Below, piece after piece: positions 1 through 64,000 of a stretch of DNA of 64,000 nt. Numbering within the stretch: the first letter of the stretch is position 1; each line of letters begins with the position of its first letter. Source of the DNA: Closterium sp. NIES-65 (lineage: Eukaryota > Streptophyta > Zygnematophyceae > Desmidiales > Closteriaceae); contig CANXME010002072.1 of assembly GCA_948144175.1 (NCBI GenBank), positions 62,001-126,000 on the forward strand. Reading direction: 5' to 3'. A program made the translations under genes and the position numbers. Under the pieces are notes generated by a model, which did no database searches, was not told where the DNA came from, and saw nothing but the letters and a program-made list of their open reading frames with translations.

Positions 1-902
1 TGCAGCGCTGCTGTCAGCTGATCGTGCCACTCTTCTCGGCTCCCTAACCCCTTCTCTCCTGTCCTCTCCTCCTCTCTGCAGCGACTGGTGGTTGGGACGA
101 CAGCAACGACTGGAGCAGCAGAAGCAGCAACGGAGCAATCGTGAGCACAGGCAGCGGCAGAGCGCTGCTTGGAGCGAAGGCTTGGCGCAGCAGCAAGAGA
201 GCAGCCTGGAGTAGCACACTAGCAGACAAGGCGTGGTGCAGGCAGAGCGGCAGGGTGGCACACGGAGCATGGTACGTGCCCGGGGGTGCTTGCGGGGAGT
301 CGTAGGGCATCGCCGCGCAGAGGCAAGTGTCGTGTCTCTTGTTCTTGTCTTTGCCTCTCAAGAGGCAAGTGTTCCGCGCAGAGGCAAGTGTTCCTTTCAG
401 CCTTCAAGCTCTGGAGTGTGGCGGATTGCTCTTTGTGAACCTGCCTGCCCTCGGTGGGGACAGCAAGATTTTATCTCTTTTGAGATAAGAGGTAACTTGG
501 AGTAAAGATGTAGCAGCAGGGCGACTGCACCGTCCATTGCTTTTTCTCTTAGTCCCTTTCCAAGCTAGCATTTGCTCTTTCGCATCCTCATGCCTCTCTT
601 CCTCCTCCTTGCCATCCCTTCTCCCCTCACCTCCAGCACTCACGGAAGGCAATGGCTGCAGCAACCGCAGCATGATGGAAAGCAAGCACACAAGGGCTCC
701 TGAGTCAAGCAGACCAGCTCAAGCAGTTACTACTCCTCTATTTTGACCGTCTTCCTGCTTTCAGTGTTCCGCTCTGTCTTGTCTACTATTGTCCCACGAT
801 TCTTTTAGTCTCTGCTGCTGTGCTGCCATGCTCCCATGCCACTCTCTCAGCTCCCAAACCTCTCCTTTCCTGTCCTCTCCTCTTCTCTGCATCAACGCGG
901 CG

Positions 903-935
<33 letters not shown>

Positions 936-2420
936 GCGGACTACGAGCAACCTGGAGCAGCTTGGGGCGAAGGCTTGGCGCAGCTTGGAGCAACGGAGCA
1001 AAATGGAGCAGCACGGAGCAACACGGAGCACAGGGGCGTGGTACGTGCCAGGGGGTGCTTGCAGGGGGGCCGTGGACTGTAATAGGGTGTCGCCGCGCAT
1101 TGGCAAGAGTCGTGTCTGTTGCTTGCGTGTCCACCACTCGCCACATGCTGCTTCTAACCCTCTTCTATGTGTGTGTGTCTCTCTCTCTCGCCATGTGTGT
1201 GTGTGTCTCTCTCCACGTCTGCCTCGTGGCCTGCGAGACGGAGAGCAATGGCAGCACATGGACGCCTCGAGTGAAGGTGTTGCAGAAAACTGGGAGAGCA
1301 GCGCACGGAGCGGCAGGCTCTCCAAGGAGGAGAAGTGGTATGTGCCAGGGGGTGCTTGCAGGGGGGCAGTGAATTGAGTCCTAGGGTGTCGCCGCGCAGA
1401 GGCATGTGTCGTGTCTGTTGCCCTTGCTTCCTCCACTCGCCTTTTGCTGCTTCTGGCCCTCCCTTGTTGTGCCTCGTGTGTTTGGCTATCCCCATGCGTG
1501 TGTGTGCCTCATGTCCTGCGAGGCGGACGGGAATGGCAGCGAGTGGACGGGGACTGTGCATGTGCGTGTGTGGGGAAGGGGGAAGGGGGGTGGGGGTGGG
1601 GGTGTGCATGTGTGCGTGTGCGTGTGTGCATGCCTCTGAATGTGCCTCTCAGCCTTCACGCTCGTGGCAGATTGTTCGTGGTGCAGAAGTGGGAGAGCAG
1701 GAGTGGGAGAGCAGGAGTGGGAGAGCAACGGGGGGAGCGTGGTACGGGCCAGGGGGTGCTTGCAGGGGGGCCGTGAAGTGAGTCGCCGCGCAGAGGCAAG
1801 ACTCGTGGGCCTTGGTTCTTGTTTCTGCCACTCGCCTCCTCTCCTTTTGCTCCTAACCCTCTCTTCTTGCGCCGCTTCTGTGTCCGTGTTTTGTCTCCCC
1901 GTGATTGTGAGGACGGGGGGGGGGGTGGAGGGGTGGAAGGGGAGGGGTGGAAGGAGGGGGTGGGAGGGGGGGTAGAGGAGGGGGTGGGGTGGGGGGACGG
2001 CGCCTGTCCTTTGTTTGCGTGTGTGTGTGCGTGCCTGCGAGTGTGTATCTTAGGCTCCAAGACGTGGAGTGCGTTGTGCATGGGTGGGATAGGGACAACA
2101 TTTGTTCCTTGTACAAGGCAAGAGTGACGATGCAGCAGCAGGTGAGCGCAACCTCCATTGCGTCTTGTCTCAGTCCCTTCTCCAGCTGCCATCTGCCATC
2201 TATTCTGGCTTGTCAGTGCTCTTTCACATCCCCAGCCGCTCCGCTCATCACTCGCTTCTCCTCTCCTTTCTCAGTTCTCTCTTCCTCTTCCTTGCCATCC
2301 TTGCTCCCCTCGCCTACAGCAACTGCAGGGTGGTGGCAAGCACACAAGTAGTGGTGATGGCACCAGTAGTTGCAGCTACAGCAAGCTACTTTCTCTTCCA
2401 ACACAAGAGGTAACACAGTA
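1..2420. repeat. Array of diverged duplicated segments
   Basis: Several blocks recur in the same order. About 1-345 resembles 805-1128: both hold a C/T-rich stretch, then a GAGCA/CAG-rich stretch, then a core reading GTACGTGCCAGGGGGTGCTT and GCCGCGCAGAGGCAAG. The core returns near 1335-1425 and 1738-1830. A tail segment near 500-710, with a CTCTTCCTC/TTGCCATCC run and a GCAAGCACACAAG end, returns near 2115-2370. Copies are clearly diverged, with CAG and GT microsatellites between them. Open frames here are short, low-complexity and not shared in a coding-like way, so I call no gene. It may be a decayed gene family, a non-coding locus or the edge of a longer array to the left. Confidence 0.6.
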
Positions 2421-2874
2421 GCGCGAATGCACCATGCGTTGCTTCACCAAGTGTTGCTTCTTGTCTCAGCAGTGAGAGTGCACCAAGCGTTGCTTCTTCT
2501 CGACCTTTCCTCTTCTATCTCGTGTTGCTTGTCCTCCCATTTTTCTGTGTCCTATTAATGTGGTGCCCTGGTCTCCCTCCCCTCTGCATGTCCCATTCAT
2601 GTCCCTGCAAACAACTGTGCGAAAAGCACTGGCAGCAACAGCGGTGGCAGCAACAGCGGTGCTGCATACATATGCATGGTAAATGGGCCGCTTGATTCTG
2701 CAGGGGGGAGTTGCTGCCCTTGCAAATGTGCATTTCTCACTTAGTCTTCACAAAGGCTTTCTGAGACTAACATAATACACAACTATGTTTTTCCTTCTCC
2801 CTAATCTCTGTCCTCCCCTTTCTTCCATGTGGCCTTGTTGTGCTGCTGGCTGGCCCTTGTGTGGTGATGTGCAG

Positions 2875-2958
2875 GGCGAGGCTGAGGACTGCCACTGCCG
2901 CATGCTGGTGGCCCACCAACAACTCAACATGCGCCGCTTCTGTGCTTACCCCTGCTAG
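2875..2958 (+). CDS. Possible terminal exon, unidentified (weak)
   Basis: An AG acceptor after a C/T-rich stretch (GATGTGCAG) is followed by 27 open codons ending in TAG. The peptide is cysteine- and histidine-containing (begins GEAEDCHCRM, ends RRFCAYPC). Composition is more protein-like than the surrounding sequence, but no homologue is recognised, no upstream exon can be joined to it, and it could be chance. Confidence 0.15.
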   Translation, partial: GEAEDCHCRMLVAHQQLNMRRFCAYPC

Positions 2959-2969
2959 CTCACCTGTCC

Positions 2970-3110
2970 TTAGCTTTGCTTAGGTGTTGTTTGGTGTGCA
3001 TTTCTTTGCTTAGGTGTGGTTTGGTGTGCATATCTTTGCTTAGCTCTGCTTAGGCATGCTTATCTTTGCCTAGGTGTGCTGTGTTGCGCTGTGCTGTGTT
3101 ATGTTGGGAT
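2970..3110. repeat. Imperfect short tandem repeat
   Basis: A unit close to TTTGCTTAGGTGTGGTTTGG is repeated several times with drift, grading into CTGTGTTGCGCTGTG-like sequence. It lies between the duplicated array and the first copia element. No function is seen. Confidence 0.6.
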
Positions 3111-3195
3111 GGGCCTGCATGCTGTAGAGTAGGTTGGTGGGTTGCGTAACCTGGAAGGCGCCTGGGCACAAGCACTCAAGCAGGGCAGAGCGTTC

Positions 3196-3305
3196 TGTCA
3201 GAATGAGGAATGGATGTTGCATTGACGTTGGTTGGGGTACATATGACAAACCCTAACTTCTGTACCCCCTAAGACAAACCTCACTACAGGCTACAACATT
3301 TGACA
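3196..3305 (-). repeat. 3' LTR of copia A
   Basis: 110 bp, TGTCA...TGACA, near-identical to 10384-10493 (one substitution). It is the downstream LTR because the element reads on the minus strand. Confidence 0.93.
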
Positions 3306-3509
3306 CACCCCCATAGCCTAAGTGAGGGGTGTCTAGCAAAAACAAAAAAGAGTACGGTCACAAGACCAGTCCAAAAGAAAACAAAGCTCAGGGTGGATCA
3401 CAACGTCACCACACACTCTGAGCACAAGCAACAGTGGCCACAAGGCCAGTCCAAGAGATCACAAGTATATATAGTAAGTGTACAGACGAAGCAGGCAATA
3501 AACTCAAGT

Positions 3510-6500
3510 CTACGCATGACTAGAACCTGTGTCAACAAGGCCTAACTGCACACAACACCTCTGGTGGTCACAAGGCGGAAGCGCCTTGGTGAAGATGTCT
3601 GCAGTGTTGGCCTCGGACTCTACAAACTCGAAGCGAGCCTGTCCACGCCTCTGCAACTCTCGCAGAAGAAAGTACCTGACGTGAATGTGCTTCACTCTGC
3701 TCTCCAGTCGCGGCTCACGACAGAGGAGGATCGACGCCTTGTTGTCAGTAAACAAGGTCGGTGCAGAGCTCGGCCGCTCACCAAGGTCGGCGAGCAAGAA
3801 GGTCAACCACCGTAACTCCTGTGCCGCCATGGCACCAGCGTAAATCTCAGCCTCAGCTGTAGAGGTCGAGACAGAAGAGGAGCGCGTGGAACGCCAGGAA
3901 ACAGCTCCAGAACCCAGACTGAAACAGTACCCCTGAGTAGACCTGTGAGTCTCAGCGTCGTCAGCGTAAGAGGAGTCACAGTGACCAGTGAGTACGACAC
4001 ACTGCTGCCCTCCAAGAACTAGCCCCACGCCTGATGTAGTCGCTAGGTACTTCGCCACCCTCACAGCTGCCGTCCAGTGAACAGGACGGTGTCTCCCTGG
4101 CGCAACAAAGCGCGCAAGGATGCTGAGAGGGAAGGCGAGGTCCGGGCGAGTACAAGTCATCAGGTACATGAGGCAACCCACAAGCTCTGCGTAGGGACCA
4201 CTAGGCTCAAACGGCTCGTCAGGAAAGGGACCAGTGAGTCTGTGGTCAACAGCTAGAGGTGTGCGCTGTACGGTGGAGTGCTGAAGCCCGAACCGCTGAA
4301 GGACCTGCTGCACCATGTGTGACTGTGAGAGTGTAATGGTGCGAGCGGCTCTGTCCCTGGTGATCTGCAGGCCAAGGTAGTGGCGCAGCTCACCAAGATC
4401 AGTGCACGTGTGTCTCTTCTGCAGTTCGGACTTCACGTCTGCCAAAGCAACCCTGTCCGAAGTGGCGAAAACGAGGTCGTCGACGTAGACCAAAACAAAG
4501 AACGGTGTGGAGCCACGACGAACGAACAGCGACGGGTCGGCAGAAGACGGCTGGAACCCAAGGTCAGAGAGGGTAGAACGCAGAGTGTCGTGCCACTCAC
4601 GAGGGGCCTGGCGAAGACCGTAAACAGGTCGCCTCAGCCTCCACTGGGTCCCAGGAGGGAAGGTGGCAGTGAAGGCCGAGGGACGACGCAACCAGACCTC
4701 CTCGTGTAGGCTGCCCTGAAGGAAAGCAGTGGAGAAGTCGAGAGAGTGTAACTCGTAGTCTCTCTGTGCTGCTACGTGTAGTAACACCCGAAGAGTGGTC
4801 ATCTTCGGGGTAGGTGCGAAGGTCTGAAAGAAGTCAACTCCCTCGCGCTGACTGAAACCTCTAGCCACGTAGCGCACCTTGAAGACCGGGGGAGATCCCG
4901 GTGGCCGCTTCACCCTGTAGATCCACATGCCGTCGACTACGTTCGCCCCAGGGGGGGGAACCTCATCGACGTAGGTGCCTGTGGAACTGTAGAAGGCCAT
5001 CTCTGCGTCCATGGCAGCTCTCCACTGAGAGGCCCAAGGCCCTGACACTGCCTCAGCGTAAGTGCGAGGAGTCGGAATGTCAAGGGCGTCGGGGTCACCC
5101 TCAGGGGCGAGGAGCATGGCACAGAGATGAGGGGAAGCGGCCGCCAGGAACTCTAGCTCAAACTGCCTGTCCTCTAGGGCGTCACAGCCAAGGGCAGACA
5201 CACCCCCGACGGCCAGAGGACTGGTAGGAGGAGCAGCCACAAGCGTGGTGGCGTAGTCAAGGCGGCGGGTAGAGGCAAAGTCAGTAACTGCGGCAGTAAG
5301 AGCGGACACAGAGGACACAGAGGCACGAGGGTGAGTAACAAGAGAGGCGAGAACACGAGAGAGAACAGGACGGTACGTGCGGTAGTAGTCAGTGACAGGA
5401 GTAGGGAACGACACAGTGAGGGCCGACTCAGGAGGAGACGGAAGCACAGACTGAGACGGACGAGGTGGACTAGAAAGAAGGAAGGCAGTACGAAGGTCAG
5501 TGAAGGGAACAGGAGACGAGGGACGAGCACGAGGGGAGCGACGAGTAGCCCAAGAACGAGACGGAGGAGGAGAGGACAAAGGCGGAGAACTGGGGAAAAC
5601 AGCGGGGGAGGAGTCAGGAGGAGGAAACATGGGACCGTAGACAGGAGGAGAGGCGGAGGAGGGAGGAGAAGGGGAGGGGAGACCAAGGATCCGAAGACCC
5701 GAGACAGGAGGAGGAAGTGGCTGCTGCTGCTGCGGCTGCGACTGCTGCTGCTGCGGACGCGGCTGCTGCTGGGACTGCTGCTCCTGCGGGTCCAGCTGCA
5801 GCTGCTGCTGCTGCTGCTGCTCCTGCGGCTCCAGCTGCTGCTGCTGCTCCTCCAGCCGCTGTAACTCCCTCTCCTCTCTCTCCAACGCCAGCTGCTCGTC
5901 ACGGGCACGGCGAACACGAGCCTGGTGCCTAGTCGGGTAGGGGTGGGGGGGTGGAGTAGTGTCCGAAGCAGCGGCAGCTCCAGAGTCCACCTCAGAAGAA
6001 CTAGGCGCACCACCCCCAGAGGCAGCATTAACACCAGCTCCAGAACCAGGCTCACCTGAACCCGAAGGAGGCGCACCCTCACCCCCAGACGCACCACCCC
6101 CAGTGTCCGCGCGGCCAGCACCAGCTCCCGGACGACAAGAGTCCTCTGCACCCACCGGGTCAGCTCCAACTCCAGAACCAGAAACTCCAGCTCCAACCCC
6201 AGCTCCAACTCCAGTACCCCCAGAACCAGAAACTCCAGTGCCAACTCCAGCTCCAACTCCAGCTCCAACTCCAGCTCCAACTCCAGCACCCCCAGAACCA
6301 GAAACCGGTACAGGAACAGGCGCCGCACCAACCTCTCGAGAGCTAGCACCAGCGGCACGCTGCGAGGAGGACTGTGGGGAGGGAGGCTGTACCGGAGGGG
6401 CTACCGAAGGAGGAGGGGTAGCCTGGGACACACCTGACGGGGCTGGACCAGGGGGGGGAGGCTGTACCGGGGGAGCAGGAGGGGGAACGGCAGTCAGGAA

Positions 6501-9500
6501 GAGGGGGGGAGGAGGAACCGGGAGACCTCGACTGGGGTACCTGACGTAGTACGGAGTGGACTCCTCGAAACGGACGTCACGGGAGTCAAAGAACCGGTGA
6601 GAGGGAGGGTGGTAAAAGGTGAAGTCAGAGGAGTCCTCAGGGAAACCAAGGAAGACACAGGGGACGGCACGAGGCGAGAGCTTGTCCGCGGAGGTGTCGC
6701 GGACAAGAGCCAAGCACCCCCAGACACGAAACCGCGACGCAACACCAGGGGACCCTGTCCAAAGACTGGTCGGTGAAACCTCTGGTCGAGAGACACGTGG
6801 CCAGAGGTTCAGCTGGTGCGCGGCGTACCTGACCGCGTAGGGCCACAGAAAATGGGGGGCACAGGCGTGAGTCAGGGAGGTGCGGGCGATCTCCATGACC
6901 AGGCCTATGCGGCGCTCAGCAACCCCATTCTGCTGTGGGGACTCTGGAAGCGTCCAGGACTGACGAATGCCCTGCTCGCGACAGAATCCAGCGAGAATGC
7001 CGGAGCGAAACTCACCCCCACGGTCGGAGTGGAGACAGCTGACACGACGACCACGAGTGTCCTCAGTGGTGAGCTACCACCTGATCAGCGTAGAAGTCAC
7101 CTCAGACTTCTTCGCCAGAGGGAACACTGTGGTGTAGCGGGAGAAGTCGTCAACTACCACCAGAAAGTAACGCTCACGCTCAGGGCCTAGACGAGGGGCT
7201 GGGCCCCAGACGTCCAAGTGAAGCGTCTCAAAAGGCTCGGTGGCCGGACAAAGGGAGGAAGAGTGAGGGGTGGCGCGCAGCCTACCCTCGACGCAGGGAC
7301 GACACGGCGGCGCAGGCGAGGGCGGCAGCGACGGCAAGACACGTGGGAGGCCTAGGACAAGACGCTGACTAGACATAGCGCGCAGACGTGGAAGGGACGG
7401 GTGCCCCATCCGGTGGTGCCACAGAACGGTGGGGTGGGCAAGCGACCGGCAGGAGCACGACGCAGCGACTGGAACAGACGTAGGAACCTGACACGACACA
7501 GACACCTGGGGGGACGTAGCAACCTGGTGAGACGCGGGGACCCGAACGGGGGGGGGAACCGGGGGCAGTGGCAGTAGGGGGGGCTGCTGGTGCGGCCGCT
7601 GGTGCTGCTGCTGCTGCTGCTGCTGCTGCGGCTGCGGCTGCTGCTGCTGCTGCGGCTGCTGCTGCGGCGCACGCGGGCCAGTGTGAAGAGTGTAGAGACC
7701 CGAGCCCGGCTCAGCAGTAAAGGTAGCAAGAGGCTGGTAAGAGTCTCCGTCAACACACACCGCAGTCTCTCCAGAAGGCTCAAACCACACACCCACGTGC
7801 TGACTCACGAGGGGTCGCACGCCCACCAAGTTCCGGGAGAACGAGGGGACGTGAAACCCAGTGAGAGACCCGGAGGGAGCAGCAGGACACGGTAAAGTGG
7901 TAGTGTGACGGGTAGTGACTGGTCCCGTAGTGGGATCAGCCAACGCTACAGAAACAGGCGCAGGAAGTGGTGTAAGTGTCGTGCTGTCCCGGAAGAAGCA
8001 GTGGGAGGCTCCAGAGTCCAGTGTGAACGACAGCGAAGCGTCCCCTGAGGTAGTCGCTGGTCTAGAGTCTACACAAGTACCTACACTAGCAACAGGCAAC
8101 TGAGTAAGACTAGCACCTAAGCTAACAACACCAGAGTAAACAGAGTCAGAAACACTAGAGTCAACAACAGCATACATAGCATGAGGAGCACTAATCAGAT
8201 CAACTAACTGCTCAGCAGACATGCCCCACAGAGCGGAGCCGTAGCGCTGAACCAGAGGAAGCCAGTCAGGAGCAGGACCGCCAACCCCGTAGGTCAACCG
8301 GACCGTGTCAGTGAGCTGAGCAAAGCACTGACCAGGGGGGTGAAAGCGGCCACAAGGGTGGCCCCGACGAGGACCTGTCTGAACCTGGTAGGGGCAGGGA
8401 GGGTAAGCCGCACCGCGCTGGGGCTGACGCAGCCCCGACCCCGGAGCCAGCTGCTGACGCTGCTGCTGCTGAGGCTGCTGGGAGGAAAGGGGCTGCTGCT
8501 GCTGCTGAAGGTGCTGCTGACGCTGAGCCTGGTACCACGCCGCTGCTCCACCTAGCGGGGCCGGCAGTACAGGAGGCGACTGACGAGCTCGAGGGTCGCC
8601 GCCACCAGCAGGTGCAGTGGAGTCACCAGCCGCTGCACGAGGGGTCTCTCCAGACGCTGCACTCCCACCACCGCCAGTCGCAACAGCACCCCCACTACCT
8701 CCGCTACCTCCGCCTCCACCTCCACCGGAACCACCTTTCTTGCCCCCCCTGCCGCGGGACCGCGACGCAGTCGTAACAGCAGCCGCAGTCGCGTCAGTAG
8801 CGGCAGTGGCAAGAGAGGCAGTGAAGGTGGGTAACTGCGGGACTGTGCACCCGTGGAAGAGTGGGGGGGACACAGTACCAGAGGCGGCAGCTACCGAACG
8901 AAGGTTGCTCTCGACGTCCTTGAGTGCAGACTCAAGGACCTCGATAGTCAGCTCACTAGGGTGCTTCAGCAGAAGCGCGTCACGAACGGAGGCAAGGCGG
9001 TCAGGGAGGCTAGTGGCGATGAAATAGACAGTAATCGCCATGGGGGGAGGAAGCAGTGCAAGCTGTGCCTCAGTGCAAGCAGCGCGGTAACTAGCGTCGA
9101 GCGAGCGGAGGTGAGCGATCAAGTCAGCAGAGCGCTCAAACGAGGCAAGATCAGGAAACAGGAACGGGAGGAAAAGACGGCCGAGAGAGACAGTAGCGGG
9201 AGTAGAGTAGCGGGCCTTAATCGCAGTGAGGTACGCAGCAGCGGTGCGAACCTGAGTAAAGTGGACCTCCTCGAACTCAGGGAGGAGGCTGCCGAGTGCG
9301 ATGCAGGCCGCAGCGTCACGCGACGTCCAAGCCGTCCGGTCAGCGCGCTGACGGGCAAAGCGAGCCGTAGCAGCGTCGTCAGGAGCAGGGCCTAAAGCGG
9401 TAGGCTCGGGGGGCTCGGGGAGGTCACCAGTAGCGTGTGACCAGAGGGTCTCGCCCCCCTGGACCTGACTCTCTAACAGACGACGAGCGCGAAGAAGCCA

Positions 9501-9560
9501 GACGGAAAAGTCAAGGGGTCTACCGTCAGCGTCGAAACGAAGAACTCGCGGAGTCGCCAT
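3510..9560 (-). CDS. Copia A gag-pol coding region (fossil)
   Basis: The Gag-like start (MATPRVLRFDADG) lies at 9560. In order along the minus strand: UBN2/Gag-like domain to about 8400; a Cys/His cluster near 8400-8340 (C-x13-C-x3-H-x4-C); aspartic protease (FTLDSGASH) near 8020; integrase HHCC zinc region near 7430-7290; integrase core about 7215-6870; a long proline/glutamine-rich linker; reverse transcriptase about 5010-4400 with the YVDD box; RNase H about 3880-3540, ending with the copia EANTADIFTKAL motif. Polyglutamine and glycine tracts are abundant. About one break is present. Confidence 0.88.
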
Positions 9561-9639
9561 AGTGAGAACCAACGCGAACGAACAGGCGAGTAACAACCGG
9601 GGGGGAAGAGGACTCAGTCGCAGCGGAAGAGCGGGCTAG

Positions 9640-10250
9640 GGCGACGGGCCAAAACGTAGGGTAGGGCAACGGGCCAGGGCCTAGGGTAGGGCGACGGGCC
9701 AGAGCCTAGGGAGGGCGACGGGCCAGGGCCTAGGGAGGGCGACGGGCTAGGGCCTAGGGAGGGCGACGCAACGGGAGAAAGGGCGGGAGCGACGCGACGG
9801 GGCAGGGCGACGCGACGGGACAGGGCGACGCAACGGGATAGGGCGACGCGACGAGGCAGGGCGGCGCGACGGAGCAGGGCGACGGGACAGGGCAGGGCGA
9901 CGCGACGGGGTAGGGCGACGCGACGGGACAGGGCGACGGGACGGGACAGGGCGACGCGACGGGACGGGACAGGGCGACGCGACGGGACGGGACAGGGCGA
10001 CGCGACGGGACAGGGCGACGCGACGGGACGGGACAGGGCGACGCGACGGGACAGGGCGACGGTACGGGACAGGGCGACGCGACGGGACAGGGCGACGGGA
10101 CAGGGCAGGGCGACGCGACGGGACAGGGGGGGAACAGGCGGGCGCGACGCGACGGGGGGAACAGGCGCGACGCGACGGGGGGAACGGGCGCGACGCGACG
10201 GGGGGAACGGGCGCGACGCGACGGGGGGAACGGGCGCGACGCGACGGGGG
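9640..10250 (-). repeat. Minisatellite in copia A leader
   Basis: On the plus strand a unit near GGGCGACGCGACGGGACAG is repeated dozens of times with small variants, grading into GGGGGAACGGGCGCGACGCGA units towards 10250. It lies between the 5' LTR and the Gag start, in the untranslated leader of element A. Open frames through it are only a result of the repeat. Confidence 0.85.
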
Positions 10251-10383
10251 AGATGATGCTAGGCTCGGTACTAGGCGCGGTAACAACTAAACTGGTACGA
10301 ACGAGAGGTAGGATCAGGCTCGGGAGGTACGAACGGAGAACGGAGGAACGGGATCCCACAGGATCCTAACCTAGCTGATACCA

Positions 10384-10493
10384 TGTCAGAATGAGGAATG
10401 GATGTTGCATTGATGTTGGTTGGGGTACATATGACAAACCCTAACTTCTGTACCCCCTAAGACAAACCTCACTACAGGCTACAACATTTGACA
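10384..10493 (-). repeat. 5' LTR of copia A
   Basis: 110 bp, partner of 3196-3305. Immediately inside it, at about 10371-10383, lies the TGGTATCAG primer-binding site on the minus strand. Confidence 0.93.
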
Positions 10494-10557
10494 TGGGATG
10501 CAAAAATTGTGTTTCGTTACAGCGTTTCCAGTAAAAATATTAAAAATAATTTAGAGG

Positions 10558-10690
10558 GTGGCGCTTATAATCCGTAAGCCTTTAGGGGTGCGCTTATAAT
10601 CGAGGACCGAATATAAGCGCCCTCATCCTTTTATAAGCGCCGGCGCTTATCCGAGGCATGCGCTTCTATCCGGGGGCTTACGGTACATGT
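10558..10690. repeat. Cluster of GCGCTTATAA motifs in both orientations
   Basis: The motif GGCGCTTATAATC (or GGCGCTTATCCG) occurs about five times in roughly 130 bp, twice as the inverse (ATAAGCGCC). One pair forms the near-palindrome TATAAGCGCCGGCGCTTAT. It sits just inside the truncated Harbinger remnant, next to the copia A LTR. It could be a subterminal transposase-binding region or another repeat family. Confidence 0.6.
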
Positions 10691-10733
10691 TCCCACAGGC
10701 CGCCTGATGCTAGAGTGAGAACAAACATACAAC

Positions 10734-11042
10734 AACTGCCAGTCGGCCACACGGATGCCTGTTGAGCGCACCAACGGTCAATTTAAGGGCCGCTACCGCC
10801 TTTTCGCCGGCCGACACGATTGTGCACTTTGGCGCGTGCTCGCCGGCGCTAGTTGTGTCGTAATCCTGCATAATATGGGGATTGCATGGCTGGTTTGCGA
10901 ATGAAAAACCAGAACCACAAATGGGAAGCTATAGCCCTCAACCGCGAGCCATGGTGGACGAGGGGCGAATTGGCAATGTACAACTGGAGTGCGAGTGAGA
11001 CTGGCACACCGGCTGAGCTAAAAGAGCGGCGCAAGAGGCTCG
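10734..11042 (+). pseudogene. PIF/Harbinger transposase, C-terminal part
   Basis: The frame carries the DDE_Tnp_4 signature: N-x3-QSATR, then VERTNGQFKGRYR with the third catalytic acidic residue (E), then a segment ending VVILHN, which is the conserved end of the RNase H-like fold in this family. A stop follows soon after ILHNMGIAW and the similarity shifts to another frame (RMKNQNHKWE to LKERRKRL), so the copy is decayed or has an intron there. The catalytic first and second Asp regions are absent because everything upstream is lost. At 11042 the frame is interrupted by copia B; removing the insertion and one target copy continues the frame at 14930. Confidence 0.65.
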
Positions 11043-11170
11043 TGTCAAACATTATATATGTGTTATCGCTGTGTAGGCTATAGTGGGTTAGCATTTAGGG
11101 GGTACACAACTCTAGGGTTTCATACTTGTACTCCAATGTTTCATAGTTCAATCACTTCTTGTTTCTGACA
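11043..11170 (+). repeat. 5' LTR of copia B
   Basis: 128 bp, TGTCAAACATT...TTTCTGACA, followed directly by the initiator-Met-type primer site. It pairs with 14802-14929. Confidence 0.92.
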
Positions 11171-11559
11171 TGGTATCAGAGCTTAGGTTCTAGACATAAG
11201 GGCCCACCGTTCCGCTAGAGGTGCCCTCGTGCGCCCCCCCCCTTTTTTTAGCGCCCTCGTGCGCCTCTCCTCTAGTGCGCCCTCGTGCGCTCTCCTCTCA
11301 CGCTGCCCGTGTGCAGTCCGCTAGCAGCCCGAGCGCGGCCCCGCCGTTTTAGCGCGCGTAGGAAAACAGCCGCCTAGGGCGGCCCGACTTTTTCTCGCGA
11401 GCCCCAGCAGGCCGTCGCCCGTAGGCCCCGCTCCCCCCCCGCCGCTCTTCCTCATCCCAGGTGTCCCGTCGGTAGACCTCCTCCCTCCCCAGGGTGCTGC
11501 TCCCTCAGGTGTTTCCCAGGTAGACCCGGTCGAGCCTGTCGAGGTAGCTGTTGACTCTG

Positions 11560-14500
11560 GTCCTGCGCGAGGTACTGAGCGTGCTGAGCCTGGTGGTGCT
11601 GGGTCTGGGGGCACTGAGACTGGGGATGCTGAGCCTGGGGGTGCGGAGACTAGGGGTGCTGAGCCTGGGGGTGCGGAGACTGGGGGTGCTGAGTCTGGGG
11701 GTGCTGAGTCTGGGGGTGTGGAAACTTTGGGTGCTGAGCCTGGAGGTGCTGCGACTGGGGGTGCTGAGCTTGGGGGTGCTGAGACTTGGGGTGCAGAGAC
11801 TGGGGGTGCTGAGCCTGGTGGCGCTCCCTCTTCACAGCAGTTGCGTGAGTGGTACTCCCAGCGCTACAGCCTCCGTCGTGGGACTACTAGAGCTGGGGGG
11901 TCTGCTGGATTCGGGGCTGGTGGCCCCGCAGGTGTAGTGCCGCAGCTAGAGCCTCCCTCCCCTCAGCGGCTACGTGAGTGGTACGCTCGGCGCTGCAGCC
12001 TCAGGAGAGGAGATCCTGGAGTTGAGGTACCGCCAGCTGGAGGCCCTGCTGCTGGTGCTGGTGCTGCTGGAGGTGTTGCTGGTGCTGCTGGAGGTCCTAG
12101 AGCTGCTGGAGGTGCTGCTGGTGCTGCTTGAGGTCCTGGAGCGGCTGGAGGTGCTGCTGGTGCTACTGGAGGTTCTGGAGCTGCTGCAGGTGCTGCCGGT
12201 GCTGCTGGAGGCTCTGGAGCTGCCGGAGGTGCTGCTGGTGCTGGTTCGGCTGGAGGTTCTGGTGCTGTCTCTGCTGCTTCTGGGGGCACTTCACGGCCGC
12301 GACCGTACTTCGTTCCGCTCCTTCAGCAGGTTCTTGGTCAGATGCCTCCTCCTAGTCCTCCTCCCTCCTTAGAGTGTCCTTCGCCTGTCGAGTCGCAGTC
12401 CCAGCTCCCGCCTACCTTGCCACTTCCTGGTCCTTCTCCCTACACTGGTCCGACAGGCGGTCTTACAGAGCATCATGAGTCTGAGTCTTGTCCTGTGTCG
12501 CCTGTGTCTCGTCCTGTGTCACATGTTTGTGCTGCTCGCACTAGTCGCCGTGGTCACCGTGAGCGTCCTCCACCTGTGCCTGGCACACACTTTATGACTC
12601 TGCGTCCTTCCACTGCTCCACAGCGTGTCCCTCTGCCGTCTCCTCGTGAGTCCTCTCTTCCTGTCCTTGCTGACCCGGAGTCTGACTCTCTTCGTGCTGC
12701 CAGTCCTACTGTCACGCGTCTCCTGGCCACTACTGTCACTAACCCTTCCTTTGAGTCTGCTGGTGCGTCTACCCTAGTTGCTGAGCTTGTCGACTTTGCT
12801 GCTCGCTGTCGTCTAGACTACGCTGCGAGTCTTGTTGCTGAGTCTGAGTCTGTCTGTCCTCCGTCCGTCGATGGTGAGTGTGCTCTAGGCGCGGACGTCC
12901 TTGAGGACAGATAGGAGGACCTTGAGTGTCTTGCAGCCGTTGCGTCTCATCTCGTTTCAATGCTGATTGCCCCTGAGGGAGACCCGGATGCTCCAGACAT
13001 CCCGACCCCGCGCTCTTACGCTGAGGCGATCGCGGGTGAGTACTCCTCTCAGTGGCAGTCAGCCATGGACGCAGAGATGGCATCCTGGAAGTCCACAGGC
13101 ACTTTCGTCGATGAGGTTCCCCCACCTGGGGCGAACATCGTCAGTGGCATGTGGATTTTCAGGGTGAAGCGGCCGCCGGGTTCTCCGCCTGTCTTCAAGG
13201 CTCGTTACATTTCTCGAAGCTTCAGTCAGCAAGAGGGAGTAGACATCTTTCAGACCTTCTACCCCACCCCGAAGATGACCACTCGTCGGGTGCTACTGCA
13301 TGTTGCTGCTCAGCGTGACTACGAGCTTCATTCTCTTGACTTCAGCACAGCTTTCTTGCAGGGCAGCCTGCATGAGGAGATCTGGCTGCGCCGCCCTCCT
13401 GGTTTCACTGGGTCGTTTCCTCCTGGTACCCAGTGGAGCCTCCGACGGCCGGTCTACGGTCTCCGCCAAGCGCCACGTGAGTGGCACGACACACTGAGGA
13501 CTACTCTTGCGGCACTTGGTTTCGCGCCTTCTACTGCTGACCCGTCGCTGTTTCAGCGCACCGACACTTCGCTGCCGCCGTTCTACATCCTGGTGTACGT
13601 CGACGACTTGGTCTTTGCCACTGCTGACACTGAGGCTCCGCCCACGTGAAGTCGGAGCTGCAGAAGAGACACACGTGGACAGACTTGGGTGAATTGCGCA
13701 GCTATCTTGGCTTGCAGATCACCCGGGACAGAGCACGCCGCACCATCACACTGACTCCGTCACACATGGTAAAGCAGGTCCTTCAGCGCTTCGGCTTCAC
13801 CTGGTCCTCAGCACAGGCCACTCCTCTGGTTGTAGGTCACTCGCTCTCAGCTCTACCTTCGGATGAGTCCGTAGAGCCGAGTGGTCCTTACCCAGAGCTA
13901 GTTGGTTGCCTCATGTACCTGGTGACTTGCACTCGTCCTGACCTAGCATACCCTCTTGGCCTTCTGGCCCGCTACGTGGCTCCTATCAGGCACCGAAAGG
14001 TGCACTGGGATGTTGCAAAGAGGGTATTGCGCTACTTGTACAGTACATCGGGCATGGGGCTCGTGCTTGGAGGAGGGAGCTTAGTTGTTCTCACTGGGCA
14101 CTCAGACGTTTCTTGGGTTGACTACCAGGCTACTCAGCGATCGTCACAGGGTTACACCTTCAGACTTGGATCTGGTTCAGTTTCTTGGCGTTCTACTCGC
14201 TCGTCTTCTGTTCTCAGCTCGAGTTGTGAGGCTGAGATTTACGCCACAACCATGGCTGCACAGGAGCTACGCTGGCTCACCTACGTGCTGACCGACTTGG
14301 GAGAGCGGCCTAGTTCTCCTCCAGTGCTGTATGTCGACAACAAGACTGCCATTGCCTTGTGTGAGGAGCACAGACTGGAGCACAAAAGGAAGTAGATCGC
14401 TCTCCGTTACTTTCTGGCTCGAGAGCTGCAGCAGCGCGGTCAGCTTCGTCTGTGTTACGTGGCCACACAGGCCAACACCGCTGATATATTCACCAAGGCA

Positions 14501-14570
14501 CTTCAGCCTGGTGATCATCAGGGCTTCTGCACTTTGCTGGGGCTGGTGCCCACTTTTCCTCACTTGCTGT
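11560..14570 (+). pseudogene. Copia B partial pol (fossil)
   Basis: A repetitive linker (GAEPGGAETGGAE-type, then alanine/glycine-rich) is followed by reverse transcriptase at about 13080-13680 (KRPPGSPPVFKARY, the LHSLDFSTAFLQG region and a YVDD box), then RNase H at about 14220-14500 ending in the copia ANTADIFTKAL-like motif. The sequence is close to the same region of copia D. Several breaks are present. Confidence 0.8.
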
Positions 14571-14801
14571 AGGCTTTGCCTGTTCTGTGATCTCTATATA
14601 TGTATACCTGCCTGTTTGCTTTGCTAGGTTTAGATCACCTTGCTGTTTGTGTTGCATAAATGCCTCTGCATGTGAACTGGCCATGTGGCCCTTTACATGT
14701 GTTCAGAGTGTGTGGTGACGTTGTGATCCACCCTGAGCTTGTTTGCCTTTCTTCACTGGTCTTGTAACCCCTTGCTCTCCCCCACTTTGCCTATGGGGGT
14801 G

Positions 14802-14929
14802 TGTCAAACATTATTTATGTGTTATTGCTGTGTAGGCTATAGTGGGTTAGCCTTTAGGGGGTACACAACTCTAGGGTTTCACACTTGTACTCAAATGTTT
14901 CATAGTTCAATCACTTCTTGTTTCTGACA
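14802..14929 (+). repeat. 3' LTR of copia B
   Basis: 128 bp, about 96% identical to 11043-11170. It is preceded by the CTATGGGGGTG purine tract and followed by the GCTCG target copy. Confidence 0.92.
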
Positions 14930-15002
14930 GCTCGGCGAGACGCTGCACGATGCCTACCTTAAGCGACGTCGTCGCGATGCCATTCCTCAATCCCGTCACT
15001 AA
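14930..15002 (+). pseudogene. Harbinger transposase, last codons after copia B
   Basis: Continues the frame interrupted at 11042: basic residues LHDAYLKRRRRDAI and a stop at about 15000-15002. The basic tail fits the C-terminus of a nuclear transposase. It overlaps, on the opposite strand, the 3' end of the Myb-like gene. Confidence 0.55.
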
Positions 15003-16285
15003 GGTCGGCATTGGCATGAAGCTCGCTGCCGTCACGGCGGTCACGCCAACCGTCGTCGTCACCGTGGCGCGTTCCCGAGAAGTGAAGCGAATGGCTGGTC
15101 TGCGACTGCTGCGTCGCCATCCACTCTCGAATAACCCCGGTAATTTGAGCGACGCCATCAGCCGAGCACTGCTTGAGAGTGTCGGATAAGAGTTGGGTGG
15201 CAGCCATCGTGGCTGTGTCGTTCACCCTACGACGAGCACTGAGCGGGGTGCTACGCACTAAAAACAAGACAAGGAGATAGGCGGTATTATAGGCGGCTGT
15301 TGATGTATATGTGTATGAATGTTTTTTAGTAAAACGTAATCATACTAAAGGCGTGGTGTAGACAGAGTCTTGTTACATGCAGAGAATGAGAAGGGTCGGA
15401 TAACTTACTCGTTGTGGCTATAGCATCAGTCTTGGCAGGCGTGGGGACTTTGAGCCCGGGGTCGACGTTGACCTCAACCGCACCGCCGCCGTCCACGGCA
15501 TGCGGCTCCGCGGCTGCCGTGTCCTTATAAAAAAGGACCATCCACTCCCACCACGGCGGCTTAATTACTGTCGCCCCTCCAGATGCGGATTCGCCCTTCT
15601 CGACTTGTTTCCACAAGGCCTTCAGCCGCTTCCACTGGTTGGTGCAGGCCGTTTCATTGCGATTCCAATCAGGGTGTTGCAGTTTAATGTGCTCGATAAG
15701 CCGGAGCCAGTACTGTGACCCCTGTTTACCCGTCATCTACTGAAGTTCTTCCTTGGTGAACCAACGCGCGGCCACGAGAATGGTAGACTCTTTGGCCGAC
15801 CACTCCGGGCGTTGGCCTTTCTGCGCGATACCGCTCAAGGCAGCTTCGGCGGTCGTCTCTGTCTCGGCAACAGCCTTGCCGTTACGCTTCACCCTGCCGC
15901 GCTGTTTCGGTGGAGCTCCGCTTAAGGACGCAGTGGCGGCGGCATCCGTGGTCTCTTCGGTAGGGCCGTTGTACTGGGCGTCCCCGTGCCATGCTGCGAC
16001 GGGATCGTCGCCATCAGATCCGCCCTCCAATTCGTCGTCGTCAGTATCCTTTTCTGGGTACTCCTCATCGGTGTCGTAGTCAGGAGGAATAGGACCGCAC
16101 CTGCGGTGCGGGTTGACCACAGATTGCGCTGGCGTTGTTACGCTTGACTGCACATTACGCAGAGGCTTAGAGGTAGGTCTTCCTGCGGCTATTTCCGCAT
16201 TCATCCACCTAATGTAAGCTAAATCGTCCGGTCGCCATGCTGGCTCCTCTGTTGCTCCGACATTGCCCTTGCGTTTGCAGGCCAT
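14959..16285 (-). CDS. Harbinger-type Myb/SANT-like protein
   Basis: From M at 16285: an acidic N-terminal region (DYDTDEEYPEKDTDDDELEG), a basic KQRGRVKRNGK stretch, then a Myb/SANT-like fold whose tryptophans are visible (RPEWSAKEST, YWLRLIEHIK, NQWKRLKALWKQ). An in-frame TAG lies inside the domain, directly before MTGKQGSQYW at 15736, so the copy is a pseudogene unless the stop is read through. A GTAAGT donor follows the SAT-type linker near 15405, and a probable last exon runs from about 15258 to 14959 (STPLSARRRVND, ending EEWHRDDVA). In PIF/Harbinger elements such proteins bind the ends and import the transposase. It converges on the transposase and overlaps its 3' end by about 45 bp. 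Confidence 0.6.
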
Positions 16286-17515
16286 GCTAAGGAAGCGTTG
16301 GCTAAACGAATGACGAGCTGTCGGGTCTTGTCGGGTTTGTTATGTAGCTGTGAAACACCTCCATTCTCTGTTTGGATTTGTGATTGTTTGTTTGTGAGTG
16401 CGCCGGGTAAGTTTTGTACGTGCAGGCAAGACATGGCAGGATTGTGCGCGAATGTTTTGCCGCGTGGCGGCAAAACACCCAATGTTTTATACAAATCGTG
16501 CAAAAATGGCACGTTGGAGCGTGCATCACGATGGCCGTGTCACCATCGTGCACAATTTAGTGTGCCGGCAGTCTGACACTTTCGACGATTCGAGCCGGTG
16601 TTACTGCCGTGCACTGGTGAGTCAGCACGTTCGTGCGATGCAATGCGACTGCTCTCATTCGTGCGCATTTTCGATATTGGGCTGACAAGAGGTGTTATAC
16701 AACGTTGACCACAATGTTTTTACTATCTGATATGAGGAAGCTCTGATAGGGGGCCGTAGGAACACGCCCTGATTGATATTGTAACTGTGTAATCGTCTGG
16801 GGAAATCCCATCTAACGTCAGCTAAAGCTGAGATTGGTTGGTGGCTATTACGATATGGAAGGAAAATGCCCAGTGCGAAGGACAGTGGTACTGTAGCAAG
16901 GCCTTGGCTGGGTGTGTCTGTACATTAATGAAGGTGACTTGAGTGAATTGGAGAATGGGGAGAGGACTAGCAAGTGCACTTGGCTCAAACACAGTAGCCT
17001 ACAAAAGCGCTGTGCTGTGGCAGCAGCAGGGTGGTGCAATAAATGAAGCATTTTACAGGAGACAACGCAAGCAAGGGGCAATGTGTTATGCAATCCAGCA
17101 GCAAGGCTAAGGCCGAGAGGCACGGTCAGCTTTCAAGGTGGCTGTGTCAGCGGGTGGGAAAAGGCAAGTAAAAAAAGGCAAAGGGGAGAAAACAGAGGAG
17201 GAAGAGTAGGGTGGGTGGCTGGATGAATGCGTGAGTGCTGGTGATGGCAGCAGCAGGTGCTGCAAGAGACTAGATGCAAGTGAGGGTTGTGTGTGCTGTG
17301 CAGCACCAATGCTGGTGGCACAACCATGTTCTGCTTGACACACTCTGTTGCACAATAGCAGTGCTGACACATCACTTTGAAGCTGGGATCACTGTATTAG
17401 AATGGAAGCATTGGGTGAAAGGAATTTTGCCTGCAACTATTGAAGGGCATAAGGGCTGAGAGGAGGAAAAGCCTACAGAGTGTGGGCAAGACACAGGCTG
17501 GCAGGCTGAGGGGGG
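16286..17515. other. Intergenic: Harbinger right flank and BSL 3' side
   Basis: Up to about 16700 this is probably Harbinger 5' flank of the Myb-like gene; it contains a perfect hairpin at 16454-16476 and a second weaker palindrome near 16524-16552 (CACGATGG...CCATCGTG). From about 16700 to 17515 it is the 3' side of the BSL gene, probably UTR plus spacer. No coding region is supported. Confidence 0.5.
16454..16476. repeat. Perfect hairpin, 10-bp arms
   Basis: GTTTTGCCGC, loop GTG, GCGGCAAAAC. It lies about 170 bp upstream of the Myb-like start and could be a subterminal feature of the transposon. Confidence 0.6.
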
Positions 17516-20500
17516 CTAAATAAAGGCGAGGGAGTTGCGGTCGTTGCCTGCTTGCGGTCGGCCCCTTGTTGGAGTGGGTGGCCGTTGTGAGTTGAGCTCC
17601 TGCAGGCATCACACACGGTAACAGGGCAGGGTGGGGTGGCGTGGGGAAGGGGGGGCGGGAGGGGGGAGAAGGGGGGAGAAGGGGAAGAAAAGAGGGGAGA
17701 AGCGGGGGAGGAAAGGGGAGAAGGGGGGGGAGAAGAGGGGAGGAAAAAGGGGGGAGAAGGGGGAGAAAAGGGAGGGAGAGGGGGGAGGAAGGTTACAGCC
17801 ATTGACGGAAAGCTCGTAGTGTAAACAGCATGAGCGGCACAATATGAGACATGCGATAAACGTAGCAGTCGAGCAGGGCGAAAGAAAAAATCGAGTTGGG
17901 CAGAGGTGATTCCTGAAAGAAAGGGCATGGGTTGGAGGGCATCCCAGGGGCGAGGGTGGGAACATGTCAGTGAAAACAAAAGGCAGGAAGATGTGAGAAG
18001 CACAAAAGCCACTCACTGCCATCCACATGTCATCCTGGTCATCAGACGAGTTGGCCGGGTTGGTGGGTGTTGTCATGACATGCATACTTGATGTGGAGGT
18101 AACAAACACGGGAGGTGTAGGGAGTCGGGTGTTAGAAGCACAAGCCACTCACCTGCATCCACGTGTCATCCTGGTCATCAGACGAGTTGGCGGGGTTGCC
18201 GGTGGGCGGTAGCGGGTGGATCATCTTGGGGAAGACGACGAGGTCCCTCCCCAGCACCAGGATGGCGCCAGCGTTGTTGGCCGTGCCTGCACAGTCCATG
18301 CCAGGTGATAGTGTGAGAGAAGGGAGGAGGGCCAGGTCCAGATATTAGTATATGTCATGCTATAGAATGAGAAAACCATGGGACTTGAAAGAGGGAAAAA
18401 AATATCACAGCAGCACTGACCGCAGTAGTTGGTGGCGGAGAAGAGTATGATGAGGTGGCCTCCTGTGAAACAGAGATGTGGCAGCACTCACCCCAACAGC
18501 ACTCATCGCCACACCACTCACTCCAGCACCAATCACAGCAGCACTGCTCCCACAAGCATCACCCAAAGAAGCGCCACTGACCGCAGTAGTTGGTGGCGGA
18601 GAAGAGCGTGATGAGGTGCCCCCCTGCAAAGCGCTCAAAGCCGTCCATGACACACTCGTGTGCGCGAATGATGAGCTGCAGGTCGTTGGTGTGACAGAAC
18701 TCCATCACTCGGTCAGGCTGGAGGGGAGGGGAGGGGAGAGGGGGGAGGGGAGAGGGGAGAGGGGAGAGGGGAGAGGGGAGAGGGGAGAGGGGAGAGGGGA
18801 GAGGGGAGAGGGGAGAGGGGAGAGGGGAGAGGGGAGAGGGGAGAGGGGAGAGGGGAGAGGGGAGAGGGGAGGGGAGTGGGAGGAGGGGAGAGGAGGGAGG
18901 TGTTGGATTGGTGAGATTTGAAAACCTTGTTGCATGTGGAATGATGAGCTCCAGGTCGTTGGTGTGACAGAACTCCATCACTCGATAAGCCCGGGGTGGA
19001 GGAGGGACGGAAGAGGTGAAGGTTCCAGGGAAGGGCGGGGAGAGCGGACGGGAGGGGAGTGGGGAGTGGAGGCGAGAAGAGGACCAGGTGTTGGGAGGAA
19101 GGAGGACCAAGCATAGGCGGCATGGGACAGGAAATCTGAGCACGAGGAGTGCAAGGAGAGGAGAGCGTTGGACTAGAGGAGCGGAGGGGAGGAGTAGAGG
19201 AGGAGAGTAGGAAAAAGAGAAAACGAGCAAGCAAGGAGAAGAGGACAAGACGAGCGGAGGAGGGGCAAAGAGGATGAGAGGAGAGGAGAAGAGGAGAGGG
19301 GACATGAGGAGAGAATGGAAGGAGTGATGAGACGGGGGGAGAGCAGGGGCAAGGCCGAGAGGCTCACCCCAAAGGTGACGAGGCCTGGTCCTCTGGCGTT
19401 GGGTTGCAGGCCCTCTATGCTGTCGTTCTCCGTGGGATCCGACCTGTGGGTCAGGAGGGGTGAGAGCATGTGTCCGAGTGAGAGAGGATCCGTCTGTGCG
19501 GGGCATGTGTGTGTGAGTATTCACGCCCTTTGGCGTTGGGTTGCAGACCCTCTATGCTGTCGTTCTCCGTGGGATCCGACCTGTGAGACGAGGGGTGAGA
19601 GCATATGTGTGAGAAAGCCAGTGGGTAGTAGTGTGTGTGTGGAAGTGAGTATGCGTGAGTGCGAGAGAGTGGGTATAAGTGTATGTAAGGCCTCGAGCAC
19701 ACACTGGAGCAAGTCCAGAACCATTGAGCCTGCTTCCATGGTGATGGGGCGCTTGAGCTCCTCGATCTGCGACACGTGCTGGATGGACCCAAGTGTAAGA
19801 GCTGACACATTGACTCGCCACACAAGGTCCCCCACAGAGCCCCACACAGCACATGGTCCCCCACAGAACCCCACAGAGCCCCACACAGCACATGGTCCCC
19901 CAACACACCACAGCAGGTCCATGAGCACCATGGATCCGGCCTCCATGGTGATGGGGCGTTTGAGCTCTATGACACACTGACTGACAGAGCAGGCAGACGA
20001 GGTATCACCCAGTGCCCCGACTCACCACAGCAGGTCCATGAGAACCATCGACCCAGCCTCCATGGTGATGGGGCGTTTGAGCTCCTCGATCTGCGACACG
20101 TGCTGAATGGAGCGCCCTATACCCCCGTGCATGCACAGGATCTTGTGCTCTATGAGTGCTGCTAGGGGCAGCCAGTTGAACAGCTGGTTGATGCGATGCC
20201 ACGCCCATATGCCCCCCTCCTCGCCCTGCAGGGGTTTTATGGTGGTAATGGGGGGAGTGTGGAACCCAATGAATGAGAAGGAAATGATTGGCTAGGTCAA
20301 TCCACACAGTATGTCTCACAAGCATAGTACACTGGCAATAGGATGGGTGCAGTCACATTGCGGTGCACAATCTTTGCACAGGTTACATCAGCCATGCATC
20401 AAACACGGTGACATGGACCGCACTGCACCACTCACCATGCGTTCGATGCACTCCATTCGGAAGCCAAAGAGAGCATTGATGTCTGCCGCCTCGTGATTGC

Positions 20501-23500
20501 CTCGAATCAGATGCACGTTGCGCGGGAACTCAATCTGGGTAGGGGGGAGGGAGGGGAGGGGAGGGGAAGAAAGGGAGGCATGAGAGAGGAGGAGAAAGTG
20601 CAGTACACGAGAATCAGATGCACATTGCACGAAAACTCAATCTGGAATGGAGGCGAGGAAGGGGAATAAAGGGAAGTGTGAGAGGATAGGAGTAGATGCA
20701 GTGTACAAGAATCAGATGTGCGTTGCTCGGGTACTCAATGTGGGGTAGGGGGGAGGGAATTCAGGGAGAATGGCAGTTCAAGAGGAAATGCGGTGTAAGA
20801 GATTCAGGATTTCGTACTAGCAAGCAGCGGATAAACGAGCGGTAGAAAGATTGAAACCCTGCGACCCACATCCATGCAGCCATCCCCCAACCATGCTATC
20901 CATCGATCCCCCATCCATACACGTTCCCCACATGGTGTGAGTTCCCTGCATCACCTTGAGTGCGAGCAGCAGGATAATTGTTTCGAGGCTGTGCTGGCCC
21001 CTGTCCACGTAATCTCCCAGGAATAGGTAGTCGATGTACCTGGTGGGAGGGGGGGGAGGGGAAGAGACAGTAGGGATAGTGAGGAGAGGAACGGAGACAA
21101 AGCCAGTGAGGGACTGAAGAGCGGAGAGCGGAGGCACTGCGCTGCCCCCTGTCCATATAGTCGCCAGGAAAAGGTATTCTATGTACCTGGTGGGGGTTGG
21201 GAGGAGAGCGGATGGAGGGGGATGGGGGAACGGGGGAAGATAAGGGTAGCGAGGGAGTGGAACGGGGATTCCGAGGCACGGTGCTGTGCTGGTCCCTGCC
21301 CATGCAGTCGCCCAGGAAAAGGTAGTCTATGTACCTGGTGAGGGGGGGGGAGGGAGGAGAGGGCAGGAGAGCACAGCACGGAACATATGTGCAGTGAGGA
21401 TGAGAGGGAGTGAGGTGTGGAGGGCAGAGGCGCGGTGCTGCGCTGGCCCCCCACATGGCCCGCCTGATGGTCGCATCCCTGCACCGCCACATCCCTGCAG
21501 CAGCACCAGCGGAGGGTGGCACTGTGTTGTGTTCAGGCACTCACGCGATGTCGCCGGCAGTGGAGGGCGAGCCGTACTCGTCAAAGAGGCGCATGAGGTC
21601 GCCAAACTGCCCGTGCAGGTCGCCAAAGATCTTCACTGGCGCCCGCACCTGCCACATGACACGATGGGGGGGGAGGTGGGGGGGAGGTTAAAGGGGGGAG
21701 AGACATGGGGGGAGATAGGGGAGGAGACACGAGGGATACACAGGATTTGTGGCAAGGAGAGCTCGCTGGGTGACAAGTCAAACCAAGGGGCTGATGGCCG
21801 CATTATTGGCAGAAGCACCCAGATACACGCCTAATGGGAAGGTACACTTTTTTCTCATAACCTTTGTTGCTCTTTCTCACCTGCAGCACGGAGGGTTCGT
21901 TCTTGAAGTGCGTCTCAGCGAGGTCACAGAGCTCCACCACGCCGTGCATGTCAAGCCCCACCCGTACCCTACCGGACCCACCCTCCCCCACATTACATTA
22001 CCAGCAGCACACATACGCCTGATACTCCCTCAGCCTGGACCTGGACCCACACTCCCAGTCGTACCTGCAGCACGGAGGGTTCATTCTTGAAGTGTGTCTC
22101 AGCGAGGTCACAGAGCTCCACGACGCCATGCACGTCCAGAAAGAACTGCCGACTCACCGGAGGCTTCCACCCCCTCGGCTTCAACAGCGTTTGCAATACC
22201 TGCAGCCAGCCAGGGGCAGACGGGGGGAGGGTGAAGTGGAGGATGTGGTGTGTGTGTCTGTGAGTGAACGATTTGATTGCGAGTGAACGTCATAATCTGC
22301 AAATACCCCAGTATACCTTTTTTTCCCTCCCCTCTCCTGCGCCCCTGTCCCACCACCCTTTTCTCCTGGCCTGCTTCTCACCTTCTTATGCACGCCCTGG
22401 ATGGACATCTGCCTGTCCAGCAGGCGTCTGTGAGCCTGCACGCCGTCAGGGCTGTAGCTGATGCAGCGGTGCACTTACTTGGAGCTGCACAAACTAGCAG
22501 CCTCCTGCCTACTCTACCCTCACCCAACCCCCGCTCTCCCCCCCACTCCCGCCCCTCTCACCCCACACACACCTTCTTATGCACGCCCTGGATGGACATC
22601 TGCCGGTCCAGCAGGCGTCGGTGCGCCTGCACGCCATCGGGGCTGTAGCTGATGCGGCGGCCCTCATTCTCAAAGTGCTCTATGGACAGCTGGCGCACCA
22701 AGCCCCCCAGGTTGTTGCCGCCTGGGTCTGCTGATACCACCACCTGAGGGGAGGAAGAGGGAGAGAGGGACAAGGGTAGATGTCAAATGGGGGGGGAAAG
22801 CAGGAGACGGGAGGGGGAAGGGTAGCGGGAATTGGAGAGAGAGACGTACGTTGACATACCAATGGAAATGAAAACTGCGAGGAAAAAGTAAAGCTGCACA
22901 GTCAAGCAGACAGCGGAAAAACGAGTGGGGCGGTGTGGGTGAAAGGGGGGAAGAGGGAAAGGGTGCATTGAAATGGGGGGGTTGGGAAGGGGTTAGGGTT
23001 GGGGAAGGAAAGGGAAGGAAAGTAGAGCAGAGGGCTAGCGGGGGCTGGCAGCACTTACAGCGCGGTGATGCAGGCGCACGCCGCCCTTGAAGTCGGGAGT
23101 GTCACTCCTGCCGTCGTCGCTGTGGCTGGTGAGGCTGGACGTGCTGGGGTGCAGCCCGTCGCTGCTGCTGTCGTCCGCATCCCCCTCCTCGTCTTCCTCC
23201 TCCTCCTCCTCGTTGCTACCCCCCGCCCCGCCCCTTCCTGGCACGCCCCCCCTGCCGTTGAAGGACACCCCATCCGCGCCCTCCTCACCACTGGGTGGAT
23301 CGGACGAAAAGAGGAGGGGGTGGGGGGTCGGGAGAAAAAAGAAGAGGCGGGGGAGGGGAGGGTTGGCGGGAAAATGCGGGGTAGAACATGGGGAAGACAT
23401 TTGAGTTGACTCAATAAGCGCCCCTCCCTGGCACGGCCCCCCTGCCGTTGAAGGACAGGCCATCCGCGCCCTCCTCGGCACTGGGGACGTCGTGGGGGGG

Positions 23501-26500
23501 GGGGGGATGGGGGGAACATGGAGGAGAACGTGGGGAAGCGGGGGAAGGGGAGGGTGGGGCGGGGGGAGGAAGAGGAGAGGAATAGGAAGCAGACGAGGGC
23601 ATGGAGCAAGGGCGTAGAGATGGAAGACAACAACAAATCCAGCGCGCCAAACCACGCACCTGGTGAGGTGGTCGCGAGCATGAGCTGCCCCGCCATCAGC
23701 CTCCCTGCCAGCGGCAGAGGCAGCAGCAGCCTCCCCACAAGTGATTCTATGGTGGACAAAAGAATCACCTCTGGTCCCAGCCAGCCCCGCCACGCACCTG
23801 GTCAGGTGGTCGCGAGCATGCGCCCCGCCGTCAGCCTCCCTGCCAGCGGCGGAGGCAGCGGCAGCGTCCCCGCGCGCCCCCTTGCGGGGGGCCACGGGCG
23901 GCCTGCGGTTGCCCACGCCCTCCGCCTTGGCGGACGGGGCAGGCAGAGGAGGCGGCTCCGGTGGTGAGTCATCGGCAATCAGCAGATCGTCCAGAAGAAT
24001 GCCTGGTGTGCGCGCGGAGGGGGGAAGAGTGGGGGAGATGAAGGGGAGGGGAGGCGAGAATCGGTCCGTTGGAGGGTTGACAATGAGAGAGTGGAAATGG
24101 CAGAGGAGGTGGCTCCAGTGGCGAGTCGTTTGGCAATCAACAGATCGTCCAGGAGGATGGGTATATGGTCAACAGCGTGGGGGAGGGGCGGGTGGTGTGC
24201 GTGGGGGGCAGAGAGTGAACAGTGTGAGCATATGGTCCTCCAGTATTATTCTCTTCCACTCACTCCAGCCCTTCTACACTCCCCCCCTCACTCCATCCCT
24301 CCACCATTCCTCTCGGCCCCATGATTCCCCCCATCCCCTCGCTCACCCCCTCGGAGACCCCCATAGATAAAGATTGAGTTGGCAACGGCAGCAGCGGCGT
24401 GGCGGCAGCGGCGGGTGAGCTCGGTGCTGGCGTCGCCCCCAGGCGCGTCCGCACTGAATCGCCCCGTCCTTGCCACCGCCACCGTGCCCTTGCGGTCACA
24501 CCACACCCCCGCTGCCGTGTCCAACACTGCCGTGCATGGGAGAGGGAGGGCGGAGGGAAGGAGGAGGTGGGAGGTTGCGAAAGTGGTAATTAGCCCCTCC
24601 TTGCCACGGCCACCGTGCCCTTGCAGTCACACCACACTCCCGCTGCCGTGTCCAACACTGCAATGGGGGAGGGGGACACGGCGGGACGAGGACAGAAGAA
24701 AGGAAGGCGTACGCGGCAACAATTAACAGCCATCGAAGCTCTTGGTTTGTTGATGCCACCGCATGGTCACCGGGCACACACCACCCCTGTCGGGTGGGTG
24801 CAAACATTCCATGGTTGCAAAAAGTGACGGCAGGTACGGTCACTGGACGCATCCTCCCCCACTCACCCGCCACACCAGATGCATCCTCCCCCACTCACCA
24901 ACCACCACACAGAATGTTTGTTTGCAGACAATAGGGGGAGGTGGGTTGTGCACGCAGTTAAGTTGAGTTGCACTACATTCGGGTACATTCTGGCACATTC
25001 TGTGCGTCAGTTTAGTTGAACTACAGGAGGCTGCATTGCACTCACCCGCCACACTGGACGCATCCTCCACCATGCGGCCGCCCCCCAGGGCTCCACCTGA
25101 CACATGCAGGCGCAGGTTCACAAACACCTGCGCACACACGGTGGAGGGGTTAGGGAGAAGGGGGAGGGGGGCGGGGGGTGTTGGAGAGAGGGGGGGGGGG
25201 GGAGGTGGGGACGGGGGAAAAGAGAGGGAGAGTAAGGCGCATGAGTGGCTAACTTGTGCAAGCTGGTTATCTAGACAGAACCACGACAACCAACCCACTG
25301 GTGGTACTACTCGACCAACAAGTGAAATATGGACGGACAGGCGCATGTGTGATGGGAGGGGCTTACAGCAGCGTGCTGGTAGCGCGCCGAGGGGGACACG
25401 CCAGGCGCGATGGCCCACTCCCACCGCCCGTCTCGGTGCCGCGCCAAACCATACGCGCCTGGCAGGGGCTGTGGGGGGACAGGGGGGGGGGGGGGGGGGG
25501 GGGTAACGAGGGAAGAGGAAAAACGGGAATTTATGGACAAGGTCAGTACTTACTGGAAGAATCAAAACAAGCACCTGCACAAGGGACTTGGACCATAAGG
25601 GAAGAGCGCAGGTTGCATCACAGTGCAGGGCATGGCATGGCACGGCATGACATGAGACAACAGTGCAGCTGGTGCAGCACGAGCAGAGGCTCACCACGCT
25701 GCTCCCGTCGCGCCCGCCACAGAGCAGCAGCAGCCCGTCATGGCGCGAGCTGGCGGTGGCGTACATGCAGGGCGGCGGCCCCTCGCCATCGGGCTCCAGC
25801 TTCTTCCACTCGTACGGCTTCGCCGCCGTGTCCAGCGTCCACACGTCCGCCAACGGCCGCTTGCCTGGAGGACGGGCGGGAGGGGGAGTAGTACATAAGG
25901 TAAGACGAATGAGATAGATGGTGTTTCTTAACATTCTCAAACGCATGTGGCTGTGTCCAGCGTCCACGCGTCCGCCAACGGCCGCTTGCCTGAAGGCGGG
26001 AGGAAGGGGGAAAGGGGGAGGAAGGCGGGGGAGGGAGAGGGAGAGGGAGTGGTGCGGAAAGGGAGGAGGAGGGGAGAATCACATGCACTGGGCTTGAATG
26101 AATGAGGTGAGCGTGGTGTAGCTGGACTGAGAATGTATCCCGAAAGGTGGAAAAGGACAGGGTTCTGGGTAGTCGAACGCGTGGAGTTGAATATAGATCT
26201 CTCGCTCGCTAGCTCGCCATGTCGCTCGTTCGCTGGCCCGGTGGCGTGGCGCTCACCGTCGTTGCCGCTGATGGAGAGCAGGAAGCGCTGCCCCACCAGC
26301 GCCATCACGTGGCCGTAGCGCGGCCCTGGTCCCGCGCCCTGCACCACCACTCTGATCGCGGAGGGCCGGGGGGAAGGGAAGGGAAGGGAGGAAATAGCAG
26401 GGGAGGGGGATGCGGGCGGTGAGAGTCAGGGGCGGTTAATGAAGAAAGAGGTCGAGGCTGTTAATTCACAATGCGCGGGAGACGGAAAAGGTCGTAGCGA

Positions 26501-27721
26501 GATAGGGAAGGCACCGTTTCCCCGTTACCTGTGCCATTTGGGGCGCGCTTGTGTGAGGTCGAGGACGTGCAGGTCGTCCGTTGCCAGGCCCGCGGGCCCA
26601 ATGCCACCCTGCCAACACGCGTTCAGCGAAATTTAGAGAAACGGACTGGCGAAGAAGTCGAACGATGATAAAGAAAAGCCTCCACTCCTGAACACAATTC
26701 AATAGCCTTTCGCGCAAAAACCCGCGCTAGAAATGAGGGTAAAAGGACGCAAGATTAAGAGCGACCGAGGGTTCGCGCGGTAATGTCGAGCACTGATGAG
26801 AAGGCACCTGAATGACGATCATGGTCCCCACTGCCGTCGCCGCGTGAGCTGCTCGAGGCGACGGAGGCTCGCCGACTGGCGACATTCTGAAAGCGAGACG
26901 ACACGGGAATGCTTCTGCATGAGGCGCGTAACGTAATGCACGTACTACACATAGTAACGGCGACGATGGAAACTCCGCCATGGGAACTCAAATCATTACA
27001 CCACTACCGATTGGCCTTACGACAACGCCTGCTTTCCAGTAGAAGAGGAGACCTCCAGAGTGGTGATAAGCCCTTTGTAAGCGATACTGAAATCTTGACA
27101 TTTGTATATGATTCTTTTCTCGCATTGTGAGAAACCAGACATTCACGTACTTGCTCCATGTTCTGGATTTCACGTCGAAGCAGTGAACGTCCGCAGTTGC
27201 CCCCGCCAGACCTGCGCGCGATGACAATGCGAGCTTAAAAAGATGAGCTTGGAGAGTGGGGGTTAAAAATATGTGACCTTCAAACAACCTGAGAGGCGTA
27301 CCAAATTAAGAGTTTTAAATGCATAAGAGAAAAATGATAGGTGCCCGACAACGATAGCGGGAGAACGGAATGGCGTAACGGCAATGCCAGGTACGACGAA
27401 ATGATACGACATGACATGACATGACATGACATCAGATGACCTGACATGGTTAAGAAAGCGATGCACCAAGGTTGGTAGGTGCCGAGCCTTACGAATGCCT
27501 GCAGCGCCGCCTGCAGTGGCGCCAGCTCCGCCTTCCAGAGCCGTGGCTCCACCGAAGAGAATCAGTCTCGGACCCACGTAGTTGGCGCTTCCTGGCTCTC
27601 CCACCGCAGCAACGGCTGTAAGCGTATGACCGCACCTAGGGCCCGGCGACTCGCCATTGAACGGACAGGGAGTATACGTGGGAGCTATTCTTGGCTGCTC
27701 GCCATCGGCGTCGACGTCCAT
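17516..27721 (-). CDS. BSL: BSL: Kelch-repeat PP1-type Ser/Thr phosphatase
   Basis: Plant BSU1/BSL phosphatase: an N-terminal Kelch beta-propeller fused to a PP1-like metallophosphatase; in flowering plants it acts in brassinosteroid and cell-division signalling. I read 21 exons: 27493-27721, 27151-27211, 26808-26886, 26529-26608, 26257-26351, 25695-25864, 25367-25468, 25046-25127, 24347-24526, 23798-24002, 23059-23290, 22573-22743, 22065-22199, 21545-21648, 20955-21039, 20436-20534, 20026-20225, 19368-19443, 18582-18717, 18153-18286, 17516-17599. They sum to 2739 nt (912 aa), with every phase matching. The ATG at 27721 has an in-frame TAA 15 nt upstream. Kelch repeats occupy exons 1-9 (GPRCGHTLTAV, LILFGGATALEGG, LHVSGGALGGG). 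Catalytic motifs GDLHGQ, GDYVDRG, RGNHEA, HGGIG, RAHE and SATNYCG lie in exons 14-19. The C-terminus (ELNSQRPPTPTRGRPQ) is the family tail. All metal ligands appear present. Introns carry many partial exon copies. Confidence 0.93.
17635..17800. repeat. Polypurine (plus) / polypyrimidine (gene strand) tract, last BSL intron
   Basis: About 165 bp of almost only G and A on plus (GGGGGAGAAGGGG-type). In the BSL transcript it is a long C/U tract in the last intron, just upstream of the terminal exon acceptor. Confidence 0.7.
18017..18065 (-). repeat. Partial copy of BSL exon 20 (exon end + donor)
   Basis: Repeats the NPANSSDDQDD-W-M coding end of exon 20 with several substitutions, followed by a GTGAGT donor. 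It lies downstream of the real exon in the transcript. Confidence 0.75.
18415..18464 (-). repeat. Partial copy of BSL exon 19 (exon end + donor)
   Basis: Copies the GGHLI-x-LFSATNYCG end of exon 19 and its GTCAGT donor, with a few changes. It lies in the intron after the real exon. Confidence 0.75.
18718..18895. repeat. (GGGAGA)n-like satellite in BSL intron 18
   Basis: A near-perfect run of GGGGAGA units, purine-only on plus, directly upstream of the exon 19 acceptor in transcript sense, so it serves as an extreme polypyrimidine tract there. Expandable; it may form unusual DNA structure. Confidence 0.85.
18940..18988 (-). repeat. Partial copy of BSL exon 19 (exon start)
   Basis: Copies RVMEFCHTNDLEL-II from the start of exon 19. 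It lies upstream of the real exon, across the satellite tract. Confidence 0.7.
19528..19580 (-). repeat. Partial copy of BSL exon 18 (acceptor + exon start)
   Basis: Copies SDPTENDSIEGLQPNA and the CACAG|GTCGG acceptor junction of exon 18. Upstream of the real exon. Confidence 0.8.
19704..19790 (-). repeat. Partial copy of BSL exon 17 (exon end), distal
   Basis: Copies HVSQIEELKRPITMEAGSMVL from the end of exon 17 with substitutions near the donor side. Second of two copies downstream of the real exon. Confidence 0.8.
19826..19902. repeat. Short tandem repeat, ~35-bp unit
   Basis: The phrase ACACAGCACATGGTCCCCCA with an adjoining CAGAGCCCC stretch occurs twice in tandem plus a partial third, within BSL intron 17 between two exon copies. 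Confidence 0.55.
19909..19967 (-). repeat. Partial copy of BSL exon 17 (exon end + donor), proximal
   Basis: Copies ELKRPITMEAGSMVLMDLLW with few changes. It lies directly after the real exon, so three versions of this segment stand in a row. Confidence 0.8.
20607..20645 (-). repeat. Partial copy of BSL exon 16 (exon start), proximal
   Basis: Copies the IEFPRNVHLI-R coding start of exon 16 with substitutions. Upstream of the real exon. Confidence 0.7.
20706..20745 (-). repeat. Partial copy of BSL exon 16 (acceptor + exon start), distal
   Basis: A second, differently diverged copy of the exon 16 start, including the C-rich acceptor sequence. Confidence 0.7.
21140..21188 (-). repeat. Partial copy of BSL exon 15 (acceptor + exon start), proximal
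   Basis: Copies the YIDYLFLGDYVDRG segment, which holds a catalytic motif, with changes, and keeps the CCACCAG|GTAC acceptor. Confidence 0.78.
21281..21339 (-). repeat. Partial copy of BSL exon 15 (acceptor + exon start), distal
   Basis: Reads YIDYLFLGDCMGRDQHS, so the DYVDRG motif is degraded: it could not code for active enzyme. Acceptor sequence retained. Confidence 0.78.
21881..21953 (-). repeat. Partial copy of BSL exon 13 (exon end + donor)
   Basis: Copies HGVVELCDLAETHFKNEPS-VLQ almost unchanged and ends with a good GTGAGA donor. It keeps the reading frame, so of all copies this is among the likeliest to be spliced. Confidence 0.8.
22382..22468 (-). repeat. Partial copy of BSL exon 12 (exon end + donor)
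   Basis: Copies ISYSPDGVQAHRRLLDRQM and SIQGVHKK with about 5 changes, followed by a GTGAGA donor. Downstream of the real exon. Confidence 0.8.
23421..23480 (-). repeat. Partial copy of BSL exon 11 (acceptor + exon start)
   Basis: Copies EEGADGLSFNGRGAVPGRG and the CCCAG|TG junction. Upstream of the real exon. Confidence 0.78.
23652..23738 (-). repeat. Partial copy of BSL exon 10 (exon end + donor)
   Basis: Copies the ASAAGREADGG-x-HARDHLT end of exon 10, with a GTGCGT donor. Downstream of the real exon. Confidence 0.8.
24099..24159 (-). repeat. Partial copy of BSL exon 10 (exon start)
   Basis: Copies the ILLDDLLIA-type start of exon 10; the AG acceptor is no longer evident. Upstream of the real exon. 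Confidence 0.7.
24592..24657 (-). repeat. Partial copy of BSL exon 9 (acceptor + exon start)
   Basis: Copies VLDTAAGVWCDCKGTVAVAR with the TTGCAG acceptor. Upstream of the real exon. Confidence 0.8.
24838..24893 (-). repeat. Two short copies of BSL exon 8 end + donor
   Basis: The exon 8 end (VEDASSVAG-like) and its GTGAGT donor occur twice within 56 bp, each followed by GGGGGAG-type sequence. Downstream of the real exon. Confidence 0.7.
25950..25989 (-). repeat. Partial copy of BSL exon 6 (acceptor + exon start)
   Basis: Copies GKRPLADAWTLDTA with only a few changes from exon 6 and keeps the CAG|GCAAGC junction. It is a plausible competing acceptor. Confidence 0.78.
27404..27436. repeat. 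(ACATG)n microsatellite in BSL intron 1
   Basis: About six ACATG units in tandem, then degraded units. Confidence 0.75.
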
Positions 27722-28484
27722 GCTTTGCAAGTCTTAAATTAGGAAACTAAAGAAAGTAAAATGACGCTACGGATGAATTTGGCGAGTCTGGACGCAGAGG
27801 AAAACGACAACACGCAGAAGCAGTCGGAGGCACAAAATATCGCTCTCAAAATACGTATTAGCGTAAGCGTTACTTCTGTTAGAAACTCTGAGCAGGTGAC
27901 CTAATGTCCGCGCACAGGCAAGGCGCAGTCTCGACACTAGGTTCAAAGAAGTGAAGCAGGGCGTGGTGGTTGGGGGAAGAGTGAGTGAGTGCTGTTTGAC
28001 TGGCTTTCGACGATACGACCTAGACCTATGACTCGCTTAGTTGATGAGAAGCTGCTACGGGTGGTGGTTCAGGCAATCGGGGATGTTGAGTCCAGCTGGA
28101 TAAGGCTGGGCAGGACAACCAGTTGTGTTGGTGGTGGGTGCAGTGCTGCTGCTTTTTGGGACTCGGATTGGAGAAAAGGCCAAATTCGTTTGGGGTGGGA
28201 CAGGGTGGAGTAAGGTGGTATGGGATGGGCTGAGGTGGGGCGAGCTGCTTGTGATTTAGTATGGGACTTTCCCAGCATTCAGGTCCTCCAGAGAGATATG
28301 GCAGAGACAGACATAGGTGAAAGTTTCCAAACCAAACCGCCAAGTAATGACATCCGAGCCGGCACATCGTGGCTTTCGACAAGGCTTGGAGGCTGGAGAA
28401 AACCGTGTTACCGCACCCAACAGCTAGAAGAGCCTCGATTTGGAAAACTTGCGGAGGCTTGGTGTAACCAGGCAATTGGAGCCT
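27722..28484. other. BSL 5' flank up to the gypsy LTR
   Basis: About 760 bp between the BSL start codon and the gypsy element, presumably 5' UTR and promoter. No clear TATA box and no other gene is visible. Confidence 0.45.
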
Positions 28485-28761
28485 TGTAAGGAATTTTCCC
28501 GAATTCCTTATCGGGGTTGACTGCTTCGCGTACAACCCGATTTTCGGAGTTCGCACGTTCGGCCGATTTCAACGCTGCCGAGGCTCCTCACGTCGCCTTC
28601 GGCTTTCCCATCGCCAAACCTGCACCCAACCTCACTCGTCCGAGTTTTCCTCCTAGCTAGAGTAGTCCTACATTAGTCTGTGCATTCATTGTATTCGCAG
28701 TTGATTCAGTCACAGCTTCGTTATTCGTTTACCTGCGCACTCTCTTTTACAACTCATAACA
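28485..28761 (+). repeat. 5' LTR of gypsy C
   Basis: 277 bp, about 97.5% identical to 41129-41405. An internal inverted repeat (GGAATTTTCCCGAATTCC) lies near its start. Confidence 0.95.
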
Positions 28762-28962
28762 CCTGGTATCAGAGCTACTTTCCTAGTTCACCCCGCTTTT
28801 CCGAGGGTAGTTTGGTGGCATAGGGTGTGGCTGGTTTAGTGAATACACGACGGTTGGCTGCAGGGATTGTTAATTCAATCTTGCCCGACTCCGATAGTTC
28901 GTGTTTTCATTTGCCTGAAGGCCACGGAGACCCGATTGCCCACCAGACGTAGCGTTAGGCAT

Positions 28963-30006
28963 ATGGATCAGGAAGCGGTCAACAGGATGATGGCGCAAGT
29001 GGCAGATATGCAGGAAAGCATGAAGACGTTAATGGCGGAAGTGACGACACTGCGAGAGGAAAACGCCGAACTACGCCAGACGCGAGGTGAAGCGCGTCAG
29101 GAGTCGCCTGTGGACGAAGGCGAGGGCAACAGTCAGGCGATGAGCAATCCATTGGATGCGCTCACACGTGACTTCGAAGAGGAGGATAGGCAGCGAGCGG
29201 CAGCAGCTCCAGTTGCAGTGACAACGATCAAGATCAAGCCCGTCAATCCACCCCCGTTTAATCCTACGGACAAGACGATTACGGTAAAAGGGTGGTTGTT
29301 CGGGGTCGAAGTCTTTTTTACTGCAGGCGGAGTTAATGACGATGCCACGCGTATTAATTACGCAGTTTCGCTTCTTCGAGGTGCAGCGCTTGAGTGGTGG
29401 CGCCGAACCTTGGAAACAGGGACGCCGACAGGTGTGACACATGCGGCAGACGGGACCTCTACAGTGACTAATCAAGTGGCAACGTCGATCTTCGGAGTGA
29501 CCACGATACGCACATGGAAGGAGTGGGGCGCAGCCTTACGAGGTCGCTTCGAGCACGTATCCGCCTCGGAGCAAGCTCGCATGAAGCTGCGTGCATGGTC
29601 GCAGATGGCTTCTGTCCAAGACTACACGGCGTCATTTATGAGCCTCGCCGACCAAGTCGATGACATGTCGGAAGCTGAACGGCTGGATAAATACATCAGC
29701 GGCCTCAAATACGAGATACAGTACGAGGTTCGCAGGGGCCGTCCGACGTCATTTCTTGCAGCAGTACAGTTGGCGGAGTCCACAGATGCGCTGATGCAGT
29801 ACGCGAGAGCAGCTTCCCGGGAGGGAAACCGTTTTCGTGGCCAGACCCATCGGACCACGATCAACGCCGTGCATAAACCCGACCGCCCTCCTAAGGGACC
29901 GTGTTTCCGGTGTGGGAAGACGGGTCACTACATGAAAGATTGCCACGAGAAAACGCCACTGATGGGGAACGACAGGAAGGAGCAGGGAAATGGGAAGAGT
30001 CAGTAA
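28963..30006 (+). CDS. Gypsy C Gag (fossil)
   Basis: Starts MDQEAVNRMMAQVADMQE with a predicted coiled coil (about residues 1-50), then a retrotransposon Gag core with the W-x-L-F and A-x-x-WWRR-type motifs (about residues 100-290), and a canonical CCHC knuckle CFRCGKTGHYMKDC near the C-terminus. It would bind element RNA and form the particle core. Confidence 0.9.
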   Translation: MDQEAVNRMMAQVADMQESMKTLMAEVTTLREENAELRQTRGEARQESPVDEGEGNSQAMSNPLDALTRDFEEEDRQRAAAAPVAVTTIKIKPVNPPPFNPTDKTITVKGWLFGVEVFFTAGGVNDDATRINYAVSLLRGAALEWWRRTLETGTPTGVTHAADGTSTVTNQVATSIFGVTTIRTWKEWGAALRGRFEHVSASEQARMKLRAWSQMASVQDYTASFMSLADQVDDMSEAERLDKYISGLKYEIQYEVRRGRPTSFLAAVQLAESTDALMQYARAASREGNRFRGQTHRTTINAVHKPDRPPKGPCFRCGKTGHYMKDCHEKTPLMGNDRKEQGNGKSQ

Positions 30007-30039
30007 TTAGCGGGCCCTTTACTGACTGTGCTCCGTCGC

Positions 30040-33000
30040 CCGAACCCCGCCATCCCCACCGAGTCGTGGTTCCGATTCATGCAATCGATCGCACTCGGCC
30101 GAATAACGGGGATAATCACGTGGATCACCCTGTGTTGGTCGCTGGTAAGGTGTTAAAAAATAACCCGAAAATGTTCGTCGATGGAGGGGCCAGTCATAGC
30201 CTCTTCAATTTGGCGAGCGCAAAAAAATGCAAGCTGCAACTTGACAGGTGTCTGCCCAAAGTCGACGCTCGCCTCGTGGACGGGACGCCTCTGGCGATAA
30301 CGGAAGAAACGCGGACGGTCAGGATCGAATGTGGCGACGATTTCGGCTTCAGCATGAAGTTCCTCGCGACAACATTGGACGGCTGCGACGTACTGCTGGG
30401 ACGCGATTGGCTGCGACGGCACAACCCCGTCATCGACTGGACAACGGGGACGTGCAGCATCAACAAGCACGAGGGGCTAATTAAGCTCCCTGCATGGACC
30501 CCTGACTACATCCAAGCCTCGTGCGTCAAAGCCATCACTATAGCTCGCCACTTCAACAGGGCGCGCAGCTGTTCGCCGTTTGTTTACGCGAGTTGGCAGT
30601 CGACACCGAAGGAAAAGACATCGAGAAGCTGTGTGCAGCTGTACCACCGGATTTAGCGGAGCTGATTCGGAGGTACCCGGAAATCTTCCCCGACGATCTG
30701 CCACCTGGACTGCCACCGGAGAGACCTGAGGACCACAAAATCCAGCTAGAACCTGGAGCGCAACCAACCGCTTGGACACAGTGGCGGTTGACCCAGCCGG
30801 AACTCGAGGAGCTGCGACGACAAATCGACGCACAGTTGGAAAAAGGGTTCATTCGGGCCAGCACATCTCCCTTCGCAGCACCGATTCTGTTCACTCCGAA
30901 GAAAGACGGCGGGCTTCGCATGTGTATCGACTATCGCGCGCTGAACAGGGTCACCATCAAGTCTCGCTACCCAATCCCACGCACCGACGACCTCCTCGAC
31001 CAACTTCGTGGCGCTCGCTATTTCTCGAAAATTGACTTACGTGGCGGTTACCATCAAATTCGAGTCTTCGCCGACGATTGTCACAAGACTGCGTTTCGTA
31101 CACGCTACGGGAGTTACGAATTCACAGTGATGCCTTTCGGCCTCACGAACGCGCCCTCAACTTTTCAGCTGACCATGAACAGGGTTTTTCGGGATCTTCT
31201 AGACCGGTGCGTTATCGTCTACTTAGACGATATCCTCATTTTTAGCAAGACAAAAGAGCAGCACCTCCGTGACCTGGACGCAGTGTTTAAGCGGCTGCAG
31301 GAGAACCGACTCATCACCAAGGGCTCTAAGTGCGAGTTTTTTAAGCAGGGTTGGAGTTTTTGGGGCACATCATCTCGCGCGACGGCATTAAAATCGACCC
31401 GGCGAAAATCAATACCATACAGGAGTGGAAGTCCCCGACGAACGTCACGGAGCTCCAGAGTTTCCTCGGATTCGTAAATTACGTCCGGAGGTTTATCCCG
31501 AATATGGCGGGGATAACCGGCCCGCTGACCGACCTGCTGCACAAGAACAAGAATTTTGTGTGGGGGGAGGAGGCAGAAGCGGCGTTCCAGGAACTCAAGA
31601 ATTTTCTCGTTTCCCCTCCTGTGCTGCGCATCGCCGATCCATCGAAGCCGTTCGAAGTTGTAACCGACGCCTCAGATTTCGCCATCGGAGCTGTGCTCCT
31701 CCAAGATTTCGGGAACGGGTTGCAGCCGATAGCCTACGAATCACGCAAGCTGCAGGCAGCCAAACGCAACTACCCGATCCACGACAAGGAGATGCTCGCC
31801 ATCATACACGCATTTAAACTATGGCGATGCTACCTGGTGGGCGCCGACGTCACTTTTCGCACGGACCACAAATCCCTACAGTACCTGCGAGCCCAACCCA
31901 ACCTCAACCCACGACAGATTCGATGGCTCGACTACATGGAGAGCCATTTCACCTACCGCATCACGTACAAAAAAGGGGCTAATAACATCGCCGACGCCCT
32001 GACCCGACCGACAGTACAATCCGCTGCAGTACTCATCACCCACTCGAACCCGCTACTTACCGGACTATTCACCCACGGCTACACGACAGACCCCTTCTTC
32101 ACAACGGGAAACCATCAGCAGGCTACGACGCAGAAAGGGGACTATTACCTAAAAGCCGGAACCGAACGGATTTGGGTTCCCGCTTACCGTCTGCTGCGTG
32201 AGCTCCTCATCCAGGAGATACACGATTCAAACCTCTCCGGACATTTCGGGGTCGATAAGACACACAAACTACTGCACCGTCACTATTACTGGCCGGATTC
32301 CTCTAACGACGTGCAGCGCTATGTGTCAGCATGCAGGGTGTGCCAAGCAATGAAGTCGACACGTCAGCGACCAGCTGGATTGCTGCAACCCCTCGAGCCA
32401 CCCGAACGACCGTGGCAACAAGTGACGATGGATTTTGTCACGGGGATGCCAACTGGGCCGACAGGCAACGACGCTGTTCTCGTCGTCGTCGACCGCTTCA
32501 CGAAAATGGCGCACTTTGCACCATGCCGAACGACAATCACAGCCGAAGAAACTGCGCGACTTTTCATATCGACGGTCGTGCGACTGCACGGCATCCCTTC
32601 AGCGATCATCAGCGACCGCGACCCAAAATTCACATCCAAATTCTGGAAGGAGACATGGGCGCAATACGGCACGAAGCTACAGTTCTCATCGGCTTACCAC
32701 CCGCAGACCGACGGTCAAACAGAGCGGACCAACCAGACCATGGAGCAGTTAATCAGGACCAACTGCCCCGATCCTGCCCGTTGGGAAGACTCGCTCGCAA
32801 TGCTGGAATTCGCTTTCAACAACGCACCATCCAGCACGACTAATCACTCCCCATTTTTCCTGAATTATGGGATGGACCCGGCGGTTCCGACGACAACTAC
32901 ACTCGCCAATCCGGTCCCGCGTTCCCAGACTTTCGTGACAGAACTCCAGGAAGTCCGCAAAAAAGCCGCCGACGCAATTCGCAAAGCGAATATTACTTCC

Positions 33001-33150
33001 CGCAAATACACCAACTTTCTTCGCCGGGAACTCGTCTTGACTACTGGGCAACTAGTCCTCCTCGACACGAAAAACCTGAACCTGCCCGGCCCTGCGAAAC
33101 TTCGGCCACGATTTTGCGGACCGTTCAAAATTCTCAAGATGGTGACACCT
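30040..33150 (+). CDS. Gypsy C Pol: protease, RT, RNase H, integrase (fossil)
   Basis: Protease motif FVDGGASHS near 30175; reverse transcriptase about 30790-31330, with the FTPKKDGGLRMCIDYRALN block, LPFGLTNAP-type region and YLDDILIFS; RNase H about 31640-32000; integrase HHCC region about 32220-32370; integrase core about 32400-32850 (MDFVTG, DRDPKF, YHPQTDGQTER); then the GPY/F region up to the copia D insertion. The frame has about one or two breaks. Confidence 0.92.
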
Positions 33151-33283
33151 TGTCAGAACATATAGCTTACTTGTTTCTGTAGGCTATAGTGGGGTATCCC
33201 ATAGGGGGTACAACCCAATTAGGGTTTCCTATTTGTACCCACTTCATTTCATAGTCATTCACTCTCGTTCATTCAGTTTCACA
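33151..33283 (+). repeat. 5' LTR of copia D
   Basis: 133 bp, reads identical to 40640-40772. Confidence 0.95.
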
Positions 33284-33599
33284 TGGTATAGAGCGGGTCC
33301 CTTCTAAGGACCGTTTTTTTTGGGCCCACCCACGATCTTTTTTTTTCCTGCCCGGAGCGCGCCCTATTCTCCTCGAGGCGCGCTCCCCCTAGTGCGCGTC
33401 GAGCTGCCCTTGTGGCGCCCCGAGAGTCGCGCGCGCGACTCATTTTTTTTCGCGCGCGCGGCCCGGGCCCCACTTCGCGCGGCCCCTACAGCCGCGCCGC
33501 GCCGCCCTCTCGGCTCTGCCGCGCCGCGCCGCCCTCAAGACGGCCGCGCGGCCTCTTCGTCGCTGCGGCAGGCCCCCCCCGCTGCACCTCTGTCGGCCC

Positions 33600-34060
33600 C
33601 GCCGCCGCCTTACCTGACGGCCGCCGCCTCACCTGACGGCCCGCCGCCTCGCCCTCTGGCCCGCCACCTCACCAGACGGCCCTGCCGCCTCACCTGACGG
33701 CCCACCGTCTCACCTGCTGGCCCGCCACCTTACCTGACGGCCCCGCCGCCTCACCTGACGGCCCGCCGCCACCTTACCTGACGGCCCCGCCGCCTCACCT
33801 GACGGCCCGCCGCCTCACCTACTGGCCCGCCACCTGACCTGACGGCCCCGCCGCCTCACCTGACGGCCCGCCGCCTGACCTGCTGGCCCGCCACCTCACT
33901 GACGGCCCGCCGCCTCCCCCGCTGGCCCGCCACCTGATCTGACGGCCCCGCCGCCTCACCTGACGGCTCGCCGCCTCACCTGCTGGCCCGCCACCTGACC
34001 TGACGGCCCCGCCGCCTCACCTACCGGCTCGCCACCTCACCTGCTGGCCCGCTGCACCCT
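33600..34060 (+). repeat. GC-rich minisatellite in copia D leader
   Basis: Units such as CCGCCTCACCTGACGGCCCG and CTGGCCCGCCACC alternate about 15-20 times. It is followed at 34060-34190 by three ~60-bp repeats (CACCCTGACGGCCCC...) and at 34180-34380 by CCGAGCCGCC-type repeats. Like copia A, this element has a repetitive leader upstream of Gag, but with a different unit. Confidence 0.8.
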
Positions 34061-34446
34061 GACGGCCCCACCGTCCCCTGTCCCGGCCCCGCCGCTGCAC
34101 CCTGACGGCCCCGCCGTCCCCTGTCCCGGCCCCGCCGCTGCACCCTGACGGCCCCGCCGTCCCTTGTCCCGGCCCCGCCACTACGCTGCAGCCGAGCCGC
34201 CCAGCAGCAGCCGGACCGCCCAGCAGCAGCCGAGCCGCTCAGCAGCGGCCGAGCCGCCCAGCAGCAGCCGTGCCGCCCAGCAGCAGCCGAGCCGCCCAGC
34301 AGCAGCCGAGCCGCCCGGTACCCGAGCCGCCCGAGCCGCCTGAGCCGCCCGAGCCGCCCGAGCCGCCCGAGCCGCCCCACCAGCCCGAGCCGCCTGCTGC
34401 TGTCCTACCCGACTCTCCTAGCCCGGTGAGACTTTCAGCTGCTGCC

Positions 34447-35525
34447 ATGGCCACCCCCAATGTTCTTACTTTTGACGCTGAGGGGAGGGCCATTGACTTT
34501 GCCGTCTGGATTGAAGACCTGCAGCTGTACTTACTGTGTGATGCGATAGATGAGGTCTCTCTCTTTGACTTTGTCTCTGGCGCTGTCCCTGCCCCGCCTG
34601 CTGATGCTGACTCTGCTGCTCGCTCCAAGTGGGCGACCCGCGATGCTGCTGCACGTCTTGCTGTGCGTCGCCACCTCCCTTCCTCTGAGCGTGCCCACTT
34701 TAGTCAGTGCAAGACCGCTCATGCCTTGTACGACGCTGTAGTTGCACGCTACTCCTCCCCTTCCTCCGCTACCCTTAGCCGCCTCATGCTACCGTTTCTC
34801 TTCCCTGACCTCGCTTCCTTTCCCACTGTTGCTGACCTAGTTACCCACCTCCGCGCTAGTGACAACCGCTACCGTGCTGCCCTTCCTGCTGAGTTCCGCG
34901 CTGCGAACCCTCCTCCCATGTACATCACTCTCTACTTTCTCGTCACCCGTCTCCCTGAGTCCCTTCGTGTCGTTAGGGACCAGTTTCTCTCTGTCTGTCC
35001 CACCACTCTCACTGTCGACCTCCTTGAGGAGTCCCTGCTAGCGGCTGAGAAGAGTATTGTCGCTGTAGGGGCCTCTCGGGGTGACCCTCGCACCCCCATC
35101 TTTGAGGGGTGTGGTCCTTCCCCCCTGCTGCCCTCTGTCGCCTCTGCCGCTGCGGCCGACCTCGCTGGTTTTGAGTCGGTCGGCGCGGCGTCTGCCCCCA
35201 GCGGCAGACGACGCTCTGGCAAGGGCAAGGGGGGCAAGGGGGCGGGTGGAGCTAGAGGGGGCGGTGGAGGAGGCGGTGGGGGTGGAGGGGGGAGTGGGGG
35301 TGGCGGTGGGGGTGGTGGCGGGAGTGGAGGTACTAGTGGCGGCGGTGGAGGCGGAGGTGGCGGCAGAGGTGGTAGCGGAGGAGGCGGTGGGAGCGGTGGG
35401 AGCGACGGTCCTGGTGGGGGAGGTGGCGGTGGAGACCGGGGTGGCGGTGGAGGCGGGGGTGGCGGTGGAGGCGGGGGTCGGAGTGGCTCGTCCCAGCGGA
35501 GCAGCTCTGGGGGTGGTCAGCGCCA

Positions 35526-35567
<42 letters not shown>

Positions 35568-38500
35568 GCAGCAGCAGCAGCGCTCTCGCACCGTCCCCGG
35601 CCCTCAGCAGCTCCGTGAGTGGTACTTGCAGCGTCAGCGCGGTGGTGCGCTTGGTCCCTGCCCCTACGTTCTTCGCACCGGTGACCGTGCGGGGGAGAGG
35701 TGTGGAGGCGCCCACACAGCCCGTCGCTGCTTTGGCCGCCTGACCGACGCCTGGCGTCAGCAGTTTCCGGAGGCCGCTGAGATCCCCCGCTGGGGAGAGC
35801 TGTCTAGGGCTGGAGTAGCTATTTATGATCTTGACTTTGATGCTTTTCTCTCTGCTATGTATGCTGTGACTGGTAGTGATGAGGATGACTGTTACCGCTG
35901 TTTCCCGCCCGACCCGGGCATTGGTACTGCCGCGTCAGGTACTAGTGAGGCTGCAGCTCTAGGTGCCAGTGCGTCTGTGCTCTCAGGTGCTGGTAAGTCC
36001 GCCCTCTCAGGTACTGTGTCGGCTTCGGCATCTCACACCTTCACCCTTGACTCTGGAGCGTCTCGCTCCTTCTTTAGGGACCGCACCACTCTCACGCCGC
36101 TGAGTCGGCCGGTTGCGGTGTCCCTGGCTGACCCCTCTGGGGGACCTGTCCTGTCTCGCTTCTCCACTGTCCTCCCGTGTCCAGCGGCCCCCTCTGGCAC
36201 CCTGACTCGTCTCTACCTCCCCTCGTTCTCGACGAACTTGGTGAGTGGTGCTGACCTCCAGGATGCAGGTGTCCACCAGTTCACCCCTGCTCGTCAGCGG
36301 GTGACCCACTGTACGGAGGCGGATACAGGTCGTCACCTGGCTACGTTTACACGTCGGCCAGGGTCGAGCCTGTACACACTGACCACTGCTTCTCCTCCAG
36401 GTGCTGCGTCTGGTAGAGTCCCTTTGTCTGGTCAGGTGTTTGCTGCAGCGTCCAGGTCTGGTCCTGAGTCTGCCCCCTGTTCGTGTCGTCGTCTGTCTCA
36501 CGAGACCCTCCTCTGGCACCACCGCCTTGGCCACCCCTCTCTGCTTCGGCTCAGAGGCATGGCCTCGCGGGTCCTTGTGTCTGGTCTTCCCCGGTCCCTC
36601 CCTCCCCTTCCTCCGGGCCCTGGCCCTGCCTGTGTCCCTTGTGTCGAGGGGCGCCAGCGTGCTGCCCCTCACTCCTCCCAGTTTCCTCCGACAGAGGCCC
36701 CGTTGCAGACGCTTCACATGGACGTGTGGGGCCCAGCCCGCGTCCGTGGACAGGGTCAGGAGCGCTACTTCCTGCTGGTGGTTGACGACTACTCGCGTTA
36801 CACCACAGTCTTCCCCTTGCGCAGCAAGGGTGAGGTCACTGAGGTGTTGATCGACTGGATCCGCGCAGCTCGTCTTCAGCTTCGGAGGAGCTTTGGCTCT
36901 GACTTCCCTGTTTTGCGTCTGCACTCGGACAGAGGCGGAGAGTTCTCCTCTGGCCTCCTGAGTGCCTACTGTCGTGTGCGAGGCATCCGTCAGACCTTCA
37001 CGCTTCCGGACTCACCACAGCAGAATGGGATTGCTGAGCGCCGCATTGGCATGGTCATGGACGTCGCTCGTACGTCCATGATGCATGCAGCTGCTCCCCA
37101 TTTTCTGTGGCCGTTTGCGGTCAGGTACGCTGCGCACCAGATCAACCTCCACCCCAGGGTCTCTCGACCAGAGACCTCCCCAGCCCTGCTGTGGACGGGG
37201 AAGGTTGGCGATGCGTCGGCGTTCCGGGTCTGGGGATCTCGGGCGTTTGTTCGCGACCTGTCTGCGGACAAGCTGTCCCCTCGTGCTTCTCCCTGCGTCT
37301 TCCTGGGGTTCCCCCCCGACGCCCCTGGGTGGCAGTTTTACCACCCCACCTCTCGACGTGTTCTGTCCTCCCAGGACGTCACGTTCGACGAGTCGGTACC
37401 CTACTACCGCCTCTTCCCCTACCGCACTCCGTCCCTCCCCCCGCCCCCGCTCTTCTTGGTACCAGGTCCCCCCCCGGTAGTCCCCCTCCCCCCTCAGGGT
37501 CCTGCCCCTTCAGGTGTGTCCCAGGTAGACGCGGTCGAGCCTGTCGAGGTCACTGGTGACTCAGGTGCTGCTGCGGGAGCTGAGCCTGAGGGTGCGGAGT
37601 CTGGGGGTGCTGAGCCTGGGGGTATTGTGCCTGGGGGTGCTGAGCCTGGAGGTGTCGAGCCTGGGGGTGCTGTGCCTGGGGGTGCTGAGCCTGGGGGTGC
37701 TGAGCCTGGGGGTGCTGAGCCTGGGGTGCTGAGCCTGGGGGTGCTGAGCCTGGGGGTGCTGTGTCTGGGGGTGCTGAGCCTGGGGGTGCTGAGCCTGGGG
37801 GTGCTGTGCCTGGGGGTGCTTCGTCTCGCCGAGAGCCACTCCCCCCACAGGAGCTGCGTGAGTGGTTTGCCAGGCGCTGGAGGCGTGCTGCTGGTGCTGG
37901 TGGTTCTTCGGCTGCAGAGGGTACTGCTGCCACGCGTCCTGGCGGTGCTCGTCCTGTGGGTGCTGGAGCTGCTGGGTCTGAGAGTTCTCCTAGAGCTGGT
38001 CCTGCTGAGGGTGTTGGCGCTGAGCCTGCGGTTGGCGGTCCGACTGACAGTGTTCCTGGTGCTGCTGCTGGAGGTTCTGGAGCTTCTGGTGGTTCTGCTG
38101 GAGGTGCTGCTGGAGTGGGTGCTCCGGACGGGGCTGCTGCTGCTGTTCCTGCTGTTTCTGGTGTTGCCGCGCGGCCCCGACCGTACTTCGTTCCGCTCCT
38201 GCAGCAGGTTCTTGGTCTTGCACCTCCTCCTGCTCCCTTAGAGGGTCCGCAGCCTGTTCGGTCACAGCCACAGCTACAGCCTGCCTCCCCTTTGCCTGCT
38301 CCTTCTCCCTACGCTGGTCCGACTGGAGGTCTTACTGAGCGTCGTGAGCCTGCGTCTCGTCCTGCGTCGCCTGTTCGTACTGAGCGCGCTAGTGGTCGTG
38401 GTTCGCGTCAGCGTCCTCCTCCTGTCCCTGGCACGCACCGGATGTCACTGCGTCCGTCCACTGCTCCTCTGCGTGCCCCTTTGCCTTCTCCTCCTGCTTC

Positions 38501-40427
38501 CTCTCTTCCTGCTCTTGCCGACCCTGAGTCGGACTCTCTTCGCGCTGCCAGTCCTACTGTCACGCGTCTCCTTGCTACTGCTGTCACTGACCCTTCCTTC
38601 GAGTCGTCTGCTGCGTCTGCCCTTGTCACTGAGCTTGTCGACTTTGCTGCGCGCTGTTGTCTAGACTACGCTGCTCGTCTTGTCACTGAGTCTGAGTCCG
38701 CCTGTCCTCCGTCCGTCGGGGGTGAGTGTGCCCTTGGCACGGACGTCCTTGAGGACAGGCAGGAGGAGTTCCAGTGTCTAGCCGCTGCTTCACCTCGTCT
38801 TGCGTCTGTACTGCTAGCCCCTGAGGGAGACCCGGATGCACCAGACATCCCGACTCCACGCTCTTACGCGGAGGCGATAGAGGGTCCCTACTCCTCTCAG
38901 TGGCAGGCAGCTATGGATGCAGAGATGGCTTCCTGGAAGTCCACAGGCACCTACGTTGACGCTGTTCCCCCTCCTGGGGCGAACATCGTCAGTGGCATGT
39001 GGATTTTCAGGGTGAAGCGGCCGCCGGGTTCTCCGCCTGTCTTCAAGGCGCGTTACGTGGCTCGTGGCTTCAGTCAGCGGCAGGGGGTTGACTACTTTCA
39101 GACCTTCTCCCCCACCCCGAAGATGACCACTCTTCGGGTTCTGCTGCACGTTGCTGCTCACCGTGACTACGAGCTGCACTCTCTTGACTTCAGCACTGCT
39201 TTCTTGCAGGGCAGCCTGCACGAGGAGATCTGGCTGCGTCGCCCACCTGGCTTCACTGGGTCTTTCCCTCCTTGTACCCAGTGGAGTCTCCGGCGTCCAG
39301 TCTACGGTCTCCGCCAGGCGCCACGTGAGTGGCACGACACACTGAGGACTACGCTCGCGGCACTTGGGTTTGCTCCTTCTACTGCCGACCCGTCGCTGTT
39401 TCTTCGCACCGACACCTCTCTGCCGCCGTTCTACATCCTCGTGTACATCGACGACTTGGTCTTTGCCACAGGTGACACTGCTGGACTCGCCTACGTGAAG
39501 TCCGAGCTGCAGAAGAGACACACGTGCATAGACCTGGGTGAACTGCGCAGCTACCTTGGCTTGCAGATCACCCGGGACAGAGCACGCCGCACCATTACCC
39601 TGACTCAGTCACACATGGTGCAGCAGGTCCTTCAGCGCTTCGGCTTCACGTACTCCTCGCCTCAGGCCACTCCTCTGCCTACTCGCCACTCGCTCTCTGC
39701 TCTGCCTTCGGATGAGTCCGTAGAGTCGAGTGGCCCGTTTGCAGAGCTTGTTGGCTGCCTCATGTACCTGATGACCTGCACACGACCTGACCTCGCATAC
39801 CCTCTTAGCATTCTCGCACGCTTTGTTGCTCCTGGGAGACACCGACCAGAGCACATGGCTGCAGCGAAGAGGGTGTTGCGCTACTTGTGCAGTACGTCGG
39901 GCATGGGGCTAGTGCTTGGAGGGCGCAGTCCAGTGGTCCTCACTGGGCACGCAGACGCTTCTTGGGCTGACGACCAGGCTACGCAGCGGTCGTCACAGGG
40001 TTACACCTTCAGCCTAGGTTCCGGCTCTGTCTCGTGGCGGGCTACCCGCTCGTCTTCTGTTCTTGGCTCCAGTTGTGAGGCTGAGATCTACGCTGGGGCT
40101 ATGGCTGCACAGGAGTTACGCTGGCTCACCTACCTGCTGACCGACCTTGGAGAGCAGCCTCGTTCTCCTCCAGTCCTGTACGTAGACAACAAGGCCATGC
40201 TGGCCTTGTGTCGAGAGCAGCGACTGGAGCACAGAATGAAGCACATTGCTCTCCGCTACTTTCTTGCTCGTGAGCTACAGCAGCGTGGACAGCTACGACT
40301 TGCGTACGTGGCCTCTGAGGCCAACACTGCTGATGTGTTCACCAAGGCACTTGCGTCTTGTGATCATCAGCGTTGTTGCACGCAGTTGGGTCTTGTGGCT
40401 GTCTTGCCTCACTTGCTCTCCTCTTGA
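34447..40427 (+). CDS. Copia D gag-pol coding region (fossil, young)
   Basis: A MATPNVLTFDAEGRA start at 34447 matches the copia A Gag start. In order: Gag domain to about 35200; a glycine-rich then glutamine-rich tract (about 35220-35600); Cys/His cluster CPY...CGGAH...C about 35660-35730; protease FTLDSGASRSFF near 36045; integrase zinc region about 36505-36660; integrase core about 36710-37110; linker with GAEPGGAEPGG repeats; reverse transcriptase about 38940-39560 with YIDD; RNase H about 40070-40400 ending in EANTADVFTKAL. About one break in the linker region. Confidence 0.92.
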
Positions 40428-40639
40428 CCTTGCTTGTACCTTCGCCTATATATACTCTTGCTCTTGCTTGCTTGATTCTTGTATATCTCTATATATGATC
40501 TTGCATGTAAACTGGCCTTCTTGCCTTTGAACTTGTGCTCGGAATGCGTGGTGACTTTTTGATCCACCCTGAGCTTTGCTTTGCTTTGCTTGACTGGTCT
40601 TGTGACCCCTTGTTCTCCCCCACTTTGCCTATGGGGGTG

Positions 40640-40772
40640 TGTCAGAACATATAGCTTACTTGTTTCTGTAGGCTATAGTGGGGTATCCCATAGGGGGTAC
40701 AACCCAATTAGGGTTTCCTATTTGTACCCACTTCATTTCATAGTCATTCACTCTCGTTCATTCAGTTTCACA
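40640..40772 (+). repeat. 3' LTR of copia D
   Basis: 133 bp, preceded by the purine tract and followed by the CACCT target copy. Confidence 0.95.
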
Positions 40773-41116
40773 CACCTGTCACCGCGAAGGTGTTGCTATC
40801 CGACGATTGGCATATACATGACGCGTTCCACATCAGCCTTCTTCGGAAGTTCGTGCCTACCACGACCGACATCGCACGTCAGCAAGCGGCCCCGACAGCT
40901 CGCCCCGTCCCGGAGCCAACCCTTGACCCTTCCAAGATTCTCGCTCATCGGGTCCGCCTTGACGCCGCTGGACGCCACGTGGATTTCTTAATTCGCTGGA
41001 CTGACCGCAACAGTGAGGATGACACGTGGGTGCCATCCGCTTCACTAGACGCCTCGACGCTTGTTGGTGATTATCTGGCGCGACGGCGTGTTTCGGCTCT
41101 TGACTACCTTTTTTAA
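40773..41116 (+). CDS. Gypsy C chromodomain segment beyond copia D (fossil)
   Basis: The end of the gypsy polyprotein resumes after the nested element. It contains WHIHDAFHISLLRKF, then a chromodomain-like fold (ILAHRV-x5-GRHVDFLIRW, DDTWVPSASL, LVGDYLARR). In chromoviruses this domain steers integration to modified histones. Confidence 0.85.
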
Positions 41117-41128
41117 GGGGGGGGGTGG

Positions 41129-41405
41129 TGTAAGGAATTTTCCCGAATTCCTTATTGGGGTTGACTGCTTCGCGTACAACCCGATTTTCGGAGTTCGCAC
41201 GTTCGGCCGATTTCAACGCTGCCGAGGCTCCTCACGTCGCCTTCGGTTTTCCCATCGCCAAACCTGCACCCAACCTCGCTTGTCCGAGGTTTCCTCCTAG
41301 CTAGAGTAGTCCTACATTAGTCTGTGCATTCATTGTATTCGCAGTTGGTTCAGTCACAGCTTCGTTATTCGTTTACCTGCGCACTCTCGTTTACAACTCA
41401 TAACA
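41129..41405 (+). repeat. 3' LTR of gypsy C
   Basis: 277 bp, preceded by a purine tract (AAGGGGGGGGG) and followed by the AGCCT target copy. Confidence 0.95.
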
Positions 41406-41510
41406 AGCCTGGACAAGCACCCAATTGCCTGGTTTGGCGACAGACAGGACAAGTCGTGCACAAAGCCAGTACAGGAATGCAACTCACTAAAAAAGAGTGT
41501 ACAAGTCTAC

Positions 41511-42584
41511 TTAAAATGTACATGGAGCCTTCAGCATATAAGGAACCACTCTGTTACCACTAGCCTTAATTACTTTGGCTTTCCTTCTAGGCATCGATAG
41601 AAAGTGTGATCCCCCACCCCCCTGCAAAAGGCTTTCAAATGTAATGTCCAAACCACTCTCCTTCTCAATGCTATGCTCCATTTCCTTATGCCACACCCAT
41701 GCAAACAACTCATCACACCCATCGTCCAGTAACCTCCCACCCTCAAATTCCCCCTCCACTTCCTCGCCCTCGTCCCCTTCCTTCCCTGCCCACTCATCCT
41801 CCTCAACCCAATCCCCATATAACAAATTCACACCATCTCTCTCCATCCTAACCCCACCACTCAACCCTCTCCCACCCTCCGCTCTCCCCCTCCCTCTGCC
41901 ACCACCACCTCCCAAACCCGCCAAACCGCCTCCCATCCCATGCCTACCATCAGCAAAGGAGCCTCCCTGGCCAGGCATGGGCCCTCCTCTCCCCATCGCC
42001 CCACCCCCAGGACCAAACCCTATAGGAGGAGGCCGGAGAAAAGGCCCCGCTCCAACCCCACCCCCTCCCATCCCAGCAGCACCGGGAAAACCAGGCCCAC
42101 CCGCAGGCCCACCGCCAGGCCCATACGGGAGGAAGTCAGGGGGGACATTTCCCCCAAGGCCTCCCCCCAGTGCGCCCATTGGCCCCCCCATGGTGCCCAT
42201 GGGGGGCATGCCGGGCCCCATGCGGTGAAACTGGTCGGCATAGGGCGGCGGCAGCATGGATGGGTCGATGGGCCCTCCCCCATATCGCTGCAGCTCTGCT
42301 CATGGGGGGGAGGCGCAGGTTGGGGAGAGAGATGCAGACATAGGAGAGAGATAGGGACAAATATCTGAAACAGGTCCAAGTGAAGAGGTGGGAGGGAGAG
42401 TAGAATGGGGAAGTGGATGGTGGAGGGTGGGGGTTGGTGTAGCAAGAAGGGGTTTATGAATGACGTAAAGAGGACAGGGTAGGTCAACAAAGGACCTTAG
42501 TCAACACTGCAAAACATGGAACCAGGCACCACCCGTGCCACTGTACTCGTGACTCTTTTGGTATACTTGAGAAAGAAGCAGCAA

Positions 42585-42621
<37 letters not shown>

Positions 42622-44290
42622 CATACCGTGAACCCCGTGGGCGAAGTGGCACTTGTCACCAAAGGGGCAGTTGCCCGTCATCTCCCACCGGTGGCACATG
42701 CGCGTGCGCCAGTTGGGTGGCTTCCCCGTCACCCCCATGCCCACATTCCCTCCTCCCCCTCCCCCCTCCCCCTCCCCCTCCCCCACCCGCTCCCCCTCCC
42801 CCACCAGCACTGTCAGCAGCAGCAGCTGATGCAGAAGGAGCGTCCGCCCCTGCAGGCCCGGTTCCTCCCCCTGCTCCTTCCCCAGGCACCCCTCCCTTGG
42901 CAGTGCCACCAACCCCACCGGCACCTTCGCCAGCAGCACCAGGCGTTGCCTTGCTGGCGGGCTCTTGTGCCTCTGACGTTTGTGCTGCCTGCTGCTGCTG
43001 CTGGTGGTGGTGGTGATTGAGAGGGCAGTGGGAGGTGCAGAAAGAGCAGATCAGTCCAAAGCATCAACCCTATGCCTGGAAATCTGTATCTGCTAAACAG
43101 AAACAAAGAAAAAGAAGGGTTTCACAGCTCACCTCTGGCGGTCGGCCATCCCGTCTCACTCCATCCGCACTCCCTTCAGCACCACCACCCCCGCCTCCTC
43201 CCCCTCCTCCGTCACCTCCCCGTGCCGGCCCCCTGCCATCCCCCGCGCCTTTGCGTGCCGCCATGTCATCCCCGCCCCAGCTGGGCACGGGCCTTCTCAG
43301 CTCCTCCTGCGTGTGGGCGAAGTTGCAGTTGGTCACGTACGGGCACACGCCATTGCGGAACTTCACGCACATCTTCGTGCGATAAAAGATCCCTCCTCGT
43401 ACAGGCCCGTTCGCTGGCCCAGAGTGCGGCGCTCGTGGTGGTATACCACCCGGTTCTGGCCCTCCTCCGCCCATCCCAGCGCCTCCACCGCCCCCTCCGG
43501 AACCTGGTCCTGCGCCTCCCCCTGCACCGGCCCCAATTCCACCCCCACCTCCCCCTCCGCCTCCCGCTCCCCCTCCGCCCATGCCGCCAGGCATTCCCCC
43601 TCTTCCTCCCCCTCCGCCTGCCCATCCGCCAGGCCCGTCCATTCCCCCTGGGCCAGGACCGAATCCCATGTTCATCCCCATTCCGCCCGCTCCGCCCATT
43701 CCCATCCCCATGCCTCCGCCCATGTTCCCGCCCATGCCCATGTTCCCCATGCCTGACATTCCCCCCATGCCCCCCATTCCCCACCCCCCTCCGCCTCCCC
43801 CTCCCCGCGCGCCCCCATCCATGCCAAAACCCATACCTGAGCCCATACCTCCAGGGCCCATACCGTGCCCAGACCCTCCCATACCTCCAGGCCCGGCCAT
43901 GCCTCCCATACCAGGTCCAGATCCCGCCTGCGCGCTACCTTCCGCGGATCCCTCCCCTTTTCCCCACTTCCGCGACGAATCTCCGCCTCCTCCTCCTCCG
44001 CCGTACCCTTGCGGGTACATCGGATCAAACCCATAACCTGAAACCCCCACCCCCCCCGTTCCTCCCATACTCCCCATTCCGCCCATGGTTCCCATGCCCA
44101 TCATCCCCATACCCCCCGTTCCCTCCGGTCCCATCCCAGCGCCAGGTCCGCCCATATCTCTGCCTGGGCCTAGCCCGCTGTCTCCGCCGCCGCCCCCGCC
44201 GTAAGGGCCGTCACGGGGCCGATTCGGTCCGCCGGGCCAGGAACCACCGCCTTCAGGCGCGGAAGAAGGTCCCTTTCCGCTACCGTCCAT
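41511..44290 (-). CDS. CCCH zinc-finger protein (plant C3H12/28/39-like)
   Basis: Exon 1, 43133-44290, starts MDGSGKGPSS; it is very Gly/Met-rich (GGMGGMGM-type) and carries a first finger CVKFRNGVCPYVTNCNFAH followed by TQEELRRPVPSW. A middle exon ending at 42627 carries the finger CHRWEMTGNCPFGDKCHFAH after GKPPNWRTR. The last exon, 41511-42295, starts ELQRYGGG and ends in an acidic region plus KVIKASGNRVV. These flanks match plant C3H proteins of the AtC3H12/28/39 group, presumed RNA- or DNA-binding. That family normally has a further finger between the two; I do not find it. The 5' boundary of the middle exon (between 42990 and 42830) is unresolved, because the A/G-rich linker and the finger lie in different frames. 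Gypsy C ends about 105 bp beyond the stop codon. Confidence 0.75.
42581..42620. repeat. (CAG)n microsatellite in CCCH intron
   Basis: About 12 CAG/AGC triplets just inside the intron, beside the GTATGT donor at 42621-42626. Confidence 0.8.
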
Positions 44291-44803
44291 GTCGCGAGAT
44301 GCAGGCACGTGTATGAAATGCGATCGCACGACGCAGCACAATTCGCGTTAACACGGACCAGACAATGAATTTGCTAACTAGGATCGGTGAGCAAGCGGAC
44401 TTGCTTCTTCGACAAGGAAAAATGGCGGCGTTGTGGCAATAGTGAAATAGACATGCAAAGAATTTATCGCTGCATACCCAGGTGTACACTTAGCTTCAGA
44501 ATAGACGCAAGCATTCAACAGGAAGGCTGGCTTACTGCATAATGATGGTGAGTCGAGGCCTGAGGAGATGATGCCGGGCAAGGGCGCGTAACTTTTTCGA
44601 TTTGTTCTGGTCTGGATGACACGTTTCCGGACGGTTTTGTGGTTACCTAAGTCGTTTTATGTCGTCAGGAATTAAACAGCGTCGTGAGCGTCGTAACGCT
44701 TCCGTCCAAGGTTGTCTGCGTCGCCCTGGAACTGTATGACCTCGTAGGCATCTTAAGCTTTCGGACGTACGTTGTACATCGTCCGGATTTTGTTGAAACC
44801 CTG
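44291..44803. other. CCCH gene 5' flank
   Basis: About 510 bp, no supported gene; it should hold the CCCH 5' UTR and promoter. Confidence 0.4.
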
Positions 44804-45145
44804 TGTAAGGAAAATCCCTTTTCCTTACTTCGCATCCCTGCTCAACACGTACATCACTGTAGCACCTCAGTCAGCACCGTTACCACTCGCGATCATCGCA
44901 TCGACAATCATCCCGCCATTTTTCGCACATCGCATCCCGACCTCACGGCTCGGCTGGTAACCCGCGCTCCGGGCCTACGCTTCGACACTTTCCCAACCTC
45001 AGTCCCAGGCTCGTCGCGCGACTACCACAGACCATTACCGTTACCACTGTAGTTTCGCTATATATTCTTCGCTCACGCCCTCGCTCATTGTATTCTTGCT
45101 TCGATAGTGCAATTCTCTTTCGTTCACTCAATTGCACTCGTAACA
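44804..45145 (+). repeat. Solo LTR of a gypsy-like element
   Basis: 342 bp beginning TGTAAGGAAAATCCC and ending ACTCGTAACA, flanked by a perfect 5-bp target duplication CCCTG (44799-44803 and 45146-45150). Its start and end resemble the gypsy C LTR, but the body differs, so it is a related family. A solo LTR arises when the two LTRs of an element recombine. Confidence 0.8.
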
Positions 45146-45150
45146 CCCTG

Positions 45151-46581
45151 AGACGGATACGGCCCAGGTTGGGTCATCCGTTGCAAAATGGGAGTTCGGA
45201 AATTATGGCAAACATTTACTCTATTGCATAAGGAATAATGCAAGTTGGATTCTGTAACACTACAGCTTCGAGGGTTTGGACACGTCAGCGAAAGTGTATC
45301 GCTGTGCTCCAACCTCACCTGCGCCAGTTCCCGCACTCGCCCCGCCTGTTTGGGTTGGCTTCGGCTAGAGCCACTCACATTCTCCCAACTTCTCTTGCTC
45401 CCTGCTCTTTTGCCGCAACCATCAGTGTTCATGCCCAGTTGAATTTCAGTTTATCGGAGGCGACAGCTTTCCTTCAGTAGACCGTACAAGCTAAGGAAAT
45501 GACAGGTAATGAAGTTCACTGCGGCTTCTTGCATTACGCAAGTTATTGATCTGTTATGGTTGCAGGTCGTAACCAGGCAGTAGCATTGGGCTATATGCAA
45601 GAGAATAATTATGTCAAGAAAGGCTATCGTCGCACAACCTTGCAAGGTTAATCATCAATAAGCTTCTTCATGTCACCTTTTTTCGTCGGCATGCTTTGCG
45701 ACGAGCATATCCCTCCTATGCTACGATGGCGACAGTACCCGCGAAATGACATCTGGGAGGCTGGGAAAGCTTTTTGACGACTAGCTCTACGTCATTGGGA
45801 TAATACGGTCGCTGCGTCGTGCGGAATCCTTCACCTCTCCCGTTTAAGTGGTGTGTTTCGATTCCTCTTCCTCTTTCTCTTTTTAGTTCTCACGCTTTTG
45901 CACTCGAGCTCCATTTGTTGCTAATGCTTTGCTTACCTCTATTCTGCGTGTGCAGGTGCTGTATCGTTGGACCTCGCTGATTATTATGGAAGCTCCCTAA
46001 TCTAGTGAGCAGCTGGTGAGATGTTTACATCTTGTTGCGACATTCCATGGAGAACTAGGTGTGTCGTCCCCGTCCAGGGCTGGTGAGACAAGATAACGAG
46101 GCACGCGGACTTCTATTGCTTAACCTCAACTAATGATTCGTTTCAGGTGAAGCACATCTGCTACCCCCGTTTTTATGTTGTGAGCGTGTTTTTCTTGGTT
46201 GTTTGCTGAGCCTTTCCAAAACGGTTTTTGCAGATACCTTACGGTATTACCGAGGATGGATTCCGTAGAACACTCTTTAATCCGCCTCAGACGTTATTTC
46301 ATTTTGTGGTCAAAATTCAGCTCCTTCAGGTGATTATGAGACTGCCTGTTTCATCAGCGACAGATTTTCATTCAACAATGTAAAGATTGTAGGTAAGGTG
46401 TTGTGCATGTTCATGTAAATATCTACGAATTAGGTCCTGAAAGGGAATGGTTGTATCATGTTCATTATGTGCATGTGCAATATGGTATAATCATGTGCAA
46501 TATTTCCATGTGCATGCAAGCAACAGTTATCTGACTACAAGTGTCTCCAAAGCCCTGGAAAGGTGCAAGCAATGCCCCCAA
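45151..46581. other. Intergenic, no supported gene
   Basis: About 1.4 kb. Short plus-strand stretches between AG and GT signals (for example 45957-46010 and 46232-46328, the latter open as IPYGITEDGFRRTLF) look faintly exon-like, but I recognise nothing and cannot chain them. Confidence 0.35.
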
Positions 46582-49500
46582 TCAGATTTCCCCATCTTCC
46601 ACTTCTTCCTTGCTTCTGTCTGCCTCCATTTCATCTTCACTCTCTTCTCCATCTGATTCATCTCTTAGTGATAGCCCTAAATGCTCTAACACGTTCATTC
46701 CCTGTTGAGAACCTGAGACTCTTGCACCTTCACCACCAAACAGCAATTCGGTGGAGCGGTCAGGACCAATGCTGATGTGCTCAGCAGGAGCACTCAGAAG
46801 GTGCATGTCCTTCATGATGGCATGGCTCTCGTCCAACTCCACGGACTTTGCCATCTGCTTGCCATGCAACACAGCATTGGACAGAGCCCGGAACAATGGA
46901 TGAATACACTGAATATAGAAAGAACATTGGCACAGAAACATAACAGATGGCCCTAGTAGGGAGGGAGCATACCCCTTGCAGAGCACGACGCATTGCTTCC
47001 CTTTGCTCCTCCAGCTTTTTCCGGGCTTCAATAGCCACCTCTGCTTCTTTCCGCCTGCGAGTCTCCTGTGCTGCCCTGGCTTCAGCTTCCAAACGAGCTC
47101 GCTCTGGATCGTAAAGCAGAATGACAAGGGTGTTAGTATATCCTTCCGACAAGACAAGGAAAAATGACGCCCTACCATACATACCTTCTCTGTGCTTTCT
47201 CTCGATTTCTTCAAGCTGCTTCTGATCCACACTTTGAGTCTGCAAGGAAGAGTGGAACAAAAAGAATAAGAAGCTAAGACCATTGCAACATAGGAACAAC
47301 CAAGCAAGAGTTGTGAGAATATTGACTTGCCTCCGTTGCTTTCTTCTGGGCGTTCAAAATTATGTCAGCGTACTTCCCCCGAAGAAGGGCTGCTTTTACA
47401 GCCGCCTCATCATCACCTGAGAAGATTAGGAAATCAAGCATGAGGCATGAGTGGTTGCTGCTATAACATGTAGAGATGCTCACAATGATGTACCAACCCA
47501 CACTGTATACAAAGAGCCTCCAAGACACTCACCTTTGAAAGATGGCTTCACCTCCTTTGGCTTTTCATCTTGCTTCACATCAACCTCCATCTTCACCCCT
47601 TCACTTGCAGCAACACTGTCACCCCCTGTATCAAATGCAACAAAACCACCTAATTCATGGGCGTTGTTCGTTCTCAGAGTTCACACAGCATGGATACCCT
47701 GTACAAAGTGTCCAGTTCAGATGCATTGGGACTCGAATTGCACTACCCCAGTGCAATTTCTGTGCAACTTGGCTTACCAGCATTAGGCGAGGAGCATATA
47801 TCACTGGCCTTTGCACTATCCTTGCTCTGATTCTGCTGCACAATTTAACCAGTAAAGAGAGGTACCACCATCATTTTTCTTCAGTCTTTCTTTTTTTGCA
47901 AAATGCTCAACAATCGACAGGCAATGGAGCAATTCAGTCACCTTCCCACGGGCAGGCTCAGAAGGAGTTCCCTTGGAGCGCCGATCTTCCTGATCAGACT
48001 CGCTGGAGGATGTGCCGCTGTCTGAGTCACTATCTGAGGAGGACAATTGGGAAAAACAATCCATATGAGTGTGGGGAAAGAAAATGGTAACTGATGTTGG
48101 GAGTGATGATAAAAGAAGTGGGTGGGTGGGGAGCACGGGAAGGGAACAGAGCAAAGATAAGTTCAGGCTTGACAAGCATACCACTGGACGAGCTATCATC
48201 GCTCGAACTGGATGATCCTGAGGTGCCTGGATTGGCCTTCCCTCCTACTCCATTCCCAGCAGGCAGCTTGGCTGCTGCCGAGTCTGCAGCAGAAGTGACA
48301 GCAGCAGCCCCATGAACAAGACCGGAACCTTCCTCCACAATGTCAACACTGTCCTCGCCTTCTGGAAATTGAAGAACGAGGAACAAGATGTCACAGAACA
48401 GCACAGGCAATAGCACAAGGATAGCACGGCACAACAACAGGACAATATGAGTATTGCTTTTTATAACAGCCCAGAGTATTAAAAGGGTTTAGTGGTGATC
48501 ATTGTACCTTTGAGCTCCTGCTGTGAAGCAGGAAGAGCGTCAGGAACCTGCACAGGCCAAAAACGGCAGCACAACCAGATTAGCATGTCACACTGTCTCA
48601 GTGTAAACCAAGCAGCACAGAGAAGCTAAAACATCAAACAGACCTGAAATCCAAACCACGCACACAAACCTTGGACAAAGGCACCGATTGCTTCTGCTGC
48701 AGCAGAGCCCGCTTCCGCTTGCTCTTGCTCTTCATGCAGTTGGCCACGTATCTCTCCAGCTCCCACAGCGTCTCACTGTCCAGCGAGTCAATGTCAAGCT
48801 CGATCTCGTCCGCGTTCTGACTCAAATCAGGATTGCGCTCGGATATGATCTGCACAATCCGATCCAGATTCTCCGGTGGAAGCTTCCCCAGGTTAACACT
48901 CAGCTTCTGCTTCTCCGCAAACGTCATGTCCCTCAGGGGAACCTTCCCCTTCGCCTGAACCTGCGTTACTCCTTGGCTCGTCACCTTCCCACCGGCCTGC
49001 ATCTGCGACTCGAGCTTCTGCAGCCGCTTCTCCAACTCTTGAACCTCCGGCTTCTCACGGCCGTCGCTGGTCTCCCTAGTTGCCTTAGCTCCCTTAACGT
49101 CCTCTACAACCATCAGCTCCTCGTCTTCCTGCCTGCGTTTCGCGGCATCTTCCTCCACCTTGAGTCGGATCTTCCTGTACCCTTGCTCGAACAGGCCCTT
49201 CAGTTCCAACGTCATGATATACACGTCACTGCCTTCCCCGTTATACCGCATAGCGTTCGACCAAACCAGCTGCACGTCGCTGTACAGTTCGTCTGGATGA
49301 AGGTAACCCGACGACTTGATTTTCGCGGTAATCGTACCCAGGTCCATCGGATTCTTGATCACCGTGTGGTAATCGTGTAAACCGAGCTTCACCGCATCGA
49401 CGGGCTCTTTGAACACCCATCCGTATTTATGCGACATCAGTCGTTTCAGCAGCGTCGCATACTGCTTACAAATGTCGTTCAATCGCCTCGCTCTAGCAGC

Positions 49501-50459
49501 TTCGATTTTCTGTCGTTTCAGATCGAGTTCCGGCGTGTTTGCAGGGACATTCTTCCCCTTGCCTCTCTCGGGAACCAAGGCCTTCTCCTTAGCATGAAAC
49601 GAATCAGCGCCTAACGGTGCGATCCACCCCTTGCCTGAAAACTCCGTCTCTGAACCCTGTATTCGCACTGGGGGCGCAGGAACGAGCGGAGCGGCTACAG
49701 CGACAGGCGAAGCGTCCATCGACCCGGATTCCACCGTGTGAGATGCAATCGTACCGTTCTCGGAACGTCTCATCCGCTTCCGGCTCTCCGCACCCTTCCC
49801 TGACAACTCCTCGCGCCGTAATGCTCCCTCCCTGGCTTCCACTTTCTCACTTAACCCCTGCAGCTGCTCCAGCTCATCTAGGAACTTTCTCCGCAAGCCT
49901 CTCCTTTCCCCACCTGTCCACCCAGCCAAACCGGTGCCTGTGCCTCCGTCTCTACTGCTCTCTCTGCTGCCTCTCCTATCCCCTGCCCTGGCATGATCAA
50001 CCGCGTGACCTCCGCCGTTGTAAACTGGAACCTTCCGTTTCAGTGATTCTTCTGAGAAGCTGGGCTGAGCGGCAACGGGAACTGCTGGGAAATCGGCGAC
50101 AGGCGGTGCATTTGCTGAAGCCTTGATAACGCTAACGCTTCCTGTGGACTTTCTCCTTCGACTATCTAAACTATCTAGCTTCTCAAAACCTTTGCTGTTT
50201 ACGTCGGGTGCCGGACCTACAGGCTCCAACGCGTATCCCTTGCGTACTCGCCGCTTCATGGCCTCTTCCCTGGTTATAATAACCTCGTTCCGTCTGCGAG
50301 GCTCGAGAGCTGCTGGCGCCATTGCTCCCTGTTGCAAACAGAAACAAGAGCATAATTTTAGAGTCCTGTTGCAGAGATTTCTAGACAAGAATAGCATCAC
50401 GTGATAAGGTTGAGAAACAGCAAAAGGCAGGAAAGACGCACCTTTGCACCTCTTTCCAT
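46582..50459 (-). CDS. GTE: GTE bromodomain-NET transcription regulator, copy 1
   Basis: Plant BET-family (GLOBAL TRANSCRIPTION FACTOR GROUP E) protein that reads acetyl-histones. Exons: 48670-50328 (ATG at 50322), 48508-48547, 48182-48361, 47942-48033, 47778-47832, 47533-47625, 47331-47416, 47185-47239, 46973-47103, 46582-46854; from that ATG they total 2658 nt, 885 aa, all in phase. A small upstream exon, 50442-50459 (MERGAK), joins in frame and may give an earlier start. Bromodomain: LLKRLMSHKYGWVF to ELKGLFEQGY with the acetyl-lysine Asn in WSNAMRYN. NET domain: MTFAEKQKLSVNLGKLPPE to LWELERYVANC. Then KSKSKRKR, Ser/Asp clusters, and a C-terminal coiled coil (ERARLEAEARAAQETRRRKE, ALQGMAKSVELDE) ending in an acidic tail. 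The intron after exon 47331-47416 has a GC donor. Confidence 0.9.
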
Positions 50460-51010
50460 GCGAGGACAAGCCCACGTGAATCACGGAAAGGAAGTGCCAG
50501 ACTTCGCAACTGCAATTCATCGTGGGTAACACGAACCAGAGCAAGTCATGCTTTATACACCTGCCACGATGCATATACCAGTCGAAACAAGCTCGCCAAG
50601 TTAAACACAGTACCGATGCATAAGACCATCCTGGCCTAATATTGTATCGTCAACGGAAGCTGTGCGACATCACCAAATTATTTCTACTAACAGGTAACTT
50701 ACATACTAAATCCAATCCCTAAAATATGCCTACTCTCTTGCTTTGATTTGTTTCTTGCTTTATTCTGCTAAACCATGAGCTAGGACACACAGAAAAAAAA
50801 CGGTTCATCGGTGCAATGTACCTTCCTCCTCCCTTGGAAAAAAACAGATCCGACGCAGAATTAATGCAGCTTGGTCCACAAACAACAAAATTTTAAGACC
50901 AAAAATAGTGGGTTCTATTCCGCTAAATTCAACCGTGTTGATCTGCGCGTTCTAATCCTCCATAGCTGACGAAAACTTAGGAGCTAGCGGATAGTGATGG
51001 CCAAAAATTG

Positions 51011-51019
51011 AAACCCTAG
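51011..51019 (+). promoter_or_regulatory. Telo-box-like AAACCCTAG
   Basis: Matches the plant interstitial telomere motif that is common in promoters and leaders of translation and cell-cycle genes. It lies 120 bp upstream of the candidate ATG at 51139. One short motif, so it could be chance. Confidence 0.35.
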
Positions 51020-51138
51020 CTCCGTTGGTGGCGGGCGAGGTGAGGCGAGAATCGAGGGAGGGAGAGAGAAGCGGGAGAGAGGTAGCCCTGCAACGTGTGA
51101 CGCAAGCAACCACCAGATAGCAATTGCGGAAGTTGGAG

Positions 51139-51172
51139 ATGGCGTCACAGAATGTTCCAGAAATCAAGACAG
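51139..51172 (+). CDS. Possible first exon, unidentified (weak)
   Basis: ATG, then ASQNVPEIKT, and a strong CAG|GTGAGA donor, preceded by a purine-rich leader with a telo-box. No downstream exon could be joined, and any continuation would run antisense to GTE copy 2. It may be a truncated gene or a bidirectional-promoter transcript. Confidence 0.25.
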
Positions 51173-51588
51173 GTGAGATGGTACATTTCGCTTATGTTCA
51201 AAATCAAGTCACAAGATAAACATCTAACGAAAAAATACTTCTTACATCATACTAACACAAAGAATCAATTGAATATGCTACTTAGAAATCAGACTCATCA
51301 TGCATCAAGCCTATGTACCACTGGTTAGACCAGTCACACTGGCGACCTGCAACCAGCTAGCAGTATAGATTAGTCTTTGATAATTTGTCAACTGAATATA
51401 CGTACTAACAGCAGAGAAGCTTACCCTCCTATTGTGTTGTGAATTATGACACATCCATCTAACCCTTATCAAAGCAGCACTGCAGCATGTTAATAAAGCC
51501 AGCAAGAACAAGACCTACCACTTCTGCAAAATACGGTACAACACAATAAGTGTTAGCTGCGCAATCACTGGTCCAATAACAATAGTTA

Positions 51589-53950
51589 CAAGCGAGATGG
51601 TCCACCAACCTTGTCAGGGGAAGCCTCTGAGCCAGCATCTCTTGACTGGATCTCGTCTGAATCACTGCTCGAAGAATCACTCCCAGAGTCGCTCTCTGTA
51701 GATTACCAAACACGGGAAAAGAGAATTAAGCATTAGAGAACTAAGCATGCATAGAAGCTTCAGCTGCAGCTCTGGACGAGTGAAATCACATGTGGTACCA
51801 ACTAGGCAGGCATCACACATACCACTTGAGGAACTGTCATCACTGGAGCCTGACGAGCCAGAGGAGTCAGAGGCAGCCCCTCCGCCTTGTGCTCCATTCC
51901 CTGCTGACGCCCTTGACGGCTCCGGCCTAGAGGGGCCTGCTGGCTGCGCAGGCAAAGGCCCTTCGTCCCCAATGTCGATGCTGTCTTCACCTTCTGCATC
52001 GCCATGTGACAAACGCCAACAGAGGATGGTGGGAGCAACTGATATGTTCTTGGCCTGAAGGAATATCGGTAGGCACATTAAGCAGCACTAGTAAGACATG
52101 AGGCAGCAATTTACCTTTAAGGTCTCCTGCTGAGCTTGCTGGGAACGCATCCACGCCCTGACCAGGGTAGGGGCAGAGAAGCAATGTTAACAAGGGGCAG
52201 AGAAGCAATGTTAACAAGTCAGGCCGCATATCCAGGTTTGACAAGGAGCTGCAAAGCTCACAATGGAGCTAAACATGAACCAGCAAGCACCACTCAAGCT
52301 CCTCACCTTGGGTTGCACAGTATCGTAAAGAGGGAGCTTCTTCCGCTTGCTCTTGCTCTTCATGCAGTTGGCCACGTATCTCTCCAGCTCCCACAGCGTC
52401 TCACTGTCCAGCGAGTCAATGTCAAGCTCGATCTCGTCTGCGTTCTGACTCAGATCCGGGTTGCGCTCCGATATAATTTGGACAATCCTGTCTAGCTTCT
52501 CCGGAGGCAGCTTCCCCAGATTAACACTCAGCTTCTGCTTCTCTGCAAACGTCATGTCCCTCTTCTTCGTATCAGCCGCTCGCGGCTTAGCCTGACCCCC
52601 TCTGGCCTTCCCTTGCTGCTGTTGCGCCTTAGTACTCGCCACAAGCTGCGATTCTAACTTCTGTAACCGCTTCTCCAACTCTAGCACTTCCGACTTGTCC
52701 CTGGGATCTGGTAGACCCCCTCCCGCTGCCAGCAACTCGTCCTCCTGTCGCCTCTTAACTGCATCCTCGTCCAGCTTCTGCTGAACCTTTTGGTACCCTT
52801 GCTCGAACATGTTTTTCAGCTCCGCCGCCATGTGATACACGTCATTGCCTTCCCCGTTGTAAGTCATGGCGTTGGACCAAACGAGCAGCACATCGTTGTG
52901 GAGCTCGTCGGGATGCTGGTAACCCGACGCCTTTAATCTCGTGTTGATAGTGCCCAGATCCATAGGATTCTTGATAACCGTGTGGTAATCGTGCAACTTA
53001 AGCTTCTCCGCGTCTACAGGGACATTGAAAACCCACGAGAACCTGTGCGACATAACTCGCTTGAGCAGCGCACCGCACATGCGGAACGCATCCGCCATCC
53101 GCTTCGCCCGTGCGGACTCGACCTTCTGCCTACGCGGATCTTTCTGCTCTACCCCTTTCCCCCCGCCCTTCTTCTGACTAGACGACTTCGACTTCCCCTT
53201 CTCTGGCGGCGGAAGCTTATCGGCCGCGGACAGGAAGTCGGGGTGTATGTACGTTGTATTCGCCTTCGGCGTCCGCTTCTCCTTCCCGCCTGGTGTTCTC
53301 TCCCCGCCAGCAGCCCCTCTCCCCTTTCGGTGGTGCTGGTGGAGTTGCTGCGCCACTCCCACCGCCAAGGGCCCCCCGCTCTGCGCTGTCTCCCCTAAGC
53401 CCCCGTCGAGCGGCTGTCCTGCAGACGAAAGCTCCGTGGCTCCTCCGTTTTCCGATCTGCGAACCCTCCGGTCCCCAAGCGAGTCACTAAGGATAACCTG
53501 CGGCTCCTGCATCAATCTATTCTCACGAGCGTCTACTCTCCGACCTAGAGCCAGCACCGTATTCAGATCCGTTCTAATCTCCCGTCTAAGAGATCTCCTC
53601 TCGCCCCTAGAAAGAACCCCGCGTACGGCTTCCGAAACGCTCCCTGGGTCGTCACGGTGGATGATTTCTGTCAGAGCCTTGCGCTTCCGACCGATTTCAT
53701 TGGGACCCGTGCAGTCGCCGTCCATCTTGGAAACGCCAGACTCCTCTCGTTTCCCGCCGTTCGCCGCGGAGATCTTTCGCTTCTTGCCGTCCGATTCGTA
53801 CATGATCTCGCCGTCGATCTCGAAGACGTCAGGATCCAACGGGACTGCTTCGTAAGCGTGACCGTTTGGTAGCCGCCTCTTCTTAGCGCGGTCTCCCTGT
53901 GAAAAAACGTGGTCGTTTTTTCGATGCGGGTTGACGGCGGCTGGTGTCAT
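51589..53950 (-). CDS. GTE: GTE bromodomain-NET protein, copy 2 (short C-terminus)
   Basis: Tandem paralogue of copy 1. Exons 52307-53950, 52115-52157, 51823-51993 and 51589-51695 total 1965 nt, 654 aa. Start chosen at MTPAAVNPHRKN. Bromodomain: LLKRVMSHRFSWVF to ELKNMFEQGY, with WSNAMTYN containing the acetyl-lysine Asn; NET domain nearly identical to copy 1. The N-terminal third is diverged (RRLPNGHAYEAVP, RRSLRREIRTDL). After the Ser/Asp clusters it stops (PSRL, or KW if a further short exon is used), so the C-terminal coiled coil and acidic tail of copy 1 are lacking. Likely nuclear chromatin reader. Confidence 0.88.
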
Positions 53951-54873
53951 CTTCTCTGTAACACACAGCATAAAAGAAAAAAGAACACGACGGCGATGAA
54001 GAATACAGAACGAACGAAACAAACAGACGAAAAAAAAAGACATATGACACAGAGGTAATCATACATGTTAAAGTCAAGATTGCTTCCTTAACAGGAAGAA
54101 CCAACTTGTGGTCTTGAAGTCATCGATCTGAAGCCGTGTGGTGCCGTGAGAAGCCACGGCCCAGTAACCGAGCAAAACGGCAGTCTTCAAGTGACCATAT
54201 AGTAGACCGAGTAAGAATCCACGAGTTTCGGGGGCAGGCGCGTCCCGCGAGCTTCCGGAGCAGGCGATTTTTGCTGCAATGTCAGGTTGGCGTAGATCCA
54301 GTGGAGCAGCCGTCTCCTGGATGGAGCAACCCGAGACTTGGTGCTGGGAGAGCAGACTTGCAAAACCAGCAGCTGGCTGGAAATAACGGCAGAGGGAAAA
54401 TCCGACGTTGTGGTGGTTTGAAATGGAGAAGAATTGGTGAGTTGAAATACCAAACCCTAGGCGTCAAGCCGCTCCTTCTGATGGAGATTACAGCGAGTAG
54501 GCGCCGTAAACTTCGATGTGAAGGCAGTACAGCGTGAAGTTTCAAAAGAACAGTGATTCGCAGTACTGCTTAAACATTCTTAGCGACATCACGATTCAAA
54601 ATCACAACCAAGCATGGACATCAAAATCTGCACATTTGAAATCTGGAAGTGCTAGGAAAAAATATTGAACACCCTCGGCTACAAATCTGCATGCCCATAT
54701 TGTAGCATAGCAACATACATGGAATAGCATCAATTCAAGAGTCCTGAAAATTATTTGTTAAATACTATACATTATTGCAGCACTTTACCTAATATAACAT
54801 CACAATCAAATGGATTGCAGCACTTTCAGCCAGCCATAGAATGATGGATGCATGTAGAGAATTACATTGGAAG
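53951..54873. other. GTE copy 2 upstream / polygalacturonase 3' spacer
   Basis: About 920 bp. A telo-box-like AAACCCTAG lies at 54452-54460. No gene is supported. Confidence 0.4.
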
Positions 54874-57800
54874 TTACCAGTCAGTCACTCCTACACATGA
54901 AGTTACCTGGCGCTGTATTCTTGCTATCTCAGTTATCCCGGGCAGAGACCCCATTACCATGGGAGGCATTGACTGGTGGAGACCGCCAGTCCCATAGACA
55001 TTGAGGGAGGTCGGGAACAAGGCACCAGGGTTAGGGGAAGTTATGTTAACGCTGTCCATAAATATGTCGGTGCAGGGAACGGTTCTGCTGCACCTGAAGA
55101 TGATCCCTTCAGGTCCAAGCGTTGTGCCTTGGATGTTAGAGTATGTTACATTAACTATGGCGACATTGCTAGTCTTGATGTCGCTGTAACAGTAAAGGCT
55201 GCCTCCGCAGTAAAACTTCTTGGGGGCAAGTGGGTGAACACAGAGGGGGGGCAGGACAGACGACATCGGCACAGAGTAAGGCAAGAAGTGCGGGGGAATA
55301 GAGGAATGGCATGGCAGGGTAGTTGTGATGGGAGGGGAAAAAGTGCCGCTCCATGGACTACACAACCCACCTGATCGAGGACGATTGGATACCGCACGTT
55401 CTCCATGGAGATGCCGTCATACATGATGTTGGTGGCCTTCCCTGCACCACCCTGGAACGTCTTGATGCGCAGGCCTATCTTGGTGTTGACGAACCGCACG
55501 TCCCTCACTGATATGTCCGACACGCAAGAGACAGGATACACCGTGCCGCTTCCTAGTGCTCCGATGCTGGCAAGAGTAACAAAAGGGGAGAGGGAAGAGG
55601 GAAGAGGGAAGGGGGAAAGGGGACGAAGGAAGGTGAAGCAATAGAAGGTGACATGAATCGGGGCATGACCAGGAGGAGAGATGAGAGTGAAGCTCAAGTC
55701 TCAACAAACCTCAACAACACAGGTAACCACAGGTAACCAGGCTTTTACTGTTGTGTTGTGAGTGCCACAGTTTGTGTTACGTGTCTGACGTTCCATAGGA
55801 TCACCCCACTTACGAGATGCCATGGCCTGTGAGGCACGTGACATTCGATATAGTCACGCCGACAGCGCCGTCCCACATGGACACGTTGTCATCACCCCCC
55901 CCGAGCGTGCACCGTCGGATGTCGATGTTGAAGGAGGAGGAGATGTGGATGCCGTCCGTGTTGATGCTCTCTGCCGGCGAGTCTGTGCGGAAATCAAAGA
56001 TGCGCATGTTGGCACACCGAAACACCTGCACGTGGAAAAAGGCCGCGTTCCTGAAGCGAGGGGGAGAAGGAAAGGAAAGAGTTGGTGAGTCCACGCGGAA
56101 ATCAAAGATGCGCATGTTGGTGCACCGGAAGATCTGCACATGGAAGAACGCCGCATTCCTGGAGCGAGGGAGAGAGGCAAAGAGGATTGAGTGGGTAGAG
56201 TCTTGAGGTGTTAATAAGGAGCAGGGGATCAGGCATTCACAACCAAACAAGGCAAGCCGTGGAACACAGAATGATGGAGAGAACAAGACCAACGGAGAGC
56301 ATGAAGCAACAAAACAGGGTAAATTGAAGGATGACCTTAATGAACAAGATGAACTTGATGCCACTAGCACGTTCTGGAGAAGAAGTAGACCTGCTCTGGT
56401 GTTCATAAATTGGCTCAACAGTCACGCGTGCTGACCTGACAGTGATGCCACTGAGCACGGTCTGGTTGCATCGGAAAAAGTACAGCAGCATGGGCCGATC
56501 GCCCTTCCCCTTCTGCTCCCAAAACAGCTGCCCTCGCCCGTCCACCACGCCGCTCCCATACACCTTCAGCCCTGTGATCCCCTTAAAGTAGAGAATCGTG
56601 AAGGGGCCAGTCTTGGGAACGGTGTAGATCTTTGGGTTCTGAGGCACGGTGATGTTTCCATCCAGCTGCACGTTCACGCCTGAAGGCCCGCACGGGCCAA
56701 GGAAGGAAACACCCATGATGTGGAAGGTGTATTTACCCGGAATCAGCACCGTTGGGGCAACCTGGTCTTTACCCCCATCTGCTGCTCCTCCTACTCCGGT
56801 TGCTGTGCTGCTGTTGAGGGACGCAGCACATGCGGCGGCAAAAGCTGCTTCGATTGCCTTCCCATCGTTGCTCTTCCCGTCCCCCTTCGCCCCAAAGCTC
56901 CTCACGTCATACACGCCACCCGTGCCAGGTGGCACCGGCTTACTGGCCGACGGCACGCTGGGAGGTAGATCGTACCATTCCCCTTCCCCTTCCCCTTCCG
57001 CCTCTTCCTCCCCATCCCCCCCTGGCGCAACCCCTCCTCCCCCCTTAGGCGGGGATTTGGAAGGGGGCGGCGATTTAGGAGGGGGCGGCGATTTGGGAGG
57101 GGGCGGCGATTTGGGAGGGGGTTGGGATTTGGGAGGCGGTGAGGATTTGGGAGGGGACGGGGATTTGAGAGGGGGAGGGGATTTAGGAGGGGGTGAAGAT
57201 TTGGGAGGGGGTTGGGTCTTATTTAAGGGTGGAGATGGCGAGAGGGTGGGGGGAGGAGGAGATTTTTGGGGCTTAGGTGGGGGTAGAGATGGTGGAGCAA
57301 TAGGGGGAGGAGGGCTCTTAGGCGGTTTGATGACCGGAGGAGGGCTCTTAGGCGGTTTGATGACCGGAGGAGGGCTCTTGATTGGGTTGGGAGGAGGTGG
57401 GCTGGAGGGTGTGGGTGATTTGGGGGCCTTGGTCGAGGGTGACGGGGAGGGCGGGGAGGGAGGGTCAGGCGGAGCAGCAGCGACAACAGCAGGCGGGGAT
57501 GGCGTACTGGCGGAAGGCTTGGGGGGAGACTTGGGGGACTTGAAAGTCGGGGGAGGCTTGGGGGATTTCCGCGGCTTGGGCGACTTGGCCGGCTTATGCG
57601 GACTCTTGGACGGCTTAGTCGGAGACTTGAGCGGTTTCGGCGGGCTGCTGGTCACGTTGGACACGCTGGTGTCATTCCCCCCCCCGCTGACCCCTGCAGC
57701 ACTGCCAGCATCCCCATCGCCCCCATCCTTTGATCCTGCTCCGCCTGCATCTGTGTCGTTGGTTCCTTGCTTCACAGGGGAGGCAGGAGCAGGAGGAAGA

Positions 57801-58393
57801 GGAGGAGGAAGAGGGGCGGTAGGTTTGAGAGCGGCAGGCCGTGGAGGCTGCTTCGCGGGGGACTTGGTCGTTTTGAACGCGTTCGCGGAGGTGGTGAGGA
57901 GAGGAAAAGACGACGAGGCGGAGGCGGGGGCCTCAGTTGCAGCAGAGGTAGGGATGGAATGACTTAACGTCTGAACCATGCGGCTGGCTTGAATCAGTTG
58001 CAATCGGCGACGGACGAAGGCGAACGAGGCACGAGCTAGCTGAGTCAGTGTGCGGGCGAGGCGTTCCGACCCATTCCCAGTTGGCTGTTTTACCGTCTGC
58101 CGCTGCTTGCCTGCTTCGTTCGCTTCCTCCGCTCTTCTTGTCACAGCGGCGAAAGAAAGTAGTAGAGATTCCGGTCTGAAGGGAGTAGCTCCATTCTGCT
58201 GCTCCACATCCTGAACGTCCTTCAGAAACAAGACTTCGTCGCATGAGAGTTTGTCTGATCTGATTCCGTCGGTAGATGCAGGTGACGAGGCATTCGCCGA
58301 CGACGCATGTATGATGGTGGAGGCCGAGAGGAGGACGAGCACGGCGAGAGCGGTGACTACTATGTTGGAAAGACGAAACCCTCGACGTGCCAT
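54874..58393 (-). CDS. Extensin-like/GH28 polygalacturonase fusion
   Basis: Exons 56436-58393, 55814-56050, 55371-55566 and 54874-55215 give 2733 nt, 910 aa, phases matching. Start chosen at MARRGFRLSN because a hydrophobic signal segment follows (VVTALAVLVLLSAS); an in-frame ATG lies 18 nt upstream. Residues about 190-450 are a hydroxyproline-type wall domain (KSPKPPP, SPPPKS, PPPPKSPPPPKS repeats). The rest is a GH28 right-handed beta-helix starting YDVRSFGAKGDGKSNDG. Catalytic motifs are visible: NTDGIH, GGGDDNVS, GHGIS and RIKTF. GH28 enzymes hydrolyse homogalacturonan pectin; the repeats would anchor the enzyme in the wall. The usual GDDC cysteine is N here. A partial exon 2 copy lies in intron 1. 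Confidence 0.88.
56085..56158 (-). repeat. Partial copy of polygalacturonase exon 2 (acceptor + exon start)
   Basis: Copies RNAAFFHVQIFRCTNMRIFDF and a little more, with substitutions, and keeps the CAG|GAA acceptor. It lies upstream of the real exon 2, as in the BSL gene. Confidence 0.85.
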
Positions 58394-59860
58394 TACGGGG
58401 CAGGCTGTCATCTATCCAAGGTCGAAACGGAGAGCCGAGGATACATCTGAGGCTCTAAGGCTTTTACCGAACGTCGATTCGGACGCGGATAAATCTATGC
58501 AGGAATTTTGATCAGTGAACTGCGCTGATTCATGACGATAGTGCATATTAGCGAGTCAGCCATGGCGCTGGGCTAGAAGCTCGTCTGAACTCTGCCGTTT
58601 TCAGGTACTAGGCTGCTCGGATACAGATACAGTCGCGGAATTGCTAACTAGAGTAGGTATAGGACTGTTCCTCGACCGATCTTCTTCTAAGCTGGATGCT
58701 GGAAAGGGAAGAATTGTGCTATCGGAAGCAAATTGTCGGGGCTGAGCGAGGTGTTCTGAAGCTGCCAACGGTGCGAGAGGGTTCTTAGTCTAACGTGGAT
58801 ATACCAGAGGGTCAAGCTTCCAGTCACAACCTGGATGCGAGGTGACACTCGACGCGGAATCTACCGACATAAACAGGAAGGTGAATGTGCAAGGACGCTG
58901 GGAACATCTGATCCGGGAATGTATGGGAAAGGCAGTTTTGGGTGGTTGCTTTTGCTGTGCGCAAGCTCACAACTGAGAGATGCGTGCTTGATGGGAAGAA
59001 GCGAAAGGGCGCGAGGAATACGGCAGGAACAATAAATTGTTTGAAATAATGAGTGAGCTGTAGAGGAGGATCAACAATCAGGGAGGGCGCCAACGGTAGC
59101 GTCTCGGGGAAAGGTGCAACCGACACGCATTGCTTGATGGGTCTCTTGCTAGGCTCCTCGACTTGGTTTTTTGGGAATGGCTCGTTCCGTGGCTCTCAAC
59201 TGAACTGAATTTGCGTCGCATGGTTTTCGTCGATAAGACGATATGTGTTTTTCCTCGTGTGTTTTTCGCCGCATCGCACATTTCAGCTATCTTCGGGCTT
59301 TCACGGGGCTGTTTTGCGGAGAAATGAGCCAATCAAATACAGGAGTCTTTCTGCCCGTGCGAGTTTGGGACATGTGGGTCAGGTGGTTGAATCAACATGC
59401 GACACGGTTTGTGATTTTTGGGCTGAGTGGCGCCAGAACCCCCTCGGGTTTGCTATTCACCACCCGTTTGTCGTCAGCAAGCAGTCAACGGACAGAAAAG
59501 CAGTCAGCAGCCGTAAAAGGAAGGGAAATTGTCTTTCTTGCAGTTGATTTTGTGCTTCTACGAAAAGCCCCGTTGATGTAATTGAACAGTTCTCCGCCTC
59601 ACAGGCAATTTACTCTCCTGCTTCACGCATTACCTACACACCAGCTTAGCCCGTTTCAGTCTAAGAATATGCTGGATTCCCCCTACCTTAGCTAGGTAAC
59701 GCCCTAAAATTCCATGCATCCAGGAGCTAGATGCCGTACTATTGTTAAGAAACCAAGACAAAAAATATATTTCCATGTGGCGCTAAAGCTGCATTGGCGT
59801 GTTAAATCTTCCAGATAGCCTCCTGTTGTCCACACAAGCTCAGGCGCAGGCTAGACAGAA
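58394..59860. other. Divergent intergenic region, polygalacturonase / Rab
   Basis: About 1.5 kb that should contain both promoters. A weak AATATATTT TATA-like stretch lies near 59765, about 95 bp upstream of the Rab ATG. No gene is supported. Confidence 0.4.
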
Positions 59861-60648
59861 ATGGCTCATAAAACGGACGACGAATACGATTACTTATTCA
59901 AAGTTGTCCTAATAGGAGATTCTGGAGTGGGGAAGTCTAATCTGCTCTCTAGGTTTACCCGCAACGAGTTTTGCCTGGAGTCGAAATCAACTATTGGAGT
60001 TGAGTTTGCAACTCGAAGCATTCAGGTACGCCGAAGTTTTTTCAACATTGTTCTACACAGCGTTCTCAATAGCTTGCTTCTAAAAGGTTTGTTCTCACAG
60101 GTTGATGGGAAGACAATCAAGGCGCAGATCTGGGATACAGCAGGTCAAGAAAGATATCGCGCAATCACAAGCGCTTATTACAGAGGAGCTGTCGGTTGCC
60201 TGCTTGTCTATGACATCACGAAACCTGTGACGTACGAGAACGTTGAGAGATGGCTGAAGGAATTACGAGACCATGCAGACGCGAACATTGTGATTACCCT
60301 TGTCGGCAACAAGTCTGACCTGAGACACCTCAGAGTGGTTGCTACAGAAGACGCGCAGTCTTTTGCAGGTAAGTGTGTTGTTCCTTCTCTTGCTCCTGGT
60401 CCAGCAGCAACGCCGTGCTGACTTCACAAACGTTTGCTGCAGAGAAAGAAGACCTCTCTTTTATCGAGACGTCTGCATTGGAGTCAACGAATGTGGAAAA
60501 CGCGTTTCATAAAATATTGACTGAAATTTACCGCATTGTGAGCAAGAAGGCCCTCGGCCAAGAAGACTCTGGCCCTGCTGGGCCTGGAGAGGGCACAACA
60601 ATTGTTGTTGGGGATGGAAATGCAGCCAAGTCAGGGTGCTGTGGTTAA
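59861..60648 (+). CDS. RABA: Rab11/RABA-type small GTPase
   Basis: Exons 59861-60025, 60101-60368 and 60443-60648 give 639 nt, 212 aa, phases matching. G1 [14 protein letters not shown], switch I with [11 protein letters not shown]3 [21 protein letters not shown]4 GNKSDL, G5 ETSALES, and a C-terminal GCCG that fits dual geranylgeranylation (XCCX). The [19 protein letters not shown] start and [19 protein letters not shown] are typical of the plant RABA clade, which works in trans-Golgi/recycling endosome to plasma-membrane and cell-plate traffic. Short introns (75 and 74 bp), unlike the large introns of the BSL gene. Ends 98 bp from the stop codon of the convergent glycosyltransferase-like gene. 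Confidence 0.93.
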
Positions 60649-60746
60649 TACCGTACATGGATGGTTTTCTGTTAGTGTACCATACTGCTTTGCAAACCAC
60701 AATGGAAGTTACTGCAAGGAAACCACAATTGCCATAGATTTTCCAT

Positions 60747-63062
60747 TCAAAGTTTACCAGACAGAACTCTACTGGCCAGAACTCTCGTGTCTGGAAACCG
60801 GTCGAAGCCATGTAAGACTGACAATGTGCCCCCATGCTCGTTAAGAAGCTTCTTATGGTCTCCAATAATGTATTTATCATCTGGACCGAACCGATGAAGG
60901 ACACTTGCACGCTCCATGTCTTGCACCTTAATCTGTGGCATGCTCTTCAGCATCCCTGCAACACCAGACAGCCCTGCCATCATTAGCTGCAATAATCGGG
61001 AACAAACAGGTTGCTGTCTGGCACGTGGTCCATGAGGAGCTTACCTGCTCTTACTAGCTGGTTGATGACTGCTTGATCACTCTTTTCCCACCGCATACAC
61101 ACTTTTGGACCCTGCTGGAAGATTGCCACAATCAGTGCGAGAAGCTGCCGCATGTGTGAGGCCGGGCCGTAAATGAAGCCAGGATTGATAACACGCATTC
61201 CTCCAAGTGAGAAAGCCTCTTTTCGTGAAAAGCACGACAATAATTGCTTGTGTTGCAATGATAATGCCTTAGTCCCATGCCGAGGGTATTGAGAAGCTTC
61301 CTGCAGTGGATAGAAAGGAGCAAGAGGTTCAAAAGAGTATGGTGATCAACCGAGCAACATCCACGTGCAAAGGGAACATTATAGAACAGAAACAACTTAC
61401 TGTAATAAACCTCAAAAACACGTCCTTCGCCTCCTTGGCAGGAAAAGGGTCACGAAGGAAGAGAATATCATGAGCATCAGAAAGAGCCACATTCCCTTCA
61501 AACGATGAGCCCAACTCTTGCAGGAACTTCTTGAACACCAGATACCGGATGTTGGTGGCAGGGGCGTGACTCCAATTTCCTGGAGAGAAAGGTTTGAGGC
61601 GAATTGAGTACAAGGCCTACAAAAAAATCTGCGCGAGTCCATGCTTGCAACGTCATACTACCTTGCATGATAGCGTCTCCCCCTCTCACCTGCTCGGGGA
61701 GCTTCATACTGTTGCATATAGATCCCTTTTCTCTGCTCAGCAGTCATTGGCCACCACCACAGAGGCACGCGATCAAAGAACAGAATCAACCACGCTCGCC
61801 CTCCATGCTCCACAAACCGCTGAAACGACCGGAGCAGCACTGTCAGGTTCTTGGAGGCTTCCCCGGTGGCCAGGGTTAAAATGAGGTTGTCAGGCCAGGT
61901 CTTGGGAGGAGTGGGCGTGATGGGTTTGAATTTGAGGAGATAATCATTCGGATTTGGAGGAGGCCGTGGAGGCTTCTTTGGCGGGGGCTTAGGTTGGGGA
62001 GGCGGGGATGCAAGGACCACAGGTTTGGCCCTGGCTACTGCTTGGGAATTTCTCGAAGGGGAATGGCACGGGGAAAAGAGACGGGGTGGAGATTAGCTTG
62101 AGCAAGGAAATAGTCAGTGAGGAGAGGGTGGAGAGAAGAGGGGTAGGAAGGAGTTAGAGTGGAGGAAGGTGGAACAAGAGGAGTAGACGATGGTGAGGTT
62201 GTGAAGGGAGAGAAGCGCGTCAAGTCTCCAGCAAGGACTGAATCACTGATGCTCACGTGATCCAAGTAACGAGCATTGCTTCCGTTTTTCCATGCTTCCA
62301 TTCTCCATCAGGGAGGAAATGCAAACTGGTCAACAGAGTAAATGCCCTTGTTGGGAAGATGTTTCAAAATATGGTATCTTTATATTGCATGCACAAAGGC
62401 TCACCTTCTTCTTCGCTTGCTTCAGGGAAGTCCGAGACAGCATCCGATTCCTCTTCTGCGGCTGAAACACCTTCCGAAGCCGCGACATCTGCTGCCAATC
62501 CTGTCAATTTGTCTTCTGCATTCTCCGTTCCATCACTTGTACTTCCTTGCTGACTGCTCGCGTCTTGTCCGCCATTGTCCTGATCAGCTGTCGCAACCCT
62601 GCCCTTTTCAGGAGTCTTCCCTCGTCCACGAGGTGTCGTCCTCCGTGCTGACAAAGCGACGAAATCGTCCGCAATGTCGCTTGCATCCTGCTCCTCCGTC
62701 CCACCCAGTGAGGTATCCTTAGTCTCCTTGGTCTCCTTGCTCTTCCGTCTGCTCGCCGATTCCTCCTTCAATCCAACATCAGAAACTGACAAATGTCTGG
62801 ATCCCGGAAACTTCTCGTTTGATTCAACTGAGGAGGAGCTCTTGATGCTCATCAGCCGTTGATTCGCATCGGGAATGACGATCAGAGCCGTGAAAAGCAG
62901 CCCGAGAACATACACAGTGATCAGGCGCAACGGCCTTCGTTTGGATTCCGGAGCCGTTACACGGACGCTTAGGCTGAGGTTTCTTAAATCTCGAGTAGAA
63001 GTTCTCTTCCGTCCGCTTAACGTGCGTTGAAGCCATCTAACGGTCGCCGCTGCGGTCCTCAT
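60747..63062 (-). CDS. Type II membrane glycosyltransferase-like protein
   Basis: Exons about 62405-63062, 61690-62037, 61401-61616, 61045-61300 and 60747-60955. A basic N-terminus precedes one hydrophobic anchor (LITVYVLGLLFTALIVI), then a charged stem and a proline-rich PPPQPKPPPKKPPRPPP segment. The lumenal part has glycosyltransferase-like features: LILTLATGEASKNLTVLLRS, the acidic motif SDAHDILFLRDPF (metal/sugar-nucleotide type), NPGFIYGP, EKSDQAVINQL and a terminal HGFDRFPD. These recall plant Golgi proteins with a DxD-type fold; the substrate cannot be told. Phases agree except at the exon 2/3 junction, which is off by one nucleotide with the splice sites I see, so that boundary is uncertain. 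Confidence 0.6.
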
Positions 63063-64000
63063 ACCGATGCTAGCTACCGTTTACATGCATCAACTTGGTA
63101 AACAGGATTGCTCTATATCGAAGGCAATCGGCACTCTGGAGACATTCCCTGAAGAGCAGAATCGCTCTGGTATGAAAAAATGCTGCTCGCTTAGCCTGCA
63201 TCAACGGCCGCGATTAACAAAATGGCAGATCAAGGAGCGCAAGCTCTGCCGTCAAGTGCCGTAAGCACTTCTTAGAACTTAAAGTGCGCCATTCTGCACT
63301 GGAAACCGACCAGTAAGTCGTAACACCTGCAAGGAGTCCTTATCTCATCCTTCCCCAGTCCAGACCCGAACAGCACAAAGCACTGTCGTGGAGGCAAATG
63401 GCTCATAATCTGCCGGACTGCGCGACCACAAATACCGCTGTTTCTGAGACAATACCGCTTTGAACTGTCGGAAATCCTGTCCTACCGCGCTCAAAACTTG
63501 ATTCTGGCCGATGAGTTGCCAGACACGGTTGGCCCTCGAGGAAAGCCGCGCAGAGAGCTGCGGAGGATGTTTTCCGCCCACAGCAACGGTGGGAAGGCCA
63601 AAGTGGGGAAGGCGCAACCAGGGTTCCACTGTTATGATAGTCCCTGCTGGAAGCAATTTACTAATACCGTAATAGTGAAACGCTAAGATATGAGCACTTG
63701 CTGCTTCCTGTCAGTCCTTTCCATCCCAGCTTGTGCGTACTTGGGAGATTTTGCCTACCTAAAGTGTAGCTGGTTGTGTATGTCCATGGCTGCTGCATGC
63801 ACCATACGGTATGGCTGAGTCTCCTCTCCTGCATTTCCACTTGTGTGCCTCTCTATCTCAACCACACCCTCACTCAGCTCAACACCGCGAACGAAGGCTG
63901 AGCCTGTAGCAGCCAAGTCATCATGGCATGTTACAGCATGGCACAACACCTGCCGGACACTTTGTCCTGCTTAGGAGTTTGTGCCCCCTCTGTCCTCCTC
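63063..64000. other. Right edge, no secure gene
   Basis: Two minus-strand open stretches, 63345-63656 and 63755-63949 (the latter contains YRMVHAAAMDIHNQL), could be exons or 3' parts of a gene that continues past the window. I recognise neither and see no splice chain. Confidence 0.3.

Follow-up and report, generated by a model that had tools for sequence, protein, structure and literature searches.

The nearest precedent found for the intron growth described here is the potato RdRp gene PGSC0003DMG402000361, in which, as far as the account of that gene goes, a tandem duplication across an intron-exon boundary has duplicated the acceptor signals (Ma et al. 2016, PMC4974935). The same account mentions an 83-bp tandem duplication within the first intron and reports that the event produced a new intron and an inserted exon, with RNA-seq reads in support. 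Duplications in the green alga Closterium likewise cross the intron-exon boundary. However, the passage on potato concerns one event in one gene, whereas 18 copies are present in the Closterium BSL gene and the pattern recurs in other genes; moreover, existing introns lengthen in Closterium, which is known here from genomic sequence. Intron gain by AGGT duplication (Hellsten et al. 2011, as cited in PMC4974935) also changes intron structure through tandem duplication of gene segments, but in the form cited there the unit is exonic and yields a new intron at a new position, whereas the Closterium units span existing junctions. A third related case is that of Drosophila intron positions at which, in the portion of that work concerned with tandem duplication, exonic sequence was duplicated and one copy made intron (Lehmann et al. 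2010, PMC2891723). One copy of duplicated exonic sequence also becomes intron in Closterium, although there it adds to existing introns rather than creating novel positions. The genomes of the Closterium psl complex, to which the present DNA belongs and probably with its very assembly, have been described as carrying whole genes in several copies (Kawaguchi et al. 2023, PMC10407611); that work concerns copies of entire genes, and the word 'intron' occurs 5 times in its main text, with statistics of length and number among the contexts. Among the titles and abstract openings listed by searches of an open-access library, none describes a gene or genome with intron growth of this kind, and no paper there was found to mention both Naga37s-1 and Closterium. 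Growth of introns by routes other than the insertion of transposons can rarely be followed, since the sequence that was copied fades with time. In the present case a conserved exon was copied, which allows individual events to be counted, dated and followed from new duplicate to decayed remnant, in an algal lineage near the land plants.

The window analysed, a stretch of 64,000 nucleotides of Closterium sp. NIES-65 within a genome assembly of 874 Mb, carries on its reverse strand a complete BSL/PPKL gene (17516..27721; 21 exons, 912 aa) running from an ATG at 27721 to a single terminal stop at 17516, with all introns GT-AG. In Pfam, kelch models match from residue 28 onwards and Metallophos matches residues 611-818, so that N-terminal kelch repeats and a C-terminal PPP phosphatase domain are united in one protein, as expected of BSL/PPKL; of its 1639 matches, the best 120 include many plant BSLs among the relatives that carry names. 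Every exon was aligned to every intron of this gene by the Smith-Waterman method (40 adjacent and 380 non-adjacent pairs). Fifteen of the 40 adjacent pairs score 38-146, each exceeding all 380 non-adjacent pairs (maximum 30), and 1000 dinucleotide shuffles reach at most 28. The introns are purine-rich and repetitive, a composition favourable to chance or low-complexity similarity, but adjacent scores of up to 146 against these two control maxima refute that explanation and leave it virtually no probability; the shuffled-sequence check that an earlier note on this DNA had proposed is thereby passed. At a score of at least 28, the introns contain 18 partial copies derived from 13 exons (6, 8-13 and 15-20), the number of exons given in that note, which had put the copies at about 19. 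All 10 exon-start copies lie upstream of their exon and all 8 exon-end copies downstream, without exception among the 18. This placement and about ten starts had been recognised, while the ends had been taken to be about nine; the coordinates were also right, save that the exon-20 copy begins at 18020 and not at 18017.

All copies are on the reverse strand. Single exon-start copies precede exon 6 (25695-25864; copy 25950..25989, 38/40 identical), exon 9 (24347-24526; copy 24593..24657, 62/66), exon 11 (23059-23290; copy 23419..23476, 54/58) and exon 18 (19368-19443; copy 19527..19580, 52/54), all with the AG kept, as well as exon 10 (23798-24002; copy 24099..24159, 52/61) and exon 19 (18582-18717; copy 18939..18984, 45/46), both with the AG lost. 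Exons 15, 16 and 17 have two copies apiece, as previously noticed. The start of exon 15 (20955-21039) forms with its first (21137..21186, 41/51) and second (21283..21334, 44/52) copies, both retaining the AG, a tandem triplet with a spacing of about 147 bp. At exon 16 (20436-20534) the spacing is 98-107 bp, and the AG is kept in the first copy (20611..20641, 27/31) and lost in the second (20709..20739, 27/31). Exon-end copies that keep the GT follow exon 10 (23660..23736, 69/77), exon 12 (22573-22743; copy 22382..22469, 82/88), exon 13 (22065-22199; copy 21881..21955, 69/75), exon 19 (18421..18465, 41/45) and exon 20 (18153-18286; copy 18020..18062, 41/43). Exon 17 (20026-20225) is followed by a first copy with its GT (19909..19967, 55/59) and a second with one in-frame gap (19708..19787, 73/83). 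The copy downstream of exon 8 (25046-25127; copy 24841..24878, 31/38) is complex and contains a frameshift gap, which makes it an awkward case.

Frequent short tandem duplication across splice junctions very probably accounts for these exon-edge copies and for the lengthening of the introns that hold them. The duplicated units would measure from tens of bp up to about 300 bp, and whenever one of them ran across a splice junction the exon would remain contiguous with one copy while the other turned intronic. A unit spanning an acceptor would thus leave an exon-start copy upstream, and one spanning a donor an exon-end copy downstream. Mutation of the superfluous copy would follow, and further rounds would add copies and lengthen the intron. 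Many alignments continue past the splice junction, and those at exons 15 and 16 overlap in tandem (offsets 148 and 107), so that units holding both exon and adjoining intron sequence can be recognised there, as they can in the 122-bp and 36-bp units of the paralogue described below. The recognisable intron part of the exon 12 and 13 copies amounts to a few bases only, and full tandem units are demonstrated for only some copies because the intron flanks often scarcely exceed background. The copies sit within introns present in the gene model, and none marks a new intron at a new position. The bookkeeping of intron length supports growth through border-crossing duplication: copy-bearing introns average 463 nt, and 225 nt once the duplication units are subtracted, against 239 nt for the copy-free introns (n=8), the units making up 2856 of the 7467 intron nt. 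The proposal in the earlier note of repeated short tandem duplication across exon borders is therefore upheld by the geometry of all 18 copies, the exon 15 and 16 tandems and the intron lengths, as well as by the changes seen in the paralogue. Of the mechanisms considered, local tandem duplication in cis has the strongest support; the molecular step may be slippage, template switching or unequal exchange.

A genome search for BSL reveals four loci, of which two are near-identical and two are more diverged. The first pair consists of the window locus and C1772, which is 99.2% identical to it over 12 kb and holds all 18 copies, the exon-8 copy being a shorter match there. An unmerged overlap between homologous contig ends, or faulty gap filling, would place copies in introns with the same geometry as tandem duplication. 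Such an assembly artefact is nevertheless very unlikely, since the copies recur at this second locus, since the exon-11-copy sequence is present in one protein each of two other strains, NIES-64 and Naga37s-1, and since the published NIES-64 and NIES-65 assemblies are stated (PMC10407611) to rest on PacBio reads whose N50 of 30 kb exceeds the length of the gene. The window is, in addition, free of N, and the view that the copies are not an artefact of assembly stands.

The more diverged loci, C1657 and C1133, are near-identical to each other and represent a BSL paralogue with exon-edge copies of its own. Nineteen copies were found in C1657 around the 8 exons scanned, those for which an earlier comparison of the paralogues had indicated copies; starts lie upstream and ends downstream apart from an exon-17 piece ending 19 nt before the exon end and an exon-13 piece that is nearly the whole exon. 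In the matching of paralogues, exon 11 was left unmatched and exons 1, 9 and 10 were matched in part only. Conserved synteny between C1774 and C1657 was also tried as a route to the exons, and beyond BSL it gave just scattered repeat-like matches. A 122-bp unit spanning the exon-13 acceptor is extra in C1657, giving it two exon-13-start copies against the single one of C1133. An array of 36-bp units comprising the end of exon 13 and its donor has 30 units in C1657 and 33 in C1133. The exon-13 unit is one duplication that clearly arose in cis, and an origin of the copies within their locus is demonstrated in part. In the comparison of the window gene with the paralogue, copies group exactly with their own locus at 18 of 35 informative sites and a single site joins the copies of the two loci to the exclusion of both exons; since the other 16 are mixed or vary within one locus, homogenisation or an older origin could apply to some copies. 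By a tally made by hand from the copy listings, 7 of the 9 copy-bearing junctions of the paralogue also bear copies in the window gene, where 15 of 40 do (hypergeometric P 0.008), suggesting either hot spots or homogenisation. The copies offer a natural series of near-identical splice sites in competition, the 30 or 33 successive donors among them, for tests of splice-site choice.

The pattern of substitution is less simple. Of 85 differences between exon and copy in the window gene, 28 change an amino acid, where decay of a dead copy predicts 47.1 (s.d. 4.5), and none of 4000 simulated runs was as low. Synonymous change thus appears too abundant for simple decay, mainly on account of the exon-end copies (8/40). 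For example, the first and second end copies of exon 17 show 4 and 7 synonymous changes, respectively, and exon and copies have three distinct synonymous states at three codons without any amino-acid change. The excess of synonymous over amino-acid changes recurs in the genes for TCP-1-eta (105 to 59) and uridine kinase (69 to 34), and also when copies are compared with one another (170 to 151, all pairs in six sets taken together). Such an excess, and the fact that exon parts are far less diverged than intron flanks, would be expected if the copies were diverged from birth, having arisen when alleles or homologous gene copies that had already diverged underwent unequal exchange. Closterium genomes are multi-copy, and the hybrid origin reported for NIES-4550, with recombination among sequences of different origin, in the part of PMC10407611 that treats this strain, would provide a setting. 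This origin is unlikely: the genome search yielded no homologue at the distance needed, one duplication is clearly in cis, and window copies group with their own exon and not with the diverged paralogue. The paralogue's exon-13-end copies show no clear closeness to their own exon. Polarised changes in the paralogue number 35 synonymous to 1 amino-acid on the exon branch and 26 to 48 on the copy branch (21 to 4 unresolved), so that its copy branch appears close to neutral decay; the grouping of the window copies and this decay weaken an origin of all copies from homologue fragments. The polarised counts for the window copy branch (26 to 22; start copies 11 to 17, end copies 15 to 5) and the counts between copies, like those of the paralogue, reuse changes common to several copies and are not independent. 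Amino-acid decay of the copies is in part demonstrated. It is rather doubtful that junction-crossing duplication is a main, ongoing route of intron lengthening genome-wide and that, at the same time, the copies are partly constrained through exchange with, or recruitment as, the exon edge.

The synonymous excess in the window gene could also reflect coding constraint if copies were, now or formerly, used as alternative splice sites or mini-exons, as in the potato RdRp gene. The AG is intact in 7 of the 10 upstream copies and the GT in 7 of the 8 downstream copies; inner splice sites had been described as dying, which holds for the remainder but not for these 14 of 18. One annotated NIES-64 protein and two of NIES-65 resume at the junction of the exon-11 copy as if its acceptor were used, yet they read the copy outside its coding frame. 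Read-through at exon 17 meets a stop at once, just 5 of the 18 duplication distances are divisible by three, and the synonymous excess, judged by eye, seems not to track intact splice sites. Use of the copies is accordingly improbable, and most of them are presumably ignored by splicing. Exon copies are incorporated in one annotated protein of NIES-65, and border-crossing duplication accounts for odd gene models of this type. In the second gene of the window, of GH28 type, an exon-start copy (56084..56202, reverse strand; exon part 63/76) situated 108 bp upstream of the exon at 55811-56051 has an intact AG and reads through in frame, which would be compatible with use.

Border-crossing duplication may be a main route of intron growth throughout the genome. 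The earlier note was aware of no described gene with so many copies. The BSL gene is not unique: a wider search of the kind suggested there found exon-edge copies in 8 of 13 gene loci examined, including TCP-1-eta and uridine kinase, and none in the other 5; this sample is non-random, its contigs having been picked for carrying BSL and its segments by codon score. The TCP-1-eta gene has 17 matches around 11 exons, in controls for which 90 non-adjacent pairs score no higher than 24 and 400 shuffles no higher than 29. Five of the 17 stop short of the exon edge, among them a weak one (score 39) and a downstream one that corresponds to the middle of exon 6 (nt 30-82 of 120). All 14 copies in the uridine kinase gene are in the expected position, and one 3' part in the survey lies upstream against the placement rule, with a score of 36, equal to the threshold; the segments of both are stretches delimited by peptide or codon score and not full exons. 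Over 280 kb of two contigs, local direct repeats form 68 clusters, 14 of which fall by coordinates inside the two BSL genes.

Rebuilt exon by exon on the minus strand, the BSL gene (17516..27721 of the window) has 21 exons and GT-AG borders at every intron, and its 912-aa product, with a single, terminal stop, carries kelch and metallophosphatase domains (Pfam). The partial exon copies in its introns are real: in exon-versus-intron scoring, 15 of 40 adjacent pairs exceed both the 380 non-adjacent pairs (maximum 30) and 1000 shuffles (maximum 28), and the matches thus withstand the comparison with shuffled sequence proposed in the earlier note. At a listing threshold of score 28 or more, 18 copies derive from 13 exons, namely ten exon starts, all upstream of the source exon, and eight exon ends, all downstream; exons 1-5, 7, 14 and 21 have no copy at this threshold. 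The earlier count, about 19 copies of 13 exons with some ten starts and nine ends, is therefore kept for exons and starts and revised for ends and total. Its idea that the inner splice sites die applies to a minority (AG lost in 3/10 upstream copies, GT in 1/8 downstream copies), most being intact (7/10 and 7/8). A long GAGGGG purine array (18720-18870) occupies intron 18 immediately 5' of exon 19, and putative retrotransposon-like open frames, so named by our reading, flank the gene (28843-33162 and 3513-9635).

The introns are lengthened by the duplication units. Mean length is 239 nt for copy-free introns (n=8) versus 463 nt for copy-bearing ones (n=12), which fall to 225 nt once the units are subtracted, each unit being taken as the greatest duplication distance on that side of an exon; units total 2856 of 7467 intron nt.

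An assembly artefact is very unlikely to account for the copies, judging from the sequences compared. A second, near-identical locus (C1772; 99.2% identity across 12 kb) contains all 18, the exon-8 copy as a shorter match. Three proteins that match the gene model, one of NIES-64 and two of NIES-65, contain parts of its introns, and exon-11-copy sequence is present in annotated proteins of both strains. A Naga37s-1 protein has two exon-11-start-like pieces ahead of the real exon-11 start, one ending in GALFESTQ; the window copy, translated in the frame that the NIES proteins use, reads GALIESTQ. From these pieces, at least one copy appears common to different strains, and Naga37s-1 seems to have one more exon-11 copy.

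Birth of the copies in cis is the best-supported origin. Exon-edge copies also occur in two further BSL loci (C1657 and C1133), which are at least 99% alike across most of the gene and show 77-92% identity to those window exons that matched; this paralogue lacks the window gene's introns 3 and 16 (G000:C1657 near 409525 and 417620). Two exon-13-start copies, 122 bp apart, lie in C1657 versus one in C1133. Directly after exon 13 stands an array of 36-bp units, each containing the final 13 bases of the exon and the donor, with 30 units in C1657 (G000:C1657:411001-421000, local positions about 3438-4517) and 33 in C1133. Seven exons have copies in each of the two paralogues. Among their 35 informative sites, 18 place every copy with its own locus and one unites copies of both loci (exons 6 and 12 clean, 13 mixed on the paralogue's side). 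At least some copies are therefore younger than the paralogue split, or have been homogenised within each locus.

The gene does not stand alone. Copies of exon edges occur at 8 of 13 gene loci examined: two BSL loci, TCP-1-eta (17 matches, 12 of them extending to the exon edge, distributed around 11 exons), uridine kinase (14/14 matches correctly placed), and TPR, SNF2-like, WD40-like and GH28 genes, the last with one copy. None was found at the other five loci, which are two BET genes, a Rab-type gene, a DUR3-like gene and the gene of an unnamed membrane protein. A single borderline match goes against the rule of starts upstream and ends downstream. Pfam supports TCP-1, PRK/uridine kinase, TPR, BET, GH28 and Ras; the remaining names are our reading, from peptides for SNF2-like and WD40-like (the latter with a sub-threshold beta-propeller match in Pfam). 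Short local direct repeats are frequent, forming 68 clusters in 280 kb of two contigs, 14 within the two BSL genes. One TCP-1-eta intron (G000:C1657:357001-367000, local positions about 5950-9150) is filled by a 31-bp array of some 100 units, an estimate from reading frames, surrounded by many exon-edge copies. In the GH28-type gene (window 54877-58411) the exon-start copy retains its acceptor and an open frame, and could yield a 36-residue repeat in the protein.

The closest precedent found is a potato gene in which a new intron arose from tandem duplication across an intron-exon boundary (PMC4974935). The mutational process itself is known; among the open-access titles and abstract openings listed, none described introns growing through repeated duplications across splice junctions, and the case is therefore classed as a variant form of that process.

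Simple decay predicts free change in the copy and synonymous-only change in the exon. This nearly holds in the paralogue, where polarised synonymous/amino-acid changes are 35/1 on the exon branch and 26/48 on the copy branch (unplaced 21/4). The window gene gives 16/1 and 26/22 (unplaced 15/5); here exon-start copies (11/17) fit simple decay, whereas exon-end copies (15/5) do not. Without polarisation, amino-acid changes make up 28 of the 85 differences, where 47.1 (s.d. 4.5) would be expected: 20/45 in exon-start copies (expected 24.5, P 0.11) and 8/40 in exon-end copies (expected 22.7; none of 4000 runs as low). The leading, tentative idea for this departure and for the two patterns that follow is exchange between diverged gene copies. 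A synonymous lean is also seen in TCP-1-eta (105 synonymous to 59 amino-acid) and uridine kinase (69 to 34). Exon parts average 0.90 identity in upstream and 0.91 in downstream copies; the intron flanks are much more diverged, at 0.65 (control mean 0.56) and 0.54 (control mean 0.47).
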